From Streptomyces venezuelae (GTDB lineage: Bacteria; Actinomycetota; Actinomycetes; Streptomycetales; Streptomycetaceae): 64,000 nt of DNA. The notes under the pieces were generated by a model that did no database searches, was not told the DNA's origin, and saw only the letters and a list, made by a program, of their open reading frames with translations. Made by a program: the position numbers and the translations under genes. Position 1 is the stretch's first letter, and each line of letters begins with the position of its first letter. Shown one piece after another: positions 1 to 64,000 of the stretch. The stretch lies in contig NZ_CP029193.1 of the NCBI RefSeq assembly GCF_008642355.1, forward strand, positions 6,348,001-6,412,000, written 5' to 3'.

Positions 1-390
1 GACCGGATCGCCGCGGCCGCCGACTTCCTCGACGCGGGGTACGAGGTCCACTTCAACCTCTCGCCCGTCGTGCTGCGCCCCGGATGGCAGCGGGACTGGG
101 CCGAGCTGCTCGTCCACCTCGACGACGTCCTGCCCGCCCGCGTGAAGGAGCAGGCGGCCGCGGAGATCATCATGCTCACCCACAACGCGGGGCTCCACGA
201 GGTCAACCTGGGCTGGCACCCCAAGGCCGAGGAGCTCCTCTGGCAGCCGGACGCGCAGGAGACCAAGCGGTCGCAGAACGGCGCCCTCAACGTCCGCTAC
301 TCCCAGGACATCAAGCGGCAGGCCCTCGCGCGCCTCCACCAGCTCCTGGCGGAGCACGCGCCGTGGCTGCGCGTCCGGTATGCCTTCTGA
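1..390 (+). CDS. splB: Spore photoproduct lyase family protein, C-terminal part
   Basis: The reading frame is open from the first base of the window and ends in TGA at 388-390, so only the last 129 residues are present. They contain the signatures of the C-terminal region of spore photoproduct lyases: NLSPVV near residue 20, LTHN-x5-EVNLGWHPK in the middle, LLWQPD with a following QETK, an N-x-RY segment, and the terminal RYAF that matches the RYxF ending of the family. These enzymes are radical-SAM proteins that reverse the spore photoproduct thymine dimer. The radical-SAM CxxxCxxC motif lies outside the window, so catalytic competence cannot be judged. Actinobacteria lack endospores, so the substrate of this homologue is uncertain. 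The family call is firm; the exact role is inferred. Confidence 0.85.
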   Translation, partial: DRIAAAADFLDAGYEVHFNLSPVVLRPGWQRDWAELLVHLDDVLPARVKEQAAAEIIMLTHNAGLHEVNLGWHPKAEELLWQPDAQETKRSQNGALNVRYSQDIKRQALARLHQLLAEHAPWLRVRYAF

Positions 391-535
391 CGATCCCCGG
401 GGGCGAGGAGGATCGTTACTTCTTTCACGTACGGGTGATATGGGGCGTATCGGTACGGAGGGCTGGGGAGTCACCGGTCGGCTCGCGTTGCACGTCGAGC
501 CGGAGACAACTCAGCTCACAGGAAAGAGAGTTCAC

Positions 536-733
536 ATGCGCCGCTCCGCCGCCGTCATCCTCGGTGCCGTCATGCTGCTGGGGGTCCTCGCGGTGCCCGC
601 CAGTGCCGTGCCGGATCCCCTCGCAACCGTCGACTGCCTGACCCAGGCGACCGGTGACGTCACGGGTCTCATCGACCCGGCGAGCCCCGGCGTTCCCACG
701 GAGGTGCCGGGCGCGGCGTGCCTCGCTCCGTGA
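536..733 (+). CDS. Small secreted protein (65 aa)
   Basis: A 65-residue protein starts at ATG 536 behind a purine-rich ribosome binding site (GGAAAGAG at 521-528); an upstream in-frame ATG at 380 has no such site. Residues 1-24 form a classic Sec signal peptide: two arginines, a Leu/Val/Ala core, and an ASA cleavage site before VPDP. The mature part is about 40 residues, rich in Pro, Gly and Thr, with two cysteines that could form one disulfide. I do not recognise a family. It is the first of three tiny secreted proteins within 900 bp, suggesting a cell-surface or aerial-growth setting, but no function can be assigned. Confidence 0.65.
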   Translation: MRRSAAVILGAVMLLGVLAVPASAVPDPLATVDCLTQATGDVTGLIDPASPGVPTEVPGAACLAP

Positions 734-825
734 CGGTCTGAAGGGGGAGGGGCGGGGCGGTCCGCACGGGCCGCCCCCGGCCCCCTCCGGCTCAACGCTT
801 GCTCGTCGCACGGCGCTTCAGGTGC

Positions 826-1053
826 TCAGCCGCCCCAGCGGTATCCGTCGCCGAAGAGGAGGGTGTGCTCCAGCACGTCCTCCATCGGGTCGTCGATCTG
901 GCCGGTGTTGATCAGCGCGACCACGGGCGCGTTGTGCGAGTTCTCGTGCGTCTCGTCGGCGTGTGCCGTGCCCGGGCACAGGACGGCCGGCGCGGCGGCC
1001 GCGGCGGCGACCAGAGTCCAGCGGGACATTTTCTGCACCCAATTGCCGTTCAC
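826..1053 (-). CDS. Small secreted protein (75 aa)
   Basis: The start is GTG at 1053, preceded by a strong AAGGAGG ribosome binding site five bases away, which decides it over the internal ATG at 1029. Residues 9-32 form a signal peptide (MSRW followed by a long Ala/Val core, cleavage near AHA). The mature part begins DETHENSHNAP and carries VVALINTGQIDDP, a segment reminiscent of small Streptomyces surface proteins of the rodlin/chaplin kind, which also contain short hydrophobic VVNxxxIQD-like stretches. It lacks a chaplin domain and a sortase signal. It is convergent with the secreted protein at 536-733 and divergent from that at 1222-1419. The surface location is well supported; the rodlin resemblance is only an impression. 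Confidence 0.65.
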   Translation of the reverse strand: MNGNWVQKMSRWTLVAAAAAAPAVLCPGTAHADETHENSHNAPVVALINTGQIDDPMEDVLEHTLLFGDGYRWGG

Positions 1054-1221
1054 TGCGGCCTCCTTGGAGCGTGCGCGTACGGGCCGTCGGTCACGGCCCG
1101 CTCACCGGATGTAACCCGGGCACACTCAAGAAGTCACCGATCGTCACCGACGATCATACGAACGGGTTGTCGCCGCCCATCGCCCGAATGACCCAATCCC
1201 CTTAATCCGTAAGGCTTCTGT

Positions 1222-1419
1222 ATGTTCCGATACGCCCTGGCTCTCGCTCTCGTCGCCCTCGCCGCTGGTATGGGACCGGCCCCGGCGGTCACCGGACCCG
1301 CGAATCCGGGGCCGCTGCCCCTGCCGCTCCCCGTCGCCGACACCGTCGTCAACGAAGGGGTCTCGGTCGAGGGGCCACTGATCAACAACATCGGCCTGCC
1401 ACCCGTACTGGGACGGTGA
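1222..1419 (+). CDS. Small secreted protein (65 aa)
   Basis: ATG 1222 follows a weak AAGG site at 1211. The N-terminal 22 residues (MFRYALALALVALAAG, then an Ala/Pro stretch) form a signal peptide. The mature part is very Pro-rich at first (PLPLPLP) and then carries VVNEGVSVEGPLINNIGLP, a short hydrophobic, Asn-containing segment. There are no cysteines and no further membrane segment. It is transcribed away from the secreted protein at 826-1053, leaving about 170 bp for divergent promoters. No family is recognised. Its stop lies directly before the end of the histidine phosphatase gene on the other strand. Confidence 0.6.
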   Translation: MFRYALALALVALAAGMGPAPAVTGPANPGPLPLPLPVADTVVNEGVSVEGPLINNIGLPPVLGR

Positions 1420-1420
1420 A

Positions 1421-2077
1421 TCAGGCGCGGAGCTCCGGCGGGAAGCCGGTCCAGCGCAGATCTTCGGGCAGGTGGCCCATGTCGTTGTAGAGCACCAGCG
1501 CTGCGGGGCGGCCCGGCGCGTAACGGATGACCGTCAAGGCCGCGTTGCAGTGGTTCAGGCCGAGCCAGTGTGCCGGCGGAGCTTCGAGTGCGGCGCGGAC
1601 CAGCCAGGCGGTCAGGAAGTTGTGGGTGACGAGGAGTTCGTGGCGGGGGGTGCCGCCGGGGACGGGGCCGGTGAAGCGGGACAGTGCCTCGGCGGCGAGT
1701 GCGGGGCCGTTCTCGCGTTCCGCGTCGGGGAATCGGGCCAGGCGCTCCAGGGTCGCGTCGGCCGTCTCCGGGGGCAGTTCCTCCTTGTGCGGAATGTAGG
1801 GGAGGTAGTCGCCGGCAGGGGCCGAGCGGATCAGCGGGACGTCGCCGTCCAGTGCGTCGGATATCAGGGTCGCGGTCTGTTCCGCCCGGGGGAGCGGGCC
1901 GTGGTGGACCGCCGCGAACGGGATGTCGCGGAGCCGCTCGCCGAGCAGGGCGGCCTGTCTGCGGCCTCCCGGCGTGAGGCCGCTCTCGTCGGGCGTGGCC
2001 TCGCCGTGCCGGGTGAGGTAGAGGTAACGGGCGGACGTCACGTCGGCGGCAGCCGTACCGGCGGTGGGAGTGATCAT
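1421..2077 (-). CDS. Histidine phosphatase family protein
   Basis: A 218-residue protein whose ATG is at 2077. The phosphoglycerate-mutase-like histidine phosphatase fold is shown by the LTRHGE motif near residue 20, in which His is the phospho-acceptor. A second arginine follows in the segment HHGPLPRAEQTA, and the second catalytic histidine lies in LVTHNF near residue 147. Such enzymes remove phosphate from small molecules or proteins; the substrate cannot be read from the sequence. Length is normal for the family. It is convergent with the secreted protein at 1222-1419 and divergent from the amidohydrolase at 2182. Confidence 0.88.
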   Translation of the reverse strand: MITPTAGTAAADVTSARYLYLTRHGEATPDESGLTPGGRRQAALLGERLRDIPFAAVHHGPLPRAEQTATLISDALDGDVPLIRSAPAGDYLPYIPHKEELPPETADATLERLARFPDAERENGPALAAEALSRFTGPVPGGTPRHELLVTHNFLTAWLVRAALEAPPAHWLGLNHCNAALTVIRYAPGRPAALVLYNDMGHLPEDLRWTGFPPELRA

Positions 2078-2181
2078 GAGGGCCGGGACGCCTCCGCGTT
2101 CCGTGCCGGTTCCACCCGCCCCGAACAGACCCCACGAAACCGTACGTAAGGTGGCGGGACACCACAGAAGAGGAGCGTGAC

Positions 2182-3438
2182 ATGTCCGCCGCCGAACGGA
2201 AGCCTTCCGCCCTGCTGGGCCTCGACGCCATCAGGGACGATCTCGCCGCCCTCTACCGCGACCTGCACGCCCACCCCGAACTGTCCTTCGCCGAGCACCG
2301 CACCGCCGCCGAGGTCGCCCGCCGTGCGGAGTCGTACGGCTACGAGGTCACGACCGGCGTCGGGCGTACCGGCGTGGTCGCCGTCCTGGAGAACGGCACG
2401 GGGCCGACCGTCCTGCTGCGCGCCGACTTCGACGGGCTGCCCGTGACCGAGCGCACCGGCCTGCCGTACGCGTCCGTGCATGACGGGGTGATGCACGCGT
2501 GCGGGCACGACATGCACGTCACCTGCCTGCTGGGCGCGCTGAAGCTGCTCGCGGACGCCCGCGCCGACTGGTCGGGCCGGATCGTCGGCGTCTTCCAGCC
2601 CGCGGAGGAGGTCGCGAAGGGCGCGCAGGCGATGGTCCGGGACGGTTTCTACGCGCGGTTCGGCGTCCCGGACGTCGTGCTCGGGCAGCACGTCGGGCCG
2701 CTGCCCGCCGGGATGATCGGTGCGCACCCCGGTCCCGCCTTCGCGGCGACCGACTCCCTGCGCGTGCGGATGTTCGGCAAGGGGGCGCACGGTTCGCGGC
2801 CCGAGTCGTCGATCGATCCCGTGGTGATGGCCGCCGCGACCGTGATGCGGCTGCAGACGGTCGTGTCCCGGGAGATCTCGGGCGCCGAGACGGCCGTGGT
2901 GACCGTCGGCTCGCTCCAGGCGGGCACCAAGGACAACATCATTCCCGACGAGGCCGAGCTGAAGATCAACATCCGGTCGTACACGCCCGAGGTCCGTGCG
3001 AAGGTCCTCGCAGCCGTCGAGCGCATCGTCAAGGGCGAGGCGGTCACGGCGGGCGCGGAGCGCGAGCCCGAGATCACGGAGATCGACACGTTCCCCGTGC
3101 TCGACAACGACGCCGACGCCGTGGCGAGGACGATGGCGGCCGTCGGCGCGGTGATCGGGGAGGACCGGGTCTTCGACCCCGGGCCGGTCACCGGCAGCGA
3201 GGACGTCGGGTACTTCGCGACCTCCGCCGACCGCGAAGTGCCCCTCTGCTACTGGCTGTTCGGCGGCGCCGACCCCGCGGAGGTCGCGGCGGCACAGAAG
3301 GCGGGGACCTTCGAACGGGACATCCCGTCCAACCACTCGCCGTTCTTCGCGCCGCTGATCGAGCCGACCCTCACCACCGGGGTCACCGCGCTGACCGTGG
3401 GCGCGCTGGCATGGCTGGGCGGCCGGCCGCCGCAGTGA
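2182..3438 (+). CDS. M20 family amidohydrolase (peptidase M20D)
   Basis: ATG 2182 lies behind AGGAG at 2171. The 418-residue product belongs to the M20D amidohydrolases, cytosolic metalloenzymes that hydrolyse N-acyl amino acids, hippurate or related amides. Visible motifs are DLHAHPELSF near the N-terminus, the metal-binding HACGHDMH around residue 110, QPAEE with the general-base glutamate, and the dimerisation-domain segment ending in GSLQAGTKDNIIPDEA. The late GSEDVGYF and a terminal NHSP-x-F stretch complete the metal site. All key residues are intact. The upstream histidine phosphatase is divergent and cobN is convergent, so it is probably transcribed alone. The exact substrate is unknown. 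Confidence 0.92.
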   Translation: MSAAERKPSALLGLDAIRDDLAALYRDLHAHPELSFAEHRTAAEVARRAESYGYEVTTGVGRTGVVAVLENGTGPTVLLRADFDGLPVTERTGLPYASVHDGVMHACGHDMHVTCLLGALKLLADARADWSGRIVGVFQPAEEVAKGAQAMVRDGFYARFGVPDVVLGQHVGPLPAGMIGAHPGPAFAATDSLRVRMFGKGAHGSRPESSIDPVVMAAATVMRLQTVVSREISGAETAVVTVGSLQAGTKDNIIPDEAELKINIRSYTPEVRAKVLAAVERIVKGEAVTAGAEREPEITEIDTFPVLDNDADAVARTMAAVGAVIGEDRVFDPGPVTGSEDVGYFATSADREVPLCYWLFGGADPAEVAAAQKAGTFERDIPSNHSPFFAPLIEPTLTTGVTALTVGALAWLGGRPPQ

Positions 3439-3483
3439 CGGCCGGCCGCAACAGGCCGACAGGGGGCTGGAGGTGACGGGGGC

Positions 3484-6400
3484 TCAGCCCTCGTCACCAC
3501 CGTCCTCCAGGTTGCCCTCGGTCTCCAGGTACGCCTGCCGCAGCGCTTCGAGCACCGCCGGGTCGGGCTTCGCCCACATGCCGCGCGACTCCGCCTCCAG
3601 GAGGCGCTCCGCGATGCCGTGCAGCGCCCAGGGGTTGTTCTCCCGCAGGAACTGGCGGTTCGTCGGATCGAGGACGTACGTCTCGGTGAGCTTGTCGTAC
3701 ATCCAGTCGGCGACGACGCCCGTCGTGGCGTCGTACCCGAACAAGTAGTCCACGGTGGCGGCGAGTTCGAAGGCGCCCTTGTAACCGTGGCGACGCATCG
3801 CCTCGATCCACTTCGGGTTGACCACGCGGGCCCGGAACACGCGGCTGGTCTCCTCGACCAGCGTGCGCGTGCGGACCGTCTCGGGGCGGGTCGAGTCGCC
3901 GATGTACGCCTCCGGGGCCGTGCCCCGCAGCGCGCGCACGGTCGCCACCATGCCGCCGTGGTACTGGAAGTAGTCGTCGGAGTCCGCGATGTCGTGCTCG
4001 CGGGTGTCCGTGTTCTTCGCGGCCACCGCGATGCGCTTGTACGCGGTCTCCATCTCGGCGCGGGCCGGGCGCCCTTCGAGGCCGCGGCCGTACGCGTAAC
4101 CGCCCCACACCGTGTAGACCTCGGCGAGGTCCGCGTCGGTGCGCCAGTCGCGGGAATCGATGAGCTGGAGCAGACCCGCGCCGTACGTACCCGGGCGCGA
4201 CCCGAAGATGCGCGTGGTGGCCCGGCGCTCGTCGCCGTGTTCGGCGAGGTCGGCCTGGGCGTGGGCGCGGACGTAGTTGCGGTCGGCGGGCTCGTCCAGG
4301 GAGGCGGCGAGCCGCACCGCGTCGTCGAGCAGGCCGATCGTGTGCGGGAACGCGTCGCGGAAGAAGCCCGAGATGCGCAGCGTCACGTCGATGCGGGGGC
4401 GGCCGAGCTCCTCGTACGGGATGGCCTCCAGGCCGGTGACGCGGCGCGACGCGTCGTCCCAGACCGGGCGGACGCCGAGCAGCGCCATCGCCTCGGCGAC
4501 GTCGTCGCCCGCGGTGCGCATCGCGCTCGTGCCCCACAGGGACAGGCCCACGGAGGTCGGGTACGCGCCGTCGTTGTCCTGCTTGTACCGCTCCAGGAGA
4601 GAGTCGGCCAGCGCCTGGCCCGTCTCCCACGCCAGGCGGGAGGGGACGGCCTTCGGGTCGACCGAGTAGAAGTTGCGGCCGGTCGGCAGGACGTTGACCA
4701 GACCGCGCAGCGGGGAGCCCGACGGGCCCGCCGGGACGAAGCCGCCGTTCAGGGCGTGCACGGCGTGGTCGAGCTCGGCGGTGGTCGCCGCGAGGCGCGG
4801 CACGACCTCGCGGGCCGCGAACTCCAGGATGGCGGCGACCTGTTCGCCGTGGTCCGCGGCCACCGAGGCCGCGGCAGCCGGGTCCCAGCCCGCGTCGTCC
4901 ATCGCCTGGACCAGCGCGCGGGCCGTGGCCTCCGCCTCGTCGGCCGTCACGCGCGTGGCCGCCGACTCATCCAGGCCCAGCGCCTCGCGCAGACCCGGCA
5001 GCGCGGTCGTGCCGCCCCAGATCTGGCGGGCGCGCAGCACCGCGAGGACGAGGTTGACGCGGTCGGCACCGGCCGGCGGGTTGCCGAGGACGTGCAGACC
5101 GTCACGGATCTGCATGTCCTTGATCTCGCAGAGCCAGCCGTCGACGTGGAGCAGGAAGTCGTCGAAGCCGTCGTCGTCCGGGCGCTGCTCCAGGCCCAGG
5201 TCGTGGTCGAGCTTCGCGGCCTGGATGAGCGTCCAGATCTGCGCGCGGATCGCCGGGAGCTTCGCCGGGTCCATGGAGCTGATCTGCGCGTACTCGTCGA
5301 GGAGCTGCTCCAGCCGCGCGATGTCGCCGTAGGAGTCGGCGCGCGCCATCGGCGGTACCAGGTGGTCGATGAGCGTGGCGTGGACGCGGCGCTTGGCCTG
5401 CGTGCCCTCGCCCGGGTCGTTGACCAGGAAGGGGTAGATGAGCGGCAGGTCCCCGAGCGCGGCGTCGGGCCCGCAGGCCGCCGAGAGGCCCGCGTTCTTG
5501 CCGGGCAGCCACTCCAGGTTGCCGTGCTTGCCGAGGTGGATCATCGCGTCCGCGCCGAAGCCGTTGTCGGCCGCGGGCGCCGCGATCCACCGGTACGCGG
5601 CCAAGTAGTGGTGTGACGGCGGCAGATCCGGGTCGTGGTAGATCGCGATGGGGTTCTCGCCGAAGCCACGGGGCGGCTGGATGAGAATGAGCAGGTTCCC
5701 GCGGCGCAGCGCGGCGAGCACGATGTCGCCCTCCGGGTCGCCGCCGTCGCCCACGCGGGAGCGGTCGAGGAACATCTCACCGGGCGGCGGCCCCCAGTGC
5801 TCCTCGACCGAGTCGCGCAGCTCCTGCGGCAGCGTCGCGTACCACCGCTTGTAGTCGGCGGCCGGGATGCGCACCGGGTTGGCGGCGAGCTGCTCCTCGG
5901 TGAGCCAGTCCTGGTCGTGGCCGCCCGCGTCGATGAGCGCGCGGATCAGCTCGTCGCCGTCGCCGGAGACCAGGCCGGGGATGTCGGCCTCGGGGCCGAA
6001 GTCGTACCCCTCGGCGCGCAGCCTGCGCAGCAGCCGCACGGCGGACGCCGGGGTGTCGAGGCCGACCGCGTTGCCGATGCGGGAGTGCTTCGTCGGGTAC
6101 GCGGAGAGCACCAGGGCGAGGCGCTTGTCGGCGGCCGGGATGTGCCTGAGGCGTGCGTGGCGTACGGCGATCCCGGCGACGCGGGCCGCGCGCTCGGCGT
6201 CGGCGACGTATGCCGGAAGGCCGTCCTCGTCGATCTCCTTGAAGGAGAAGGGGACGGTGATGAGGCGGCCGTCGAACTCCGGCACCGCGATCTGGCTCGC
6301 GGCGTCCAGCGGCGAGACGCCCTCGTCGTTCTCCTCCCAGGCGGAGCGCGACCCGGTCAGGCACAGCGCCTGGAGGATCGGCACGTCGAGGCCGGTCAGC

Positions 6401-7113
6401 GCGCCCGCGTCCCACGACTCGTCGTCGCCGCCCGCGGAGGCCTCGGCGGGCTTGGTGCCGCCCGCCGCGAGGACGGTGGTCACGATGGTGTCGGCGGCGC
6501 GCAGCTCGTCGATCAGCTCGGGCTCCGGGGCGCGCAGCGAGGCCACGTACAGCGGCAGCGCGCGGGCGCCCGCGTCCTCGATCGCCCCGCACAGCGCGTC
6601 CACGAACGCGGTGTTGCCGCTCATGTGGTGGGCGCGGTAGTAGAGCACGGCGACCGTCGGGCCGTCGACGCCGGTGCGGGCGGTGCGCTCCAGCGGGCCC
6701 CATGACGGGGCGGCCGCGGGCGGCTCGAAGCCGTGGCCGGTGAGCAGCACGGTGTCGGAGAGGAAGCGGGCCAGCTGGTCCAGGTTCGCGGGGCCGCCGT
6801 GCGCGAGGTACGCGTGCGCCTCGGCGGCGATGCCGACGGGCACGGTCGAGGAGGCCATGAGCTGGGCGTCGGGTGCCTGTTCGCCGGTGAGCACGACCAC
6901 GGGGAGGCCGGTGGCGATGAGCTGGTCGAGGCCGTCCTGCCAGGCGCGGACGCCGCCGAGGAGACGTACGACGACGAGGTCGACGCCGTCGAGCAGGGCG
7001 GGCAGCTCCGCGAGGTCGAGGCGGGACGGGTTGGCGAACCGGTAGTCGACCGGGCCTCCCGCCGCGCGGGCGCTGAGCAGGTCGGTGTCGGAGGTCGACA
7101 ACAGCAGAAGCAT
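3484..7113 (-). CDS. cobN: Cobaltochelatase subunit CobN
   Basis: A 1209-residue protein starting at ATG 7113, of usual CobN length. CobN is the large subunit that inserts cobalt into hydrogenobyrinic acid a,c-diamide using an ATP-dependent AAA partner (CobS/CobT or ChlI/ChlD-like); no such partner lies in the window. Family blocks include MIHLGKHGNLEWLPGK around residues 520-535, the histidine-rich metal-site region conserved with magnesium chelatase ChlH, and later YGAGLLQLI and a WGGYAYGRG segment. Its leader contains a cobalamin riboswitch (7155-7345), so expression should fall when B12 is plentiful. It is divergent from the cobG operon and convergent with the M20 hydrolase. Confidence 0.96.
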   Translation of the reverse strand: MLLLLSTSDTDLLSARAAGGPVDYRFANPSRLDLAELPALLDGVDLVVVRLLGGVRAWQDGLDQLIATGLPVVVLTGEQAPDAQLMASSTVPVGIAAEAHAYLAHGGPANLDQLARFLSDTVLLTGHGFEPPAAAPSWGPLERTARTGVDGPTVAVLYYRAHHMSGNTAFVDALCGAIEDAGARALPLYVASLRAPEPELIDELRAADTIVTTVLAAGGTKPAEASAGGDDESWDAGALTGLDVPILQALCLTGSRSAWEENDEGVSPLDAASQIAVPEFDGRLITVPFSFKEIDEDGLPAYVADAERAARVAGIAVRHARLRHIPAADKRLALVLSAYPTKHSRIGNAVGLDTPASAVRLLRRLRAEGYDFGPEADIPGLVSGDGDELIRALIDAGGHDQDWLTEEQLAANPVRIPAADYKRWYATLPQELRDSVEEHWGPPPGEMFLDRSRVGDGGDPEGDIVLAALRRGNLLILIQPPRGFGENPIAIYHDPDLPPSHHYLAAYRWIAAPAADNGFGADAMIHLGKHGNLEWLPGKNAGLSAACGPDAALGDLPLIYPFLVNDPGEGTQAKRRVHATLIDHLVPPMARADSYGDIARLEQLLDEYAQISSMDPAKLPAIRAQIWTLIQAAKLDHDLGLEQRPDDDGFDDFLLHVDGWLCEIKDMQIRDGLHVLGNPPAGADRVNLVLAVLRARQIWGGTTALPGLREALGLDESAATRVTADEAEATARALVQAMDDAGWDPAAAASVAADHGEQVAAILEFAAREVVPRLAATTAELDHAVHALNGGFVPAGPSGSPLRGLVNVLPTGRNFYSVDPKAVPSRLAWETGQALADSLLERYKQDNDGAYPTSVGLSLWGTSAMRTAGDDVAEAMALLGVRPVWDDASRRVTGLEAIPYEELGRPRIDVTLRISGFFRDAFPHTIGLLDDAVRLAASLDEPADRNYVRAHAQADLAEHGDERRATTRIFGSRPGTYGAGLLQLIDSRDWRTDADLAEVYTVWGGYAYGRGLEGRPARAEMETAYKRIAVAAKNTDTREHDIADSDDYFQYHGGMVATVRALRGTAPEAYIGDSTRPETVRTRTLVEETSRVFRARVVNPKWIEAMRRHGYKGAFELAATVDYLFGYDATTGVVADWMYDKLTETYVLDPTNRQFLRENNPWALHGIAERLLEAESRGMWAKPDPAVLEALRQAYLETEGNLEDGGDEG

Positions 7114-7154
7114 GCGGGCGCAGGCCTTCCTCGGGGTGTCCGCGCCCCGGGTGG

Positions 7155-7345
7155 TCGTATGGACGGCAGGAGTTCCTGGCTCGCCCCACGCGGGTGGGGC
7201 TCACAGTGGCGGGACCGCGCCGGATTCGCACCGGGCTTCCTCCCTCGGGTCCTGTTGGACCCACGCCGTCGCTGGCGTCGACGGACCTGGCGGTCCGCCG
7301 CCTGCATAGTAAGTCCTGCCCGCGGTCGGCGGTGCGGCCACCTGC
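7155..7345 (-). promoter_or_regulatory. Cobalamin riboswitch upstream of cobN
   Basis: Read on the minus strand, the cobN leader contains an excellent B12 box: AAGCCCGGTGCGAAT followed by CCGGCGCGGTCCCGCCACTG (complement of 7203-7239). After it come a GC-rich hairpin (GAGCCCCAC / GTGGGGC) and the downstream AGCCAGGAACTCCTGCC block that closes the class. The 5' boundary is estimated from conserved stems near 7345 and may be off by tens of bases. It lies between the divergent cobG promoter and cobN, so it is expected to act only on cobN. In this family adenosylcobalamin binding usually blocks translation or terminates transcription. Confidence 0.93.
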
Positions 7346-7388
7346 CAGGACGACCTGTCTCGGGAGAGGACCGGCCGGATCCGCGTGG

Positions 7389-7394
7389 GTATGC
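7389..7394 (+). promoter_or_regulatory. Probable -10 element giving a leaderless cobG transcript
   Basis: TATGCT at 7389-7394 matches the Streptomyces -10 pattern TAnnnT and lies seven bases before ATG 7403. Transcription would then begin at or next to the A of that ATG, giving a leaderless mRNA without the usual ribosome binding site, and none is visible. No good -35 hexamer is seen. This placement argues against the upstream in-frame starts at 7385 and 7391, which fall within or before the promoter. Confidence 0.5.
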
Positions 7395-7402
7395 TCGCCG
7401 CC

Positions 7403-8938
7403 ATGCCGCCCACCCCAGCACCATCCCCAGATCAGGGCGAATCCCTCATACGTGACCGGGGCGACGCCTGCCCCGGAGCCCTCCGCCTGCACCGCGCCGA
7501 CGACGGCCTCCTGGCCCGACTCCGCCTGCCCGGAGGCATCTTGACGTCCCGTCAGGTGCTGGCTCTGGAGGCCGCGGCGGAGCGTCTGGCCGACGGCAAC
7601 CTCAGCGTCACCTCCCGCGGCAACATCGAGCTGCGCGGCCTCGGCGACGCGTGCGCCGGCGAACTCTCCGCGCTGCTCGCGGACGCGGGCCTGCTCCCCT
7701 CCGAGCGCCACGAACGCGTCCGGAACGTGGTGGCGTCCCCCCTCGCGGGAACGGACGGAACCGGCCACGCCGACGTCCAGTTGTGGGCCCGTGAGCTGGA
7801 CGGACTCCTCTGCGCGGAGGACTGGACGCCCCGACTTTCCGGCCGCTTCCTGTTCGCCCTGGACGACGGACGGGGAGACGTGGCGGGCCTCGGCGGCGAT
7901 GTGACCTTGATCGCAGAATCGGGCGGGACGGCGGTGGTCGGGATGGGCAGCGTGTCGTTCCGGGTCGCCGCGGCCGACGCCCCGCGCGCGGCGCTCGCCG
8001 CGGCGAAGGCGTTCCTCGCGGCGGCGGACGCCGCGGGGAACGGGGCGTGGCGCGTGACCGAACTCCCGACCGGGCAGACCGTCGACCTGGGCGGGGCGCT
8101 GGAGGCGGCGAGGGTTGACGCCGCACGGATCGGGCCGGAGGGCGAGGGGCCGGGGGGTCTGGCGGTGTCCGGTGGTCCGGGGGCATCCGGTGGTCCGGGT
8201 GGTCCGGTGGCTTTCGACGGCACGGCGGTGTCCGGTGGTCCGGTGGCCTTTGGTGCCCCGGTGGCGTCCGGTGGCTCGGGTGGCGGGGCGGTGCCCCGTG
8301 GTCCGGGTGGTCCGGCGGTGCTCGCTGGTCCGGGGGCGTCCGGTGACTCGACGGTGTCCGGTGGTGCGGGTGGGGGTTCGGCGGCGCTCGGTGTCGGGGC
8401 TGTCGCGGCGGGGGCCGCGGGGCCGGGGGGTCCGCCGCCCGGTGTCATCGGGCGGGCCGTCTCCGTGTACGCCCCGCTCGGGCGCGTCACCGTTGCGCAA
8501 TGGCGGGCCCTGCTCCCGCTTCCCGCGGACGAGCTCCGCGTCACCCCGTGGCGCGGCTTCGTGATTCCCGGCTTCGGCGACGAGGGAGCCGCCCGGGAGC
8601 GGCTGGCCGCGCTGGACCGTGCCGGGCTCCTCGCCGACCCCGGCTCGCCCTGGCTCGGCGTCGGCGCCTGCACCGGTCGCCCCGGGTGCGCCAAGTCCCT
8701 CGCCGACGTCCGCGCGGACGCCGTGCCCGGCCACGGCTCGCTGCCCGTCCACTGGTCCGGCTGCGAACGGCGGTGCGGGCACCCGCGCGGCGACTGGGTC
8801 GACGTCCTCGCCACCCGGGACGGCTCCTACGAAGTGACGCTGCACACCGCGGGCTCCACCGCCCCTGTCACGGGCGGCACCCTGACCGAGACGGTCACCA
8901 AGGCACGTACCACCACAAACCCAACGGCCACGAGATGA
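7403..8938 (+). CDS. cobG: CobG-like precorrin-3B synthase (nitrite/sulfite reductase fold)
   Basis: This is the O2-dependent precorrin-3B synthase (ring-contraction oxygenase) of the aerobic cobalamin pathway. The 511 residues carry two ferredoxin-like nitrite/sulfite reductase repeats (about residues 30-240 and 350-420). The siroheme/4Fe-4S-type cysteines are in CTGRPGC (C-x5-C) and GCERRC (C-x3-C) near the C-terminus, so the cofactor site is intact. An extra Gly/Ser/Pro/Val-rich low-complexity segment of about 100 residues separates the halves (see 8131-8445), making the protein longer than usual for CobG. The stop overlaps the cobH start (ATGA), indicating translational coupling. The start is chosen from the -10 element seven bases upstream. 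Confidence 0.9.
8131..8445 (+). repeat. Low-complexity coding repeat inside cobG
   Basis: About 315 bp of degenerate, in-frame repeats of GTCCGGTGGTCCGG-like units encode Gly/Ser/Pro/Val/Ala-rich sequence such as [13 protein letters not shown]. The reading frame is preserved throughout. It sits between the two conserved halves of CobG, in a place that would act as a flexible linker. Slippage or unequal exchange between the short units is the likely origin. Confidence 0.85.
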
Positions 8939-9576
8939 GCGAGAGCACAGTGTTCGACTACGAGAAGGACGGCGCGGCGATCTACCGCGAGTCCTTTGCC
9001 ACCATCCGCGCGGAGGCGGACCTCCAAGGCCTGCCCGCCGACGTCAGCCAGGTCGCGGTCCGGATGATCCACGCCTGCGGGATGGTCGACCTCGTGCGCG
9101 ACCTCTCGTACAGCCCGCGCGTGATCGCCGACGCCCGCAAGGCGCTGCGTGACGGCGCGCCGATCCTCTGCGACGCGAACATGGTCGCCAGCGGCGTCAC
9201 GCGCAAGCGGCTGCCCGCCGACAACGACGTGATCTGCACGCTCGCCGACCCGTCCGTGCCGGACCTCGCGGCGCGGCTCGGCACCACCCGCAGCGCCGCC
9301 GCCCTCGAACTCTGGCGCGACCGCCTCGAAGGCTCCGTCGTCGCCATCGGCAACGCGCCCACCGCCCTCTTCCGCCTCCTGGAGATGATCGAGGAGGGCG
9401 CGCCGCGCCCGGCCGCCGTCCTCGGCATCCCCGTCGGCTTCGTCGGCGCGGCCGAGTCCAAGGACGCGCTCGCCGAGCACTCGTCCGGCCTGGAGTACCT
9501 GGTCGTACGGGGACGTCGCGGCGGCAGCGCGATGGCCGCGGCGGCGATCAACGCGATTGCGAGCGAAGCGGAATGA
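8935..9576 (+). CDS. cobH: Precorrin-8X methylmutase CobH
   Basis: CobH moves the C-11 methyl group to C-12, turning precorrin-8X into hydrogenobyrinic acid. The 213-residue product shows the family blocks [12 protein letters not shown] near residues 40-51 (the histidine is the catalytic residue), [15 protein letters not shown] around 81-95, and [14 protein letters not shown] near 143. [14 protein letters not shown] segment follows close to 165-180. The length is typical. ATG 8935 overlaps the cobG stop, and its own stop overlaps the ATG of cobIJ at 9573, so the three genes form a translationally coupled operon. Confidence 0.96.
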
Positions 9577-11156
9577 GCGGCGTGCCCATGTCCCCCGAGC
9601 AGAGTTCGTCCCCCGAGCAGAGCTCGCCCATCGAGCAGAGCGCCACGGGACGGCTGTACGGAGTCGGGCTCGGTCCCGGCGATCCGTCGCTGATGACCGT
9701 GCGCGCCGTGGAGGTCATCGCCGCCGCCGACGTGATCGCGTACCACTCCGCACGGCACGGCCGTTCCATCGCCCGCTCGATCGCGGCCGCGCACCTCCGC
9801 GCCGACCACATCGAGGAAGCGCTGGTCTACCCCGTCACCACGGAGAGCACCGACCACCCCGGCGGCTACCGCGGCGCCCTCGACGACTTCTACGAAGAAG
9901 CCGCCGCCCGCCTCGCCGCCCACCTCGACGCGGGCCGCACCGTCGCCGTGCTCGCCGAGGGCGACCCGCTCTTCTACGGCTCCTACCAGCACATGCACAA
10001 GCGCCTCGCGCACCGCTACCCGACCGAGGTGATCCCCGGCGTCACCTCGGTGAGCGCCGCGGCCGCCCGGCTCGGCGAGCCCCTCGTCGAGGCCGAGGAG
10101 GTGCTGACGATCCTGCCCGGCACGCTCCCCGAGGAGGAACTCGCGGCGCGCCTCGCGGCGACGGACTCCGCGGTCGTCATGAAGCTCGGCCGTACGTTCG
10201 GGAAGGTCCGCGGCGCCCTGGAGCGCGCCGGCCGACTCGACGAGGCGCGGTACGTCGAGCGGGCCACCATGAAGGGCGAGCGCACCGGCAGCCTCGCCGA
10301 CGTGGACCCGGAGTCGGTGCCGTACTTCTCCGTGGCGGTGCTGCCGAGCCGGGTCGCGCCGCTGACCGGAGGCCCGAAGCCCGCGTCTTCGGAGGGCCCC
10401 GGGCGCGGCGAGGTCGTCGTCGTCGGCACGGGGCCCGCGGGACCGCTCTGGCTGACCCCCGAGACGCGCGGCGCGCTCGCCGCCGCCGACGACCTGGTCG
10501 GCTACACCACGTACGTCGACCGCGTACCGCACCGCCCCGGCCAGCGGCGCCATGGCTCCGACAACCGCGTCGAGTCCGAACGCGCCGAGTTCGCCCTGGA
10601 GCTCGCGAAGCGCGGGCGGCGCGTCGCCGTCGTGTCGGGCGGCGACCCCGGCGTCTTCGCGATGGCCACGGCCGTCCTGGAGGTCGCCTCGCAGGACCAG
10701 TTCGCCGACGTCCCGGTCCGCGTGCTCCCCGGGGTGACCGCCGCGAACGCCGCGGCGGCCCGCGCCGGGGCGCCCCTTGGTCACGACTACGTGACCCTTT
10801 CTCTCTCGGACCGTCTCAAGCCGTGGGAGGTCATCGCGGAGCGGCTCGCCGCGGCGGCCGCGGCGGACCTGGTCCTCGCCATCTACAACCCCGGCTCGCG
10901 CAGCCGTACCTGGCAGGTGGGCAAGGCGCGGGAACTCCTCCTCGCGCATCGGACGCCGGATACGCCGGTCGTCCTCGGCCGGGACGTCGGAGGCCCCGAG
11001 GAAAGCGTGCGGATCGTACGTCTCGGTGATCTCGACCCCGCGGAGGTCGACATGCGCACGCTTCTCATTGTCGGTTCCTCCCAGACGCAGTGGGTCAGGC
11101 GGCGCGGGGGCCAGGACCAGATCGTCTGGACGCCGCGGCGGTACCCCGAGGGGTAG
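9573..11156 (+). CDS. cobIJ: CobI-CobJ fusion: precorrin-2 C20- and precorrin-3B C17-methyltransferase
   Basis: A 527-residue fusion of two SAM-dependent tetrapyrrole methylases. Residues about 20-265 are CobI, with [25 protein letters not shown] and a [13 protein letters not shown] segment; it methylates C-20 of precorrin-2. Residues about 280-520 are CobJ, with [41 protein letters not shown] and [11 protein letters not shown]; it methylates C-17 during ring contraction, directly after CobG acts. Fusion of these two steps is common in actinomycetes. ATG 9573 overlaps the cobH stop. The gene is followed by a large hairpin-forming repeat that probably ends transcription before convergent cobK. 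Confidence 0.95.
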
Positions 11157-11182
11157 CCCTCGTGTGTGTCGTCCGCGGGCGC

Positions 11183-11281
11183 GTGGTGGTTGCTCGCGCA
11201 GTTCCCCGCGCCCCTGAAAGCCGGGGCGCGGGGCTGTGACATATGTGGCTCCGCCGCGCGGGCGCGACCAGCCACGACCAC
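11183..11281. repeat. Streptomyces intergenic inverted repeat; probable bidirectional terminator
   Basis: Between convergent cobIJ and cobK lies a perfect 11-bp stem, CCCCGCGCCCC at 11204-11214 with GGGGCGCGGGG at 11223-11233, and an eight-base loop. Outside it, GTGGTTGCTCGCGC (11186-11199) pairs with GCGCGACCAGCCAC (11262-11275) with two mismatches, forming a second tier. I recognise this GTTGCTCGCGCAGTTCCCCG-type sequence as one that recurs between genes in many Streptomyces genomes. Its position between converging genes fits a terminator role. Confidence 0.75.
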
Positions 11282-11288
11282 CCCGCAC

Positions 11289-12035
11289 CTAACCGCCCAG
11301 CGCACGCACCCAGGCGACCGCCTCCTCCGGCGTCGCGACGCCGGTGACCCCGTCCGGCCCGGCAGGGCGGCGTACGACGACGACAGGGAGCCCCGCCTCG
11401 CGCGCGGCGGCGAGCTTCGGCGCGGTGGCGGAACCCCCACTGTCCTTCGTCACCACGACGTCGACGCGGTGGGCGCGCAGGATCTCCCGCTCGCCGTCGA
11501 GCGTGAACGGGCCCCGGTCGAGGAGCACCTCCATGCGCGCGGGGAACGGCGGCTCGGGCGCGTCGACGGAACGTACGAGGAACCAGTGAGTGCCCAGCTC
11601 GGGGCCCGCGAAGGCGGCGAGTCCCATCCGACCGGTGGTGAGGAACACGCGACGCCCCAGCCCGGGAAGCACCCGCGCCGCCTCTTCCAGCGAGCCGACC
11701 GGATGCCAGTCGTCGCCCTCCGACGCGACCCAGCCGGGCCGTCGCAGGGCGAGCAGGGGAACATGGGCACCGGCGGCAGCCTTCGCCGCGTTGAACGAGA
11801 TCGTCCCGGCGAAAGGATGGGTGGCGTCGATGAGCGCGTCCACGTGGTGCTGCCGCAGCCAGGCCGCAAGGCCCGCCGCCCCGCCGAAGCCGCCGACACG
11901 TACCTCGCCCGGCGGCAGCCGGGGCGCGGCGACCCGCCCCGCCAGCGAGCTGGTCACCCGCACCCCCGGCGCGTCCGCGAGGAGCTCCGCCAGACGGCGG
12001 CCCTCGGTCGTTCCCCCCAGAATCAGTACGTGCAC
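11289..12035 (-). CDS. cobK: Precorrin-6A reductase CobK
   Basis: CobK reduces precorrin-6A with NADPH. The 248-residue product begins HVLILGGTTEGRRLAELL, the typical N-terminal nucleotide-binding block of CobK/CbiJ. It continues with DATHPFAGTISFNA around residue 70, which holds the family's conserved D-x-THPxA motif, and VVTKDSGGS-x-TAPKL near 190-205. GTG 12035 is preceded on its strand by AGGAAA about ten bases away. Its start lies only 17 bp from the ATG of cbiD on the opposite strand, so the two promoters must reach into each other's genes. Length is normal. Confidence 0.94.
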   Translation of the reverse strand: MHVLILGGTTEGRRLAELLADAPGVRVTSSLAGRVAAPRLPPGEVRVGGFGGAAGLAAWLRQHHVDALIDATHPFAGTISFNAAKAAAGAHVPLLALRRPGWVASEGDDWHPVGSLEEAARVLPGLGRRVFLTTGRMGLAAFAGPELGTHWFLVRSVDAPEPPFPARMEVLLDRGPFTLDGEREILRAHRVDVVVTKDSGGSATAPKLAAAREAGLPVVVVRRPAGPDGVTGVATPEEAVAWVRALGG

Positions 12036-12052
12036 GGAGTTCGGTTTCCTTC

Positions 12053-13189
12053 ATGAGTGAGGCAGCTAAGGCCGGCGAGTCGGCCAAGGGTGGGCGCAGC
12101 GCCCAACTCAAGCACACCGGTCTGCGGCCCGGCTGGACGACCGGCGCCTGTGCGACGGCCGCCACGACGGCCGCGTACACGGCGCTGCTCACCGGCGACT
12201 TCCCCGACCCGGTGACCATCACGCTGCCCAAGGGCCAGACGCCCGCGTTCGCCCTCGCCGCCGAGGAGCTCGGCGCCTCGCACGCCATGGCCGGCGTCGT
12301 GAAGGACGCGGGCGACGACCCGGACGTCACCCATGGCGCCCTCGTGCGGTCCACCGTGCGGCGGCTGCACGCCGGTGCGGGCGTCGTCTTCAAGGCGGGC
12401 CCCGGCGTCGGCACCGTCACCCGCCCCGGGCTGCCCCTGGACGTCGGGGAACCCGCGGTCAACCCCGTACCGCGGCAGATGATGCGGGACCACGTGACGG
12501 AGGTCGCGGCCCGCGCCGGGACCACGCCCGACGTGGAGATCACGCTCTCCGTCGACCACGGCGAGGAGATCGCCCGCTCCACGTGGAACCCGCGCCTCGG
12601 CATCCTCGGCGGCCTGTCCATCCTCGGGACGACCGGGATCGTCGTGCCCTACTCCTGCTCGGCGTGGATCGACTCGATCCGGCGGGGCGTGGACGTGGCG
12701 CGGGCGGCGGGGCGCACGCACGTCGCCGGGTGCACGGGGTCGACGTCGGAGAAGACGGTCGTCGCCGAGTACGGGCTGCCGGAGGACGCGCTGCTCGACA
12801 TGGGGGACTTCGCGGGCGCGGTCCTCAAGTACGTACGCAGGCATCCCGTCGACCGCCTCACCGTCTGCGGCGGCTTCGCCAAACTCTCCAAGCTCGCGGC
12901 GGGCCACCTCGACCTGCACTCGGCCCGCTCGCAGGTCGACAAGGCCTTCCTCGCCCGCCTCGCCCGCAGGGGCGGCGCGTCCGAGGAGCTGGCCGCGCAG
13001 GTCGCGGACGCCAACACGGGGCTCGCCGCACTCCAGTTGTGCGCGGCGGCCGGGGTGCCGCTCGGCGACCTCGTCGCGGAGACGGCGCGCGACGAGGCGC
13101 TCGGGGTGCTGCGGGGCGCCCCGGTCGTGGTCGACGTCATCTGCATCGACCGGGCGGGGACCGTGGTGGGGCGCAGCGCCCTCAAGTGA
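12053..13189 (+). CDS. cbiD: Cobalt-precorrin-5B C1-methyltransferase CbiD
   Basis: A 378-residue CbiD homologue. CbiD methylates C-1 of cobalt-precorrin-5B in the anaerobic pathway. The N-terminal LRPGWTTGACATAATTAAY (residues about 23-41) is the family signature, followed by AGVVKDAGDDPDVTHG and GPGVGTVTRPGLPL, and a later LGGLSILGTTGIVVPYS. Actinomycetes commonly use CbiD in a set otherwise built of CobG, CobH and CobN, where it presumably takes the place of CobF. No better start than ATG 12053 is available. It is convergent with the cobL-cobM operon. Confidence 0.95.
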   Translation: MSEAAKAGESAKGGRSAQLKHTGLRPGWTTGACATAATTAAYTALLTGDFPDPVTITLPKGQTPAFALAAEELGASHAMAGVVKDAGDDPDVTHGALVRSTVRRLHAGAGVVFKAGPGVGTVTRPGLPLDVGEPAVNPVPRQMMRDHVTEVAARAGTTPDVEITLSVDHGEEIARSTWNPRLGILGGLSILGTTGIVVPYSCSAWIDSIRRGVDVARAAGRTHVAGCTGSTSEKTVVAEYGLPEDALLDMGDFAGAVLKYVRRHPVDRLTVCGGFAKLSKLAAGHLDLHSARSQVDKAFLARLARRGGASEELAAQVADANTGLAALQLCAAAGVPLGDLVAETARDEALGVLRGAPVVVDVICIDRAGTVVGRSALK

Positions 13190-13222
13190 GGGCGTCCAAG
13201 CCGCTGCGGATGGACCGCGCCG

Positions 13223-13972
13223 TCAGCAGATGTGACGGTCCCGGTCCGCCGAGTACAGGTGGCTGTCGCGGAACTGCGAGGCCCCCAGCGTCCGGCCCAC
13301 CATGATGACGGCGGTCCGCACGATGCCCGCCTCCTTCACCTGCCCGGCGATCGATTCCAGCGTGCCGCGCAGGATCACCTCGTCGGGGCGGCTGGCGAGG
13401 GCGACCACGGCGGCGGGGCAGTCGGCGCCGTAGTGCGGCAGGAGTTCCTCCACCACGCGGTCGACATATCCGGCGGCCAGGTGGAGGACGAGCAGCGCGC
13501 CGCTGCGGCCGAGGGTGGCCAGGTCCTCACCCTCGGGCATGGCGGTCGCGCGCTGCGCGACGCGCGTGAGGATGACGGTCTGGCCGACGGTCGGGACGGT
13601 CAGCTCCCGCTTCAGCGCGGCCGCCGCCGCGGCGAACGCGGGGACGCCAGGCACCACTTCGTACGGCACCCCGGCCGCGTCGAGCCGCCGCATCTGCTCG
13701 GCGACCGCGCTGAACACGGACGGGTCGCCCGAGTGCAGCCGTGCCACGTCGAGGCCCTGCTCGTGCGCGCGCACCAGATGGGCGGTGATCTCGTCGAGGT
13801 TGAGCTGCGCGGTGTCCACGAGCTGCGCGCCGTCCGGGCATTCGGCGAGCAGTTCACGCGGCACGAGGCTGCCCGCGTACAGGCAGACCTGGCAGGAGGC
13901 GATCCGCCGCGCGCCGCGGACCGTGATCAGGTCGGCGGCGCCGGGTCCCGCGCCGATGAAGTACACGGTCAT
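13223..13972 (-). CDS. cobM: Precorrin-4 C11-methyltransferase CobM
   Basis: CobM adds the C-11 methyl group to precorrin-4. The 249 residues show the tetrapyrrole methylase blocks VYFIGAGPGAADLITVRGA at the start, LHSGDPSVFSAVAEQM around residue 80, and VVPGVPAFAAAAAALK near 105. The CLYAGSLVP segment near residue 30 is typical of CobM/CbiF. Length is normal. It starts six bases after the cobL stop, so it is the second gene of a cobL-cobM operon. It converges on cbiD with 33 bp between the stops. Confidence 0.96.
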   Translation of the reverse strand: MTVYFIGAGPGAADLITVRGARRIASCQVCLYAGSLVPRELLAECPDGAQLVDTAQLNLDEITAHLVRAHEQGLDVARLHSGDPSVFSAVAEQMRRLDAAGVPYEVVPGVPAFAAAAAALKRELTVPTVGQTVILTRVAQRATAMPEGEDLATLGRSGALLVLHLAAGYVDRVVEELLPHYGADCPAAVVALASRPDEVILRGTLESIAGQVKEAGIVRTAVIMVGRTLGASQFRDSHLYSADRDRHIC

Positions 13973-13978
13973 CTGTCG

Positions 13979-15271
13979 TCAACTCCTGCTGTTCTGTGCC
14001 TGGGCGGGCGCGTCGGCCGTGGTGGGGGCGGTGGTGGGCGGCTTGGTGACGGACCACTGGGTGACCGGCATCGCCTGGCGCCAGCCGGTGAAGCCGCCCA
14101 CGGGGACGGCCTGCGCGACGGCGAGGCGCACCAGCTCGCCGCCGTGGCGCCGGTACCAGTCGGTGAGCAGCGCCTCCGACTCCAGCGTGACGGTGTTGGC
14201 GACGAGTCGGCCGCCGGGCGGCAGCGCCTCCCACCCAGCGTCGAGGAGGCCGGGCGCGGTGAGGCCGCCGCCGATGAACACGGCGTCGGGCGTGGGGAGT
14301 CCGGCGAGGGCGACGGGTGCGGCGCCGGTGACGACGCGCAGGCCCGGCACGCCGAGCCGATCGGCGTTGCGGGTGATCCGTTCGGCGCGCACGGGGTGCT
14401 TCTCGATGGTGACGGCACGGCACGACGGGTGCGCCCGCAGCCACTCCACGGCGATGGAGCCGGAGCCGCCGCCGATGTCCCAGAGCAGTTCGCCGGGTGC
14501 GGGCGCGAGCGCGGCGAGCGTGGCGGCGCGTACGTACCGCTTGGTGAGCTGGCCGTCGCTCTCGTACGCGGCGTCCGGCAGGCCCGGCACGACACCGAGC
14601 CGCAGCGCGTCGGGAGAGCGGCGGCACTCGACGGCGACGACGTTCAGAGGGTCGCCGGGCGCGTGCGACCAGGTGCCGGCGGTCCCTTCGTACGAGGACT
14701 CGCCCTCGGCACCGAGCTGTTCGAGGACGCGCAGCCGGCTCGGTCCGAAACCGCGCTCGCGCAGCAGCGCGGCGATTTCTGCGGGCGTGTCCGCGTTCGC
14801 ACTGAGCGCGAGGACGCGGTGCCCGTCGTGCAGCGCGGCGGCGAGCCGCGCGGCCGGGCGCCCGACCAGCGTGACGACCTCGGTGTCCTCGACCGGCCAG
14901 CCGAGGCGCGCGCAGGCGAGCGAGACGGACGAGGGGTGCGGGAGCACGTGCAGCGCGTCGGCGCCGAGCTCCTCGGTGAGGGCGCGTCCGATGCCGTAGA
15001 ACATGGGGTCGCCGCTGGCGAGGACGGCGACGCGGCGCCCGGCGTGGGCGGCCAGCAGGCCGGGCACGGCGGGCCGGAGCGGGGACGGCCAGGGCACGCG
15101 CTCGCCGGGGCACTCGGCGGCGGGCAGCAGTTCCAGCTGGCGCGGGCCGCCGATGAGGACCTCGGCCTCCGCGAGGGCGGCGCGCGACGCGGCGGGGAGT
15201 CCTTCCCAGCCGTCGGCCCCGATCCCGACGACGGCGACGGCCGGTATGCCTGCGGGGGGTGCGGGGGTCAC
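13979..15271 (-). CDS. cobL: Precorrin-6Y C5,15-methyltransferase (decarboxylating) CobL
   Basis: A 430-residue two-domain enzyme that methylates C-5 and C-15 and decarboxylates the C-12 acetate side chain. The N-terminal CbiE-like methylase (about residues 8-215) has VVGIGADGWEGLP, VLASGDPMFYGIGR and VLPHPSSVSLACARLGWP. The C-terminal CbiT-like SAM domain (about 230-410) has LLWDIGGGSGSIAVEWL, the glycine-rich SAM loop. The start is GTG 15271. It is first in a two-gene operon with cobM and runs divergently from the iron-regulated esterase at 15418. Confidence 0.95.
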   Translation of the reverse strand: MTPAPPAGIPAVAVVGIGADGWEGLPAASRAALAEAEVLIGGPRQLELLPAAECPGERVPWPSPLRPAVPGLLAAHAGRRVAVLASGDPMFYGIGRALTEELGADALHVLPHPSSVSLACARLGWPVEDTEVVTLVGRPAARLAAALHDGHRVLALSANADTPAEIAALLRERGFGPSRLRVLEQLGAEGESSYEGTAGTWSHAPGDPLNVVAVECRRSPDALRLGVVPGLPDAAYESDGQLTKRYVRAATLAALAPAPGELLWDIGGGSGSIAVEWLRAHPSCRAVTIEKHPVRAERITRNADRLGVPGLRVVTGAAPVALAGLPTPDAVFIGGGLTAPGLLDAGWEALPPGGRLVANTVTLESEALLTDWYRRHGGELVRLAVAQAVPVGGFTGWRQAMPVTQWSVTKPPTTAPTTADAPAQAQNSRS

Positions 15272-15391
15272 TGCTGGTACCTGACCTCGGGGTTCGGGAA
15301 GGGACTGCGCAGCCGCACTCTACTGGGGACCCGGCGCCGCATCCCTATCGCCGGTAGCCGACCGCGCTGCGACGCCCTTGCGACTCGCTGG

Positions 15392-15410
15392 TTAGGTTAG
15401 GCTAAGCTAA
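15392..15410 (+). promoter_or_regulatory. Iron box (DmdR/IdeR operator)
   Basis: TTAGGTTAGGCTAAGCTAA at 15392-15410 is close to the actinobacterial iron-box consensus TTAGGTTAGGCTAACCTAA, with one internal mismatch (G for C). It ends seven bases before the esterase ATG. TAAGCT within it (15403-15408) could be the -10 element of a leaderless promoter, so iron-loaded DmdR would sit directly on the promoter. The gene is therefore expected to be induced in iron starvation. Confidence 0.9.
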
Positions 15411-15417
15411 CCAACTT

Positions 15418-16773
15418 ATGGATCTTGTGAGAGAACCCGAGGTGACAGGGGCGGCGGCGGGCGCGCACACCATGCCGCCCGCCGGCCCCGGCGCACACAG
15501 CCCCACCCTCCAGGCCCTCGTCCGCCGCGTCACCACCGCGAGTGAGGACGAGCTCCCCGCTGTCCTCGACGCGTTCTGGAAGAACATCGCGGAGAGCGGC
15601 GGCACCCCTCTGGTGGAGCCCGTGGAGGGCTACCCCGGGCACCGCGCCGTCACGTTCCTGTGGCGCGGACACCGGGCCACCCGCGAGGTCCTGCTGCTCG
15701 CCAACCGGCTCTTCGACCGCGAGCGGCTCGCCGACGCCCTGCTGACCCCGCTGCCCGGCACGGACGTCTGGTACCGCACCCTCCGCCTCCGGTCCGACCA
15801 CCGCGCCTCGTACCGCATCGCCGCCGACCTCGCGCCCGGCGATCTCCCCGCCGACCCCGAGACCCGGCAGCGCCGACTCCGCGCCCTCGTCCCGCACGCG
15901 GCCCACGACCCGCGCAACCCGCGCCGTATCGGCGACCGCTGGGGGCAGCCGGACAGCTCCGTCCTCGCACTGCCCGACGCGCCCGCGCAACCGTGGACCG
16001 AACGGCGCGACGGCATCCCGCGAGGCCGCGTCGAACGCCACCGGCTGCCCGCGGGCGCGCTCGGCGCCGAACGCGACGTCTGGACCTACCTGCCGCCGGG
16101 CGGCCCGCGGCCCGACAGCCCCGTCGTGGTCCTGTGCGACGGCGACATGTGGTTCGGCCGGCTCGCGCTCGAGGACACCCTGGACGCCCTCGCCGCCGAC
16201 CGCGCCGTACCGCCCCCCGTCGTCCTCGCGCCCGACGCAGTCGACCGGCTCACCCGCTGGCACGACCTCACCGCGCACGACGCCTACGTCACGTTCCTCG
16301 CCGACGAGGTGCTGCCCCGGGCGGCCGAACGCCTGACCCTGACACTCCGCCCGGCCCGCACCGCGGTCGCGGGCCAGAGCCTCGGAGGGCTCACCTCGCT
16401 GTACGCGGCACTGCGCAGACCCGACCGGTTCGGCGCCGTCCTCGCGCAGTCCCCGTCGCTGTGGTGGCGCCCCGGACTGCCGCACGGCACACCGCGACCG
16501 GCGCCCGCCGACGAAACACCCTGGCTCGCCGAGTGCTTCGCCACCGACACGCCGTCGCGCCCGCCTCTCCGCGTCCATCTCGACGTCGGACTCCACGAGG
16601 GCACGATGGTCGATCACAGCCGGTGCATGTACGAGACGCTCGCCGCCCGCGGCGACCTCGTGTCCCTCCGGGAGTGCAACGGCGGTCACGACTACGCCTG
16701 TTGGCGCGGGGGCATCGCGGAGGGGCTGGTCAACCTGCTCGGGCACGCGGGCGCGGTCCGGCCCCCGTTCTGA
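15418..16773 (+). CDS. Enterochelin esterase family protein (Fes-like)
   Basis: A 451-residue cytosolic serine esterase of the Fes/IroD type, which hydrolyses ferric catechol siderophores to release iron after uptake. Residues about 60-160 resemble the Fes N-terminal domain (FLWRG, then DVWYRT). The alpha/beta-hydrolase domain follows, with CDGDMWF near 240, the nucleophile elbow GQSLGG near 320, SPSLWW shortly after, and the catalytic histidine in GGHDYACWR near the end. The start is ATG 15418, seven bases after the iron box and probably leaderless; GTG 15442 and ATG 15472 are alternatives. Iron-box control supports the siderophore role. The natural siderophore is not evident, as no synthesis genes are nearby. 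Confidence 0.9.
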   Translation: MDLVREPEVTGAAAGAHTMPPAGPGAHSPTLQALVRRVTTASEDELPAVLDAFWKNIAESGGTPLVEPVEGYPGHRAVTFLWRGHRATREVLLLANRLFDRERLADALLTPLPGTDVWYRTLRLRSDHRASYRIAADLAPGDLPADPETRQRRLRALVPHAAHDPRNPRRIGDRWGQPDSSVLALPDAPAQPWTERRDGIPRGRVERHRLPAGALGAERDVWTYLPPGGPRPDSPVVVLCDGDMWFGRLALEDTLDALAADRAVPPPVVLAPDAVDRLTRWHDLTAHDAYVTFLADEVLPRAAERLTLTLRPARTAVAGQSLGGLTSLYAALRRPDRFGAVLAQSPSLWWRPGLPHGTPRPAPADETPWLAECFATDTPSRPPLRVHLDVGLHEGTMVDHSRCMYETLAARGDLVSLRECNGGHDYACWRGGIAEGLVNLLGHAGAVRPPF

Positions 16774-16889
16774 CCGCAAGAAGTCCCGCGCCGGGTGAGC
16801 CATCCGTGTCGCTGTTGGGCTGAACGGGTGACTTGGCGTAAGAATTGGCCGGTGCAGAGAACAAGTGCGAGCCAGGACGGGGTGGATAA

Positions 16890-17282
16890 GTGAGCAGCAG
16901 TCAGCGCCACGACGTCACCGATGAACAGTGGGAAGGGCTCGCCCAGGTCGTACCGCTGCGCAGCCGCGACGAATGGCCTTCCTGGCCGGGGCACCGCGCG
17001 ATGCCCGACGCGGAGACCGAGACGCGCCGCCGCTTCGTCGTGATGCGGGTCAACGTGTTCGCGGACGCCCGCGAGGTCGCCGAGACCGTCATGGCACAGA
17101 TCCCGGTCCTGCTCGACCTGACCGGCGCCGAGACGGACGTCGCCAAGCGGGTCCTGGACTTCAGCAGCGGCGTCGTCATGGGGCTGAACTGCGGGATGCA
17201 CCGGGTCGACAAGAACGTCTTCCTCCTCGCGCCCCCCGGCACCGAGGTGCAGGGCCTGGTGGAGGCGGTCTCCCAGCCCTGA
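16890..17282 (+). CDS. SepF-like cell division protein
   Basis: A 130-residue protein whose residues about 45-120 match the SepF core: an RRFVVMRVNVFADAREVAE strand-helix unit, VPVLLDL-type sequence (here IPVLLDLTGAE), AKRVLDFSSGVVMGL and a final NKVFLLAP-like strand (here KNVFLLAP). SepF anchors FtsZ to the membrane through an N-terminal amphipathic helix. The N-terminus here (SSSQRHDVTDEQWEG) does not look like that helix, so this is more likely one of the extra SepF-like proteins (SflA/SflB type) of Streptomyces than SepF itself, which lies beside ftsZ. The start is GTG 16890. No division genes surround it. Confidence 0.8.
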   Translation: MSSSQRHDVTDEQWEGLAQVVPLRSRDEWPSWPGHRAMPDAETETRRRFVVMRVNVFADAREVAETVMAQIPVLLDLTGAETDVAKRVLDFSSGVVMGLNCGMHRVDKNVFLLAPPGTEVQGLVEAVSQP

Positions 17283-17399
17283 GCGACATGAACCACACCG
17301 GTCGATCTCGCGGGGGTTCTTCGAGGGGAATCCCCCGATCGTAGGAAGGTCGGTTGGGCGTAACGGTTCGCCGTGCGCACGGCCGCCTACCTTCCGATC

Positions 17400-18563
17400 A
17401 TGACGGTGCATTCCCGAAAGCCGGCCGCCGAGCCATCGGCGGCCCTGGACCGGCCGCAGGTCACCCAACTGCGCCTGTCCGCCTTCGCAGGACACCGCGC
17501 CGCGGTGCTCCCGCTCGGCCCGATGACGCTGCTCACCGGTCCGAGCGGCAGCGGAAAGAGCAGCGCGCTCGGTGCGTACGAGGCGCTGGCACGGCTCTGC
17601 GCAGGTGCGGAACTGCCCGACGTCTTCGCCGATCCCGTGGCGTGCGTTCCCGAGCGCGCCCGCGCCGACGGGCAGCGGCGGCGCGGCTTCCGCATCGGCT
17701 GCACGGTCGACGGACCCGCCGGGCCCGTCCGGCTCGACCTCGCCGTGCAGGCCGAGCCCGAACTGCGCGTCGTGGGCGAGCGGCTGACCCGCGGCGACCT
17801 CGTGCTCCTGGAGACCGCGCTGCGCGACCCCGGACGGCGCGTCGTGCAGGCTGCCTGGCACACCGCGGGCGCGACTCCCGTGACGCGCGCCCCCATGCCG
17901 GACGACCGGCTCGGCACGGCCCTCGTGCCGCTGCGCGTCGCGGGCAAGACCGACGGGCAGCGCCTCGTGCTCGCGGCGGCGGAACAGGTCGTCGTCGCGC
18001 TGCGCTCGGCGTACGTGTGCGATCCGCGGCCCAGCCGCATGCGCGCCCCCGTCCCGGCCGGACTCATCGGCTCCGGCCGCCTCCTGGGCGGCTGCGACAA
18101 CCTCGCCGAAGTCCTGTGGCGCACTCGCGCCGAGTGCGCGGTCCGCCACGCCATGCTGGTCTCGGCGGTGCGGTCCGGGTGCGCGGGACCGGTCGCGGAC
18201 ATCGTCGCCGAGGAGGTGGAGGACGGCGCGGTGCACGCCTACATCGACCGGGGCGGCGGGGTGCGCACGCCCCTCGGGCGGCTCGGCGACGGCGAGTTGA
18301 GGTACCTGGCGCTGGCGCTGGTGCTGTTGACCGGTACCGGTGTGCTGGCCGTCGATCCGGTGGCCGAGGTACCGCAGGCGTACCAGAGCCTGACGATCCT
18401 CGCCGACGGACTCGACCGGCGCCTCGACGCACGGCAGGTGCGGACCCTCGGGGAGCTGGCGGCGCGCACCTGCGGACGCGGGCACATCAGGCTGGTGGGG
18501 GCGGTGGGGGACGCGTCCTGGGCGGCGGACGCGGGGGCCTCGGTGGTAGACCTGGAGCCGTGA
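17400..18563 (+). CDS. AAA-family ATP-binding protein
   Basis: A protein of 387 residues from ATG 17400; a GTG at 17373 would add nine residues. The N-terminal part has an SMC/RecF-like layout: a short strand (LRLSAFAGHRAAVLPLG), then the Walker A motif GPSGSGKSS near residue 42. Near the C-terminus, LGDGELRYLALALVLL resembles the ABC-type signature region, and VLAVDPVAEVPQ is where Walker B should be, but the usual hydrophobic-D-E-P is degenerate. This suggests weak or altered hydrolysis. Its stop overlaps the GTG of the mazG-like gene (GTGA), so the two are translationally coupled. Function is unknown; a role in sensing or DNA-end handling is only a guess. Confidence 0.75.
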   Translation: MTVHSRKPAAEPSAALDRPQVTQLRLSAFAGHRAAVLPLGPMTLLTGPSGSGKSSALGAYEALARLCAGAELPDVFADPVACVPERARADGQRRRGFRIGCTVDGPAGPVRLDLAVQAEPELRVVGERLTRGDLVLLETALRDPGRRVVQAAWHTAGATPVTRAPMPDDRLGTALVPLRVAGKTDGQRLVLAAAEQVVVALRSAYVCDPRPSRMRAPVPAGLIGSGRLLGGCDNLAEVLWRTRAECAVRHAMLVSAVRSGCAGPVADIVAEEVEDGAVHAYIDRGGGVRTPLGRLGDGELRYLALALVLLTGTGVLAVDPVAEVPQAYQSLTILADGLDRRLDARQVRTLGELAARTCGRGHIRLVGAVGDASWAADAGASVVDLEP

Positions 18564-18904
18564 CGGAACGACTTGACGTGGCGGTACTGCAGCGCAGGCT
18601 GGCCGATTTCGCGACGGCGCGCGACTGGGAGCAGTACCACACCCCGAAGAACCTGGCCGCGGCGCTCAGTGTGGAGGCCTCCGAACTGGTCGAGATCTTC
18701 CAGTGGTTGACGCCGGAGGAGTCGGCGCGGGTGATGCGGGACCCGGACACGGCGCCCCGCGTGCGGGACGAGGTGGCCGACGTCCTCGCGTATCTGCTGC
18801 AGTTCTGCGAGGTCCTCGGAATCGACGCGCTGGCGGCTCTCGCGGCGAAGATCGAGCGGAACGAGTCGCGTTTTCCGGTGCGGGAGGTCCCTGAATCGCG
18901 CTGA
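18560..18904 (+). CDS. MazG-like nucleotide pyrophosphohydrolase
   Basis: A 114-residue single-domain MazG/dCTPase-type all-alpha pyrophosphohydrolase, which cleaves nucleoside triphosphates to monophosphates. The metal-binding E-x3-E and D-E-x2-D motifs are in LSVEASELVEIFQW (residues about 37-50) and RDEVADVLAYLLQF (about 71-84). GTG 18560 overlaps the stop of the upstream ATPase gene. Length is typical of the short MazG-like group, often called house-cleaning enzymes. The coupled ATPase may be a partner, but that is inferred from the layout only. Confidence 0.9.
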   Translation: MTERLDVAVLQRRLADFATARDWEQYHTPKNLAAALSVEASELVEIFQWLTPEESARVMRDPDTAPRVRDEVADVLAYLLQFCEVLGIDALAALAAKIERNESRFPVREVPESR

Positions 18905-19126
18905 TCGGCGCCCGTGCGGTGCCTCCCCCAGGCGGCCTTCGATCTTGCGATCCGGCATTTTCGTCACTCTCCGGAGTGGATGGCTTGTCCAATCTCGACT
19001 GTGTGTCCACAGATTTCGGTCCTGCCCTGGCTTTTCGCCCGGATGGGCCTCACTCTGGGTAGTGGACAGGGGAGTTCGGGCAAGCGTGCGGTGAGTGCGC
19101 GCGGGATGCGGGATGGAGGGGCCGGG

Positions 19127-19609
19127 ATGAACGCGACGCGGCTCATCGAGGCGAACCGCCGCGCTCTGGCGCGCAGCCAGGATCCCGCTGACATCGTCGT
19201 GGAGGTCTGGCAGTCGCAGGCGCTCGCTCAGGCGATCGGCAACCACCTCGCGGTCGCGGGGCCTCCCGAGTTACGGAGCGAGGCGCTGGGCCTGAGCGAA
19301 GTCGGCGGCAGAGCCTGCGGAGTGCTCGACGCCCCGCGCCTCGGGGTGGAGGACATACGGGCGGCGCGGCTGACGGGGACAGGCGACGCGCACGAGGTGC
19401 TGCTCGGGCTCGGCAGGCTCCTCGGGGAGGTCGGCATCGCACTCGTCGGTGTCGCCATGGGGGCCGAGGAAGAGGGGGTGTACTGGCAGTGCATGGAGGC
19501 GATCGACGCGGCGGACGAGTCCAGGGACCGTGTGCTGGAGATGCTGCGCAGGCTCGCGGTGCGGGCGGAGGGCCTGCCGGAACCCGACTCGGCGGCGGGC
19601 CCGGCATGA
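19127..19609 (+). CDS. Conserved Streptomyces hypothetical protein (possibly DUF6099)
   Basis: ATG 19127 lies behind GGATGGAGGGG, a good ribosome binding site; the reading frame is open upstream but without support. The 160-residue product is soluble and mostly helical, with MNATRLIEANRRALARS at the start, an AIGNHLAVAGPPELR segment, and a conserved-looking VYWQCMEAIDAADESRDRV near residue 120. I believe proteins of this kind are filed as DUF6099 in Streptomyces, but I am not certain of the number. No catalytic motif, signal peptide or membrane segment is seen. It is a lone gene, convergent with the small acidic protein at 19693-19995. Confidence 0.65.
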   Translation: MNATRLIEANRRALARSQDPADIVVEVWQSQALAQAIGNHLAVAGPPELRSEALGLSEVGGRACGVLDAPRLGVEDIRAARLTGTGDAHEVLLGLGRLLGEVGIALVGVAMGAEEEGVYWQCMEAIDAADESRDRVLEMLRRLAVRAEGLPEPDSAAGPA

Positions 19610-19692
19610 CAGGACCCCCGGCCGGCCCCGCGCCGGGAGGCGGGGCCGCGGAGGTCGGTCGCGGAGCTCGGAGGGGGCGCCGGGTGGTGGTG

Positions 19693-19995
19693 TCAGAAGC
19701 CGCTGTGGCTGTCGTCACCCCGGGGGTGGGACACCGGGGCGGGGGTGCCGGAGGCGGTGGGGCCGGAGGTGTCGGGGTCGCAGGCACCGGGGTCGGAGGA
19801 GGTGACGGATCCGGAGGGTGCCGTCGACTGTTGCAGGTCGGCGTCGAGCTGGGTCAGGTCCGCGTTGAGCGCGGCCATCAGCTCCTCCATCTGCTGCAGC
19901 AGGCCCTTTGGTGGCTGCTGCGCGGGTACGGACGCGTCGTGCGCTTCTGCCTGTGCGGGCGCGGCCTCCTGGTCGGGCACGGCTTCCTGGGACAT
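19693..19995 (-). CDS. Small acidic hypothetical protein (100 aa)
   Basis: A 100-residue, Ala/Gln/Asp/Pro-rich protein from ATG 19995. The middle, GLLQQMEELMAALNADLTQL plus DADLQQ (residues about 31-57), is predicted to be a single amphipathic helix or short coiled coil, flanked by disordered ends. There are no cysteines apart from one in the tail, no signal peptide and no membrane segment. A short coiled coil with disordered ends suits a small adaptor or scaffold protein. No family is recognised. Confidence 0.5.
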   Translation of the reverse strand: MSQEAVPDQEAAPAQAEAHDASVPAQQPPKGLLQQMEELMAALNADLTQLDADLQQSTAPSGSVTSSDPGACDPDTSGPTASGTPAPVSHPRGDDSHSGF

Positions 19996-20243
19996 GACGG
20001 CCTCCTCGGCCCTCGCCCTCCCGAAGGGGACGGGCAGTTGACGCGGGCGACGCCCCGGCAGCGGCCGCCGGCGCGGGTGCCGGGCGGTCCGGCACCGCCC
20101 GAGCCAACGATCACCCGTCGGACGGGGTCACTGCACGCGGGCCCGTGCCGCCGCCGTGTTGACGGTTTTTCACCCGACCGGGGCGGTGGGGGAACGGCGG
20201 GACCGGCGGGGTTGACAGGCGTTCGAGCGTGCAGGATGGAGCC

Positions 20244-21167
20244 ATGGATCTTCGAATCTTCACCGAGCCCCAGCAAGGGGCCACCTACGACACCCTGCTC
20301 ACTGTCGCCAAGGCCACCGAGGACCTCGGGTTCGACGCGTTCTTCCGCTCGGACCACTACCTCCGCATGGGGTCCTCCGACGGCCTGCCGGGCCCCACGG
20401 ACGCATGGATCACGCTCGCCGGGCTCGCCAGGGAGACCAAGCGCATCAGGCTGGGCACGCTGATGACGGCAGGCACGTTCCGGCTGCCGGGTGTGCTCGC
20501 GATCCAGGTGGCGCAGGTCGACCAGATGTCGGGCGGCCGGGTCGAACTCGGGCTCGGCGCGGGCTGGTTCGAGGACGAGCACAAGGCGTACGGCATTCCG
20601 TTCCCCAAGGAGAAGTTCGCCCGCCTGGAGGAGCAGCTGCAGATCGTCACCGGACTGTGGGGCACGGAGGTCGGCCAGACCTTCAGCCACGACGGAAAGC
20701 ACTACCAACTCACCGACTCCCCGGCCCTGCCCAAGCCCGCGCAGGCCAAGGTGCCCGTCCTGATCGGCGGCCACGGCGCGACCCGCACGCCGCGCCTCGC
20801 CGCGCAGTTCGCCGACGAGTTCAACATCCCCTTCGCCTCCGTCGAGGACAGCGAGCGGCAGTTCGGGCGGGTCCGTGCCGCCGCCGAGCAGGCCGGGCGC
20901 AAGGGCAGCGACCTGGTGTACTCCAGCGCGTTGGTGGTGTGCGTCGGCAAGGACGACGCGGAGGTCGCACGGCGTGCCGCGGCGATCGGCCGCGACGTGG
21001 ACGAACTCAAGGCGAACGGGCTCGCGGGTTCCCCGGCCGAGGTGGTCGACAAGATCGGGCGGTACGAGGCGATCGGCGCGAGCCGCATCTACCTCCAGTG
21101 CCTGGACCTCGCCGACCTGGACCACTTGGAGATCATCTCCTCGCAGGTGCAGTCGCAGCTGTCGTAG
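20244..21167 (+). CDS. LLM-class F420-dependent oxidoreductase
   Basis: A 307-residue TIM-barrel protein of the luciferase-like monooxygenase superfamily, F420-dependent group. It shows FDAFFRSDHYLRMG near residue 32 (the SDH-type segment lining the F420 pocket), IRLGTLMTAGTFRLPGVLA around 68-86, GGRVELGLGAGWFEDEHKAYG near 98-118 and PVLIGGHGATRTPRLAAQFAD further on. ATG 20244 is preceded by CAGGATGGAG. A TTGACA at 20212-20217 may be its -35 box, in which case the transcript has little or no leader. The substrate is unknown. It is followed by a strong hairpin at 21190-21228. Confidence 0.9.
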   Translation: MDLRIFTEPQQGATYDTLLTVAKATEDLGFDAFFRSDHYLRMGSSDGLPGPTDAWITLAGLARETKRIRLGTLMTAGTFRLPGVLAIQVAQVDQMSGGRVELGLGAGWFEDEHKAYGIPFPKEKFARLEEQLQIVTGLWGTEVGQTFSHDGKHYQLTDSPALPKPAQAKVPVLIGGHGATRTPRLAAQFADEFNIPFASVEDSERQFGRVRAAAEQAGRKGSDLVYSSALVVCVGKDDAEVARRAAAIGRDVDELKANGLAGSPAEVVDKIGRYEAIGASRIYLQCLDLADLDHLEIISSQVQSQLS

Positions 21168-21189
21168 ACGACGGTCGGCCCCCTTTGAC

Positions 21190-21228
21190 GTGGCCGCCGG
21201 GCTCACCCCTCCGGTGCCCGGCGGCCAC
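21190..21228 (+). terminator. Hairpin terminator after the F420 oxidoreductase
   Basis: GTGGCCGCCGGGC (21190-21202) and GCCCGGCGGCCAC (21216-21228) form a perfect 13-bp stem with a 13-base loop, followed by TTTGT. It lies 22 bases after the stop codon and before the eshA leader, isolating the two transcription units. Confidence 0.85.
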
Positions 21229-21508
21229 TTTGTGTGGTGAGGACAGGTGGAGGACAGGCAACGGGGCGCGGTCGACGGAGCGTGCGGGCTCTGTGCACGG
21301 TCGGGAGGCCGAATAAACCTATTGGGCGACAAGATCGCCGTATCGAGGTAACTGAGCAACATACCCAGGCGAGTTGGGCGAAACGGCAGTTAGCGTTCCC
21401 AGCGGATCCGGTCGCTTTCCCGGGTTCGCCCCTGTTTCTCCCCGTGTATCCGCATGCCCTCGCATGCCGCCGTATGTCTCCGCACGTCGTAAAGGAGAGC
21501 TCGCCCCG
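21229..21508 (+). promoter_or_regulatory. Leader and promoter region of the eshA operon
   Basis: About 280 bp without a gene. It contains a relatively AT-richer stretch (AATAAACCTATTGGGCGAC, from 21312) that may hold the promoter. An eight-base direct repeat TTGGGCGA occurs at 21322-21329 and 21374-21381. A run of 10-bp units (21441-21490) leads straight into the ribosome binding site AAAGGAG at 21491. No confident -35/-10 pair can be chosen. Confidence 0.45.
21441..21490 (+). repeat. Five in-phase 10-bp units in the eshA leader
   Basis: The leader reads as five consecutive ten-base units: CCCGTGTATC, CGCATGCCCT, CGCATGCCGC, CGTATGTCTC and CGCACGTCGT, with the shared pattern CGyrygy. The series ends exactly at the ribosome binding site AAAGGAG. 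A 10-bp period equals one helical turn. Confidence 0.6.
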
Positions 21509-22921
21509 ATGACCGTTGAGACCAGCCCGGACGAGCGGCTGGAGCCTGCTCCGCGGACCAGCCTGAGCACCGAGGCCGCCCGCAACCTCGCCACCACGAC
21601 CAAGTCCGCCCCCCAGATGCAGGAGATCACCTCACGGTGGCTGCTGCGGATGCTGCCATGGGTGGAGACCAAGGGCGGCACCTACCGGGTGAACCGGCGG
21701 CTGACCTACACCGTCGGCGACGGCTGCATCGAGTTCCTCCAGGACGGTGCCGACGTCCGGGTGGTGCCGCGGGAGCTGGGCGAACTGGCCCTGCTGCGCG
21801 GCTTCGACGATGTCGACGTGCTGTCGGCGATCGCCGACCGGTTCGTGCAGCGCGACTTCCGCGCGGGTGAGGTGCTGGTCGAACGCGGCGCCCCCGCCGA
21901 GCACATCCACCTGATCGCGCACGGCCGGATCAAGCAGACCTCCGTCGGCAAGTACGGCGACGAGGTGGCCGTCGCCGTACTTGCCGACGGAGGCCGGTTC
22001 GGTGACGACGCGCTCCTCGACGACGGCGCGCGGTGGGGCTTCACCGCCACCGCCGAGACGTCCGGCACACTGCTGACCCTGTCCCGCTCCGACTTCGCCG
22101 CCCTCACGTCGTCCGCGCCGAGCCTGCGAGCACACCTCGCGGAGTTCGCCTCGCGGTCCGTGCCGCGGCAGACGCGGCACGGCGAGGCCGAGATCGCGAT
22201 GTCGGCGGGGCACGTCGGTGAGGTGAAGCTGCCGGGTTCCTTCGTGGACTACGAAGCGCACCCGAGGGAGTACGAACTCTCCGTCGCGCAGACCGTTCTG
22301 CGGGTCCACACGAGGGTCGCCGACCTCTACAACGGCCCGATGAACCAGACCGAGGAACAGCTCAGGCTCACCGTCGAGGCGCTGCGCGAGCGCCAGGAGC
22401 ACGAGCTGATCAACAACCGTGAGTTCGGTCTGCTCCACAACGCGGCCTTCAAGCAGCGGATCCAGCCCCACTCCGGCGCGCCCACGCCGGACGACCTCGA
22501 TGATCTGCTCTGCCGCAGGCGCGGCACCAAGTTCTTCCTGGCCCACCCCAGGACCATCGCGGCCATCGGCTGGGGCTTCAACGCGTACGGGGTCTACCCG
22601 GACAACGTCGACCTCGGCGGCCAGCAGGTCCCCGCCTGGCGCGGCGTACCGATTCTGCCGTGCAACAAGATCCCCATCACCGAGGACAACACCAGCTCGA
22701 TCCTCGCGATGCGTACGGGCGAGGACAACCAGGGCGTGATCGGGCTGCACCAGACCGGGCTGCCGGAGGAGTACGAGCCGGGCCTCTCGGTGCGCTTCAT
22801 GGGCATGAGCGAGCAGGCGATCATCTCGTACCTGGTCACGGCGTACTACTCGGCGGCCGTCCTGCTGCCCGACGCGCTCGGCGTCCTGGAGAACGTGCAG
22901 ATCGGCCGCAGGCGCGACTAG
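21509..22921 (+). CDS. eshA: Family 2B encapsulin shell protein with cyclic-nucleotide-binding domain (EshA)
   Basis: A 470-residue shell protein from ATG 21509 with AAAGGAG upstream. It is homologous to EshA, the HK97-fold Family 2B encapsulin of streptomycetes that assembles a protein nanocompartment in the cytosol. A cNMP-binding domain is inserted at about residues 110-215 ([20 protein letters not shown], then GRFGDDALL and a [10 protein letters not shown] end). The C-terminal half carries the shell fold, with [20 protein letters not shown] and [16 protein letters not shown], and ends near [14 protein letters not shown]. The next gene, 47 bp downstream, encodes 2-methylisoborneol synthase, the known cargo type. 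A perfect 23-bp inverted repeat lies inside the nucleotide-binding domain (21939-21993). Confidence 0.94.
21939..21993. repeat. Perfect 23-bp inverted repeat within the eshA coding sequence
   Basis: Bases 21939-21961 (CCTCCGTCGGCAAGTACGGC then GAC) are the exact reverse complement of 21971-21993 (GTCGCCGTACTTGCCGACGG then AGG), with a nine-base loop between. The two arms encode TSVGKYGD and VAVLADGG in the cyclic-nucleotide-binding domain (about residues 144-162). In RNA this would be a very stable stem-loop. Codon choice alone seems unlikely to give 23 matching pairs. Confidence 0.95.
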
Positions 22922-22968
22922 GACCGTTCTTCCGGTGAGTCGCCCGTCATCACATTAAGGAGCTACGG

Positions 22969-24201
22969 ATGCCCGATCCCGGGCTGCCCACCCTGCATCC
23001 GAACCCCGCCCTCGAAAGGATTCTGCGCGGCCCGAGCGGCCTGGGCACGGCGGGGCTGCACCTGGGCGGGGCGCGGGTGCCGGTGGAGGCCGCGAGCGGG
23101 GCGGAGCCGGTCGCGTCGTCCGCACCGGGCGAACAGGTCGAGCCGGTCGCAACGGTCGAGCCGGTCGAATCGGCCGGACCCGTCGAACCCCTCGAACCCC
23201 TCGAACCCGTCGAACCTGCTGAGGGGACGCCGATTCCGGGGCTTTACCATCACGCCGTGCCGGAGCCCGATCCGGCGCGCGTGGCCGAGGTGAGCCGACG
23301 GATCAAGGCGTGGGCCGTGGACGAGGTCCAGGCGTTCCCGCCGGAGTGGGAGGACCAGTTCGACGGCTTCTCCGTCGGGCGCTACATGGTCGCCTGCCAC
23401 CCGGACGCCCCCTCCGTCGACCACCTGATGATCGCCACCCGGCTGATGGTCGCCGAGAACGCCGTCGACGACTGCTACTGCGAGGACCACGGCGGCTCGC
23501 CCGTCGGCCTCGGCAGCCGCCTGCTGCTGGCCCACACCGCCCTCGATGACCTGCACACGACGGAGGAGTACGAACCGGCGTGGCGGGAGTCGCTCACGGC
23601 GGACGCGCCGCGCCGCGCGTACCGCTCCGCCATGACGTACTTCCTCCAGCACGCCTCGCCGTCCCAGGCCGACCGTTATCGGCACGACATGGCCCGCCTG
23701 CACCTGGGCTACCTCGCCGAGGCCGCGTGGGCCGAGACGGACCACGTGCCCGAGGTGTGGGAGTACCTGGCGATGCGCCAGTTCAACAACTTCCGCCCCT
23801 GCCCCACCATCACCGACACCGTCGGTGGCTACGAGCTGCCGGCCGACCTCCACGCCCTGGCGGCCATGCAGCGGGTCATCGCCCTCGCGGGCAACGCCAC
23901 CACCGTGGTGAACGACCTGTACTCGTACACCAAGGAACTCGACAGCCCCGGCCGTCACCTGAACCTGCCCGTAGTGATCGCCGAACGGGAGGGCATCTCC
24001 GACCGGGACGCCTACCTGAAGGGGGTCGAGGTCCACAACGACCTGATGCACGCCTTCGAGGCGGAAGCGGCGGCCCTCGCGGCGGCCTGCCCCGTCCCGA
24101 GCGTGCTGCGCTTCCTGCGGGGAGTGGCCGTGTGGGTCGACGGCAACCACTACTGGCATCAGACCAACACCTACCGATACAGCCTGCCCGACTTCTGGTA
24201 A
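22969..24201 (+). CDS. 2-methylisoborneol synthase (terpene cyclase)
   Basis: A 410-residue class I terpene cyclase that converts 2-methyl-geranyl diphosphate to the earthy odorant 2-methylisoborneol. The catalytic domain spans about residues 95-410. It has the Mg-binding DDCYCED at 167-173, which is the variant used by this enzyme, and the NSE/DTE-type motif NDLYSYTKE at 315-323. The RY pair of the family is in TYRYSLPDFW at the end. The first 90 residues are disordered and rich in E, P and V, with EPVE/EPLE repeats at about 55-82; in Family 2B systems such N-terminal extensions direct cargo into the shell. ATG 22969 follows AAGGAG. It lies between the shell gene and the precursor-making methyltransferase. 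Confidence 0.96.
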   Translation: MPDPGLPTLHPNPALERILRGPSGLGTAGLHLGGARVPVEAASGAEPVASSAPGEQVEPVATVEPVESAGPVEPLEPLEPVEPAEGTPIPGLYHHAVPEPDPARVAEVSRRIKAWAVDEVQAFPPEWEDQFDGFSVGRYMVACHPDAPSVDHLMIATRLMVAENAVDDCYCEDHGGSPVGLGSRLLLAHTALDDLHTTEEYEPAWRESLTADAPRRAYRSAMTYFLQHASPSQADRYRHDMARLHLGYLAEAAWAETDHVPEVWEYLAMRQFNNFRPCPTITDTVGGYELPADLHALAAMQRVIALAGNATTVVNDLYSYTKELDSPGRHLNLPVVIAEREGISDRDAYLKGVEVHNDLMHAFEAEAAALAAACPVPSVLRFLRGVAVWVDGNHYWHQTNTYRYSLPDFW

Positions 24202-24218
24202 GAGGAGCCGACACCACC

Positions 24219-25097
24219 GTGACCAGCACTGATCTCGCCAACGGTACGTCCCTGTCCATCCCCGCTCCGGCATCCCCCTACCAAGGGGACATCGCCCGCT
24301 ACTGGGACGGGGAGGCCAGGCCGGTGAACCTGCGCCTCGGCGACGTCGACGGGCTCTACCACCACCACTACGGCGTCGGGGACGTCGACCAGGACGCGTT
24401 GGGTGACGCGGCCGACAGCGAGTACGAGAAGAGGCTGATCGCCGAGCTCCACCGGCTGGAGTCGGCGCAGACCGACGTGCTCCTCGACCAGCTCGGACCG
24501 GTCGGGCGCGACGACACGGTCGTGGACGCGGGGTGCGGGCGCGGCGGCTCGCTGGTCATGGCGCACCAGCGGTTCGGCTGCCGGGCCGAGGGGGTCACCC
24601 TCTCCGCCAAGCAGGCCGACTTCGCCAACCGGCGTGCCCGTGAACTCGGCATGGAGGAGTACGTCCACGCCCGCGTGTGCAACATGCTCGCCACACCGTT
24701 CGAGACGGGCCAGGCCAAGGCCTCGTGGAACAACGAGTCCAGCATGTACGTCGATCTGGACGACCTCTTCGCCGAGCACTCCCGCATCCTCGCGCCCGGC
24801 GGCCGCTACGTGACCATCACCGGCTGCTGGAACCCGCGGTACGGGCAGCCCTCGAAGTGGGTCTCCCAGATCAACGCCCACTTCGAGTGCAACATCCACT
24901 CCCGCAGGGAGTACCTGAAGGCCATGGCCGACAACCGCCTCGTGCCGCAGGCCATCGTCGACCTGACGGACGCCACGCTGCCCTACTGGGAGCTGCGGGC
25001 GACGTCGTCGCTGGTCACCGGCATCGAAGAAGCGTTCATCAACTCGTACAGGGACGGCTCGTTCCAGTACGTGCTGATCGCCGCCGACCGGGTCTGA
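24219..25097 (+). CDS. Geranyl diphosphate 2-C-methyltransferase
   Basis: A 292-residue SAM-dependent methyltransferase that makes 2-methyl-geranyl diphosphate, the substrate of the preceding cyclase. The SAM motif I is VVDAGCGRGGSLVMAH near residues 101-116, followed by RAEGVTLSAKQADFAN. An aspartate/glutamate/asparagine-rich segment WNNESSMYVDLDDLFAEH lies near residues 170-187. GTG 24219 is preceded by AGAGGAG and is only 17 bases after the cyclase stop, so the three genes form one operon. A strong palindromic terminator follows at 25113-25147. It is the final gene of the encapsulin/2-methylisoborneol set, which appears complete. Confidence 0.96.
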   Translation: MTSTDLANGTSLSIPAPASPYQGDIARYWDGEARPVNLRLGDVDGLYHHHYGVGDVDQDALGDAADSEYEKRLIAELHRLESAQTDVLLDQLGPVGRDDTVVDAGCGRGGSLVMAHQRFGCRAEGVTLSAKQADFANRRARELGMEEYVHARVCNMLATPFETGQAKASWNNESSMYVDLDDLFAEHSRILAPGGRYVTITGCWNPRYGQPSKWVSQINAHFECNIHSRREYLKAMADNRLVPQAIVDLTDATLPYWELRATSSLVTGIEEAFINSYRDGSFQYVLIAADRV

Positions 25098-25112
25098 CCC
25101 CAAGGGTGACGT

Positions 25113-25147
25113 GAGGTCCGGGGCCGTCCAGGACGGCCCCGGACCTC
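25113..25147. terminator. Bidirectional palindromic terminator
   Basis: GAGGTCCGGGGCCGTCC at 25113-25129 and its exact reverse complement at 25131-25147 flank one central A, giving a 35-base perfect palindrome. It lies 15 bases after the methyltransferase stop and directly at the 3' end of the convergent CIS operon, so it can serve both. Confidence 0.92.
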
Positions 25148-26335
25148 CTACTGTCCTCCCGTGGAGCGGCCGAAGAACTCCAGCTCGGCGATGGCCACTT
25201 GGCGCTTCTTGCCGGTGCCGTACGCGGAACGCAGGATCAGCCGTGCGTTCACCGCGTCCCGTACGCGCACGTCGAGCTTCTGCACACCGCCGTCGTTGAT
25301 GCGGCGGTGCATCACGTGCTCCTTGCCCGCCGAGTCGTTGACCACGATGTCGAACTCCATCGGCCGGGCCTGCTCGGCGGCCTGCGCGCTGCGCGGCGAA
25401 GTGCCCGGCGTGATCAGGAGGTTGAGCAGGTCGGTGGGCTGGTCGAAGTCGGCCTGGATCCACTGGCCCGCCGAGTCGCCGGAGTAGCCGGTGCCCCACC
25501 AGGTGTTGCTGTAGCCGTCGAAGGCGAGCTTGGCGGCCTGCTTGGGGGCGGCGTGCGAGGCGCTGTAGTCGTTGGGGTGCACGGGGACCCGCTTGGCGAA
25601 GTGGTCCTGCACGGCCCGCGCGGCCGGCGGCCCGCCGAAGATGCCGCCCGCCACCAGGCCGACGACCACGGCGACGCCCACGGCCCGCGCGATCCAGCGG
25701 GTGCGGTCGCGGTGGAGCCGGGGGCGCTGTCCCGCGTACGGGCCCTCGGCGGCCGGGGCGGCATGGTCCTTGAGCGGGCTCGCGCAGCTGCGGCAGAAGT
25801 GGCGGCGGGGAGCGTTGGGCGTCCCGCAGCTCGGGCACGGCGCGCCCGACTCCGGCTCGGCGGGCACGGCGGGCTGCCGTACGCGCGGCCGTGCCGCCTC
25901 GGGCCTGCCCGGCAGCACGCTGCCCGGCGTCTCCGGCGCGACCGGCTCGGAGCCCTCGGGCACGGGCACGAGCAGGGACCGTATGGCGGTGTCGGAGGGC
26001 CGGGGCGGCCCGGCGGACGGTTCCGCGGGGCGGTTCTCGGGGCCGGTGGAGGGGAGCGGGACGGTGGTGTCGGTCGACCCGGCACCGGCGCCCGCACCCG
26101 CTCCGGCGGGGGGAGCGACACGGGGGTCGACGCGGGGGTCGACGCGGGGGTCGGCCGGAGCGTTGCCGGGGCGGGCGGGGCCCGGCGTGCCGGCCGGGGT
26201 GTCCCAGCGGAGGAAGGCCCCGCACGAGTCGCAGAAGGACTGGCCGTGCTGGCGGGCCGGGGTGCCGCACTCGGGGCACGGCTTCGTGTTATCGGGGGAG
26301 TTCGGCATGTCGTCCGTCTCGGGCTGGTCGGGCAT
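25148..26335 (-). CDS. CIS-associated zinc-ribbon / membrane / discoidin-like protein (CisA candidate)
   Basis: A 395-residue bitopic membrane protein and the last gene of the CIS operon, starting three bases after tail protein I. Residues 20-38 form one zinc ribbon (CPEC...CDSC) and 167-184 a second (CPSC...CRSC). The stretch between is disordered and Pro/Ala-rich, with a triple DPRV repeat at 62-73. One transmembrane helix (about 215-233, AVGVAVVVGLVAGGIF) follows Arg-rich sequence, so the ribbons should be cytosolic. Residues 255-395 form a discoidin/NADase-type glycan-binding fold with FDGYSNTWWGTGYSG and QWIQADF. This layout fits what I recall of the Streptomyces membrane protein CisA, which links the cytosolic injection system to the membrane; alignment is required to confirm it. 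Confidence 0.8.
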   Translation of the reverse strand: MPDQPETDDMPNSPDNTKPCPECGTPARQHGQSFCDSCGAFLRWDTPAGTPGPARPGNAPADPRVDPRVDPRVAPPAGAGAGAGAGSTDTTVPLPSTGPENRPAEPSAGPPRPSDTAIRSLLVPVPEGSEPVAPETPGSVLPGRPEAARPRVRQPAVPAEPESGAPCPSCGTPNAPRRHFCRSCASPLKDHAAPAAEGPYAGQRPRLHRDRTRWIARAVGVAVVVGLVAGGIFGGPPAARAVQDHFAKRVPVHPNDYSASHAAPKQAAKLAFDGYSNTWWGTGYSGDSAGQWIQADFDQPTDLLNLLITPGTSPRSAQAAEQARPMEFDIVVNDSAGKEHVMHRRINDGGVQKLDVRVRDAVNARLILRSAYGTGKKRQVAIAELEFFGRSTGGQ

Positions 26336-26337
26336 CT

Positions 26338-27666
26338 CTAGGTCCCTTCAGGGAAAGGCGTGGCTGTCACCTCGGCCGTGAAGGGGAGGTGGGCGGGGCG
26401 GGCCGCCGCGACGACGGCCCGCAGGCGGTGCGTGTCCACGGATGCGGGATCGTGGACGCGCAGGGTGACGTGCAGGGCGGGGCGCGGGGTGCCGGGGAAG
26501 GCGCCCAGCGGACGTGCGGACCAGGCCGCGCCGCCGCTCTCGCTGATCTCCGGGCGTACGCCGAAGGCGAGCTCGACGGCGGCGGACAGGCCACGCCGGG
26601 TGCCGCGGACGCGGTGCAGGTCGACGGCGGAGGCGACGGCTTGGCGGCGGGTGGCCAGCGGCTCGGTGCCGTCGAGCTCCGTGCCGACCCAGTCCGTCAG
26701 CCAGTCGAGGAAGTCCGCGGGTGTCAGGGCCGGTGTGAAGTACGCCTCCAGGCTGTCCAGGACGGCGAAGACGGGCGCGAGGACGACGTCCAGGCCGGAG
26801 ACGAAACGCAGGATGAAGTCGTCGTCGGCGAAGACGGCGGGCAACTGGTCCCCGATGGGGTGCGCGGAGCCCAGCGCGGGCAGTGACCCACGCCTGGACG
26901 CGTGGCCGTCACCGCGGCTGTCCCCTCCGCCCCCGCCCCCGTCCCCGGGCCCGGACCGGTCGTCGCCGCCTCCGGCCCCGCCGGACGCCACCGGGGTGTG
27001 CCCCGCCTGGGAGACGGGGGCGCCCGTGACGCCGGACTTCACCCAGGAAGCGCGGATGCCACCCGAGGTGACGGAGGCGCCCGGAGCGGTCTCGGCCCCG
27101 TGCCCGGTACGCCCGTTCCCGCTCTCCGCGGACTGCTCGGCACGGCCGCCGCCCGCTTTCGCGGGGGTGCGCTTCTTGGCGGACGTGCGGGGTGTCTTGG
27201 GGGCGGATGCTGGTTTGTCGGTGGTTTTCGCGTCGGGGGTGGCATCCGGCTTCGGGTCCGGGGCGGCCCCGGGGGTATGGCTGGGGGCGGGGTCCGGCGT
27301 CGCCTGGGGGGTGTGATGGGGGGTGGCGTAGGGGTATGCGTCGGGGCCCGGGTCCGGGGTTGGCTCAGGGGTGTGGTCCCGGGTGGTGCTCCGGGTTGGC
27401 TCAGGGGTGTCGCCCGGGGTGGCGTACGGGTTTGGCTCGGAGGTGGGGGCCGGAGTTGTGGTGTACGGGTTCGGGGTGGAGGTGGGGTTCGGGAGCGTGG
27501 CGTACGGGTTCGGGGCGGGCGTGTGGTCCGGGCCGGCGTACGGGTTCGTCTCGGTGGTGTGCGGGACGGCGGTCGCCGGGCCGAAACCGGGTGTGGGGAC
27601 GGGCGCCGCTCCCGGCGCGCCCTCGGCCTCCGGGGCGGTGCTCGCCTCGTGCTCGTCGTTCGTCAT
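26338..27666 (-). CDS. CIS baseplate component, phage tail protein I family, with repeat-rich N-terminus
   Basis: From ATG 27666, which overlaps the stop of the preceding baseplate gene, the product has 442 residues. The C-terminal part (about 245-442) matches the phage tail protein I / TIGR02242 family: LPAVFADDDFILRFVSGLD, FLDWLTDWVGTELD, and VDLHRVRGTRRGL followed by an ELAFGVRPEI stretch. It helps build the baseplate wedge. The first 240 residues are disordered and rich in Pro, Thr and Ala, with repeated NPYA units in the first 95, then a basic KKRTPAKAGGG patch and a poly-Gly tract. This extension is much longer than usual for the family. It is coupled to the zinc-ribbon membrane protein downstream. 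Confidence 0.88.
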   Translation of the reverse strand: MTNDEHEASTAPEAEGAPGAAPVPTPGFGPATAVPHTTETNPYAGPDHTPAPNPYATLPNPTSTPNPYTTTPAPTSEPNPYATPGDTPEPTRSTTRDHTPEPTPDPGPDAYPYATPHHTPQATPDPAPSHTPGAAPDPKPDATPDAKTTDKPASAPKTPRTSAKKRTPAKAGGGRAEQSAESGNGRTGHGAETAPGASVTSGGIRASWVKSGVTGAPVSQAGHTPVASGGAGGGDDRSGPGDGGGGGGDSRGDGHASRRGSLPALGSAHPIGDQLPAVFADDDFILRFVSGLDVVLAPVFAVLDSLEAYFTPALTPADFLDWLTDWVGTELDGTEPLATRRQAVASAVDLHRVRGTRRGLSAAVELAFGVRPEISESGGAAWSARPLGAFPGTPRPALHVTLRVHDPASVDTHRLRAVVAAARPAHLPFTAEVTATPFPEGT

Positions 27667-29624
27667 CGTGCCTCGATGACGCGGACGCGGTGGTCGAAGG
27701 GGAACAGGAGCGCCGAGGGGGCCAGTTCGATGCGGTCCGTGGCGTCGCCCCTGCGGCCCGTCAGGGGGTCCGCGGGGTGGAGCAGGACCTCGTCGACGAG
27801 TTCCACGCCCGGTACCCGCTGGAGCGCGGCGAAGATCTCGCCCGCGCGCAGCGGTCGGCCGAACGGCCAGCCCTCGCGGTGCGCGCCGCCGGTCAGCGGG
27901 TCGAGGTAGGCGTAGAGGGCGTCGAGCGCCTCCGCGCGGACGCGCTCGGCGTGCGCCGCGCGGAAGGAGTGGAGCGTGGCGACCACGGTGACGCCCTGGT
28001 AGTAGGGCGGGCCGACCGAGAGGCGCGTGCCGAGGGGGCGGCGGTCGTCGAGGAACGAGGTGACGCGGGAGAGGAGTTCCTCGCCCGGCACCAGCTGCTC
28101 GAAGCGGAGCCGCCCGCCCCGGTCCGGCACCGCCTGCGGCACGACGAGGACGCGGACCGCGTTCTCCCCGGCCTCGGCGGAGTCCGCGGCCAGGCAGTGG
28201 ATGCGCGCCGTCTCGGGCGCGGCCCGCCGCGCCAGCTCCTCGTAGTCGCGCGCCGTCACGGCCCGCTCCTGCGCGCGCAGCGCGATCGGCGCGCGGACCT
28301 TCGCCTCCTCGACCGTCTCGCCGTCGACACCGCCGCGCGCCGCCTCGCGGTTCTCCACGCGGGCGACGTACGGGATGGAGCTGCGCAGGACCTGGATGGC
28401 GCCGCGCGCCACGTTGCCCGTGCGGCCGCCGCCCGTGCGGTAGCGGGTCGCGCGGATCGCCGCGCCCTTCTGGGGGACGGCGCCGAACTGCCGCAGGGAG
28501 CCGTCCGGTTCGCGGACCGCGGGGCCGAACGCGATCTCGCCGGTCGCCGCGTCCAGCGTGACGTGCGGGTCGTACGGTCCGGACGAGGCGAAGTCGTCGA
28601 CCACCTGCCACTCGGCCCAGCCCGACCCCTCGCCGTCGGAGACCTCCAGGACCAGCGGCGGCCGGTCGGCGACCACCGGGGCCTGGGCGAGGCGGACGCG
28701 CTGTCCGGGCACACCCGTGGAGTCGCCGAGGAGTTCGTCGCGTACGACGTCCGCGTGCGCGACACCGGTCGTGCCGCCGATGGTGAACGCGACGGCGGAC
28801 CGCACGGTCGGCGACGCGCTGTAGAACGGCTGGCCCTTCGCCGCCTCCGTGACCCGGCAGCGCACCCAGCCCGCGTCCTGCCGCCCGATGCGCGAGACGA
28901 TGTGCCCGGCCGGGATGTGCAGGACGACGTCGCCGGGCCGGTTGAGGCCACCGGTGGAGTCCTCGTCGACCTCGCACTCCGTCCAGCCGTCCGCGGTCCA
29001 CGCCTCCCACACCAGCGGCGGCTGCCGCGGGTCGACGCCCACGCCGTCCACCCGGCTGTCGAGCTGCAGCACCGCCGCACACCGCGGCACCGCCGCGCTG
29101 AGCCCGAAGAGCAGCGTGTCGCCGGGGCGCGGCGACTCCGCGAAGACCGCCACGTCACGGCCGCCGAAGATGTCCTGCCCGCAGTCCTGGGGCGTGCTGC
29201 CGTCCTCCTGGCGCAGCACGGCCGACAGCTCGCAGGGCACCACCGTCAGATCCGCCTCGGTGGCGAAGGCCACCGCTTCCTCGGTCTCGGTGCGGCTGGT
29301 CGCCACTTCCGTGCCCGCGGGCAGGACGACCGGCTCGGGCTGCGGCGCGGACAGCCAGAACGTGACGTCCGCGCGGGCCGCGGAGGGCGGGAAGAGGGTG
29401 ACGCCGAGCAGGTCGAGGAAGGCCAGGTGGTTCTTCTCCGGCACGCGGTTGAGCCGGTACACGATCTGGTCGGCCATGTGCGCGACGGCCTCGACGAGGG
29501 TGACTCCCGGGTCGGAGACGTTGTGATCGGTCCACTCCGGGCAGCGCTGCTGGATGTAGCGCTTGGCGTCGTCGACGAACTGCTGGAAGCGCCGGTCGTC
29601 GAGGTGGGGTGCGGGCAGGGCCAT
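27663..29624 (-). CDS. CIS baseplate J family protein (putative baseplate assembly protein)
   Basis: A 653-residue baseplate wedge protein of the gp47/J type (TIGR02243-like). The N-terminus, CPEWTDHNVSDPGVTLVEAV with MADQIVYRLNRVPEKNHLAF, is the characteristic opening of this group in actinobacterial and eCIS loci. Later blocks include VAGTE-like VLPAGTEVATSRTE and, in the C-terminal third, ALRAQERAVTARDYEELA. It sits between gp25 (six bases away) and tail protein I (ATGA overlap), the usual order of baseplate genes. It should form the wedges that link the hub to the sheath. Confidence 0.93.
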   Translation of the reverse strand: MALPAPHLDDRRFQQFVDDAKRYIQQRCPEWTDHNVSDPGVTLVEAVAHMADQIVYRLNRVPEKNHLAFLDLLGVTLFPPSAARADVTFWLSAPQPEPVVLPAGTEVATSRTETEEAVAFATEADLTVVPCELSAVLRQEDGSTPQDCGQDIFGGRDVAVFAESPRPGDTLLFGLSAAVPRCAAVLQLDSRVDGVGVDPRQPPLVWEAWTADGWTECEVDEDSTGGLNRPGDVVLHIPAGHIVSRIGRQDAGWVRCRVTEAAKGQPFYSASPTVRSAVAFTIGGTTGVAHADVVRDELLGDSTGVPGQRVRLAQAPVVADRPPLVLEVSDGEGSGWAEWQVVDDFASSGPYDPHVTLDAATGEIAFGPAVREPDGSLRQFGAVPQKGAAIRATRYRTGGGRTGNVARGAIQVLRSSIPYVARVENREAARGGVDGETVEEAKVRAPIALRAQERAVTARDYEELARRAAPETARIHCLAADSAEAGENAVRVLVVPQAVPDRGGRLRFEQLVPGEELLSRVTSFLDDRRPLGTRLSVGPPYYQGVTVVATLHSFRAAHAERVRAEALDALYAYLDPLTGGAHREGWPFGRPLRAGEIFAALQRVPGVELVDEVLLHPADPLTGRRGDATDRIELAPSALLFPFDHRVRVIEAR

Positions 29625-29630
29625 CGGACT

Positions 29631-30044
29631 TCAGACTCCGCTCTCTGATTCCGTGGACGGGATCACGTAGAAGGGAAAGACGAGAGAGCGCGGATTGTTG
29701 GTGCCGCGCACGGTGTAGCTCACGTCGATGAACAGGACGGACGGGTCGTCGGGCGCCGGGCTGACCTCGACGTCCAGGACGTCGATCCGCGGCTCCCAGC
29801 GGTCGAGCGAGGACCGCACCTCGTACCGGATCCGCCCCGCCGTCGCCTCGTTGACCGGCGCGAACACCATGTCGTGCACGGCGCAGCCGAACTCGGGCCG
29901 CATCGGGCGCTCGCCCGGCGCGGTGGCGAGCACGAGCCGGATCGACTCCTCGATCTCGCGCTCGCGCCGGGCCAGCGCGATGCCGCCCCCGGCGTTGATG
30001 CGCAGCGGAAACGTCCAGCCCGCACCGACGAACTGCTCACTCAT
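29631..30044 (-). CDS. CIS baseplate protein, gp25 (GPW) family
   Basis: A 137-residue gp25-like protein, the small lysozyme-like wedge component that starts sheath assembly. The core shows GGGIALARREREIEESIRLV, followed by TAPGERPMRPEFGCAVHDMV, the near-invariant gp25 block, and VFAPVNEATAGRI. Length is typical. It lies 32 bases after vgrG and six before the baseplate J gene. The C-terminus (PFYVIPSTESESGV) is slightly extended. Confidence 0.95.
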   Translation of the reverse strand: MSEQFVGAGWTFPLRINAGGGIALARREREIEESIRLVLATAPGERPMRPEFGCAVHDMVFAPVNEATAGRIRYEVRSSLDRWEPRIDVLDVEVSPAPDDPSVLFIDVSYTVRGTNNPRSLVFPFYVIPSTESESGV

Positions 30045-30076
30045 GGTCAGTGGCCCCCTCGACCCTGGACTCGACG

Positions 30077-31996
30077 CTAGAAAGGAATGCCATTGCGCAG
30101 CACGGCGGGTGCGGTCAGGGTGACGGTCGCCGGTGACGTGATGGCCGCGGCGGCACCCGCGTTGACGGCGACCGCGCCCGCGGCGGTCACGGAGACCGCG
30201 CCGACCGCGTTGACGGCGACGGCACCCGCCGACTTGAGGCTGACGACGCCGGTCGCGTTGATGTCCGCCATGCCGCCCGCGTTGACGCCGAACTTGGCGC
30301 CCGCCTTGATGTCGACCGCGCCGCCCGCGCTCATCGTCAGCGAACCGCCCGCGGTCAGCGACAGGTTGCCGCCCGCCCTGATGCTGACGTTGCGGGTCCC
30401 CGAGATGGACACCGTGCCGTCGCTGCGGATGGTCACGCTGGTCCGCGCCTCGTCCATGTGGACGGTGAGGCGGCCGTTGCCGGTCTGCAGCCGGATGCCG
30501 CTCTTCATACGGGACTTGGCGTCCACGAGCTCCATGGTGTGGCCGCTGCGCGAGGAGACGGACCGCCAGTTGACCCGGCCGCTGGTCGGGTCGATCGGCT
30601 GCAGCCCATCCGTGTTGGGCGTCGGCTTGTCCCGCCCGTTGTACAACCCGGCCAGCACATAGGGGTGTTCGAGCGATCCCCGGTCGAAGGCGACAAGCAC
30701 CTCGTCACCGACCTCGGGCAGCATCAACCCGCCGCCCCGGACGCCGCCCAGCTGCGCGATACGGCACCAGTCGCTCTCGTACGTGTCCGAGAGCCACGGG
30801 AAACGCAGCTTGACCCGGTTCATCCGCAACGGGTCCTTCGCGTTGCTGACCAGCGCCATCGCGACACCCGGCATCGGCGGCGCGGCATCCGCGCCGCCCG
30901 AGGCGAGACCGTACAGGGAACGGAACTGGCGCCCCGAGACGGTCAGCCACGTCGTGAACGGCCGCCCGGACTCGAAGAGGTGCCGCACCCCGGTCGCCGT
31001 GTACTTCCCCTCGAAGGGGAACCCCGCCCCCTTCAGCGCCACGGGCCGCCCCGGCCGCAGGTCGGGGTTGCCGGTGACGGCGACCTCCACCTCGGCGAAC
31101 GACCCCGCCACGTCGTCCGCGAGCGACCGGGCGGCGTGTGTGACCTGCGCCTGTGTCGTGTACGGCCACCCCGTCTCCGTCAGCTCCGCCTTGCCGAAGG
31201 GCTGCGACAGCTGCGCGGGCGTGATGTCGGTGACGATGTCCTTGCTGCGGACCGCGGGGGACTGCGCGGACAGGGCGCGCTTGGCCCGCATGTCCCAGCC
31301 GCGCACCCCGGCCGTCGCGACCTGGCCCGCCGCGGTCACCGCGACACGGCTGTGCAGCGCGTTGTGCCCGAATTCGACGACGTACGGGCTCTGCGCGGCC
31401 GGTGTCGAGTCGGACGGCGCGCCGGACGCGGGCGCGAGCTTCGCGAAGCACAGCTTGCCGTCCTCGTCGAAGGACAGGTGCGTGTCGTTCTCCTGCGCGA
31501 GCCGGGACAGGAAGTCCCAGTCGGTGATGTTCGGCTGGGTCGCCAGTTCGTACACCGTCGGTGTCGACTCGATCTTCCCCAGCTGCACCTTGTTGGCGGC
31601 GGCGACGCGGCGCACGATGTCGGACGCCGTCATGTTCGGGAAGCCCTGCACGCGGCGGTTGCGGAGCAGCCGGTGCCCCGGGTCGTAGCCGCGCACGACG
31701 AGCTGCTTGCCGCCGCCGTCCGAGTCGACCTCCAGGGCGGTGACCTCACCGGTCAGCATCGGCTTGCCGCGCACACCGTCCGTGAACGGGCACAGCACGG
31801 CCTTGGCGCCCACCTTGATCTGCGGGAACTTCTCCAGGATGTCCCCGCCCTCGTCGACGAAGGTCAGCTGGAAGGCGGACGGCACGTTCACACTGGCGTC
31901 CACCCAGCCCTCCACGAGCAGCACGGCGAGCTTGTCGGGCAGGACGGATCCGCCGATCTCGGCGTGCAGGACGCTCGTGTACGTCTTCTCACTCAT
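30077..31996 (-). CDS. CIS hub and spike protein, VgrG/gp27-gp5 type
   Basis: A 639-residue central spike protein. Residues about 1-370 are the gp27-like hub (phage protein D), with LLRNRRVQGFPNMTASDIV and NITDWDFLSRLAQENDTHLS. The OB-fold gp5-like region follows, with RVKLRFPWLSDTYESDWCRI, the glycine-rich LPEVGDEVLVAFDRGS and HPYVLAGLYNGRDKP. The final 120 residues are short strand repeats rich in Ala, Gly and Val, such as GGNLSLTAGGSLTMSAGG, which form the triple-stranded beta-helix needle. ATG 31996 shares one base with the stop of the LysM gene. No separate PAAR tip gene is seen nearby. Confidence 0.94.
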   Translation of the reverse strand: MSEKTYTSVLHAEIGGSVLPDKLAVLLVEGWVDASVNVPSAFQLTFVDEGGDILEKFPQIKVGAKAVLCPFTDGVRGKPMLTGEVTALEVDSDGGGKQLVVRGYDPGHRLLRNRRVQGFPNMTASDIVRRVAAANKVQLGKIESTPTVYELATQPNITDWDFLSRLAQENDTHLSFDEDGKLCFAKLAPASGAPSDSTPAAQSPYVVEFGHNALHSRVAVTAAGQVATAGVRGWDMRAKRALSAQSPAVRSKDIVTDITPAQLSQPFGKAELTETGWPYTTQAQVTHAARSLADDVAGSFAEVEVAVTGNPDLRPGRPVALKGAGFPFEGKYTATGVRHLFESGRPFTTWLTVSGRQFRSLYGLASGGADAAPPMPGVAMALVSNAKDPLRMNRVKLRFPWLSDTYESDWCRIAQLGGVRGGGLMLPEVGDEVLVAFDRGSLEHPYVLAGLYNGRDKPTPNTDGLQPIDPTSGRVNWRSVSSRSGHTMELVDAKSRMKSGIRLQTGNGRLTVHMDEARTSVTIRSDGTVSISGTRNVSIRAGGNLSLTAGGSLTMSAGGAVDIKAGAKFGVNAGGMADINATGVVSLKSAGAVAVNAVGAVSVTAAGAVAVNAGAAAAITSPATVTLTAPAVLRNGIPF

Positions 31997-32754
31997 CAGG
32001 ACTCCACGTGCGCGGGGGTGGTGACGGGGCCGGGCCGGGCCTCGTCGGCGGCGGGCAGCAGCAGCTCGGTGCCGGGCCGCAGCCGCATCGGGTCGTCGAT
32101 GTCGTTGGCCTCGGCGATCAGCCGCCAGCGGGTGGCGTCCCCGTACTCCCGCCACGCCAGCGACGCCAGGGAGTCACCCGCGACCGTGCGGTGCACGCGG
32201 CGCGCGGAGAGCGCGCCGGACGTCGGGTTCTGCCCCTTGGTGGGCATCGACACCTCGGTCAGCGCGAGCGAGCACGTGGCACGGATGGGTTCACCGGTCG
32301 GGTTGAACAGGGTGTACGTGGCGCTGACATTGGTCACGTACGCCACGAACTGCACGGTGTTGAACGACCCCCACGAGAACCGCACCCACGGCGGGGAGGG
32401 CCGCTTGGAGCTGACGCTCTGCGGCGTCACCTCGCAGCACGACAGGAGCAGCTCGACCTGCTTCTGCACCTTGCCCGAGTTGGGCGTCCCGGAGGAGTCG
32501 AGAAACACCTCCAGCTGGAGGGTGGCGGGGGCGGCACCGGTGAACTTGGGCGGCGCGCCGCGCGTATAGGCCACCGCACGCTGCGTACGCCACTCCGCCG
32601 ACCGCGCCAACTGCAGCTGCGTCGGATTGAACTGGAACTCCGCCTCTCCGATCCGCCCGCCCATCGACCCGCCGAGGTCGGTGGGCGGCTGGTGGATGGC
32701 GAGCGCGGCGCGCACGAGGCTGGCGCCGGCCTTTCCGCCGGTCGGCGCGGCCAT
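31996..32754 (-). CDS. CIS LysM-domain baseplate protein (gp53-like)
   Basis: A 252-residue protein from ATG 32754, which has GGGAGG nine bases upstream; a GTG at 32763 would add three residues and overlap the tube gene. The N-terminal part has the eCIS block FQFNPTQLQLARSAEW and KFTGAAPATLQLEVFLDSSG. The C-terminus is a LysM domain, VHRTVAGDSLASLAWREYGD with RWRLIAEANDIDDPM. In contractile systems this protein locks the tube to the baseplate hub. It sits between the second tube gene and vgrG, the standard place. Confidence 0.93.
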   Translation of the reverse strand: MAAPTGGKAGASLVRAALAIHQPPTDLGGSMGGRIGEAEFQFNPTQLQLARSAEWRTQRAVAYTRGAPPKFTGAAPATLQLEVFLDSSGTPNSGKVQKQVELLLSCCEVTPQSVSSKRPSPPWVRFSWGSFNTVQFVAYVTNVSATYTLFNPTGEPIRATCSLALTEVSMPTKGQNPTSGALSARRVHRTVAGDSLASLAWREYGDATRWRLIAEANDIDDPMRLRPGTELLLPAADEARPGPVTTPAHVES

Positions 32755-32755
32755 C

Positions 32756-33193
32756 TCAGGCACCTCCCGCGTCGGTGAACCCGTGGTGCGCGATCTCCAG
32801 CGTCTCCGTCGCCACGGCGGGACTGTCCGGACTCAGGCTCGGCCCCTGCCAGCGCACGGGCAGCACCTCGACGAGCCCCCACTGCGCGACGATCGAACCG
32901 TCCGCGCGCAGCGCCGCGATCTGCGCGGTCGGCCGCGAGATCCCCGTCGCGATGGACGAGATCCACGCCGCCACGCGCGACGTGTCGGCGGTCAGCGGCC
33001 GGGTCAGCCGGATCGTGGAGAAGGTCACGCGGGTCGGCAACTGCCAGACGAACCCGTTGTTGCCGCCCTCCTGGCGCTGCTCCACCTCCACCTCGGAGGA
33101 GAGCCCGTCGCACCCGTTGAACAGGCCGAGGTCCTGGCCGTCGATGGTGAGCTTGAAGAAGACGGTGGAGCCGGGGTCCTTGGGCGAGGGCAT
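32756..33193 (-). CDS. CIS inner tube protein 2 (phage tail region protein, TIGR02241-like)
   Basis: A 145-residue tube-fold protein: VFFKLTIDGQDLGLFNGCDG at the start, EVEQRQEGGNNGFVWQLPTR in the middle, and a C-terminal VRWQGPSLSPDSPAVATETLEIAHHG. In eCIS loci this second, divergent tube protein forms the baseplate-proximal ring that joins the tube to the hub. It lies 57 bases after the large disordered protein and one base before the LysM gene. Length is typical. Confidence 0.93.
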   Translation of the reverse strand: MPSPKDPGSTVFFKLTIDGQDLGLFNGCDGLSSEVEVEQRQEGGNNGFVWQLPTRVTFSTIRLTRPLTADTSRVAAWISSIATGISRPTAQIAALRADGSIVAQWGLVEVLPVRWQGPSLSPDSPAVATETLEIAHHGFTDAGGA

Positions 33194-33250
33194 GGTTTCT
33201 CTTTGCTGTGGAGGTGGCGTGGGATCGTTCTGATGGCGGTCGGCCGACGG

Positions 33251-36200
33251 CTAGCGGCCGTGGTCGCGGAGTCGGCCGACCCGTTCGCGGTCGCTGCGCA
33301 ACTCCGCGCGGAGCAGCCGCGACAGCGGAGCGAGGAGCCGCCGCGCGAGGTCGTCGAGGTCGGCGGGCGTGGCGGATTCGGCGGCGGGACCGGATGCGGC
33401 GTGCTCGGACGGGGCGGGGGCCGGCGGCTTGGTCTCCGCGGGGGCGGGGCGGGGGGCGGCCGGGGCGGGTTGCAGAGGGATGGACACGTGCTGCCGCGGC
33501 GCTTGGGGCTGTGACTGGGGCTGTGGTTCGGGCTGGGTGGGTGCGGTGCGTCGTTGGACGGGGGGCGCGGGGGTGGGCGCGGTACGCACCTGGGGCCTGG
33601 CGGGGCCGGGCGTGTGACGGGGCGCGGGGGCGCCGGGCTTGGCGAGGGGTACGACGACGGGGGCGACGCCGCTGCTGGACGCGTGCGGGTGCGTTGCGGC
33701 GCGGGGTGCGGGGGTTGCCGACTTTTGCAGGGGCACGGGGGCGGGCGCGGGTGCTGCCTGAGGGCGCGGTCCCGTCACCGGGGCGGGTGACGTGCTTGTG
33801 GTGTGCGGCGTCAGGCCCCGGGCGGGGGAGAGGGGGTACTGCTCGACGGCGGGCCGGTGACTGCCGGGTGCCACACGGCGGTTGATCGGGACGACGGGGA
33901 GCGGGTGGCGTCGCGGCTGATGCTGCTTCGGGGCGGGCGAGGGTGAGGGCGCGGGTGCGGGTTCGCCGGTCGGCGTAGGGGCAGGCGTCGTCGGTGAGCC
34001 GCCTGCCGACGACTGCTGGACCGGGGCCACGGGTGTGGGGGCAGCTGTGGGAGCCGGTGCGGGTGCCGTGGCGGCCGACCGCTGCACGGGTGGCACGGGG
34101 GCGCCGATGGCGGTGCGGCGGGGGCGGGACTGGTTGCTCGCCGCGGAGGCCACGGGCGGTGAGGGTACGTCGCCGGCAGGCCGTTGCACGGGAGGCGCGG
34201 GAGGTACGGGGGCGCCGGTGCTGGTGTGGTGCGGTTGGTTCTGGGGGTCGGTCGTGGGGGCGGGAGCGGGTACGGCGTTCGCCGACCGCTGGACGGGGGG
34301 CAGGGGTGCGCCGATCGCCGTGCGGCGCGGGCGCGTCCGGCCGGTCGCCGTGGGGCCCGCGTTCGTCGGCCTGTCGTCGGCCGGGGCGGGGCGGGGGTGG
34401 CCGTTGCCCGGTGCCATGGGCGTGGGTGCCGCGCTCGTCGACTTCTGGGAGGGCGCGACCGGTCCGTTGACCGGACTGCGGTTGCTCGCCCTGGGAGTGG
34501 ACGTGGGTGTGGGGTCGGGCGCGGGGCCGTTGGTCGCCGTCCGCTGGGCGGCGGGCGCGTGCGGCGCGCTCTGCGGCGCGGGCGCGTCGGCCGTGGATTT
34601 GTGAGGGGGGCTCACAGGTGCCGGGGCGGGCGTCGACGTGGGTGCGGGGCCGCTGTTCGCCGCGCGCTGGACGGCAGCCTGGCGCGGGAGGTTCTGCGCT
34701 GCCGGGCTGCTCGTCGTGGGGGCGGACGCGGGGGCGTCGTCGGCCGTCCGTGGGACGGGGGCCTGGTGCGAGGCGTTCTGCCGGGCGGGCGTCTGCGTGG
34801 GGGTGCCCGCCATGGGCGTACTGGTCGCCGTTCGCTGAGCGGGGGGCCGGACTGGCGTGTTCTGCGGTGCGGGCGTCTGCGTCGGGGTGCCGGTCGTGGG
34901 AGCGGTGGTCGTCGTCCGCTGGGCCGGGGCCTGGCGCGTGTTCCGGGGTGTGGGCGTTTCCGCGGGGGTGCTCGCCGCGGGTGTGTTGGTCGCCGTCGGT
35001 TGGGCGGGGGCTTGGTGCTGGGTGCTCTGTGGGGCAGGCGCTTGCGTGGGAGCGGCTGCGGAGGGAGCGGTGGTCGTCCTCCGCTGGACCGGGGCCGCCT
35101 GGGACGTGCTCTGGGGTACGGGCGTCTGCGCGGGGGTGCCGGCCGAAGGCGTGTTGGGCGCCGTCCGCTGGACGGGGGTCTGGCGAGGGGAGCTCTGGGG
35201 TGCGGGTGTCTGCGCGGGGGAACTGGTCGTCGTTCGCTGGGCCGGGGCCTGGCGCGTGTTCCGGGGTGTGGGCGTTTCCGCGGGTGTGTTGGTCGCCGTC
35301 GGTTGGGCGGGGGCTTGGTGCTGGGTGCTCTGCGGGGCAGCCGCTTGCGTGGGAGCGGCTGCCGAGGGAGCGGTGGTCGTCGTCCGCTGGACCGGGGCCT
35401 GGGGCGGGGTGCTCTGTGGGGTGGGTGTCGGCGCGGGGGAGCCTGCCGTGGGGGCGGCGGGCGCCGGCCGACGGGCGGGGGTCTCGTGCGGGGCGCTCCG
35501 CGACGCGGACGTGTCCGTTGGGGTCTGGTGCGGGCGGCTGTTCGCGGCCGGGGTACTCGCCGTGGGCGCGGAGGCGTTGGCCGCCGTCCGCTGGACGGGT
35601 GCCGGGCGCGGGGTGTTCCGCGGTGCGGACGGCTCCGCGAGAGCGCCTGCTGTGGGGACGGTGGTCGCCGTCCGCTGGACGGGCTTCTCGCGAGGCGCGG
35701 TGCTCTGCGGTGCGGTGCTCTGCGGTGCGGGCGCGTCCGACGTGCCCTGACGCGAGCCGCTCTTCGGCGCCTTGCCACTCGCCGCGGACGCAGGCGCGTC
35801 TGTCGCGGGCTCATGCGTACGGCCCTTGGGCGCCGGGGAGCTCGCCGCAGGGGCGGGCGCGGGAGTGTCCGTCGCCGTCCGCTGGACCGGTGCCTGGCGC
35901 GGCGTGCTCTGCGGTGCGGGCGCGCTCGCCGAGGGGGCAGGGGCAGGCGCAGGGGCAGGACTGGGCGTCGACCGCGGGGCGGGCGGCTGCGGCACGGCGC
36001 TCTGCGGCGCAGGAGCCGCGGCGGCACCGGGCGGAGTACCCGTGCCCGCCTGCGCGCGCTGGACCCTGCGGATGCGAGGCCGTCGCTGTACGGGCTCAAC
36101 GGGGGAATTCGCCCGTACAGCGACGGTGTCCGGGGCCGCGGACGCGGCAGGAGCCCCCGGGCCGGTAGGGGGTACCGGCCCGGGGACATCGGTGGGCGGA

Positions 36201-36889
36201 GCGTCGGGCGCGACGACGCCCCGCGCGGCGGGGTTCGGCGTCGTACGCGCCGCCCCGACAGGGAACAGCTGGCGCTGCGGCGTCACGCCCGGCGCCGCCG
36301 ACACGAGCGGGGAACGCCGGGTCGTACGCGACGGCCGCGCCACAGCAGGGCTGCTCGCCGACGCGGGCACCGACCGCGCGGCCGTGGACCGCTGCACCGG
36401 CGCCGCGGCGGACGGGGACGTGGACGTGGACCCGATGCCACCCGCCTCGGGAGGCGTGGTCTGCCCCTCCGTGCCGGCCGCCGCCTCGCCGGCCCCTCGT
36501 ACCGGCAGCTGGAGCGAGGGCAGGTCGAGGTCGCCCGGTCGGCCCGCCACCGGCGTCAGGACGCCGTGCAGCAGGCCTCCGGGCGCGGAGGCACGTACCG
36601 CATGCCCCAATTCCCCTCCGAAGGACGGGTTCTGGTGCGTGGCGAGCATCGCGCCGAACCCCTGCTCGGCGACCGTCCGCGGCGCCGCGAGCACACGCTG
36701 GACCGGCGGCACGGCGGCCCACCCGCCACCGCCACCGCCGCCACCGACGACGTCGGCACCGGATGCGGCACCAGAGCCGGACTCCGCGGAGGCAACTTCT
36801 GGAGCCGCCGGACCGGCCGCACCGGATGCCTCCGCACCCGGCGCCCCCGTCTCGCCCCGCGACCCCCGCCGCCACTTGAACAAGCCCAT
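33251..36889 (-). CDS. Giant disordered PVQR-repeat protein of the CIS operon
   Basis: A 1212-residue, Pro/Ala/Thr/Ser-rich protein from ATG 36889, with GAGG just upstream. The ends are conserved-looking. Residues about 55-130 (PPVQRVLAAPRTVAEQGFGA, THQNPSFGGELGHAVRASAP) seem partly folded, and the last 45 (DLDDLARRLLAPLSRLLRAE and RSDRERVGRLRDHGR) form a charged amphipathic helix. Between them lie about 1000 residues of disordered sequence with some thirteen PVQR motifs and many AQRT, VPRT or AQPT variants, as in APVQRTATDTPAPAP. A recent internal duplication is visible (34917-35399). It occupies the gap between the hub-chaperone genes and the second tube gene, where a length-control or packaging protein might sit. 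It resembles no tape-measure protein I know. Confidence 0.8.
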   Translation of the reverse strand: MGLFKWRRGSRGETGAPGAEASGAAGPAAPEVASAESGSGAASGADVVGGGGGGGGWAAVPPVQRVLAAPRTVAEQGFGAMLATHQNPSFGGELGHAVRASAPGGLLHGVLTPVAGRPGDLDLPSLQLPVRGAGEAAAGTEGQTTPPEAGGIGSTSTSPSAAAPVQRSTAARSVPASASSPAVARPSRTTRRSPLVSAAPGVTPQRQLFPVGAARTTPNPAARGVVAPDAPPTDVPGPVPPTGPGAPAASAAPDTVAVRANSPVEPVQRRPRIRRVQRAQAGTGTPPGAAAAPAPQSAVPQPPAPRSTPSPAPAPAPAPSASAPAPQSTPRQAPVQRTATDTPAPAPAASSPAPKGRTHEPATDAPASAASGKAPKSGSRQGTSDAPAPQSTAPQSTAPREKPVQRTATTVPTAGALAEPSAPRNTPRPAPVQRTAANASAPTASTPAANSRPHQTPTDTSASRSAPHETPARRPAPAAPTAGSPAPTPTPQSTPPQAPVQRTTTTAPSAAAPTQAAAPQSTQHQAPAQPTATNTPAETPTPRNTRQAPAQRTTTSSPAQTPAPQSSPRQTPVQRTAPNTPSAGTPAQTPVPQSTSQAAPVQRRTTTAPSAAAPTQAPAPQSTQHQAPAQPTATNTPAASTPAETPTPRNTRQAPAQRTTTTAPTTGTPTQTPAPQNTPVRPPAQRTATSTPMAGTPTQTPARQNASHQAPVPRTADDAPASAPTTSSPAAQNLPRQAAVQRAANSGPAPTSTPAPAPVSPPHKSTADAPAPQSAPHAPAAQRTATNGPAPDPTPTSTPRASNRSPVNGPVAPSQKSTSAAPTPMAPGNGHPRPAPADDRPTNAGPTATGRTRPRRTAIGAPLPPVQRSANAVPAPAPTTDPQNQPHHTSTGAPVPPAPPVQRPAGDVPSPPVASAASNQSRPRRTAIGAPVPPVQRSAATAPAPAPTAAPTPVAPVQQSSAGGSPTTPAPTPTGEPAPAPSPSPAPKQHQPRRHPLPVVPINRRVAPGSHRPAVEQYPLSPARGLTPHTTSTSPAPVTGPRPQAAPAPAPVPLQKSATPAPRAATHPHASSSGVAPVVVPLAKPGAPAPRHTPGPARPQVRTAPTPAPPVQRRTAPTQPEPQPQSQPQAPRQHVSIPLQPAPAAPRPAPAETKPPAPAPSEHAASGPAAESATPADLDDLARRLLAPLSRLLRAELRSDRERVGRLRDHGR
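34917..35399. repeat. Recent internal duplication in the PVQR-repeat gene
   Basis: About 180 bp from 34917 to 35096 recur almost unchanged at 35235-35399. The copies differ by a few substitutions and a 15-bp in-frame insertion in the first copy (after GTTTCCGCGGG), which adds the residues AASTP or equivalent. The unit length with spacer is about 310 bp, roughly 100 codons. The reading frame is kept, so the protein has grown by a recent tandem duplication. Confidence 0.85.
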
Positions 36890-36902
36890 CACTTACCTCG
36901 AC

Positions 36903-37070
36903 TCACCGACCGGTCGCCTTCGCCTCCGCCTGCTCCACCAAGGTGGCGGTCCGCGCCACGTACGCGCGCCGGTCCGCGTGTTCGAGGTCGAGGATGTCGT
37001 CCATGCCCCAGTGGAAGTGGTAGGCGAGGTACGCGACTTCCTCCTCGATGCGGTCGGCCGCGTACGTCAC
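36903..37070 (-). CDS. Small CIS protein, DUF6760-like (55 aa)
   Basis: A 55-residue reading frame from GTG 37070 to TGA at 36905-36903. GTG overlaps the stop of the hub-chaperone gene (GTGA), and GGGGGA lies just upstream. The sequence begins MTYAADRIEEEVAYLAYHFH, continues with WGMDDILDLEHADRR, and ends with VEQAEAKATGR. The HFHWxxDDILDLEHxDR core is the typical small helical protein found after the gp26-like gene in eCIS operons (DUF6760 to my recollection). This pattern matches the position and size of phage GpE-type assembly helpers next to the tape-measure gene. The gene is easily missed because of its size. Confidence 0.88.
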   Translation of the reverse strand: MTYAADRIEEEVAYLAYHFHWGMDDILDLEHADRRAYVARTATLVEQAEAKATGR

Positions 37071-37513
37071 GATTCCCCCAGGCGGCTCCCGGCCAGCTCC
37101 ACCTCGAAGGACTCCGAGCAGTGCGGGCAGGCCACCGCCGCACGGGTGTGGCCCTCCGCGTTGATCTGCCGGTAGAAGTCCTGGAGGAAGGCCAGGTCGG
37201 AGGCGAACATGTTCTCCACCGTGCCGTCGTGGACGGAGCCGAGCGTGCCGAGCCGGGTGATGACCCGGCCCAGCAGCACCACGGACAGGTAGGCGGGGTT
37301 CTCGCGCACGCGGACGTCCCGCAGCGGCACCAGTTCGTCACGTGCCGTCGCGAGCCGCATCGCGCCGTTGCGGTGCACGGTGCCGGACTCGTCCACGAAG
37401 CCGCGCGGCAGCTCGAACTCGAACTCCGTACGCAGCGGTTCGCGGACGCCCGTCACCGCGCCGGGCACCGTGCCCGCGCCCGCAGCCGTCCCCGCCGGGC
37501 CCTCGCGCCGCAT
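37067..37513 (-). CDS. CIS baseplate hub assembly chaperone (T4 gp26/gp51-like)
   Basis: A 148-residue protein from ATG 37513, overlapping the tube stop (TAATG). It shows the eCIS block FEFELPRGFVDESGTVHRNG and AMRLATARDELVPLRDVRVR, then YLSVVLLGRVITRLG. The final CPHCSESFEVEL carries a C-x2-C knuckle that could bind zinc. Proteins of this kind match the T4-type baseplate hub assembly chaperone family. It is coupled to the DUF6760-like gene downstream. The role is inferred from family and position. Confidence 0.88.
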   Translation of the reverse strand: MRREGPAGTAAGAGTVPGAVTGVREPLRTEFEFELPRGFVDESGTVHRNGAMRLATARDELVPLRDVRVRENPAYLSVVLLGRVITRLGTLGSVHDGTVENMFASDLAFLQDFYRQINAEGHTRAAVACPHCSESFEVELAGSRLGES

Positions 37514-37956
37514 TATTCGATGACCAGCTCTTCGAAGACGATGGTGACCTGCTCGGTCAGCGCGGCGGCGTCGCCCGCCTTGACCCCGCTGGTCTCCACC
37601 TTGCTGCACCAGGCGTTGCGCAGGTTGTAACGCTTCACCGGGTTGTTCTGGTAGTCCATCATCATGATCGTCGCGTTCTTGCGCGCCGAACCCATGTCGC
37701 CCGCGATGGACTTGTTGATCCACTCGCTGAAGACGGGGCTCTGCGTCATGCCGCGCGTGACCGTGCACTCGCCGGCCTTCTTCACGCCGGGCATCTTCTT
37801 CACGACGGGCTTTCCGTCCGCAGACACCTGCTGGTACTCGATGACGTCCTGCTCCATGGACAGGCCGCTGACCTCCTGGAGGTACTCGACCATGACGCCG
37901 TCGATCTGGAGGCCGAAATTGTGTGTGGTGAGGGCGTCACCGGGCTGCAGAGACAA
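37513..37956 (-). CDS. CIS inner tube protein (T4 gp19-like)
   Basis: A 147-residue tube protein (Hcp/gp19 fold) that stacks in rings to form the inner tube. It has HNFGLQIDGVMVEYLQEVSG at the start, the block VIEYQQVSADGKPVVKKMPG, TVTRGMTQSPVFSEW and a terminal EQVTIVFEELVIE strand. The start is TTG 37956, nine bases after GGAG; no ATG or GTG is available nearby, so TTG is probably real. It lies 53 bases after the sheath gene. Confidence 0.95.
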   Translation of the reverse strand: MSLQPGDALTTHNFGLQIDGVMVEYLQEVSGLSMEQDVIEYQQVSADGKPVVKKMPGVKKAGECTVTRGMTQSPVFSEWINKSIAGDMGSARKNATIMMMDYQNNPVKRYNLRNAWCSKVETSGVKAGDAAALTEQVTIVFEELVIE

Positions 37957-38009
37957 GGGGTTTCACTCCTGTTGTGATGGTTCTCGGGGGACGTGCGGTG
38001 GGACGCGGA

Positions 38010-39608
38010 CTACTCCTCCAGCTCGCCGCCCCCGCCGGAGAACTGCGCGAGCCGGAACACCACGAACTCGGCGGGCTTGACCGGCGCGATGCCGATCTCG
38101 CAGACGACCCGGCCGAGGTCGACCGACTCCGGCGGGTTGGTCTCCTCGTCGCACTTGACGTAGAAGGCGTCCTCGGGGCGCGCGCCGAACAGGGCGCCCG
38201 AGCGCCACTCGTTGACCAGGAACGCCGAGACGTTGCGGCGGATGCGCGCCCACAGGGCGTGGTCGTTCGGCTCGAACACCACCCACTGCGTGCCGATGAG
38301 GATCGACTCTTCGAGGTAGTTGAAGTAGCGGCGCACGTTCAGGTAGCGCCACGCCGGGTCGGACGCCATCGTGCGCGCGCCCCACACGCGGATGCCGCGG
38401 CCCGGGAAGGCGCGGATGCAGTTCACGCCGATCGGGTTGAGCAGGTCCTGCTCGCCGCGGGTGATCTGCAGGTCCAGGTCGACCGCGCCGCGCACGATCT
38501 CGTTGGCCGGCGCCTTGTGCACGCCGCGCTCGGCGTCGTTGCGCGCCCAGATGCCCGCCATGTGGCCGGACGGCGGCACGACCACCGACTGCCCCGACGC
38601 CGGGTCGAAGGACTTGATCCAGGGGTAGTAGAGAGCGGCGTAGCGCGAGTCGTAGCCGGCCAGCTCCTGGCGCCACTGCCGGACCTGGCGGGCGTTCAGC
38701 GACGGCGGCGGGTCGATGATGGCCATCCGGTCGCCCATCAGCTCGCAGTGCGAGATGAGGCCGAGCTGGACCGCCTTGACCTGCTCCTCGTCGATGATGC
38801 CCTGCTGGTAGGCGGCCATCAGGTCGGGCACCGCGACCATGTTGATCTCGTCGAGGGCCTCCAGGCCGCCGAAGCCGGTGCGGTCCGAGGAGTCGCCGAT
38901 GAACTGGGCGGTCTCGATGCGCGACACCTGGCCGTTCGCGTCGGGCACGGCGGGGGCGGCGGGCGCCGGGGGCGCCAGGGTCACGGTCTGCGCGTCGGGC
39001 TTGGCCAGCTGGCCGCCCGCCGTGGAGGCCTCCTCCAGGGCGATCGTCTTGGAGCGCTGCCTGACCTGCGTGACCACGTAGTTGCGGGCGGTCTTCTTCG
39101 CGCTGACGTCGAAGTTCTCGACGACCTTGTCGCCGTCCTTGACGATCAGCTTGAAGCGGTCGGCGGCACCCTCGCCCTCGCCGTCCTGCACCTCGACGGT
39201 CAGCGCGCCGCCGTCCGTGGTGCCCGCGGTGATGGCCGACACGGTGAACGCGCCGAGCGCCACGGGCTCGCCCGCGGTGAGCTCCTTGGGGGCCTGCGTC
39301 CGCGTCGGCTGCGCGGGGGCCTGCTGCTGCGACTCGGCCGCGTCGGTGCCGCCGACGCGCACGATGTACGCGGCGCTGCCGCCGTTGTTGAAGAACCCGT
39401 ACACGGAGTGCGCCAGGTAGTACCCGTCCGTGAACTCGCCGAACGCGGCCACGTACTGCGACCAGTTGGTCACCAGCGTCGGCTCGTTGAGCGGTCCCCG
39501 CGGCGCAAGGCCGACGAAGGCCGCGACGGAGGTGCCGACGCCTTCGATGGGGCGCGAACCGCTGGCGACTTCCTCGATGTAGACGCCGGGGGACAGGTAG
39601 TTGGGCAT
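38010..39608 (-). CDS. CIS contractile sheath protein
   Basis: A 532-residue sheath protein and the first gene of the CIS operon. ATG 39608 has GGAG nine bases upstream, so it is preferred over the TTG at 39623. The N-terminus, MPNYLSPGVYIEEVASGSRP with IEGVGTSVAAFVGLAPRGP, is the signature of tail-sheath proteins; the first strand inserts into the neighbouring subunit. The C-terminal domain (about residues 320-532) has GIRVWGARTMASDPAWRYLN, ESILIGTQWVVFEPND and a final GIAPVKPAEFVVFRLAQ. The middle (about 100-230) is a surface-exposed insert of variable sequence. A 565-bp region with regulatory repeats lies upstream. Confidence 0.96.
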   Translation of the reverse strand: MPNYLSPGVYIEEVASGSRPIEGVGTSVAAFVGLAPRGPLNEPTLVTNWSQYVAAFGEFTDGYYLAHSVYGFFNNGGSAAYIVRVGGTDAAESQQQAPAQPTRTQAPKELTAGEPVALGAFTVSAITAGTTDGGALTVEVQDGEGEGAADRFKLIVKDGDKVVENFDVSAKKTARNYVVTQVRQRSKTIALEEASTAGGQLAKPDAQTVTLAPPAPAAPAVPDANGQVSRIETAQFIGDSSDRTGFGGLEALDEINMVAVPDLMAAYQQGIIDEEQVKAVQLGLISHCELMGDRMAIIDPPPSLNARQVRQWRQELAGYDSRYAALYYPWIKSFDPASGQSVVVPPSGHMAGIWARNDAERGVHKAPANEIVRGAVDLDLQITRGEQDLLNPIGVNCIRAFPGRGIRVWGARTMASDPAWRYLNVRRYFNYLEESILIGTQWVVFEPNDHALWARIRRNVSAFLVNEWRSGALFGARPEDAFYVKCDEETNPPESVDLGRVVCEIGIAPVKPAEFVVFRLAQFSGGGGELEE

Positions 39609-40173
39609 GCTGCTGTGCTCCAAGGCTCGAGGGGTGGCGAGGGTGTGGCGGGCGGACCGGCGATGCGCCGGTGCGGCTGCCGCTCGTTCCCCCTGTGTGC
39701 CGGCCGTATGCCGGTCCCCGCTGGTTCGTACCTTGTCGACGATGTCTCACGCGCGGGCCGGTGCGTAGAGACGGAAGGACGTCAGTGAGGGCAGATGCCG
39801 CTGCCCGTTCAGCCGCCGGGCGGACGCCTCCGACCTGTGCGTTCGTCGCGGTGGCCGGGCGTACCGGGGAGGCCCGGGGTGCGTTGCCCGTCCGGTCACC
39901 GGTGTGGAGGCGGAGGGCAAGCCGGGGGCGGGGCAGCGGGTGGGATGAAGGGACGCCGTCGTGCGGGCGCGGCCGAATGTGAATGGTCGGTGGCGCATAT
40001 GCCACGCCCGGGGTGCCCGGCACGTCAACACCTGGTCAACATGGGGGCGCAAGTGACCCGCACGAGTCGGGGGACCGCTGGGGCTGACGTAACGTTTGGT
40101 GCGTACGGCCATCCGTGGCGCGTACGAACGGGCACTTCGCGGTGCGTCACAGGGCAAGGAGTGCGGGCTGACA
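39609..40173. promoter_or_regulatory. Divergent regulatory region between the CIS operon and the AfsR-type regulator
   Basis: This 565-bp region holds no convincing gene. It must contain the minus-strand promoter of the twelve-gene CIS operon and the plus-strand promoter of the regulator. Visible structures are the heptad direct repeat at 40024-40041, and a short inverted repeat GTGGC-GCATAT-GCCAC at 39990-40005. AAGGAG at 40156-40161 may be the regulator's distant ribosome binding site. No confident -10/-35 pair was found for the sheath gene. Confidence 0.5.
40024..40041 (+). promoter_or_regulatory. Heptad direct repeat, candidate SARP operator
   Basis: GTCAACA occurs at 40024-40030 and again at 40035-40041, separated by CCTG, so the repeat period is exactly 11 bp. 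SARP-family activators bind heptameric direct repeats spaced by four bases in this way, usually near the -35 position. The regulator encoded 130 bp downstream is a SARP, which makes autoregulation likely, but no binding has been shown here. Confidence 0.55.
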
Positions 40174-43100
40174 ATGCGGGGCGACGCGGGCGGCCGCACG
40201 GGCCGGGACGGCGGGAACGGCGACGAGGCCGACCGGGGTGACCTGGGCGGGCCGTTGTGGTTCCAGGTCCTCGGGCCGGTGCGGGCCTGGCGCGACGGGC
40301 AGGCCCTGACGCTCGGGTCCCCGCAGCAGCGTGCGACGCTGGCCGCGCTGCTGCTGCGCGGTGGGCGGCCGGTGTCGGCGGCGGAGCTGGTGGACGCGCT
40401 GTGGGACGAGTCGCCGCCGCCGCGGGCGATCGGCACGCTGCGCACGTACGTCTCCCGGCTGCGTACCCTCCTCGAACCGGACCGGCGTGCCCGCGAGCCC
40501 GCGCGCATCCTGGTCTCGGCGGGCGACGGCTACGCACTGCGCGTCCCACGCGGCGCGCTCGACGCGAACGAGCTCGAGGACCGGGTCGCGGCGGCGCGCT
40601 CGCTGCGTGGCGCCGGTGAACTCTCCGTCGCGCACGCCGAGTTGACGGCCGCCCTCGCCCTCTCCGACGGCGCGCCGCTGGCCGGGCTGCCCGGACCGTA
40701 CGCGCGGCGTCAGCGGGACCGGCTCACCGAACTCACCGTCACCGCGCAGGAGGAGTTCTTCGCCTGCGCGCTCGAACTCGGCTGCCACGGTGAGACGATC
40801 GCTCCCCTCAGCGTCTTCGCCGCCGAACACCCGCTGCGCGAGCGCGCACAAGCTCTCCTGATGCTGGCCCTGCACCGGGGCGGGCGGCGTGCGGACGCGC
40901 TCGCGGCGTACGAGACGACGCGCCGCATGCTCGCTACGGAGCTCGGCGTGGACCCGGGCAAGGAACTCACGACGCTCCACAGTGCTCTCCTCGGTGGCAC
41001 CCCGTTGCCCCCGACAGCCCTCCCGTGGCCCGGCCCCGGCCCTTCCGCACACACGACGCGGTCCTACATCGCCGCCCGGCGCCAGGGGATGTCCGGGCGC
41101 CCGGCCGGGGTGCAGGACTGGGCACCCGAGGCGGGGTCCGGCGGGGCGCCCGGAACGGGGACGGCATCCGGCGTCGTGTCCGGCACGGCATCCGATGCGA
41201 TGTCCGGCTCGCCGAGTGGCACGGCGCCCGATGCGATCTCCGGCACGGAGCCCGGGGTGGCCTCCGGCTCGCCCAGCAGCACGGTGTCCGGTGCGGTGTC
41301 CGGCACGGCCGGTGGTGCGGAATCCGGCGCGGAGCCCCGCACGACCGGCGGCACGGCACCCGGCGCGATACCCCGTACCGCCCCCGGCACAGAACCCCCC
41401 GCCCCCGCCGAACCCCCCGCCCTCATACCCGCGCCCTCACCGGCCGCCCCTCCCGCCGACCTCACCGCCCGCCCCCTCCCCCTCGGCACCCCCGCCCCCA
41501 GCACGGGTCCGCCCCCAGCCCCGTCCGTACCGCCGCCGCTCCCCTCACCCCCGCCCAGCTGCTCCCCGACGTGCCCGACTTCGCGGGGCGGGAAGCCGAG
41601 GCGAGGGTGTTGACCGAGACGTTGCGGGCGGCCGTGGCCGGGAGTGCGATGGCCGTGGCCACGCTCACCGGGCTCGGCGGCGTGGGCAAGACCGCCCTGG
41701 CCGTGCACGTCGCCCACGCCTTACGGGACGAGTTCCCCGACGGACAGCTCTACGTCGACCTGCGCGGCGCCGACGCCGCGCCCGGCGTGGACAGCGGCAG
41801 CGCGCTCACCGGGTTCCTGCGCGCGCTCGGCGTACCCGAGAGCGCCGTGCCCGATGGGCTGGACCAGCAGACCGCCCTCTATCGCTCGCTCCTCGCCGGA
41901 CGCCGCGTCCTCGTCTTCCTCGACAACGCCCGCGACACCGCGCAGGTGCGGCCGCTGCTGCCCGGCGCGCCCGGCTGCGCGGTCCTCGTGACCAGCCGCT
42001 CGCGGACGATCACCCTGCCCGGCGCGCGCCTCGTCGACGTCGAGACGATGGACGAGCGGCAGGCACTCGGCCTGCTCGACGCCATGCTCGGCGCCGAGCG
42101 TGTGGCCGCCGAGCGGGACGCCGCACGCGAACTCGTCGCCGTCTGCGGCGGGCTGCCCCTCGCCGTCCGCATCGCCGCCGCCCGCCTCGCCTCACGGCCG
42201 GGTCGCCCCATGGCCGACCTCGTGGCGCGGCTGCGCGACGAGCGCCGCAGGCTGGACGAGCTGCGGGTGGCTGATCTGGGCGTCGAGGCCACCTTCCGGC
42301 TCGGGTACGAAGCCCTGGAACCGGAGCTCGCCCGCGCCTTCCGCATGGTCTCGCTCTGCTACATGCCGTCCTTCTGCCGCGGCGCGGCGGGCGCCCTGCT
42401 GGGTGTCGGCGAGGAGGAGGCCGAGCAGGCCGTCGAGCGGCTGGTCGACGCCGGGCTCATGGAACTGCACGGCGAGGACCGCTACCGCTTCCACGACCTC
42501 GTACGCCTCTTCGCGCGCCGCCAGTGCGAGCTGCGCGAGAGCGCGGCCGAACGCGCCGCGGCCCGGCTGCGCTTCCTCGACTACGTCCTGGCCACCGTCA
42601 TCACGGCGATCCGCCGCACGAAGCCGCACAGCGTGCTGCCCGAGCTGCTGCACCGGCCCGACTCGGCGGGCAAGGCGCTGCCCGACGAGGCCGCCGCGCA
42701 CGACTGGCTGGTCGTCGCGCACTCCCGGTTGTGCGACGCGGCGGAGAACGCGCTGCGGCACGTACCGGACGAGGTGGACGAGGCCACCGATCAGGGCACC
42801 CCGGGTCCCTCCACCCCGCCCGGTCTCCGCCCCGTCGTCGACCTGCTCACCGCCTGGTCCCACCTCATCGCCGGCACCGCACGCCACCGCGACCTGGAGC
42901 CCCTCGCCGAACTGGCCCTGCGCACCGCCCGCCGACACGGCGACGACCGGTCGGCCGCCCGCGCGCTGCGGCTGCTCGGCGCGCCGCACTACGGCACGGA
43001 GACGTACGGCCGCGCCGAACAGGCGCTCCGCGAGAGCCTGCACCTCGCCGCGGGCTGCGGTGACCTCCTCGTCGGCGCCGAGGGCAGCCACGAGCTGGCC

Positions 43101-43751
43101 ATCGTCCTCATGGGCACGGGCCGGTTCGCGACGGCCCTGGAGCAACTGCGCCTGGCGTACGCGAGGTTCGGGGCGCTCGGCGGACACGACGACCGGATCC
43201 GCATCCTGTCGCACATGGCCCGCGCGTACGTCGCCCTGGGGCGGCGCCCCGCGGCGGACACCGCGATCGACGAGGCGGTGCGGCAGGCACGTAGCTCCGG
43301 CAGCACGTACACGCTCGCGCACGTCCTCTACCAGGCGGGTTGCGCGCTGCTCGCGGACGGCAGGGCGGTCGCTGCGGCGGAACAGTTGCGTGAGGCGCAG
43401 CGCCTGCACGGCAAGGCCCGCAACCCGCGCTGGGAGGCGCTGTGCTGGGCCCGTCTCGCCTACTGCGAGCTGGAGCAGGGCCGTCCCGGCGAGGCCATCC
43501 GCTGCGCGGACGCGGCGCTCGCGGCCGAGGGGGAACTCGGCGACGCGTTCTGCCACGCGCTGGCGATGGCCGCGCGGGGCCGGGCGCTGCTGGCCCTCGG
43601 CGACCTCGAACGGTCCAGGGCCGCCCTGCGGATCGCCCACCGCGTGATGGAACGCCGCGGCGCGCTGGAGGCCGCCGAGATCGCCGCCCTCCTCGCCAAG
43701 TGGCGCCCGCGCGCACCGTTCCACAGCCCGGTGCTCTCCGCGCACGGCTGA
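40174..43751 (+). pseudogene. AfsR/SARP-type regulator, split by an apparent -1 frameshift
   Basis: The 5' part (40174 to the TGA at 41611-41613) encodes a SARP: an OmpR-like winged-helix DNA-binding domain at about residues 28-112, with SPQQRATLAALLLRGG and LRTYVSRLRTLLEP. It is followed by a BTAD dimerisation domain (about 120-265, with RAQALLMLALHRGGRRADAL and LGVDPGKELTTLHSALL) and a Gly/Ser/Thr/Pro-rich linker. The rest lies in another frame (about 41500-43751): PAQLLPDVPDFAGRE, the NB-ARC P-loop GLGGVGKTALAVHVAHAL, DNARDTAQVRPLLPG, and a TPR-rich C-terminus. Together they make one AfsR-type STAND regulator of about 1190 residues. The frame changes in a C-rich stretch near 41480-41555. 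The cause may be a one-base deletion, a sequencing error or programmed slippage. It is probably the CIS locus regulator. Confidence 0.85.
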
Positions 43752-43856
43752 GAGCACGGGTCCCGTGCGCCCCCGTCCGCGAGGGCAGCGGGGCCTGCCC
43801 CTGACGTCGCCCTTTCGTACAAGGAGGGACCCGCAGGGGCGCTCTACCGTGCCCGT

Positions 43857-45479
43857 ATGACGTGGTGGAACTCCCTTGACCCGGCCGCGGTGACCGTTGA
43901 CCCCGGTGGCCGGGCGACCGTGCGGCTTCGCGTACGCAACACGGGAGACACCGTCGAGGAGTACCGTCTCGGGGTCGTCGGCCCGGCGGCCGGGTGGGCC
44001 CGCGTCGAGCCCGACGTGCTGCGGCTCTACCCCGGCAGCGAGGGCACCGCCGAGATCTCGTTCGCGCCGCCCCGCTCGCCCGACGCCGCCGCGGGGCCGA
44101 CGCCGTTCGGCATCCGCGTCGAGCCCCGGGAGAACCCCGAGGCCCGCGACGTCGTCGAGGGGCAGGTCACCGTCGCGCCGTTCTCGGAGATCCGCGCCGA
44201 ACTCCTGCCGCCCACCATCGTCGGACGCTTCCGCGGCCGGGCCTCGGTCGCCGTGGACAACCTCGGCAACACCCCGCTGACCGCGGCCCTCACCCTCCGC
44301 GACGACGCCGGTCGCCTCGCCTACGAGGTCGATCCCACCGCCATCCAAATAGCGCCGGGCCGCGCCGCGTTCGCGAATCTGACCATCCGCCCGCAGCAGG
44401 TGTTGTGGACCGGGTCCGGGCAGACGCATCCGCTCACCGTCTCCGTGCGCCGCTCCGGCGACGAGCAGGGCCACGAACTGCCCGGCAGCTTCGACCAGCG
44501 GCCCGTCCTGCCCCGCAGACTGCTCGCCGCCGGCGGCGTGCTCGCGGCGCTCGCCGTCGCGTCCGTCGTGGCGTGGCTGACCTACGCCCCCGACTTCGAC
44601 GGCTCGGCACGCGAGAACCAGGCGGTCGCCGCACCCGCCGCCGTCCCGCAGGGCGGCGAGAAGGACAGCCTCGACGACGCTCCCGCGCCTCCGAAGGGGG
44701 AGAAGGGCGGCGGTGGTGGTGGTCATGGCGGCGCCGACTCAGGCTCCGGCGGCACCGGCGGCGGGACCAGCGGCGGCGGTTCCGGCGACGGCGGCTCATC
44801 GGGCGGCGGCGCCGGAGAGGCCGAAGGGGGCGGCAACGGCGGCGGCGAGGACGTCGTGTCGGACGGCGGCAGCCGCAAGGCACGCACCGGCCCGCCCTGG
44901 CGCCGCGGCTACGCGCCGGACGTCGTCGTCGAGTACGCCCAGCACCGCCTCGCCGCCCTCGGTTCGAAGAATCCCTGCACGCTGACAGGCCACTGGACGC
45001 CCGGCGTCATCGACTCCAACACAGAGGCGAAACTCATCTGTTACCAGAAGGCCGTGGTTCGCACCGGCCAGAACTCCGGGAACAACACCGCTCAGATCTT
45101 CGAGACGGACGACGTGGGCACGCTGGGCCGTGCCACCCTCACCTCGCTGTGGGCGCAGGGCATCCGGCCCGACGCCGTGCGGTCCGGCGCCGACACCTGG
45201 GAGGTCGTACAGCTCCAGGCCGCGTTCTGGTGGGCCTCGCAGGCCGGCATCAGCGACGAGGACCTGGACCGCGACCGGGCGTACGCCGAGCACGGCGTCG
45301 CCTACTTCAAGAACGGCCGTAGCGCACCCACCACGGCCCGGTACAACAAGAACACGGCGGCACACATCAAGGACTACCAGGCCTCCGTCGGCCTCCCCGA
45401 GACCGGCACGGCCGACAGCGCGACCCTGCGGGCCCTCGTCGGCGGCAGCGTCCACCACCCCGGCGTGACGGGGCGGTGA
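43857..45479 (+). CDS. CIS-linked membrane protein with CARDB-like stalk and peptidoglycan-binding-like head
   Basis: A 540-residue bitopic protein from ATG 43857. Residues 1-215 are beta-rich, CARDB/Ig-like: VRLRVRNTGDTVEEYRLGVV, then GWARVEPDVLRLYPGSEGTA and VAVDNLGNTPL. A transmembrane helix follows (about 221-243, LLAAGGVLAALAVASVVAWL), a Gly-rich linker (280-335), and a C-terminal domain of 195 residues. This last part holds two segments like peptidoglycan-binding domain 1, including VVEYAQHRLAALG and HIKDYQASVGLPETGTADSA. With no signal peptide, the stalk should be cytosolic and the head outside. Such proteins in Streptomyces CIS loci are often labelled hydrolytic, but no catalytic motif is seen. 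Its stop overlaps its paralogue's GTG. Confidence 0.82.
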   Translation: MTWWNSLDPAAVTVDPGGRATVRLRVRNTGDTVEEYRLGVVGPAAGWARVEPDVLRLYPGSEGTAEISFAPPRSPDAAAGPTPFGIRVEPRENPEARDVVEGQVTVAPFSEIRAELLPPTIVGRFRGRASVAVDNLGNTPLTAALTLRDDAGRLAYEVDPTAIQIAPGRAAFANLTIRPQQVLWTGSGQTHPLTVSVRRSGDEQGHELPGSFDQRPVLPRRLLAAGGVLAALAVASVVAWLTYAPDFDGSARENQAVAAPAAVPQGGEKDSLDDAPAPPKGEKGGGGGGHGGADSGSGGTGGGTSGGGSGDGGSSGGGAGEAEGGGNGGGEDVVSDGGSRKARTGPPWRRGYAPDVVVEYAQHRLAALGSKNPCTLTGHWTPGVIDSNTEAKLICYQKAVVRTGQNSGNNTAQIFETDDVGTLGRATLTSLWAQGIRPDAVRSGADTWEVVQLQAAFWWASQAGISDEDLDRDRAYAEHGVAYFKNGRSAPTTARYNKNTAAHIKDYQASVGLPETGTADSATLRALVGGSVHHPGVTGR

Positions 45480-46861
45480 GCGGCATGTGGACCTCTCTCG
45501 AACCGACGGCGACGACCGTCGAGCCCGGCTCGACCGCGAGCGTGCGGCTGCGGGTGCGCAACACCGGCGACACGGTCGAGGAGTACCGCCTCCAGGTGGT
45601 CGGCGCGGCGGCGGGCTGGGCCCGCGTGCAGCCCGACGTCCTGCGGCTGTACCCGGGGGCCGAGGGCACCGCCCAGGTGGAGTTCGCCCCGCCCCGCACC
45701 TCGGACGCGCAGGCGGGCCCGACCCCGTTCGGCGTCCGCGTGCAGCCCCGCGAGACCCCGCACACCGTGGACGTCGCCGAGGGCCAGGTCACGGTCGGAC
45801 CGTTCGCCGAACTCCGCACGGAACTTCTCCCGTTGGTCGTACGCGGCCGACTGCGCGCCAAGGCGTCCGTGGCCGTCGACAACCTCGGCAACCAGCAGCT
45901 CACGGCGTCCTTCTCGGGCCGTGAGAACGGCGACGAGCTGGAGGTCGAGTCGGAGCCGGGATCGGTGCAGGTCGCGCCGGGCCGGGCCGCGTTCGCCGAC
46001 CTCAGCATCAAGCCCGGCTCGGTGAGCTGGGTCGGCGGCACCGTCAAGCACCCGTTCACGGTGTCCGTGCTGCGGGCCGGGGTGCCGGAGCCGGTGGAGC
46101 TGCGCGGCACGTACGTCCAGCCGTCGTTCATCCCGCGCTGGGCGATGGCCGTCCTCTCGGTGCTCTTCGCGCTGGCCCTCGCGTTCGCCGTGATGTGGTT
46201 CAACCACAAGCCGGCCATGTCGACGCAGGCCAAGGAGAAGGCCGGTGAGCAGCGGGAGCTGCCGCAGAGCGACGGCATGAAGAAGGCGCCGAGTCCGTCG
46301 CCGAGCGCCTCCGAGGAGAAAGAGGAGCCGAAGGAGCCCGCGAACGAGGCCAAGCCGCCGGAGTCCGGTGGTGGTGGCGGTGGCGGCGGGCCGAAGGAGC
46401 CCAAGCCGAAGGGCCCCAAGCTGCGCACGATCCGCAGCGCGGAGGGCAGCGGCTGGTACCTGGAGACCAAGCGGGGCGCGAAGGCGGACGGCACATACGT
46501 CGGACAGAACCCGGAGCTGACGGACGAGTTCGGCAAGAACCAGAAGTGGATCCTGCACCACTACCCGGAGACCGACACGTACTCCCTGGAGGCCGCGAAC
46601 GCCCCCGGCGCCGTCATGGACCTGAAGGTCGGCACGAACATCGTGCAGATCTTCCACGCGCCCCCGGAGAACATCAAGAGCGGCCGACTCCCGGACAACC
46701 AGAAGTGGAAGCTGGAGAGCCAGCCCGACGGCCTGACCCACATCGTCGCCGTCGGCAACGGCGAGTGCCTGGTCGACATGCAGAACGACACGAGCGCGGT
46801 CACGTGGAAGTGCGACGACCGCAAGAGCATGGGCTGGACGATCTCCGACTGGCCGGAGTGA
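45476..46861 (+). CDS. CIS-linked membrane protein paralogue with beta-trefoil-like head
   Basis: A 461-residue paralogue of the preceding protein, starting at GTG 45476 (GTGA overlap) or ATG 45485. The stalk (1-215) is strikingly similar: VRLRVRNTGDTVEEYRLQVV, GWARVQPDVLRLYPGAEGTA and VAVDNLGNQQL. A transmembrane helix follows (about 219-242, WAMAVLSVLFALALAFAVMW), then a charged Lys/Glu/Pro/Gly linker. The head (about 315-461) is different: it has ricin/beta-trefoil-like repeats (GWYLETKRG, NQKWILHHYPETDTYSLEAA, NQKWKLESQPDGLTHIVAVG, QKW-type motifs). Such trefoils usually bind carbohydrate. A role at the cell envelope next to the injection system is inferred. Confidence 0.82.
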   Translation: MSGMWTSLEPTATTVEPGSTASVRLRVRNTGDTVEEYRLQVVGAAAGWARVQPDVLRLYPGAEGTAQVEFAPPRTSDAQAGPTPFGVRVQPRETPHTVDVAEGQVTVGPFAELRTELLPLVVRGRLRAKASVAVDNLGNQQLTASFSGRENGDELEVESEPGSVQVAPGRAAFADLSIKPGSVSWVGGTVKHPFTVSVLRAGVPEPVELRGTYVQPSFIPRWAMAVLSVLFALALAFAVMWFNHKPAMSTQAKEKAGEQRELPQSDGMKKAPSPSPSASEEKEEPKEPANEAKPPESGGGGGGGGPKEPKPKGPKLRTIRSAEGSGWYLETKRGAKADGTYVGQNPELTDEFGKNQKWILHHYPETDTYSLEAANAPGAVMDLKVGTNIVQIFHAPPENIKSGRLPDNQKWKLESQPDGLTHIVAVGNGECLVDMQNDTSAVTWKCDDRKSMGWTISDWPE

Positions 46862-46888
46862 CCCCGGCCGGCCGGAGACCGTCATCGG

Positions 46889-48964
46889 TCAGCGTTGCCA
46901 GGGCAGGGACGTACCCGGTTCCAGGCGGCCCATCTTGCGGTACTCGCGGCGGGCGCCGGCCCTGACGTCCGCGCCGGACACCGGGCCGCCGTGGCCCGCC
47001 GCCTGATACGCGGCGGTCACGGCGGCCGACCGGATCGCGCCGCCCGACAGCTCGAACTCCTTCGCGCAGGCGGCGAGTTCCTCGTCCAGGTCGTCGGCGC
47101 AGGGCGTCCCCGTCAGGCACGTGCGCCACAGGGCGAGCCGCTGCTCGACGTCCGGGAACGGGAAGTCGACCACCAGGTCGAGGCGGCGCGTGAACGCGTC
47201 GTCGATGTTGGCCCGCAGGTTCGTGGTCAGCACCGCGATCCCGTCGAACGCCTCCAGGCGCTGCAGCAGGTACGCGCTCTCCAGGTTGGCGTACCGGTCG
47301 TGCGAGCTCTTGACCTCCGAGCGCTTGCCGAAGACCGCGTCGGCCTCGTCGAAGAGCAGCACCGCGTCCGTGCGGTCGGCCTCCACGAAGATCCGCTCCA
47401 GGTTCTTCTCCGTCTCGCCGATGTACTTGTCGACGACCGCCGACAGGTCCACCACGTACAGGTCCAGGCCGAGCTCACCGGCCACGACCTCCGCCGACAG
47501 CGTCTTGCCGGTGCCGGAGTCCCCGGCGAACAGCGCGATGACACCGCGTCCGCGCCCGCCGCCCGTGCGCAGCCGCCACTCGCCGAGCACCTTGTCGCGG
47601 TGCCGGGCGCGCAGCGTCAGCTCGCCGAGCATCGCGAGAGGCTCGTCGGGGAGCACGAGGTCCGCGAAGCCGACCTCGGGCCTGATCCGCCGGGCGTGCT
47701 TGTCGAGCAGCGGCGCGGACTGGAGCCGGGCACTGCGCTGCAGATGCGCCACGGTGGGCGCGGTCCCGTCGAACGCGGCCAGCTCGGCGGCGTCCCGGGC
47801 CGCGCGCCGGATCTGCGTCCCGCTGAGCCGGTACGGGGCCACGGCCTCGCCGAGGTCGAAGTCCGGCTCGTACGCGGGGGAGTGCCGCGCGAGTTCGGTC
47901 TGCCACGTACCGGCCGTGTCGACGGAGTCCTGCGGCGCGTCGAGGACGAGCAGCCCGGCGTCGGGCGCCCACCCCGGGTCGTACGGCTCGCTCCCGAAGA
48001 ACACGACCGGCACGTCGGCGGAGACCAAGGACCGCATCAGGGGCCCGGGTGCGTCGGGCAGCGGCCCCACGAGGAGCGCGGCACGCCGCAGCCGCGCCTC
48101 ACGGACCAGCGCGACCGCCGCGGCCTCACCCTCACCCGCCGTGCCCGTCGGCCGGTACCGCAGCACGGGCAGCCCGGCCGCCCGCAGCGCGTCGGCCACC
48201 GGCTCGGCGGCGGTGCCCTCCCTGCGCTCGCGCAGATGCACGCGCAGCGCCCGCCCGGCGGCGAGGGCGGCGAGGCGGACGGCGAGGGGGTGTGAGGACC
48301 CGGCATCCCTGGCGCCCCCGGCGTCTCCAGCCGACTCGACGTCCAGCAACTCCACGTCGTGGTCGACGAGTTCCGGGTCGAGCGCGTCGTCCCCGAGCAG
48401 CTGCGCCACCACCCGCTCCGGCACCCGCAGCGCCCGCCCCGGCAGTGGCCGCTCCTCGTCCTCCACGACGATCAGGCCCCCGGCACGCAGCGGTGACCGG
48501 GGGTGGAAGCGGCGCCGGGCGAGCGGATCGTGCGGTCCGGTGCCGGAGAGGTCGAGTGCCAGCGTGACGGTGGCGCGGCGGCGCCCGACGTCGTCGTTGA
48601 GGTAGCCGTACAGCGGCTCGAAGCGGCGGTCGACGTCGGGGGCGAGAGCGGCGAGCAGGATGTGCCGGTCGAGCGCGCTGAGCCCGAACTCCCGGGCCAG
48701 CGAGTCGAGCGGGTCAGGACTCTCGCCCGGATCCCCGTCCTCCGCGCCGGCGCCGTCGGTGCCACCGGGAACTGCCGTCGCGGCGGGCAGGGGAGTGGTG
48801 GCGAGCCGAAAGGCCGTCTCGGGCGTCACGTACATCCCGCGGAGCGGATCCGCGGCCGTGGGGTCGTCGGCGGAGCGCCGCTCGACCAGCTCGGCCACGC
48901 GTCCGCGCAACGCCTCGAGCCGCGCGACCATGGCGTTCTGCGCGCCGGTGTCGAGCGCGCTCAC
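46889..48964 (-). CDS. CIS AAA+ ATPase
   Basis: A 691-residue AAA+ ATPase of the eCIS type. The N-terminal part (about 1-430) has the family-typical helical and inactive-ATPase regions, with PETAFRLATTPLP and LDRHILLAALAPDVDRRFEP. The C-terminal AAA domain has Walker A GDSGTGKT near residue 480, Walker B AVLLFDEADAVFG and the second region of homology TRRLDLVVDFPFPD with arginine finger. GTG 48964 overlaps the stop of the DUF4255 gene. Every eCIS locus has such an ATPase; it is thought to help assembly or loading. The gene converges on the beta-trefoil paralogue, with 27 bp between stops. Confidence 0.94.
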   Translation of the reverse strand: MSALDTGAQNAMVARLEALRGRVAELVERRSADDPTAADPLRGMYVTPETAFRLATTPLPAATAVPGGTDGAGAEDGDPGESPDPLDSLAREFGLSALDRHILLAALAPDVDRRFEPLYGYLNDDVGRRRATVTLALDLSGTGPHDPLARRRFHPRSPLRAGGLIVVEDEERPLPGRALRVPERVVAQLLGDDALDPELVDHDVELLDVESAGDAGGARDAGSSHPLAVRLAALAAGRALRVHLRERREGTAAEPVADALRAAGLPVLRYRPTGTAGEGEAAAVALVREARLRRAALLVGPLPDAPGPLMRSLVSADVPVVFFGSEPYDPGWAPDAGLLVLDAPQDSVDTAGTWQTELARHSPAYEPDFDLGEAVAPYRLSGTQIRRAARDAAELAAFDGTAPTVAHLQRSARLQSAPLLDKHARRIRPEVGFADLVLPDEPLAMLGELTLRARHRDKVLGEWRLRTGGGRGRGVIALFAGDSGTGKTLSAEVVAGELGLDLYVVDLSAVVDKYIGETEKNLERIFVEADRTDAVLLFDEADAVFGKRSEVKSSHDRYANLESAYLLQRLEAFDGIAVLTTNLRANIDDAFTRRLDLVVDFPFPDVEQRLALWRTCLTGTPCADDLDEELAACAKEFELSGGAIRSAAVTAAYQAAGHGGPVSGADVRAGARREYRKMGRLEPGTSLPWQR

Positions 48965-49605
48965 GTGTCCGCCCCCGCCCCGTCGCCGTCGCGCCGTTTC
49001 CGTGTCATCCGGGGCCGGGAGTCGCCCGGCTCCCCGTCGAGGCCGCGGACCGCCACGACCGCGCCCTCGGTGACCGGCGGTGCCACGTCGTACGTGGGCG
49101 AGACCGGGAACGGCACGGTGATCACGACATCGAGGGACGGCTTGAGCTCACCGCCGAGCGCCGACCAGATGTCGGCGATGGACCGTGCCTCGGGCGGCGG
49201 TACGGCGACGGACAGCGGCAGCGTGGCGCCGAGCGCGGCGAGCGCGTCCGGCAGCCGGTCCGGGGGCAGCAGTTCGTGGGCGAGGAGCGTGCCGAGGGCC
49301 GCGGAGAGCAGCCGGTGCTCGTCCTCGGGGCGGTTGGTCCAGGCGGTGAGCAGGTAGGAGAGCCGGAACCAGCGGGGCGGCTGCCGCCTGCGCAGCACGA
49401 CGCCGTCCGGCCCCCGCTCGGCGTAGGCGCCGCGTTCGCGGCGGGCGACGTCCTCGCGGATGTCGTACAGGTAGGAGTTGAGGGTGGGTGCGTTGCGCCG
49501 CGCCGCCCAGTCGCGGGTCGGCGCCTCGAAGACGACCTCGCCGGTCCCCTCCGGAAGCGCCTCCCGCAACAGCGCGCGCAGCGCCTCGTCGACTTCGTGG
49601 ATCAC
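48961..49605 (-). CDS. CIS DUF4255 protein (tail terminator, Pvc16-like)
   Basis: A 214-residue protein whose first 180 residues match the Pvc16/DUF4255 family: MIHEVDEALRALLREALPEG, LNSYLYDIREDVARRERG and RRRQPPRWFRLSYLLTAWTN followed by EDEHRLLSAALGTLLAHELL. In Photorhabdus virulence cassettes this is the cap that ends the tube and sheath. The last 35 residues are charged and disordered. The position just before the AAA ATPase is conserved in eCIS loci. It lies 61 bases after the LuxR-type regulator. Confidence 0.92.
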   Translation of the reverse strand: MIHEVDEALRALLREALPEGTGEVVFEAPTRDWAARRNAPTLNSYLYDIREDVARRERGAYAERGPDGVVLRRRQPPRWFRLSYLLTAWTNRPEDEHRLLSAALGTLLAHELLPPDRLPDALAALGATLPLSVAVPPPEARSIADIWSALGGELKPSLDVVITVPFPVSPTYDVAPPVTEGAVVAVRGLDGEPGDSRPRMTRKRRDGDGAGADT

Positions 49606-49666
49606 GGCCGCGCCCCCCGTATGTGGTCAAGGGTCGTGGCCGGTCGCCGCATCGGCTGTCGCCGCA

Positions 49667-50353
49667 TCAGATGTACCCTTCCCGCAGCGCGTACGCGACG
49701 GCATGCGCGCGGTTCTGCAGCTGCAGGCGCGTCATCAGCGCGTGCAGAACGTTCTTGACGGTGCGTTCGGAGTAGGCGAGCTTCTCCGATATCTGCTTGG
49801 TGTCGAGCCCCTCCGCGATCAGCCGTACCACGTCGACCTCGCGGGGCGCCATGCCCAGCGTCGGCACGAGGGCGCCGGCGGCGGACGGGGTGCCGTCGAG
49901 CGCGGAGAGCCGGAGGCGGCCCAGCTGGGTCATGAGCCGGTTGATGAGGTCGGGCGGCAGCTCGCCCTCGCCGCGCGCCGCGCTGTGCACGGCCCGCAGC
50001 AGTTTCTGCGGGGTGGCCTGGTGGCGCCAGAGGATGGCCCGCACGCCGTACTCGACGACCGCGAGCAGTTCGGGCTCACGCAGCTCGCTGGCGATGAGGA
50101 CGACGCGCTGTTCCGTGGACCGGGCGAGGCGGCGCAGCTCGCTGCCCGCCGGGTCGTCGAGCCGGTCGACGAGCATGACGGCGACGCGTTCCTGCGCGGT
50201 GGCCGTCGACGTACCGGGTGGCGCGGGGGCGGAGCCGTCTCCGGCCCGGTCCACCAGCTCCACGGTGGGCTCGTGCCGCAGATGGCTGATGACCCCGGCC
50301 CTGCTGAGGGGGTCGGTGGCGTGCACGGCCACCGAGATACGTGTATCCGACAC
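49667..50353 (-). CDS. LuxR-family transcriptional regulator
   Basis: A 228-residue NarL/LuxR-type regulator. GTG 50353 follows AGGGA on its strand; the longer frame to TTG 50407 lacks such a site. The N-terminal receiver-like domain (SVAVHATDPLSRAGVISHLR) lacks the usual DD pair and has only a weak phosphorylation site (MLVDRLDD), so it may be an atypical, phosphorylation-independent receiver. The C-terminal HTH is complete: MAPREVDVVRLIAEGLDTKQ and ISEKLAYSERTVKNVLHALM. It is first in an operon with the DUF4255 and AAA genes, suggesting control of the CIS locus. The upstream region holds several palindromes. Confidence 0.88.
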   Translation of the reverse strand: MSDTRISVAVHATDPLSRAGVISHLRHEPTVELVDRAGDGSAPAPPGTSTATAQERVAVMLVDRLDDPAGSELRRLARSTEQRVVLIASELREPELLAVVEYGVRAILWRHQATPQKLLRAVHSAARGEGELPPDLINRLMTQLGRLRLSALDGTPSAAGALVPTLGMAPREVDVVRLIAEGLDTKQISEKLAYSERTVKNVLHALMTRLQLQNRAHAVAYALREGYI

Positions 50354-50403
50354 TGAAATTCCCTGTCTTCCCCCGAATAGCGACGGGCACAGGGTGGCCG
50401 AAA

Positions 50404-50462
50404 GCAATCAACAAATGATTGCCGTTGAATCAACGCGGTTGTTCACACGTACGTGAGTGAAC
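50404..50462. promoter_or_regulatory. Palindrome cluster upstream of the LuxR regulator
   Basis: Three symmetric elements lie in an AT-rich patch just before the regulator gene. They are GCAATCA-ACAAA-TGATTGC at 50404-50422 (perfect seven-base arms), GTTGA-A-TCAAC at 50424-50434, and GTTCAC with GTGAAC ten bases apart at 50441-50462. Such spacing fits dimeric regulator binding, possibly by the LuxR protein itself. Confidence 0.55.
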
Positions 50463-50597
50463 ACTGCGCGACTGGGGACTTGGTGTGCAGGGCCGGTGCG
50501 GCAGCGTTCCCCCGGGGGACTGTTCCGGCCCAGGTTTCCCTGGTTCGGCCATGAGCCGGGGAAGCCGCGCCCGGGTACGGGGCCCTGTACAGGGACA

Positions 50598-51308
50598 TCA
50601 CGACTCCGCGGCGAACTGCCCCTGCGTGCAGATCCGGTCCGCGACGTCGCGCAGCTTGACGTTCCTCTCCTGCGAGTAGCGCCGCAGCACGTCGAAGGCC
50701 TCCTCCTCCGTGAGGCGGTGCCTGCCCATCAGGATGCCCATCGCCTCGCCGATGGTGTGCCGGGTGGAAAGGGCCCGCTCCATCTGGGCGTGCGTACGGG
50801 CGCTGGAGAAGGCGACCGCCGCGTGCGAGGCGAGGAGCACGCCGGCCGTCTCGTCGTCCTCGGTGAAGGCTCCGGGCCGTGCGGAGTAGAGGTTGAGCGC
50901 GCCGAGCTCCTCGTCCTCCGTGAAGAGCAGGAACCCCATCATGCTGCCGATGCCCATCGCCCGCGCCTCGGCGGCGTACGAGGGCCAGCGCGGCTGCTCG
51001 CGGGTGAAGTCGGAGATCCGGAAGACCCGCTCGCCGCCCACACTGCGCGCCGCGTCAAAACACGGTCCCTCGCCCTTGCGCGCCTGCAGCTCGTCACTGT
51101 CGACGACGAGCTGATGGGTGGGGGCGAGCGTCTCCACCTGCGGGCCGTGCAGGATCAGGATGCCCGCCGCGTCACAGCCCTCTACGAGCGCGGTCGCCGA
51201 CGCGGTGATCCGCTCCAGCGTGTCGTCGACCGAACTCTGCGCCAGCAGATCCCGGGCCATCGAGGCCATCTGCTTCCCGAACCAGGCCCAGTCCACACCG
51301 TCCTCCAT
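50598..51308 (-). CDS. GAF and ANTAR domain protein
   Basis: From ATG 51308 the product has 236 residues; a GTG at 51329 would add seven. Residues about 25-170 are a GAF domain (VEGCDAAGILILHGPQVETL, then GEGPCFDAARSV and LGALNLYSARPGAFTEDDE). The last 60 are an ANTAR RNA-binding domain, with TRHTIGEAMGILMGRHRLTE and EAFDVLRRYSQERNVKLRDV. ANTAR proteins act as antiterminators by binding paired hairpins in target leaders. It is a single gene between the CIS locus and the RNA repair pair and divergent from hen1. The signal sensed by its GAF domain is unknown. Confidence 0.9.
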   Translation of the reverse strand: MEDGVDWAWFGKQMASMARDLLAQSSVDDTLERITASATALVEGCDAAGILILHGPQVETLAPTHQLVVDSDELQARKGEGPCFDAARSVGGERVFRISDFTREQPRWPSYAAEARAMGIGSMMGFLLFTEDEELGALNLYSARPGAFTEDDETAGVLLASHAAVAFSSARTHAQMERALSTRHTIGEAMGILMGRHRLTEEEAFDVLRRYSQERNVKLRDVADRICTQGQFAAES

Positions 51309-51555
51309 CCTCACGACACCTGAGCACACCTCTCTTACCCCGCTTCCCGCGAGACCCTCGCGGCGGACCGCACGACGCCGCTCCGTGCCTGGTCCGGGGC
51401 CGTGCGGCGGCGAAAATCCCTGCGTGTGCCCGGTGTGTTCGCTGTACGTTGAAGGGGCGCGCCGGGGGCGGAGAGCGTCCCGCGGAAGCTGTGCGCCGCG
51501 TCCGACCGTTGATCACCCAACCGCAGCCCAGGCTGTGTTTCGAGGCCGACCTGAA

Positions 51556-53064
51556 GTGTTTCTGACGATCAGTACCACCGGTACCGCCGAACGCCCCGCC
51601 ACCGACCTCGGCTTCCTGCTGCACAAGCACCCCGACAACCGGCATACGCGCAGCGTGTCCTACGGGACCGCGCACGTCCTCTTCCCCGAGGCCACCGACG
51701 AGCGCTGCACCGCCGCGCTGCTCCTCGAGGTCGACCCCGTCGCGCTCGTGCGGCGCGGGAAGGGGAAGGCCAAGGGGCGGGGCGGAGCCCCGGACGCGGC
51801 CCTCGCCCAGTACGTGAACGACCGGCCCTACGCCGCCTCGTCGCTGCTCGCCGTGGCGCTCGGCGCCGTGTTCTCCAGTGCCATGCGGGGCGTCTGCGCC
51901 GCGCGGCCCCAGCGGGTCGCGGAGCCGTTGCCGCTCCGTGTGGAGGTGCCCGCGCTGCCCGCCCGCGGCGGTGCCGAGCTCGTGCGGGCGCTGTTCGAGC
52001 CGCTCGGGTGGGCCGTGACGGCGACGCCCGTGCCGTTGGACGTGCGGTTCCCCGAGTGGGGCGACTCGCGGTACGTACACCTCGTACTCGAAGCGCCCGA
52101 CGCGACGCTGACGCTGGGCGAGGCCCTGCGGCACCTGTACGTGCTGCTGCCCGTCCTCGACGACGCCAAGCACTACTGGGTCTCGCCCGACGAGGTCGAC
52201 AAGCTGCTGCGAGCCGGGGAAGGGTGGCTCGCGGGCCACCCCGAGCAGGACGTCATCACCAGTCGCTACCTGTCGCGGCGCCGGTCCCTGACCCGGGACG
52301 CCAGGGAGCGGCTCGAACTCGTGCGGCTCGCCGACGCGGACGACACGGACGTCGACGACATCGACAACGCCGTCGACGAGGACACCGACACCGAGGAGAA
52401 GCCGGTGCCGCTCGCCGTGCGGCGCCGGGAGGCGATCCTCGCCGAGCTCGCCGACGCCGGTGCCGGACGCGTGCTCGACCTCGGGTGCGGCCAGGGCCAG
52501 TTGGTGCAGGCTCTGCTCAAGGACGTCCGCTACACCGAGATCGTCGGGGTCGACGTGTCCATGCGCGCGCTGACCGTCGCCTCCCGGCGGCTCGGGCTCG
52601 ACCGCATGGGCGAGCGCCAGGCAGGACGCGTCCAGCTCATGCAGGGCTCCCTCGCGTACACCGACAAGCGGCTCAAGGGGTACGACGCCGCCGTGCTCAG
52701 CGAGGTCGTCGAGCACCTCGACGAGGCACGGCTGCCCGCCCTGGAGTACGCCGTGTTCGGCTCCGCGCGTCCCCGTACCGTCCTCGTGACCACGCCCAAC
52801 GTCGAGTACAACGTCCGCTGGGAATCGCTCCCCGCGGGCCACGCGCGCCACGGCGACCACCGCTTCGAGTGGACGCGGGCGCAGTTCGCGGAATGGGCCC
52901 GCCGCGTCGGCGAACGGCACGGCTACGACATCCGGTTCGTGCCCGTCGGCGACGACGACCCCGAGGTGGGTCCGCCCACACAGATGGCCGTGTTCACCCA
53001 GGAGACCAAGGCGGCAGGCGCAGGCAGGGCAGCCGAGGCAGCGAAGAAGGATCAGGTCGCATGA
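51556..53064 (+). CDS. hen1: RNA 3'-terminal ribose 2'-O-methyltransferase Hen1
   Basis: Bacterial Hen1 methylates the 2'-OH at the 3' end of cleaved RNA so that the repaired RNA resists recutting. The 502 residues start at GTG 51556 (FLTISTTGT, the usual beginning of the family). Residues about 1-270 are the Pnkp-binding N-terminal domain, with LLHKHPDNRH and DDAKHYWVSPDEVDKLLRAG. A disordered Asp-rich hinge follows, and then the methyltransferase: RVLDLGCGQGQLVQALL near residues 305-321, the metal-binding EVVEH and a later HGDHRFEWT histidine. All metal ligands are present. The stop overlaps the pnkp ATG. Confidence 0.95.
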   Translation: MFLTISTTGTAERPATDLGFLLHKHPDNRHTRSVSYGTAHVLFPEATDERCTAALLLEVDPVALVRRGKGKAKGRGGAPDAALAQYVNDRPYAASSLLAVALGAVFSSAMRGVCAARPQRVAEPLPLRVEVPALPARGGAELVRALFEPLGWAVTATPVPLDVRFPEWGDSRYVHLVLEAPDATLTLGEALRHLYVLLPVLDDAKHYWVSPDEVDKLLRAGEGWLAGHPEQDVITSRYLSRRRSLTRDARERLELVRLADADDTDVDDIDNAVDEDTDTEEKPVPLAVRRREAILAELADAGAGRVLDLGCGQGQLVQALLKDVRYTEIVGVDVSMRALTVASRRLGLDRMGERQAGRVQLMQGSLAYTDKRLKGYDAAVLSEVVEHLDEARLPALEYAVFGSARPRTVLVTTPNVEYNVRWESLPAGHARHGDHRFEWTRAQFAEWARRVGERHGYDIRFVPVGDDDPEVGPPTQMAVFTQETKAAGAGRAAEAAKKDQVA

Positions 53065-55658
53065 CGAACGACACCGGCAACACCAGTGACACCCGCACGC
53101 CCGACGCCGCCCGCGTCCTCCCCGTCACCGACCTCTCCCTCGTCGTCCTGATCGGCGCCACCGGCTCCGGCAAGTCGACGTTCGCGCGTCGGCACTTCAA
53201 GGCGACCGAGGTCATATCGAGCGACTTCTGTCGCGGCCTCGTCGCCGACGACGAGAACGACCAGGGCGCGAGCCGCGACGCCTTCGACGTGCTGCACTAC
53301 ATCGCGGGCAAGCGCCTCGCAGCCGGCCGCCGCACCGTCATCGACGCGACCAGCGTGCAGAGCGACAGCCGCAAGCAGCTCGTCGAGCTGGCCAGGCAGT
53401 ACGACGTGCTGCCCATCGCCATCGTGCTCGACGTCCCCGAGGACGTCTGCGCCGCGCGCAACGCCGCCCGCGCCGACCGCGCGGACCTGCCGCGCCGCGT
53501 CATCCAGCGCCACCAGCGCGAACTGCGGCGGTCCCTGCGCCACCTGGAGCGCGAGGGCTTCCGCAAGGTGCACGTCCTGCGCGGGGCCGAGGAGATCGAC
53601 GCCGCGACCGTCGTCACCGAGAAGCGGTACAACGACCTCACCCACCTCACGGGCCCCTTCGACATCGTCGGCGACATCCACGGCTGCGCCGCCGAGCTGG
53701 AGACCCTGCTCGGCAAGCTCGGCTACGTGGACGGCGTGCACCCCGAGGGCCGCACCGCCGTGTTCGTCGGCGACCTCGTCGACCGCGGCCCGGACACCCC
53801 GGGCGTGCTGCGGCGCGTCATGTCGATGGTCGCCGCGGGCACCGCCCTCTGCGTGCCCGGCAACCACGAGAACAAGCTCGGCCGCCACCTCAAGGGCCGC
53901 GGCGTCCAGCACACCCACGGACTCGCCGAGACCGTCGAGCAGCTGTCCGCAGAGAGCGAGGAGTTCCGCGCGCAGGTGCGGGAGTTCATCGACGGCCTCG
54001 TCTCGCACTACGTCCTGGACGGCGGCCGGCTCGTCGTCTGCCACGCGGGCCTGCCCGAGAAGTACCACGGCCGCACCTCGGGCCGGGTCCGCTCGCACGC
54101 CCTGTACGGCGACACGACCGGCGAGACCGACGAGTTCGGTCTGCCCGTGCGCTACCCGTGGGCGGAGGAGTACCGGGGCAAGGCCGCGGTCGTCTACGGC
54201 CACACCCCCGTACCGACCGCGACCTGGCTCAACAACACCATCTGCCTGGACACCGGCGCCGTCTTCGGCGGCAGACTGACCGCGCTGCGCTGGCCGGAGC
54301 GCGAACTCGTCGACGTACCGGCGGAGCGTGTCTGGTACGAGCCCGCCAAGCCGCTGCGCACCGAGGCGCCGGGCGGCCACGACGGGCGTCCGCTCGACCT
54401 GAACGACGTACACGGCCGCCGCGTGGTCGAGACACGGCACGTGGGCCGCGTCGCCGTGCGCGAGGAGAACGCCGCCGCGGCCCTGGAGGTCATGAGCCGC
54501 TTCGCCGCCGACCCGCGCCTGCTCCCGTACCTGCCGCCGACGATGGCCCCGACGGCCACGTCCCGGCGCGAGGGCTACCTGGAACACCCGGAGGAGGCCT
54601 TCGCCGCGTACGCGGACGACGGCGTCGGCCGCGTCGTGTGCGAGGAGAAGCACATGGGGTCGCGCGCGGTGGTCCTGGTCTGCCGCGACGCGGACGTGGC
54701 CCGCGAGCGGTTCGGGGTGGGGGACGGTTCCACCGGAGCAGCGCCCACCGGCTCCCTCTGCACCCGCACCGGCCGCCCCTTCTTCGACGACCCCGCGGTC
54801 ACCGAGGAGATCCTCGGCCGGGTGCGCGACGCCGTCACCGAGGCAGGACTGTGGGAGGAGCTGGCGACGGACTGGCTGCTGCTCGACGCGGAGCTGATGC
54901 CGTGGTCGCTGAAGGCGTCGGGGCTGCTCCGCACGCAGTACGCCGCCGTGGGCGCCGCCGCCGGTGCCGTGCTCCCCGGTGCGATCGCCGCGCTCGAAGC
55001 GGCGACGGCACGCGGCGTCGACACGGGCGAACTCCTGGCACGCCAGCGCGAACGCGCCGCGGACGCCACCGCGTTCACCGAGGCCTACCGCCGCTACTGC
55101 TGGCCGACCGAGGGCCTGGAGGGCGTGCGCCTCGCGCCGTTCCAGATCCTGGCCGTCCAGGGCCGCAGCCTCGCCGGGCTCCCGCACGACGAGCAGCTGG
55201 CCCTGATCGACCGCATGGTGGAGCACGACAGCAGCCAGGGCTCCGACCTGCTCCAGACCACCCGCCGCCTGTACGTCGACACGGGTGACCCGGAGTCCGT
55301 GCGGGCGGGCGTCGACTGGTGGCTGGAGATGACGAGCCGCGGTGGCGAGGGCATGGTCGTCAAGCCGGTCGGGGCGCTGGTCAGGAACGCGCAGGGCCGG
55401 CTCGTCCAGCCCGGCATCAAGTGCCGCGGCCGCGAGTACCTGCGGATCGTCTACGGCCCGGAGTACACGCGTCCGGAGAACCTGGCGAAGCTGCGCGACC
55501 GCTCCCTCGGCCACAAGCGGTCGCTGGCCGTCCGTGAGTACGCGCTGGGTCTGGAGGCGCTGGACCGCCTGGCGGACGGCGAGCCGCTGTGGCGGGTGCA
55601 CGAGGCGGTGTTCGCGGTCCTGGCCCTGGAGTCGGAGCCGGTGGATCCCCGGCTCTAG
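53061..55658 (+). CDS. pnkp: Polynucleotide kinase-phosphatase-ligase Pnkp
   Basis: An 865-residue, three-domain RNA repair enzyme that forms a complex with Hen1. The kinase domain (about 25-190) has the P-loop GATGSGKST at 32-40. The binuclear metallophosphatase domain (about 200-480) has [14 protein letters not shown] and GNHEN. The ligase-type adenylyltransferase domain (about 490-865) has the lysine nucleophile in [10 protein letters not shown] (Lys about 530) and a distal [12 protein letters not shown] motif. It heals tRNA or other RNA cut by ribotoxins. ATG 53061 overlaps the hen1 stop, so the two are translationally coupled. Length and domains are standard. Confidence 0.96.
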
Positions 55659-55723
55659 CCGGTCGACCGACAGCTTTGGGCAACGATGCGCGTGGGCCGT
55701 CCGGCCGGGGAAAGATGGACCCC

Positions 55724-56956
55724 ATGGGATTCCATGTCGACTCCGAGGCCGGGCGGCTGCGCCGCGTCATACTGCACCGCCCCGATCTGGAGCTCAAGCG
55801 GCTGACTCCGAGCAACAAGGACGCCCTGCTCTTCGACGACGTCCTGTGGGTGCGCAGGGCCCGTCAGGAGCACGACGGGTTCGCGGACGTGCTGCGCGAC
55901 CGCGGCGTCGCGGTCCATCTCTTCGGCGACCTGCTGACCGAGACCCTGGACGTGCCCGCGGCCCGCCTCCTCGTCCTGGACCGCGTCTTCGACGAGAAGG
56001 AGTACGGGCCGCTCGCCACCGACCACTTGAGGGCCGCGTTCGAGACCCTGCCCTCGACCGAGCTCGCGGAGGCGCTGGTCGGCGGGATGACCAAGCGGGA
56101 GTTCCTGGAGCGCCACGCCGAGCCGACGTCCGTGCGCTTCCACTGCATGGACCTGGACGACTTCCTCCTCGGCCCGCTGCCCAACCACCTCTTCACCCGG
56201 GACACCTCCGCCTGGATCTACGACGGCGTCTCCATCAACGCGATGCGCTGGCCCGCGCGGCAGCGCGAGACCGTGCACTTCGAGGCGATCTACCGGCACC
56301 ACCCGCTGTTCCGCGGCGAGGACTTCCACGTCTGGTCGCGCGGTCAGGCGGACTACCCCTCGACCATCGAGGGCGGCGACGTCCTGGTGATCGGCAAGGG
56401 GGCGGTGCTCATCGGCATGAGCGAGCGCACCACGCCGCAGGCCGTCGAGATGCTCGCGCACAAGCTGTTCGCGGCGGGCTCCGCGCAGACCATCGTGGCT
56501 CTGGACATGCCGAAGCGGCGCGCGTTCATGCACCTCGACACGGTGATGACGATGGTCGACGGCGACACGTTCACGCAGTACGCGGGGCTCGGCATGCTCC
56601 GCTCGTACACGATCGAGCCGGGCGTGGGGGAGCGGGAGCTGAAGGTCACCGACCATCCGCCGGAGCACATGCACCGCGCCATCGCCGCCGCGCTCGGTCT
56701 CGACGGCATCCGCGTCCTCACGGCCACGCAGGACGTGCACGCGGCCGAGCGGGAGCAGTGGGACGACGGGTGCAACGTCCTCGCGGTGGAGCCGGGCGTC
56801 GTCGTCGCGTACGAGAGGAACTCGACGACCAACACGCACCTGCGCAAGCAGGGCATCGAGGTCATCGAGATCCTGGGGAGCGAGCTGGGACGCGGCCGGG
56901 GCGGGCCGCGGTGCATGAGTTGTCCGGTGCAGCGGGACCCCGTGCCGGGCCTGTAG
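55724..56956 (+). CDS. arcA: Arginine deiminase
   Basis: A 410-residue enzyme that hydrolyses arginine to citrulline and ammonia. It shows FTRDTSAWI near residue 165, [11 protein letters not shown] around 217, the catalytic [10 protein letters not shown] near 268, and a terminal MSCPVQRDP with the nucleophilic cysteine. ATG 55724 lies nine bases after GGGGAAAG; ATG 55715 is an alternative that adds three residues. Ornithine carbamoyltransferase and an amino-acid transporter follow, the setting of an arginine deiminase pathway. No carbamate kinase gene is in the window. Confidence 0.95.
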
Positions 56957-56994
56957 GTCGCGTACGCGGCGCGGTCGGCCCCACCCCGGCCTCT

Positions 56995-57021
56995 GTATAT
57001 AAATGTGGAGCGTCGTATATA
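56995..57021 (+). promoter_or_regulatory. AT-rich direct repeat before ornithine carbamoyltransferase
   Basis: GTATATA occurs at 56995-57001 and 57015-57021, exactly 20 bp (two helical turns) apart, in an AT-rich island unlike its surroundings. It lies 53 bases before the next start codon. It could be a regulator site or a tandem -10 region. It does not resemble a standard ARG box closely. Confidence 0.45.
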
Positions 57022-57073
57022 GTTTCAAAGGTCACCGTCTTTCGTACGCCCATCCGCATTCCTGGAGCGCCTC

Positions 57074-58072
57074 ATGGCCACAGACCTCACCGGCCGCCAC
57101 TTCCTCAAGGAGCTGGACTTCACCGCCGACGAGTTCCGCGGCCTGATCGAGCTGGCCGCGGAGCTGAAGGCGGCCAAGAAGGCCGGGGCCGAGACGCGGC
57201 GGCTGCGGGGCAGGAACATCGCGCTGATCTTCGAGAAGAACTCGACGCGGACCCGCTGCGCCTTCGAGGTGGCCGCCGCCGACCAGGGCGCCTCGACGGT
57301 GTACATCGATCCGGCGGGCTCGCACATCGGCAAGAAGGAATCCTCCAAGGACACCGCCCGGGTGCTCGGCCGGATGTTCGACGCCATCGAGTTCCGCGGG
57401 GACGCGCAGGACACGGTCGAGACGCTCGCCGCCCACGCGGGCGTGCCCGTCTACAACGGCCTGACCGACTCCTGGCACCCCACCCAGATGCTCGCCGACG
57501 TGCTCACGATGACCGAGCACAGCGCCAAGCCCCTCACCGGCATCGCCTTCGCCTACCTCGGCGACGCCCGCTTCAACATGGGCAACTCCTACCTGATCAC
57601 CGGCGCGCTGCTCGGCATGGACGTGCGCATCGTCGCCCCCGAGGCGTACTGGCCGGCCCCGGAGATCCGCGCGCGGGCCCAGGAACTCGCCGAGGCCAGC
57701 GGGGCCCGTCTGACGCTCACCGAGGACGTCGCGGAGGGCGTCCGGGGCGCGGACTTCGTCGGCACGGACGTCTGGGTGTCGATGGGGGAGCCGCAGGAGG
57801 TGTGGGCCGAGCGCATAGCGGCCCTCGTGCCCTACGCGGTGACGATGGACGTCCTGCGCGCCACGGGCAACCCGGACGTAAAATTCCTGCACTGCCTGCC
57901 CGCCTTCCACGACCTCGGCACGAAGGTCGGCCGCGAGGTCCACGAGACGTACGGCCTCGAATCCCTGGAGGTCACGGACGAGGTCTTCGAGTCGGAGCAC
58001 TCCGTGGTGTTCGACGAGGCGGAGAACCGTATGCACACGATCAAGGCAGTGCTGGTGGCGACGCTCACCTGA
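57074..58072 (+). CDS. argF: Ornithine carbamoyltransferase
   Basis: A 332-residue transcarbamylase that interconverts citrulline plus phosphate with ornithine plus carbamoyl phosphate. It has the carbamoyl-phosphate site [15 protein letters not shown] near residue 53, HPTQMLAD near 138, DVWVSMGE near 232 and the ornithine-side [10 protein letters not shown] near 273. Its place after arcA suggests the catabolic (ArcB-like) direction, but sequence alone does not separate it from anabolic ArgF. ATG 57074 is preceded by GGAGCG. It lies 117 bp after arcA with its own AT-rich upstream region. Confidence 0.94.
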
Positions 58073-58137
58073 GACCGCACGAGGCCCGACCAACCCGCAC
58101 CATCGCACCACGCACCACCAGAATCGAGAACCACCCC

Positions 58138-59595
58138 ATGAGCCCCACACGCGCCAACGGGCTTCGCATCAAGTCCCCCGACCAGCTCGTCGCCGAATCC
58201 GGCGCGGACCTCGAGGGCCACGGCCTGCGGCGCACCATGGGGCTCTTCCAGCTCGTGTGCTTCGGCGTCGGCGCGATCGTCGGCACCGGCATCTTCGTCG
58301 GCCTCTCGGACTCCGTCGCCGAAGCGGGTCCCGCCGTCGCGATCTCCTACGTCCTCGCGGCCGTGACCTGCATCTTCACCGCGTTCTCGTTCGCCGAGCT
58401 GGGGGGTGCGATCCCGGTGTCGGGCAGCTCGTACTCCTTCGCGTACGCCTCGCTGGGCGAACGCACCGCGTTCCTCGTGGGCTGGTGCCTGCTCCTGGAG
58501 TACGGCGTGTCGGTCTCCGCGGTCGCGGTCGGCTGGAGCCAGTACCTGAACGAGCTGCTGCACAGCCTCACCGGGTGGGAGCTGCCCGCCGCACTGTCCG
58601 CGGGGCCCGGCGAGGGCGGCGCGGTGAACCTGCCCGCCGTCGTCGTCATCCTGCTCGCCGCCGTGCTCCTGGTCCGCGGCATCCGCGAGAGCGCCGGTGC
58701 CACGGCCGCCATGGCGGTACTGAAGATCGGCATCCTGCTGCTCTTCCTCGCGATCGCGTTCACCGCCTTCGAGGACGGCAACCTGACGCCCTTCGCGGGC
58801 GCGGGCGCCTCCGGCATCACCGCGGGCGCCTCCCTCGCCTTCTTCTCCTTCATCGGCTTCGACGCGGTCACGACGGCCGGTGAGGAGGTGAGGAACCCGC
58901 GGCGCAACATTCCGCTCGCCATCCTGATCTGCATCGGCGTCGTGACCCTGCTCTACGTCGCCGTGGCGCTCGCGGCCATCGGCGCGCTCGGCCCGGACGC
59001 CGTCGCCGACAAGCCCGCCGCGCTCTCGCTCATCGTCGACCAGGTCACCGACTCGGCCCTCGGCGGCGGCATCATCGCCTTCGGCGCGGTCGTCGCCATC
59101 GCCTCCGTGGTGCTGGCCGTGATGTACGGCCAGACCCGCATCCTGATGTCGATGTCCCGCGACGGGCTCATGCCGCGCGTCTTCGAACGCGTCTCCCCGC
59201 GGACCGGGACCCCCGTCGCCAACACGTGGATCGTCGCGGCGGTCGTCGCCGTGCCCGCCGCTTTCTCCTCACTCGACGTCGTCGTCAACCTGACCACCAT
59301 CGGCACGCTCGCCATCATGGTCGTGGTGAACGTCGCGGTGATCGCGCTGCGCCGCTCCGCCCCGGATCTGCGGCGCACCTTCCGGGTGCCGTTCCATCCG
59401 GTGAGCCCGCTCCTCGGCGTCGGCTTCTGCCTCTACCTGATCTGGGGCACGGGCTGGACGACATGGCTGCAGTTCGCCGTGTTCGTGGCGGTGGGCGCGG
59501 TCGTCTACGCGCTGTACGGGCGGCGGCACTCGCGGCTGGGCCGGGGCGAGGTGCCGGGCGTCAGCACGCGTGCGGGGGCCTCGTCGGGAGCGTGA
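58138..59595 (+). CDS. APC-family amino-acid permease
   Basis: A 485-residue membrane protein with about twelve transmembrane helices and a cytosolic N-terminus. The APC signature GVGAIVGTGIFVGLSD is in the first helix (about residues 40-55), followed by GPAVAISYVLAAVTCIFTAF and a conserved FSFIGFDAVTTAGEE near 240. Such CAT-like proteins carry cationic amino acids. Next to arcA and argF it most likely imports arginine or exchanges it for ornithine. ATG 58138 lies 65 bases after the argF stop. Its last 35 bases overlap the convergent HATPase gene. Confidence 0.92.
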   Translation: MSPTRANGLRIKSPDQLVAESGADLEGHGLRRTMGLFQLVCFGVGAIVGTGIFVGLSDSVAEAGPAVAISYVLAAVTCIFTAFSFAELGGAIPVSGSSYSFAYASLGERTAFLVGWCLLLEYGVSVSAVAVGWSQYLNELLHSLTGWELPAALSAGPGEGGAVNLPAVVVILLAAVLLVRGIRESAGATAAMAVLKIGILLLFLAIAFTAFEDGNLTPFAGAGASGITAGASLAFFSFIGFDAVTTAGEEVRNPRRNIPLAILICIGVVTLLYVAVALAAIGALGPDAVADKPAALSLIVDQVTDSALGGGIIAFGAVVAIASVVLAVMYGQTRILMSMSRDGLMPRVFERVSPRTGTPVANTWIVAAVVAVPAAFSSLDVVVNLTTIGTLAIMVVVNVAVIALRRSAPDLRRTFRVPFHPVSPLLGVGFCLYLIWGTGWTTWLQFAVFVAVGAVVYALYGRRHSRLGRGEVPGVSTRAGASSGA

Positions 59596-60034
59596 ACCAG
59601 ACCGCCTTGCCCGACGCGGTGGGGCGGTGACCGCAGGACGAGCTGAGGGTGCGGATCAGGAGCAGGCCGCGCCCGTGCTCCTGCCAGGGGTCCGGCTCGA
59701 CGTGCGGACCCGGGGCGGTGAGGTCGCCGGGCGGCAGCGGGTTCGAGTCGTGCACCTCGACCTGGCAGCCCGTCGGCAGCAGCTCGATCACCAGCTCTAT
59801 GGGGTCCTGACCGCCGGTGTGCTCCACGGCGTTGGCGACCAGCTCCGCGGTGAGGAGCTCGGCGGTGTCGGTGTCCGGGGACGACTCGATGTCCGTGAGC
59901 GCCGTGCGGACCAGGGCACGCGCGACCGGCACGGCTGCCGTGGTGTGCGGCAGGGTGATGCGCCAGGAGGCGGGGGAGGAAGGCTCGTGCAAGGCGGGTC
60001 CGTTCAGGGCAGCAGGTGGCGGTCCTGCTTTCAA
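59561..60034 (-). CDS. ATP-binding HATPase (RsbW-like anti-sigma regulator family)
   Basis: A small GHKL/HATPase_c domain protein, as is abundant in Streptomyces. Motifs are the N-box ELLTAELVANAVEHTGG (Glu/Asn Mg-ATP site), the G1-like VEVHDSNPLPP and the G2-like EHGRGLLLIRTLSSSCG. The C-terminal strand is KAVWFTLPT. These proteins act as anti-sigma or stress-regulator kinases. The start is uncertain: TTG 60034 has AGGA at the right distance and gives 157 residues, while GTG 60187 would add 51 low-complexity residues and has no ribosome binding site. Its 3' end overlaps the permease gene on the other strand by 35 bases. Confidence 0.85.
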   Translation of the reverse strand: MKAGPPPAALNGPALHEPSSPASWRITLPHTTAAVPVARALVRTALTDIESSPDTDTAELLTAELVANAVEHTGGQDPIELVIELLPTGCQVEVHDSNPLPPGDLTAPGPHVEPDPWQEHGRGLLLIRTLSSSCGHRPTASGKAVWFTLPTRPPHAC

Positions 60035-60172
60035 CCGTACGAATCCTAAGCGCTGTGTCGACAGGGGCGACGGTCGGGCGTTGTCGGGACGTCCGACCCT
60101 GCGGGGTCCCGAGGTGTTCCGGGGTCTCCCGCTCCCTGGCGGGACCTCCGCCCGGACGGCGTATCGCGCAGT

Positions 60173-60188
60173 CGTGACGACAGTCACG
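60173..60188. promoter_or_regulatory. Inverted repeat in the divergent promoter region
   Basis: CGTGAC at 60173-60178 and GTCACG at 60183-60188 flank GACA. It lies between the HATPase gene and the enoyl-CoA hydratase gene, about 70 bases before the latter's start, as expected for a dimeric repressor site in an aromatic-degradation operon. Confidence 0.4.
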
Positions 60189-60258
60189 GAACGGTGATAA
60201 CTTCGATGGGTAGCCCCTGCCCGTGCACTCCAGCCCCAGGCCGAGGAGGCCGCACCTG

Positions 60259-61086
60259 ATGAGTCCCTTCACCGGCTCCGCGACCCGCACCCCCGACTGG
60301 CGGCACCTGCGCCTCACCGTCGACGAGGGCGTCGCCACGGTCACCCTCGCCCGCCCCGACAAGCTCAACGCACTCACCTTCGGCGCCTACGCCGACCTGC
60401 GCGACCTCCTCGCCGAGCTCTCCCGCGACAAGTCCGTGCGCGCCCTCGTGCTCGGCGGCGAGGGCCGCGGCTTCTGCTCGGGCGGCGACGTCGACGAGAT
60501 CATCGGCGCCACGCTCGGTATGGACACGGCCCAGCTTCTCGACTTCAACCGCATGACGGGCCAGGTCGTCCGCGCCATCAGGGAGTGCCCGTTCCCGGTG
60601 ATCGCCGCCGTGCACGGGGTGGCGGCGGGCGCCGGAGCGGTGCTCGCCCTCGCCTCGGACTTCCGCGTCGCCGACCCCTCCGCACGCTTCTCCTTCCTCT
60701 TCACCCGGGTCGGCCTCTCCGGCGGCGACATGGGCGCGGCCTACCTGCTTCCGCGCGTCGTCGGACTCGGCCACGCCACGCGGCTGCTCATGCTGGGCGA
60801 GCCGGTGCGCGCCCCCGAGGCCGAACGGATCGGGCTCGTCAGCGAGCTGACGGAGGAGGGCGGCGCCGCGCAGGCCGCGCAGACCCTGGCACGGCGCCTC
60901 GCCGACGGACCGGCCCTCGCGTACGCGCAGACGAAGGCGCTCCTCACCTCGGAGCTCGACATGCCGCTGGCCGCCTCCATCGAACTGGACGCGTCCACGC
61001 AGGCGCTCCTGATGAACGGCGAGGACTACGCCGAGTTCCACGCGGCGTTCACGGAGAAGCGCCCGCCGAAGTGGCAGGGGCGGTGA
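60259..61086 (+). CDS. Enoyl-CoA hydratase family protein
   Basis: A 275-residue crotonase-fold protein. ATG 60259 follows GAGGAG at 60243. The oxyanion-hole segments are GEGRGFCSGGDVDEII (about residues 68-83) and VHGVAAGAGAVLALASDFRV (about 118-137), where the second glycine stretch is intact. It probably acts on a CoA-bound intermediate after ring oxidation by the enzyme encoded downstream. The stop is two bases before that gene's ATG, so both are co-transcribed. The exact substrate is inferred. Confidence 0.92.
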   Translation: MSPFTGSATRTPDWRHLRLTVDEGVATVTLARPDKLNALTFGAYADLRDLLAELSRDKSVRALVLGGEGRGFCSGGDVDEIIGATLGMDTAQLLDFNRMTGQVVRAIRECPFPVIAAVHGVAAGAGAVLALASDFRVADPSARFSFLFTRVGLSGGDMGAAYLLPRVVGLGHATRLLMLGEPVRAPEAERIGLVSELTEEGGAAQAAQTLARRLADGPALAYAQTKALLTSELDMPLAASIELDASTQALLMNGEDYAEFHAAFTEKRPPKWQGR

Positions 61087-61088
61087 CC

Positions 61089-63377
61089 ATGGCGACCCCG
61101 CACCGCATCGCGGTCATCGGCGGCGGTCCCGGCGGGCTCTACGCCGCCGCGCTGCTCAAGCGCCTCGACCCCACCCGCGAGGTCACCGTCTGGGAGCGCA
61201 ACGCGCCCGACGACACCTTCGGTTTCGGCGTCGTCCTCTCCGACGAGACCCTCGGCGGCATCGAACACGCCGACCCCGCCGTCTACACCGCGCTCCAGGC
61301 CGAGTTCGTCCGCTGGGACGACATCGACATCGTGCACCGCGACCGGCGGCACACCTCCGGCGGCCACGGGTTCGCGGCGCTCGGCAGGCGCAGGCTCCTG
61401 GAGATCCTGCACGACCGCTGCCGGGACCTCGGCATCGAGCTGCGCTTCCGCACGGAGGCACCGCCCGCGTCCGCGCTCGCCGCCGAGTACGACCTGGTCG
61501 TCGCCGCCGACGGCGTCCACAGCCTCACCCGCGAGGCGCACGCCGACGTCTTCGGGCCGACCCTGACCACCCACCGCTGCCGCTACATCTGGCTCGCCGC
61601 CGACTTCGCCTTCGACGCCTTCCGCTTCGAGATCGCCGAGACCGAACACGGCGTGATGCAGCTCCACGGATACCCGTACTCCTCGGCGGGGACGGGTGCC
61701 TCCACCGTCATCGTCGAGATGCGCGAGGAGGTGTGGGAGGCCGCCGGCTTCGCCGAGCTCGACGAGCACGAGTCCACGGAACGCTGCGCCAAGATCTTCG
61801 CGGACGCGCTGGGCGGCCGCCCTCTGCGCGGCAACAAATCCTCCTGGATCAACTTCCGTACCGTGGTCAACTCCCGCTGGTTCCACGGCAATACGGTCCT
61901 GCTCGGCGACGCCGCGCACACCGCGCACTTCTCCATCGGCTCCGGCACCAAGCTCGCCGTCGAGGACGCGCTCGCGCTCGCCGCCTGCCTGGAGGAGCAG
62001 CCCGACATCCCGGCGGCGCTCCGGGCGTACGAGGAGGAGCGCCGCCCCGTCGTCGCCTCCACGCAGCGTGCGGCCCGCGCCAGCCTGGAGTGGTTCGAGC
62101 GGCTGCCGGACCACCTCGACCAGCCCCCGCGCCAGTTCGCGTTCAACCTCCTCACCCGCAGCCGCCGCGTCACCCACGACAACCTGCGCCTGCGCGACGC
62201 GGACTTCACCCGCGCGGTCGAGCGCGACTTCGGCTGCCCGGACGGTACGCCGCCGATGTTCACGCCCTTCCGGCTCCGCGACCTGACGCTCCGCAACCGG
62301 GTGGTCGTCTCCCCGATGGACATGTACTCCGCCGTGGACGGCGTCCCCGGCGACTTCCACCTGGTCCACCTGGGCGCGCGGGCGCTCGGCGGCGCGGGGC
62401 TCGTCATGACCGAGATGGTGTGCGTCAGCGAGCGCGGGCGCATCACGCCGGGCTGCGCGGGGCTGTACACCGACGAGCAGGCCGAGGCGTGGCGCCGCGT
62501 CACGGACTTCGTGCACGAACAGGCGCCCGGCGCGGCGATCGGCCTGCAGCTCGGGCACTCCGGCCGCAAGGGCTCCACGAAGCGGATGTGGGAGGGCATC
62601 GACGATCCGCTGCCCGACGGCAACTGGCCGCTCGACGCGGCGTCGCCGCTTCCGTACAAGCGGGGCAGCCAGGTTCCCCGTGAACTCTCCCGGGCGGGTC
62701 TGACGAAGATCCGTGAGCGGTTCGTGTCGGCGGCGCGGCGTGCCGACCGGGCGGGCTTCGACCTCCTCGAACTCCACGCCGCGCACGGGTACTTGCTGTC
62801 GGGCTTCCTCTCCCCGCTCACGAACCGCCGCACGGACGCGTACGGGGGCGACCTGCCGGGTCGCCTGCGCTACCCCCTGGAGGTCTTCGACGCGGTGCGG
62901 GAGGTGTGGCCCGCCGGTAAGCCCATGACGGTCCGCATCTCGGCGACGGACTGGGCGGAGGGGGGTACGACGGCGGAGGACGCGGTGGAGATCGCGCGGG
63001 CGTTCGCGGGGCGCGGCGCGGATGCGATCGATGTCTCCACCGGGCAGGTCGTGGCGGACGAGCGCCCGGAGTTCGGACGCTCGTACCAGACGCCGTACGC
63101 GGACCGCATTCGCAACGTGACGGGCGTGCCGGTGATCACGGTGGGCGCGGTGTCGTCGTGGGACGACGTGAATTCCCTGCTCCTGGCGGGGCGCACGGAT
63201 CTGTGCGCGCTGGCCCGCCCTCACCTGTACGACCCTCACTGGACGTTGCACGCGGCGGCGGAGCAGGGGTATGCCGGTGAGGCGGCACCGTGGCCCCTCC
63301 AGTACCGGGCGGGGAGCCGCCGCCCGCAGACGGGGCGCACGGACGCGCCGAAGCAGAGACTGCAACTGCCCGTGTGA
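61089..63377 (+). CDS. Bifunctional salicylyl-CoA 5-hydroxylase-like flavoenzyme (monooxygenase + OYE-type oxidoreductase)
   Basis: A 762-residue fusion. Residues 1-385 are a FAD aromatic monooxygenase, with the dinucleotide-binding GGGPGGLYAA at the start and the second FAD motif VLLGDAAHTAHFSIGSG near 270. From about residue 390 it is an old-yellow-enzyme-type FMN oxidoreductase, with FRLRDLTLRNRVVVSPMDMY and the active-site region LHAAHGYLLSGFLSPLTNRR. This layout is that of salicylyl-CoA 5-hydroxylase SdgC and of 2-aminobenzoyl-CoA monooxygenase/reductase. Both act on CoA-activated aromatic acids, so a salicylate- or anthranilate-type pathway is likely. ATG 61089 follows AGGGGCGG; GTG 61083 is an alternative. 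The CoA ligase may lie outside the window. Confidence 0.9.
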   Translation: MATPHRIAVIGGGPGGLYAAALLKRLDPTREVTVWERNAPDDTFGFGVVLSDETLGGIEHADPAVYTALQAEFVRWDDIDIVHRDRRHTSGGHGFAALGRRRLLEILHDRCRDLGIELRFRTEAPPASALAAEYDLVVAADGVHSLTREAHADVFGPTLTTHRCRYIWLAADFAFDAFRFEIAETEHGVMQLHGYPYSSAGTGASTVIVEMREEVWEAAGFAELDEHESTERCAKIFADALGGRPLRGNKSSWINFRTVVNSRWFHGNTVLLGDAAHTAHFSIGSGTKLAVEDALALAACLEEQPDIPAALRAYEEERRPVVASTQRAARASLEWFERLPDHLDQPPRQFAFNLLTRSRRVTHDNLRLRDADFTRAVERDFGCPDGTPPMFTPFRLRDLTLRNRVVVSPMDMYSAVDGVPGDFHLVHLGARALGGAGLVMTEMVCVSERGRITPGCAGLYTDEQAEAWRRVTDFVHEQAPGAAIGLQLGHSGRKGSTKRMWEGIDDPLPDGNWPLDAASPLPYKRGSQVPRELSRAGLTKIRERFVSAARRADRAGFDLLELHAAHGYLLSGFLSPLTNRRTDAYGGDLPGRLRYPLEVFDAVREVWPAGKPMTVRISATDWAEGGTTAEDAVEIARAFAGRGADAIDVSTGQVVADERPEFGRSYQTPYADRIRNVTGVPVITVGAVSSWDDVNSLLLAGRTDLCALARPHLYDPHWTLHAAAEQGYAGEAAPWPLQYRAGSRRPQTGRTDAPKQRLQLPV

Positions 63378-63398
63378 CGTCGGGTGCGGGTGGTGTGC

Positions 63399-63944
63399 TC
63401 AGCGGGTTGTGGTGATCCTGATCTCGGCCAGCGTGCCCTCGCCCCGTAGTCCTACCGCGCCCGGCCCGGTACGACGTGCGCAGTCCAGGCGGGCGAGTGC
63501 GGTATCCGGGGCGACCAGAGCGAGGCCCTCCGTGAGGGGCATGACGAGGAGGATCTCGTCCGGCCCGCTCACCGCCTCAGCCGTGGCGGTGACGGTGACG
63601 ATTCGTACCCGTGCCGCCGCCCGGCCCCGGCGCGTCATCACGTTCAGGTTGCGCACCGGGCCATTCGGCAGGTGGCAATCCGTCGGTGCGTCGCCGGGGA
63701 AGGCGAACGGGGTCAGGGGTGCGACCCGCTGCCGCGTGCCGGAGACCGTCAGCAGCATGCCCTCGCCCTCGACCGGGGTGATCACGCGGTCCGTCTCGGG
63801 GAAGTGGGAGAAGGGGCCGTCCCCGGCCACGTCCGCCACGCTCACCCGCCAGGCCGCGCCCTCCGCGACCTCCCTGGTCGTACCGCCGCCGTTCCTCCAT
63901 GGAACGGTGCGGTACGCGGTCCAGCGCAGCAGTTCTTCGTTCAT
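63399..63944 (-). CDS. HutD/Ves family protein
   Basis: A 181-residue cupin-like protein of the HutD/Ves family. The start, MNEELLRWTAYRTVPWRNGG with GTTREVAEG, is the typical opening of the family (W-x-NGGG-x-TREV). The segment FSHFPETDRVITPVEGEGM forms the first part of the double-stranded beta-helix, and RNLNVMTRRG lies near residue 98. HutD is linked to histidine utilisation in other bacteria, but the biochemical role is not settled. No hut genes are in the window. It converges on the flavoenzyme gene, with 21 bases between the stops. Confidence 0.9.
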   Translation of the reverse strand: MNEELLRWTAYRTVPWRNGGGTTREVAEGAAWRVSVADVAGDGPFSHFPETDRVITPVEGEGMLLTVSGTRQRVAPLTPFAFPGDAPTDCHLPNGPVRNLNVMTRRGRAAARVRIVTVTATAEAVSGPDEILLVMPLTEGLALVAPDTALARLDCARRTGPGAVGLRGEGTLAEIRITTTR

Positions 63945-64000
63945 CGGCGCAGTCTAGGCGGGGTGCACGAACCGCGCGCCCGGCTCCCTCAGGCGTTCGT

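Follow-up and report, generated by a model that had tools for sequence, protein, structure and literature searches.

The window, that is, the whole 64,000-nucleotide stretch of Streptomyces venezuelae DNA analysed here, carries genes of a contractile injection system (CIS) on its minus strand. Among them lies one open frame (33251–36892) with in-frame GTG (36892) and ATG (36889) starts and a TAG stop. The features are as follows:

26338..29082, minus strand: baseplate protein with a Tail_P2_I domain (PF09684)
29631..30044, minus strand: gp25-like baseplate protein (PF04965)
30077..32155, minus strand: VgrG-like hub/spike (PF04717, PF05954)
31996..32763, minus strand: LysM tube-initiator/hub protein (PF19266, PF01476)
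32756..33193, minus strand: second tube protein (tube initiator), gp19-like (PF06841)
33251..36889, minus strand: PVQR-repeat disordered protein, proposed tape measure (GTG 36892 is an alternative start)
33254..33391, minus strand: its conserved C-terminal module, an amphipathic helix of 46 aa that ends RERxG... and is a putative baseplate anchor (alignment, helical moment, phylum search)
36494..36721, minus strand: its conserved N-terminal stretch, 76 aa, W..VPPVQR...F...L.T.Q.PS....LGH.V...AP.GL (alignment)
36903..37070, minus strand: DUF6760 gene (PF20546, E=2.1e-7), with a 4-base overlap with the upstream gene
37067..37513, minus strand: tail-assembly-chaperone-like gene with a CPHC zinc-ribbon-like end (phrog_508, weak at E=0.0035; conservation)
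37513..37956, minus strand: tube protein (PF06841; S. coelicolor CIS tube in PDB)
38010..39623, minus strand: sheath (PF04984, PF17482)
46889..48964, minus strand: AAA ATPase (PF00004)
48961..49605, minus strand: cap, or tail terminator (PF14065, Pvc16_N)

As the first-pass annotation had described, the frame has 1,212 codons from the ATG, lies between the chaperone-like/DUF6760 genes and the second tube gene, and encodes 13 PVQR motifs, against a mean of 0.08 and a maximum of 2 in 1,000 composition shuffles; the looser [VI]QR occurs 15 times. Its middle is 66% Pro, Ala, Ser and Thr and only 4% order-promoting residues. Searches of Pfam, NCBIfam and PHROGs matched the protein to no family, including no known tape measure; Pfam and NCBIfam gave no C-terminal toxin or enzyme domain, and Pfam gave no DUF4157 (PF13699). 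At the DNA level, the PVQR pattern is not enriched across the genome, with 397 matches vs 450 for the reversed control, and another frame of the window with several xQR (13232–15400) was set aside as a probable wrong frame.

The gene order, namely sheath, tube, chaperone-like gene, DUF6760, ruler candidate, tube initiator, LysM, hub and gp25, is shared by relatives in Streptomyces, other Actinomycetota, Deinococcus plasmids and one Nostoc plasmid, in which the candidate may follow the tube initiator. Among 81 strong Streptomyces tube loci, 70 encode an N-terminal match to the window protein; a further four have the protein as judged by its C-terminus, four run off the contig, and three are two-sheath loci that lack the chaperone-like/DUF6760 pair. 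The gene is thus not absent from most sister loci, which the first-pass annotation had named as an outcome that would count against its reading. In phages, the tape-measure gene follows the tube and tail-assembly chaperone genes and precedes the hub genes, and the window gene sits in just such a place, as far as the weak chaperone match allows the comparison. The Nostoc counterpart of the chaperone-like gene is annotated as a phage tail assembly protein, while AlphaFold2 gave the window's own chaperone-like product, with a start codon of our choosing, a pLDDT of 46.7.

To compare the homologues, 134 giant candidates (57 + 77) were collected, of which 25 run off a contig end and 14 are complete without RERxG near the end, leaving 95. 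Both ends and the [VI]QR motif are conserved in them, and the middle is variable, basic and disordered, with a net positive charge in 88 of the 95. The C-terminal helix has a mean helical moment of 1.49 vs 0.65 for shuffled sequences, and exceeds its own shuffle mean in all 95. Thus, of the two ordered ends suggested earlier, the C-terminal amphipathic helix stands; the N-terminal stretch shows sequence conservation, yet was predicted without secondary structure (AlphaFold2 pLDDT 55.6). A PDB profile search with the C-terminal module returned designed helical repeats or unrelated proteins, and no single stretch passes alone in its best matches.

The same combination is familiar from P2 T, Mu 42 and Afp14: a slot behind the tube gene and chaperone pair, the greatest gene length in the operon, and ends that are conserved around a variable middle, with the Afp14 gene itself placed elsewhere in its operon. 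The window protein resembles these phage tape measures and Afp14 in slot, ends and middle, but has no detectable sequence match to them, and it is disordered and Pro/Ala-rich where they are coiled coil. That Afp14 regulates Afp length is stated in the title of a paper.

We propose that the window protein acts as tape measure, or length ruler, in contractile injection systems of the Streptomyces type (subtype IId), a reading towards which we lean on balance. What is new here is the assignment itself, since a tape measure has been reported missing from Streptomyces systems: three papers describing such particles say that a tape-measure gene is lacking, even though S. coelicolor particles are reported to be identical in length. 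Among the literature matches listed, no title dealt with disordered or proline-rich tape measures of contractile systems, nor did any on PVQR/VQR motifs or repeats concern injection systems. We infer a ruler function, a location in the lumen, an orientation and a partner for the motif as follows. The chaperone-like/DUF6760 pair would hold the new chain soluble, and the C-terminal amphipathic helix would dock on the base of the spike/tube-initiator complex where it faces the tube. From there the chain, basic and rich in Pro and Ala, could extend along an acidic tube lumen at ~1.7–2.0 Å per residue, with rings of tube and sheath assembling around it; CIS tube lumens are described as negative in a passage of PMC8894135. 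Once the chain is exhausted at its conserved N-terminus, the cap would end growth, and the VQR motifs may serve as docking points to the tube wall, the tube initiator or DUF4157 proteins.

Particle lengths agree with this proposal in part. The 86 long-class proteins vary little in length (CV 9%), and S. coelicolor particles are reported to be identical in length at 268 nm. With 268 nm set against ~1,330 aa, a proxy length that does not come from the imaged strain, nine Deinococcus relatives of 1,506–1,973 aa (seven named matches plus two plasmid ORFs) predict particles of 304–398 nm, which agrees with the 365±39 nm reported for D. aquatilis, but in different strains. Eight further Deinococcus-type matches (1,122–1,764 aa) were left out of this set and would predict 226–356 nm. 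Searches for the ruler proteins of D. aquatilis itself, R. castenholzii and C. chliarophilus found none; the calibration predicts 1,617–2,004 aa for D. aquatilis CCM 7524, 997–1,156 aa for R. castenholzii DSM 13941 and 1,111–1,250 aa for C. chliarophilus DSM 9957. A point against the proposal is the spread of the candidate from 1,280 to 1,357 aa among the nearest kin of S. coelicolor, whose tubes are almost the same. The 119-nm Anabaena particle paired with a 524-aa Nostoc protein was dropped as a calibration point, because the tube of the Nostoc plasmid system matches another PDB tube better and the system is of another lineage. The earlier idea of a length ruler gains comparative support from slot, conserved ends with a variable middle, narrow lengths and IId particle lengths, and stays a proposal; its value of ~0.17–0.20 nm per residue is a numerical prediction that makes the length question testable. 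The companion idea of a lumen-filling cargo is disfavoured, because in a passage of PMC10066040 S. coelicolor particles lacking sco4256-4258 have lumens that look ~85% empty and are otherwise normal, and that mutant should still carry an intact ruler gene. The empty-looking lumens count against the ruler proposal too, as do the protein's absence from the atomic model, a particle proteomics passage that does not name it, and the missing sequence match to known tape measures.

The first-pass annotation had also pointed to PVQR-like motifs in DUF4157 proteins, and the counts bear this out: [VIL]QR occurs 80 times in 30 DUF4157 ORFs of <1,000 aa (9.7 expected), the opposite of its depletion in 12 Tme-class proteins (2 vs 11.5 expected). 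In small cargo-linked proteins the motif is found in the disordered linkers that flank DUF4157 on either side. Strict periodicity was rejected, as the spacing is broad (median 63.5 aa); it is nevertheless more even than random (CV 0.52 vs 0.87, lower in 85 of 90 proteins), and spacings of <20 aa number 28 of 1,103 vs 283 expected. A rank correlation was restricted to the 10 of 20 genomes that encode both a ruler and a DUF4157 protein of <300 aa, a subset picked after the counts were seen. We tentatively suggest that [VI]QR is a common IId docking code, placed about every 64 residues on the ruler and in DUF4157 linkers. With this code in common, ruler and cargo may compete for or share one lumen receptor (tube wall or tube initiator), and ruler, loader and fused effector might be variations on one polypeptide. 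If true, the shared motif would be a handle on cargo loading or processing in these systems.

The motif could also mean that the protein is a cargo adaptor with length set otherwise: a flexible scaffold within the tube or next to it, on which VQR gathers DUF4157 proteins and toxins. The motif shared with small DUF4157 proteins would fit, as would the fusion of DUF4157 into the slot protein, seen in 7 of the 20 other genomes searched and in all 15 Deinococcus-type matches, and a passage of PMC13277306 that reports binding of S. lividans Sle2 (DUF4157) to both the tube initiator and the effector Sle1. We nonetheless regard an adaptor without a ruler role as unlikely, as it leaves the narrow length range and the slot unexplained, and the slot protein of one genome (G413) has the motifs but no DUF4157 match.

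Less likely again is that VQR before Ala or Ser is where the DUF4157 metallopeptidase cuts; it would trim its own linkers and also sever the ruler, letting the tube empty. HExxH, noted as Zn-binding in a passage of PMC8213781, is kept in 43 of 43 DUF4157 ORFs, Ala or Ser is over-represented directly after the Arg, and the motif sits in the disordered linkers around DUF4157. However, Tme keeps HExxH without VQR, repeated sites in a C-terminal tail have no obvious purpose, the published passages covered here report no DUF4157 proteolysis, and Cgo1 toxicity is described in a published passage as independent of the motif. The least probable reading, an assembly factor absent from the finished particle (for example, a scaffold in the cytoplasm on which baseplate or tube is initiated), would suit a counterpart unnamed in the passage on particle proteomics and absent from the published atomic model, and lumens described as empty in the effector mutant, but a disordered chain would escape modelling, proteomics may overlook its long, Arg-limited, Pro-rich peptides, and the narrow length range is again left unexplained.

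As a candidate tape measure, the window protein can be set beside several known proteins. YscP-type rulers of type III secretion needles set length as an extended chain at ~1.9 Å per residue; this likeness is one of principle, the machine and the protein being unrelated to those of the window. Tme of S. davawensis, called tape-measure-related in a passage of PMC11126660, is likewise large, mostly disordered (~70%) and encoded between CIS tube and baseplate genes, but differs in its coiled coils, transmembrane helices and VQR depletion, and the window protein has none of its N-terminal DUF4157, C-terminal nuclease and 2,000+ aa. Tme-class proteins (2,080–2,389 aa) fall off the calibration, with ~200 nm reported for a Gln2006 stop mutant, and this misfit counts against the ruler proposal. 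Sle1 of S. lividans is described in a passage of PMC13277306 as a tape-measure-like CIS cargo, an effector with a coiled coil and a helical domain. Sle2-type small DUF4157 proteins have VQR in common with the window protein, but the Sle1/Sle2 genes lie upstream of the sheath and are different genes. The plug gene (Alg6/Cis6/Afp6) lies between the tube initiator and LysM genes, as the ruler candidate may in Nostoc, but its product is small; according to a passage of PMC8894135, the C-terminal helix of the plug occupies the cavity of the spike that faces the tube and is needed for assembly. No solved plug chain was among the PDB matches of the ruler C-terminus up to E=10. The sole paper found for SCO4249 or SLIV_17140 mentions SCO4249 in a passage on phosphate regulation.

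The PVQR-repeat protein (here the ruler, after its proposed role) is real and conserved, an unnamed component of the Streptomyces-type (IId) injection systems, and is most likely their tape measure, a function inferred from gene order and protein length. In the source genome, a single contig of 8.0 Mb, an ORF with an in-frame ATG at 36889 gives the 1,212 codons described in the first-pass annotation, and the roughly thirteen PVQR motifs claimed there were counted as 13, against a mean of 0.08 and a maximum of 2 in 1,000 shuffles. The minus-strand CIS operon runs in the order cap, AAA ATPase, sheath, tube, chaperone-like gene, DUF6760, ruler, tube initiator, LysM, hub, gp25 and Tail_P2_I gene, and includes:

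48961-49605, minus strand: cap, a member of the CIS operon
37067-37513, minus strand: chaperone-like gene
36903-37070, minus strand: DUF6760 gene
33251-36892, minus strand: ruler ORF

The chaperone-like and DUF6760 genes overlap by 4 bases (37067-37070), resembling the overlapping chaperone pairs of phages. Counting from sheath SCO4253 to CisA SCO4242, published tags and gene order suggest SCO4249 as the S. coelicolor number for the ruler.

Among 150 Streptomyces genomes, 64 contain matches to the ruler's N-terminal stretch (76 residues), at 70 places in all. Across the 60 loci fetched from these matches the marker order is constant as far as contigs extend, apparent swaps being over-long ORF starts. 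Counting the window as well, 57 of 61 loci carry an ORF containing three or more [VILMFA]QR behind the tube gene; L289-L291 have the ruler masked by marker ORFs, and L090 is at a contig end. At E<=1.2e-32 the tube search yielded 81 places (our own count), with the N-terminal stretch matched at 70 and the ruler found by its C-terminus at four more (L275, L278-L280), the opposite of a gene missing from most sister loci, which the first-pass annotation had named as grounds for dropping its reading. Four others run off the contig (L276, L277, L284, L285), and three (L281-L283) have two sheath genes and lack the chaperone-like/DUF6760 pair. Among three weaker tube loci, the ruler is present in L287 and absent from L286, which has a chaperone-like match only, and L288. 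When named genomes were scanned with the S. coelicolor tube, an ORF bearing three or more motifs, sometimes only a fragment, was downstream of the tube in 77 of the best 80 of 219 loci.

DUF6760 occurs in 24 of 346 phylum genomes, 19 of them non-Streptomyces, and loci were fetched for 18 of these 19 and for one Streptomyces. These loci hold the same gene set where contigs permit, the tube initiator preceding the ruler in some. The protein in the ruler's slot has 3-12 [VIL]QR in L222-L230 (L222 is cut by its contig), 1-3 in L235, L236 and L239, and none in L232, whose locus holds an N run, while the slot of L231 and L234 holds only ~230-242 aa with no motif or one. Of 20 genomes searched, seven (G179, G464, G342, G258, G472, G433, G226) have an above-cut-off match to PF13699 (DUF4157, the eCIS core domain) within the slot protein. 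Deinococcus plasmids encode rulers of 1,973 aa (PF13699 at E=2e-14) and 1,506 aa (both measured from the longest ORF start) whose C-terminus matches, and a Nostoc plasmid encodes a 524-aa version whose C-terminus resembles those of other relatives. No family in Pfam, NCBIfam or PHROGs names the ruler, and its relatives are recorded as hypothetical or as DUF4157/eCIS core proteins. At the Deinococcus loci (L292 17087-23008, L293 16607-21127), the listed gene covers just the 3' portion of the long ruler ORF, where DUF4157 lies. The 1,381-aa ruler ORF of S. clavuligerus plasmid pF1D18A (L295 13097-17242) is absent from the PLSDB gene table, known to be incomplete, which lists in its place an ORF on the reverse strand and a fragment of the 3' end.

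Among 95 complete proteins from 134 candidates, [VILMFA]QR occurs 1,348 times versus 89 after shuffling. In the comparison of homologues proposed earlier, the N-terminal stretch and a C-terminal module are alignable phylum-wide, and the middle region contains VQR in 95 of 95 proteins, 72-fold above composition. This middle carries a net positive charge in 88 of 95. Motifs are spaced broadly (median 63.5 aa) but more evenly than at random: of 1,103 spacings, 28 are below 20 aa versus 283 expected. When 296 genomes of the phylum were searched with a profile of the C-terminal module, 37 gave a match at E<=0.01; ORFs of 595-1,333 aa contain the 17 strongest places (E<=1.5e-11), and the weak matches look mostly like chance. 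The AlphaFold2 model of the N-terminal stretch had no confident fold.

Phages P2 and Mu have their tape-measure gene in the corresponding slot, after tube and chaperone pair and ahead of the hub genes. The match of the chaperone-like gene to a PHROG is weak (E=0.0035), and its Nostoc counterpart is recorded as 'phage tail assembly protein'. Rulers come in two length classes: a long one of 86 proteins (954-1,433 aa; CV 9%, a narrowness partly set by the 900-aa cut of this class) and a short one of nine (487-727 aa). Among 1,500 sampled long-class pairs, the 496 with <1% common 6-mers in their middles differ in length by a median of 9.8%, and the 955 with 1-5% by 9.4%. Length differences do not grow with sequence divergence, and we infer that length itself is under selection.

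Passages of PMC10066040, PMC12237407 and PMC10286715 state that a tape-measure gene is absent from Streptomyces systems, while S. coelicolor particles are described, in the portions of the literature used here, as 268 nm long, built of 60 tube layers and all the same length, and in part of an earlier paper as ~230 nm. Tubes 97-100% identical to that of S. coelicolor occur at seven loci, and the five complete rulers among these (1,280-1,357 aa), used as proxies, give 0.20 nm/aa for a length of 268 nm or 1.73 Angstrom per residue for 230 nm. Nine Deinococcus rulers of 1,506-1,973 aa (seven matches of one search plus the two plasmid ORFs, eight other matches being mostly shorter, 1,122-1,764 aa) predict 304-398 nm; D. 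aquatilis particles measure 365+/-39 nm in the relevant section of PMC12998442, its own ruler not being among the Deinococcus matches. Searches for the rulers of R. castenholzii (particles of 217 nm) and C. chliarophilus (238 nm) found neither. The comparison with particle length suggested by the first-pass annotation is encouraging for Deinococcus but rests on these proxies. Tme of S. davawensis does not fit, its Gln2006 stop mutant (~200 nm in the excerpt of PMC11126660) lying off the 0.20 nm/aa line. Also against a tape measure, the particle proteomics passage of PMC10020575 does not name the ruler, and according to part of PMC10066040, S. coelicolor without sco4256-4258 makes normal particles with lumens ~85% empty in look, which disfavours a cargo filling the lumen as well. 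The visible density is therefore not the ruler, but a thin ruler chain could still be there.

The recurrence of PVQR-like motifs in DUF4157 proteins that the first-pass annotation raised holds for small ones, with 80 [VIL]QR versus 9.7 expected in 30 ORFs below 1,000 aa (among them pieces of longer proteins, and some truncated where the fetched stretch ends), and breaks down for 12 Tme-class proteins of 2,080-2,389 aa (2 versus 11.5); one 1,278-aa ORF has 2 versus 0.8. The typical small protein reads LQR..GN..xQR, DUF4157, VQR, and VQR with an acidic tail. By eye, all 64 genomes with the N-terminal stretch are among the 92 DUF4157-positive ones, compared with 28 of 86 others. In 10 outgroup genomes, picked after the counts were seen, ruler motif density correlates with the number of motifs that the small DUF4157 protein carries (rho 0.79, p=0.007, uncorrected for kinship). 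The L287 ruler has one VQR and its genome, G097, no DUF4157 match; G413 has motifs and lacks a DUF4157 match. The main alternative is cleavage of VQR by the DUF4157 domain, whose HExxH is kept in 43 of 43 ORFs. In our view a docking motif fits best, because VQR recurs along the ruler and in the acidic tails.

The only PF13699 match of the S. venezuelae genome (G000:C1:2209450-2209665; L001, L214) lies ~4.2 Mb from the CIS operon, in a 415-aa ORF with HExxH and three [VIL]QR. In L202-L213, of a second CIS lineage, VQR-poor Tme-class proteins are encoded between tube and LysM/hub genes. A small DUF4157 protein upstream of the sheath in L224 (1470-2261) has three exact tandem copies of VQREAAPEEEEPVAGQW followed by its last VQR.

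In Algoriphagus, part of PMC8894135 describes a small plug, Alg6, whose C-terminal helix sits in the tube-facing spike cavity and is required for assembly. The Nostoc ruler gene lies between the tube initiator and LysM genes, a slot like that of Anabaena All3322 as judged by gene numbers in PDB matches. We suggest that the C-terminal helix of the ruler may take over the plug's job, as a proposal only, since the ruler C-terminus matched no plug chain in the PDB.

Window genes 43857-45479 and 45476-46861 (both plus strand), which end in PG_binding_1 and RicinB_lectin_2 and have similar weak Ig-like matches at the N-terminus, resemble the effectors Sco4256-4258 as described in the available literature excerpts. 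Between them and the sheath is a 908-aa NB-ARC and TPR protein (41025-43751, plus strand), perhaps a regulator, and a terpene synthase gene (PF19086; 22969-24201, plus strand) adjoins the operon.
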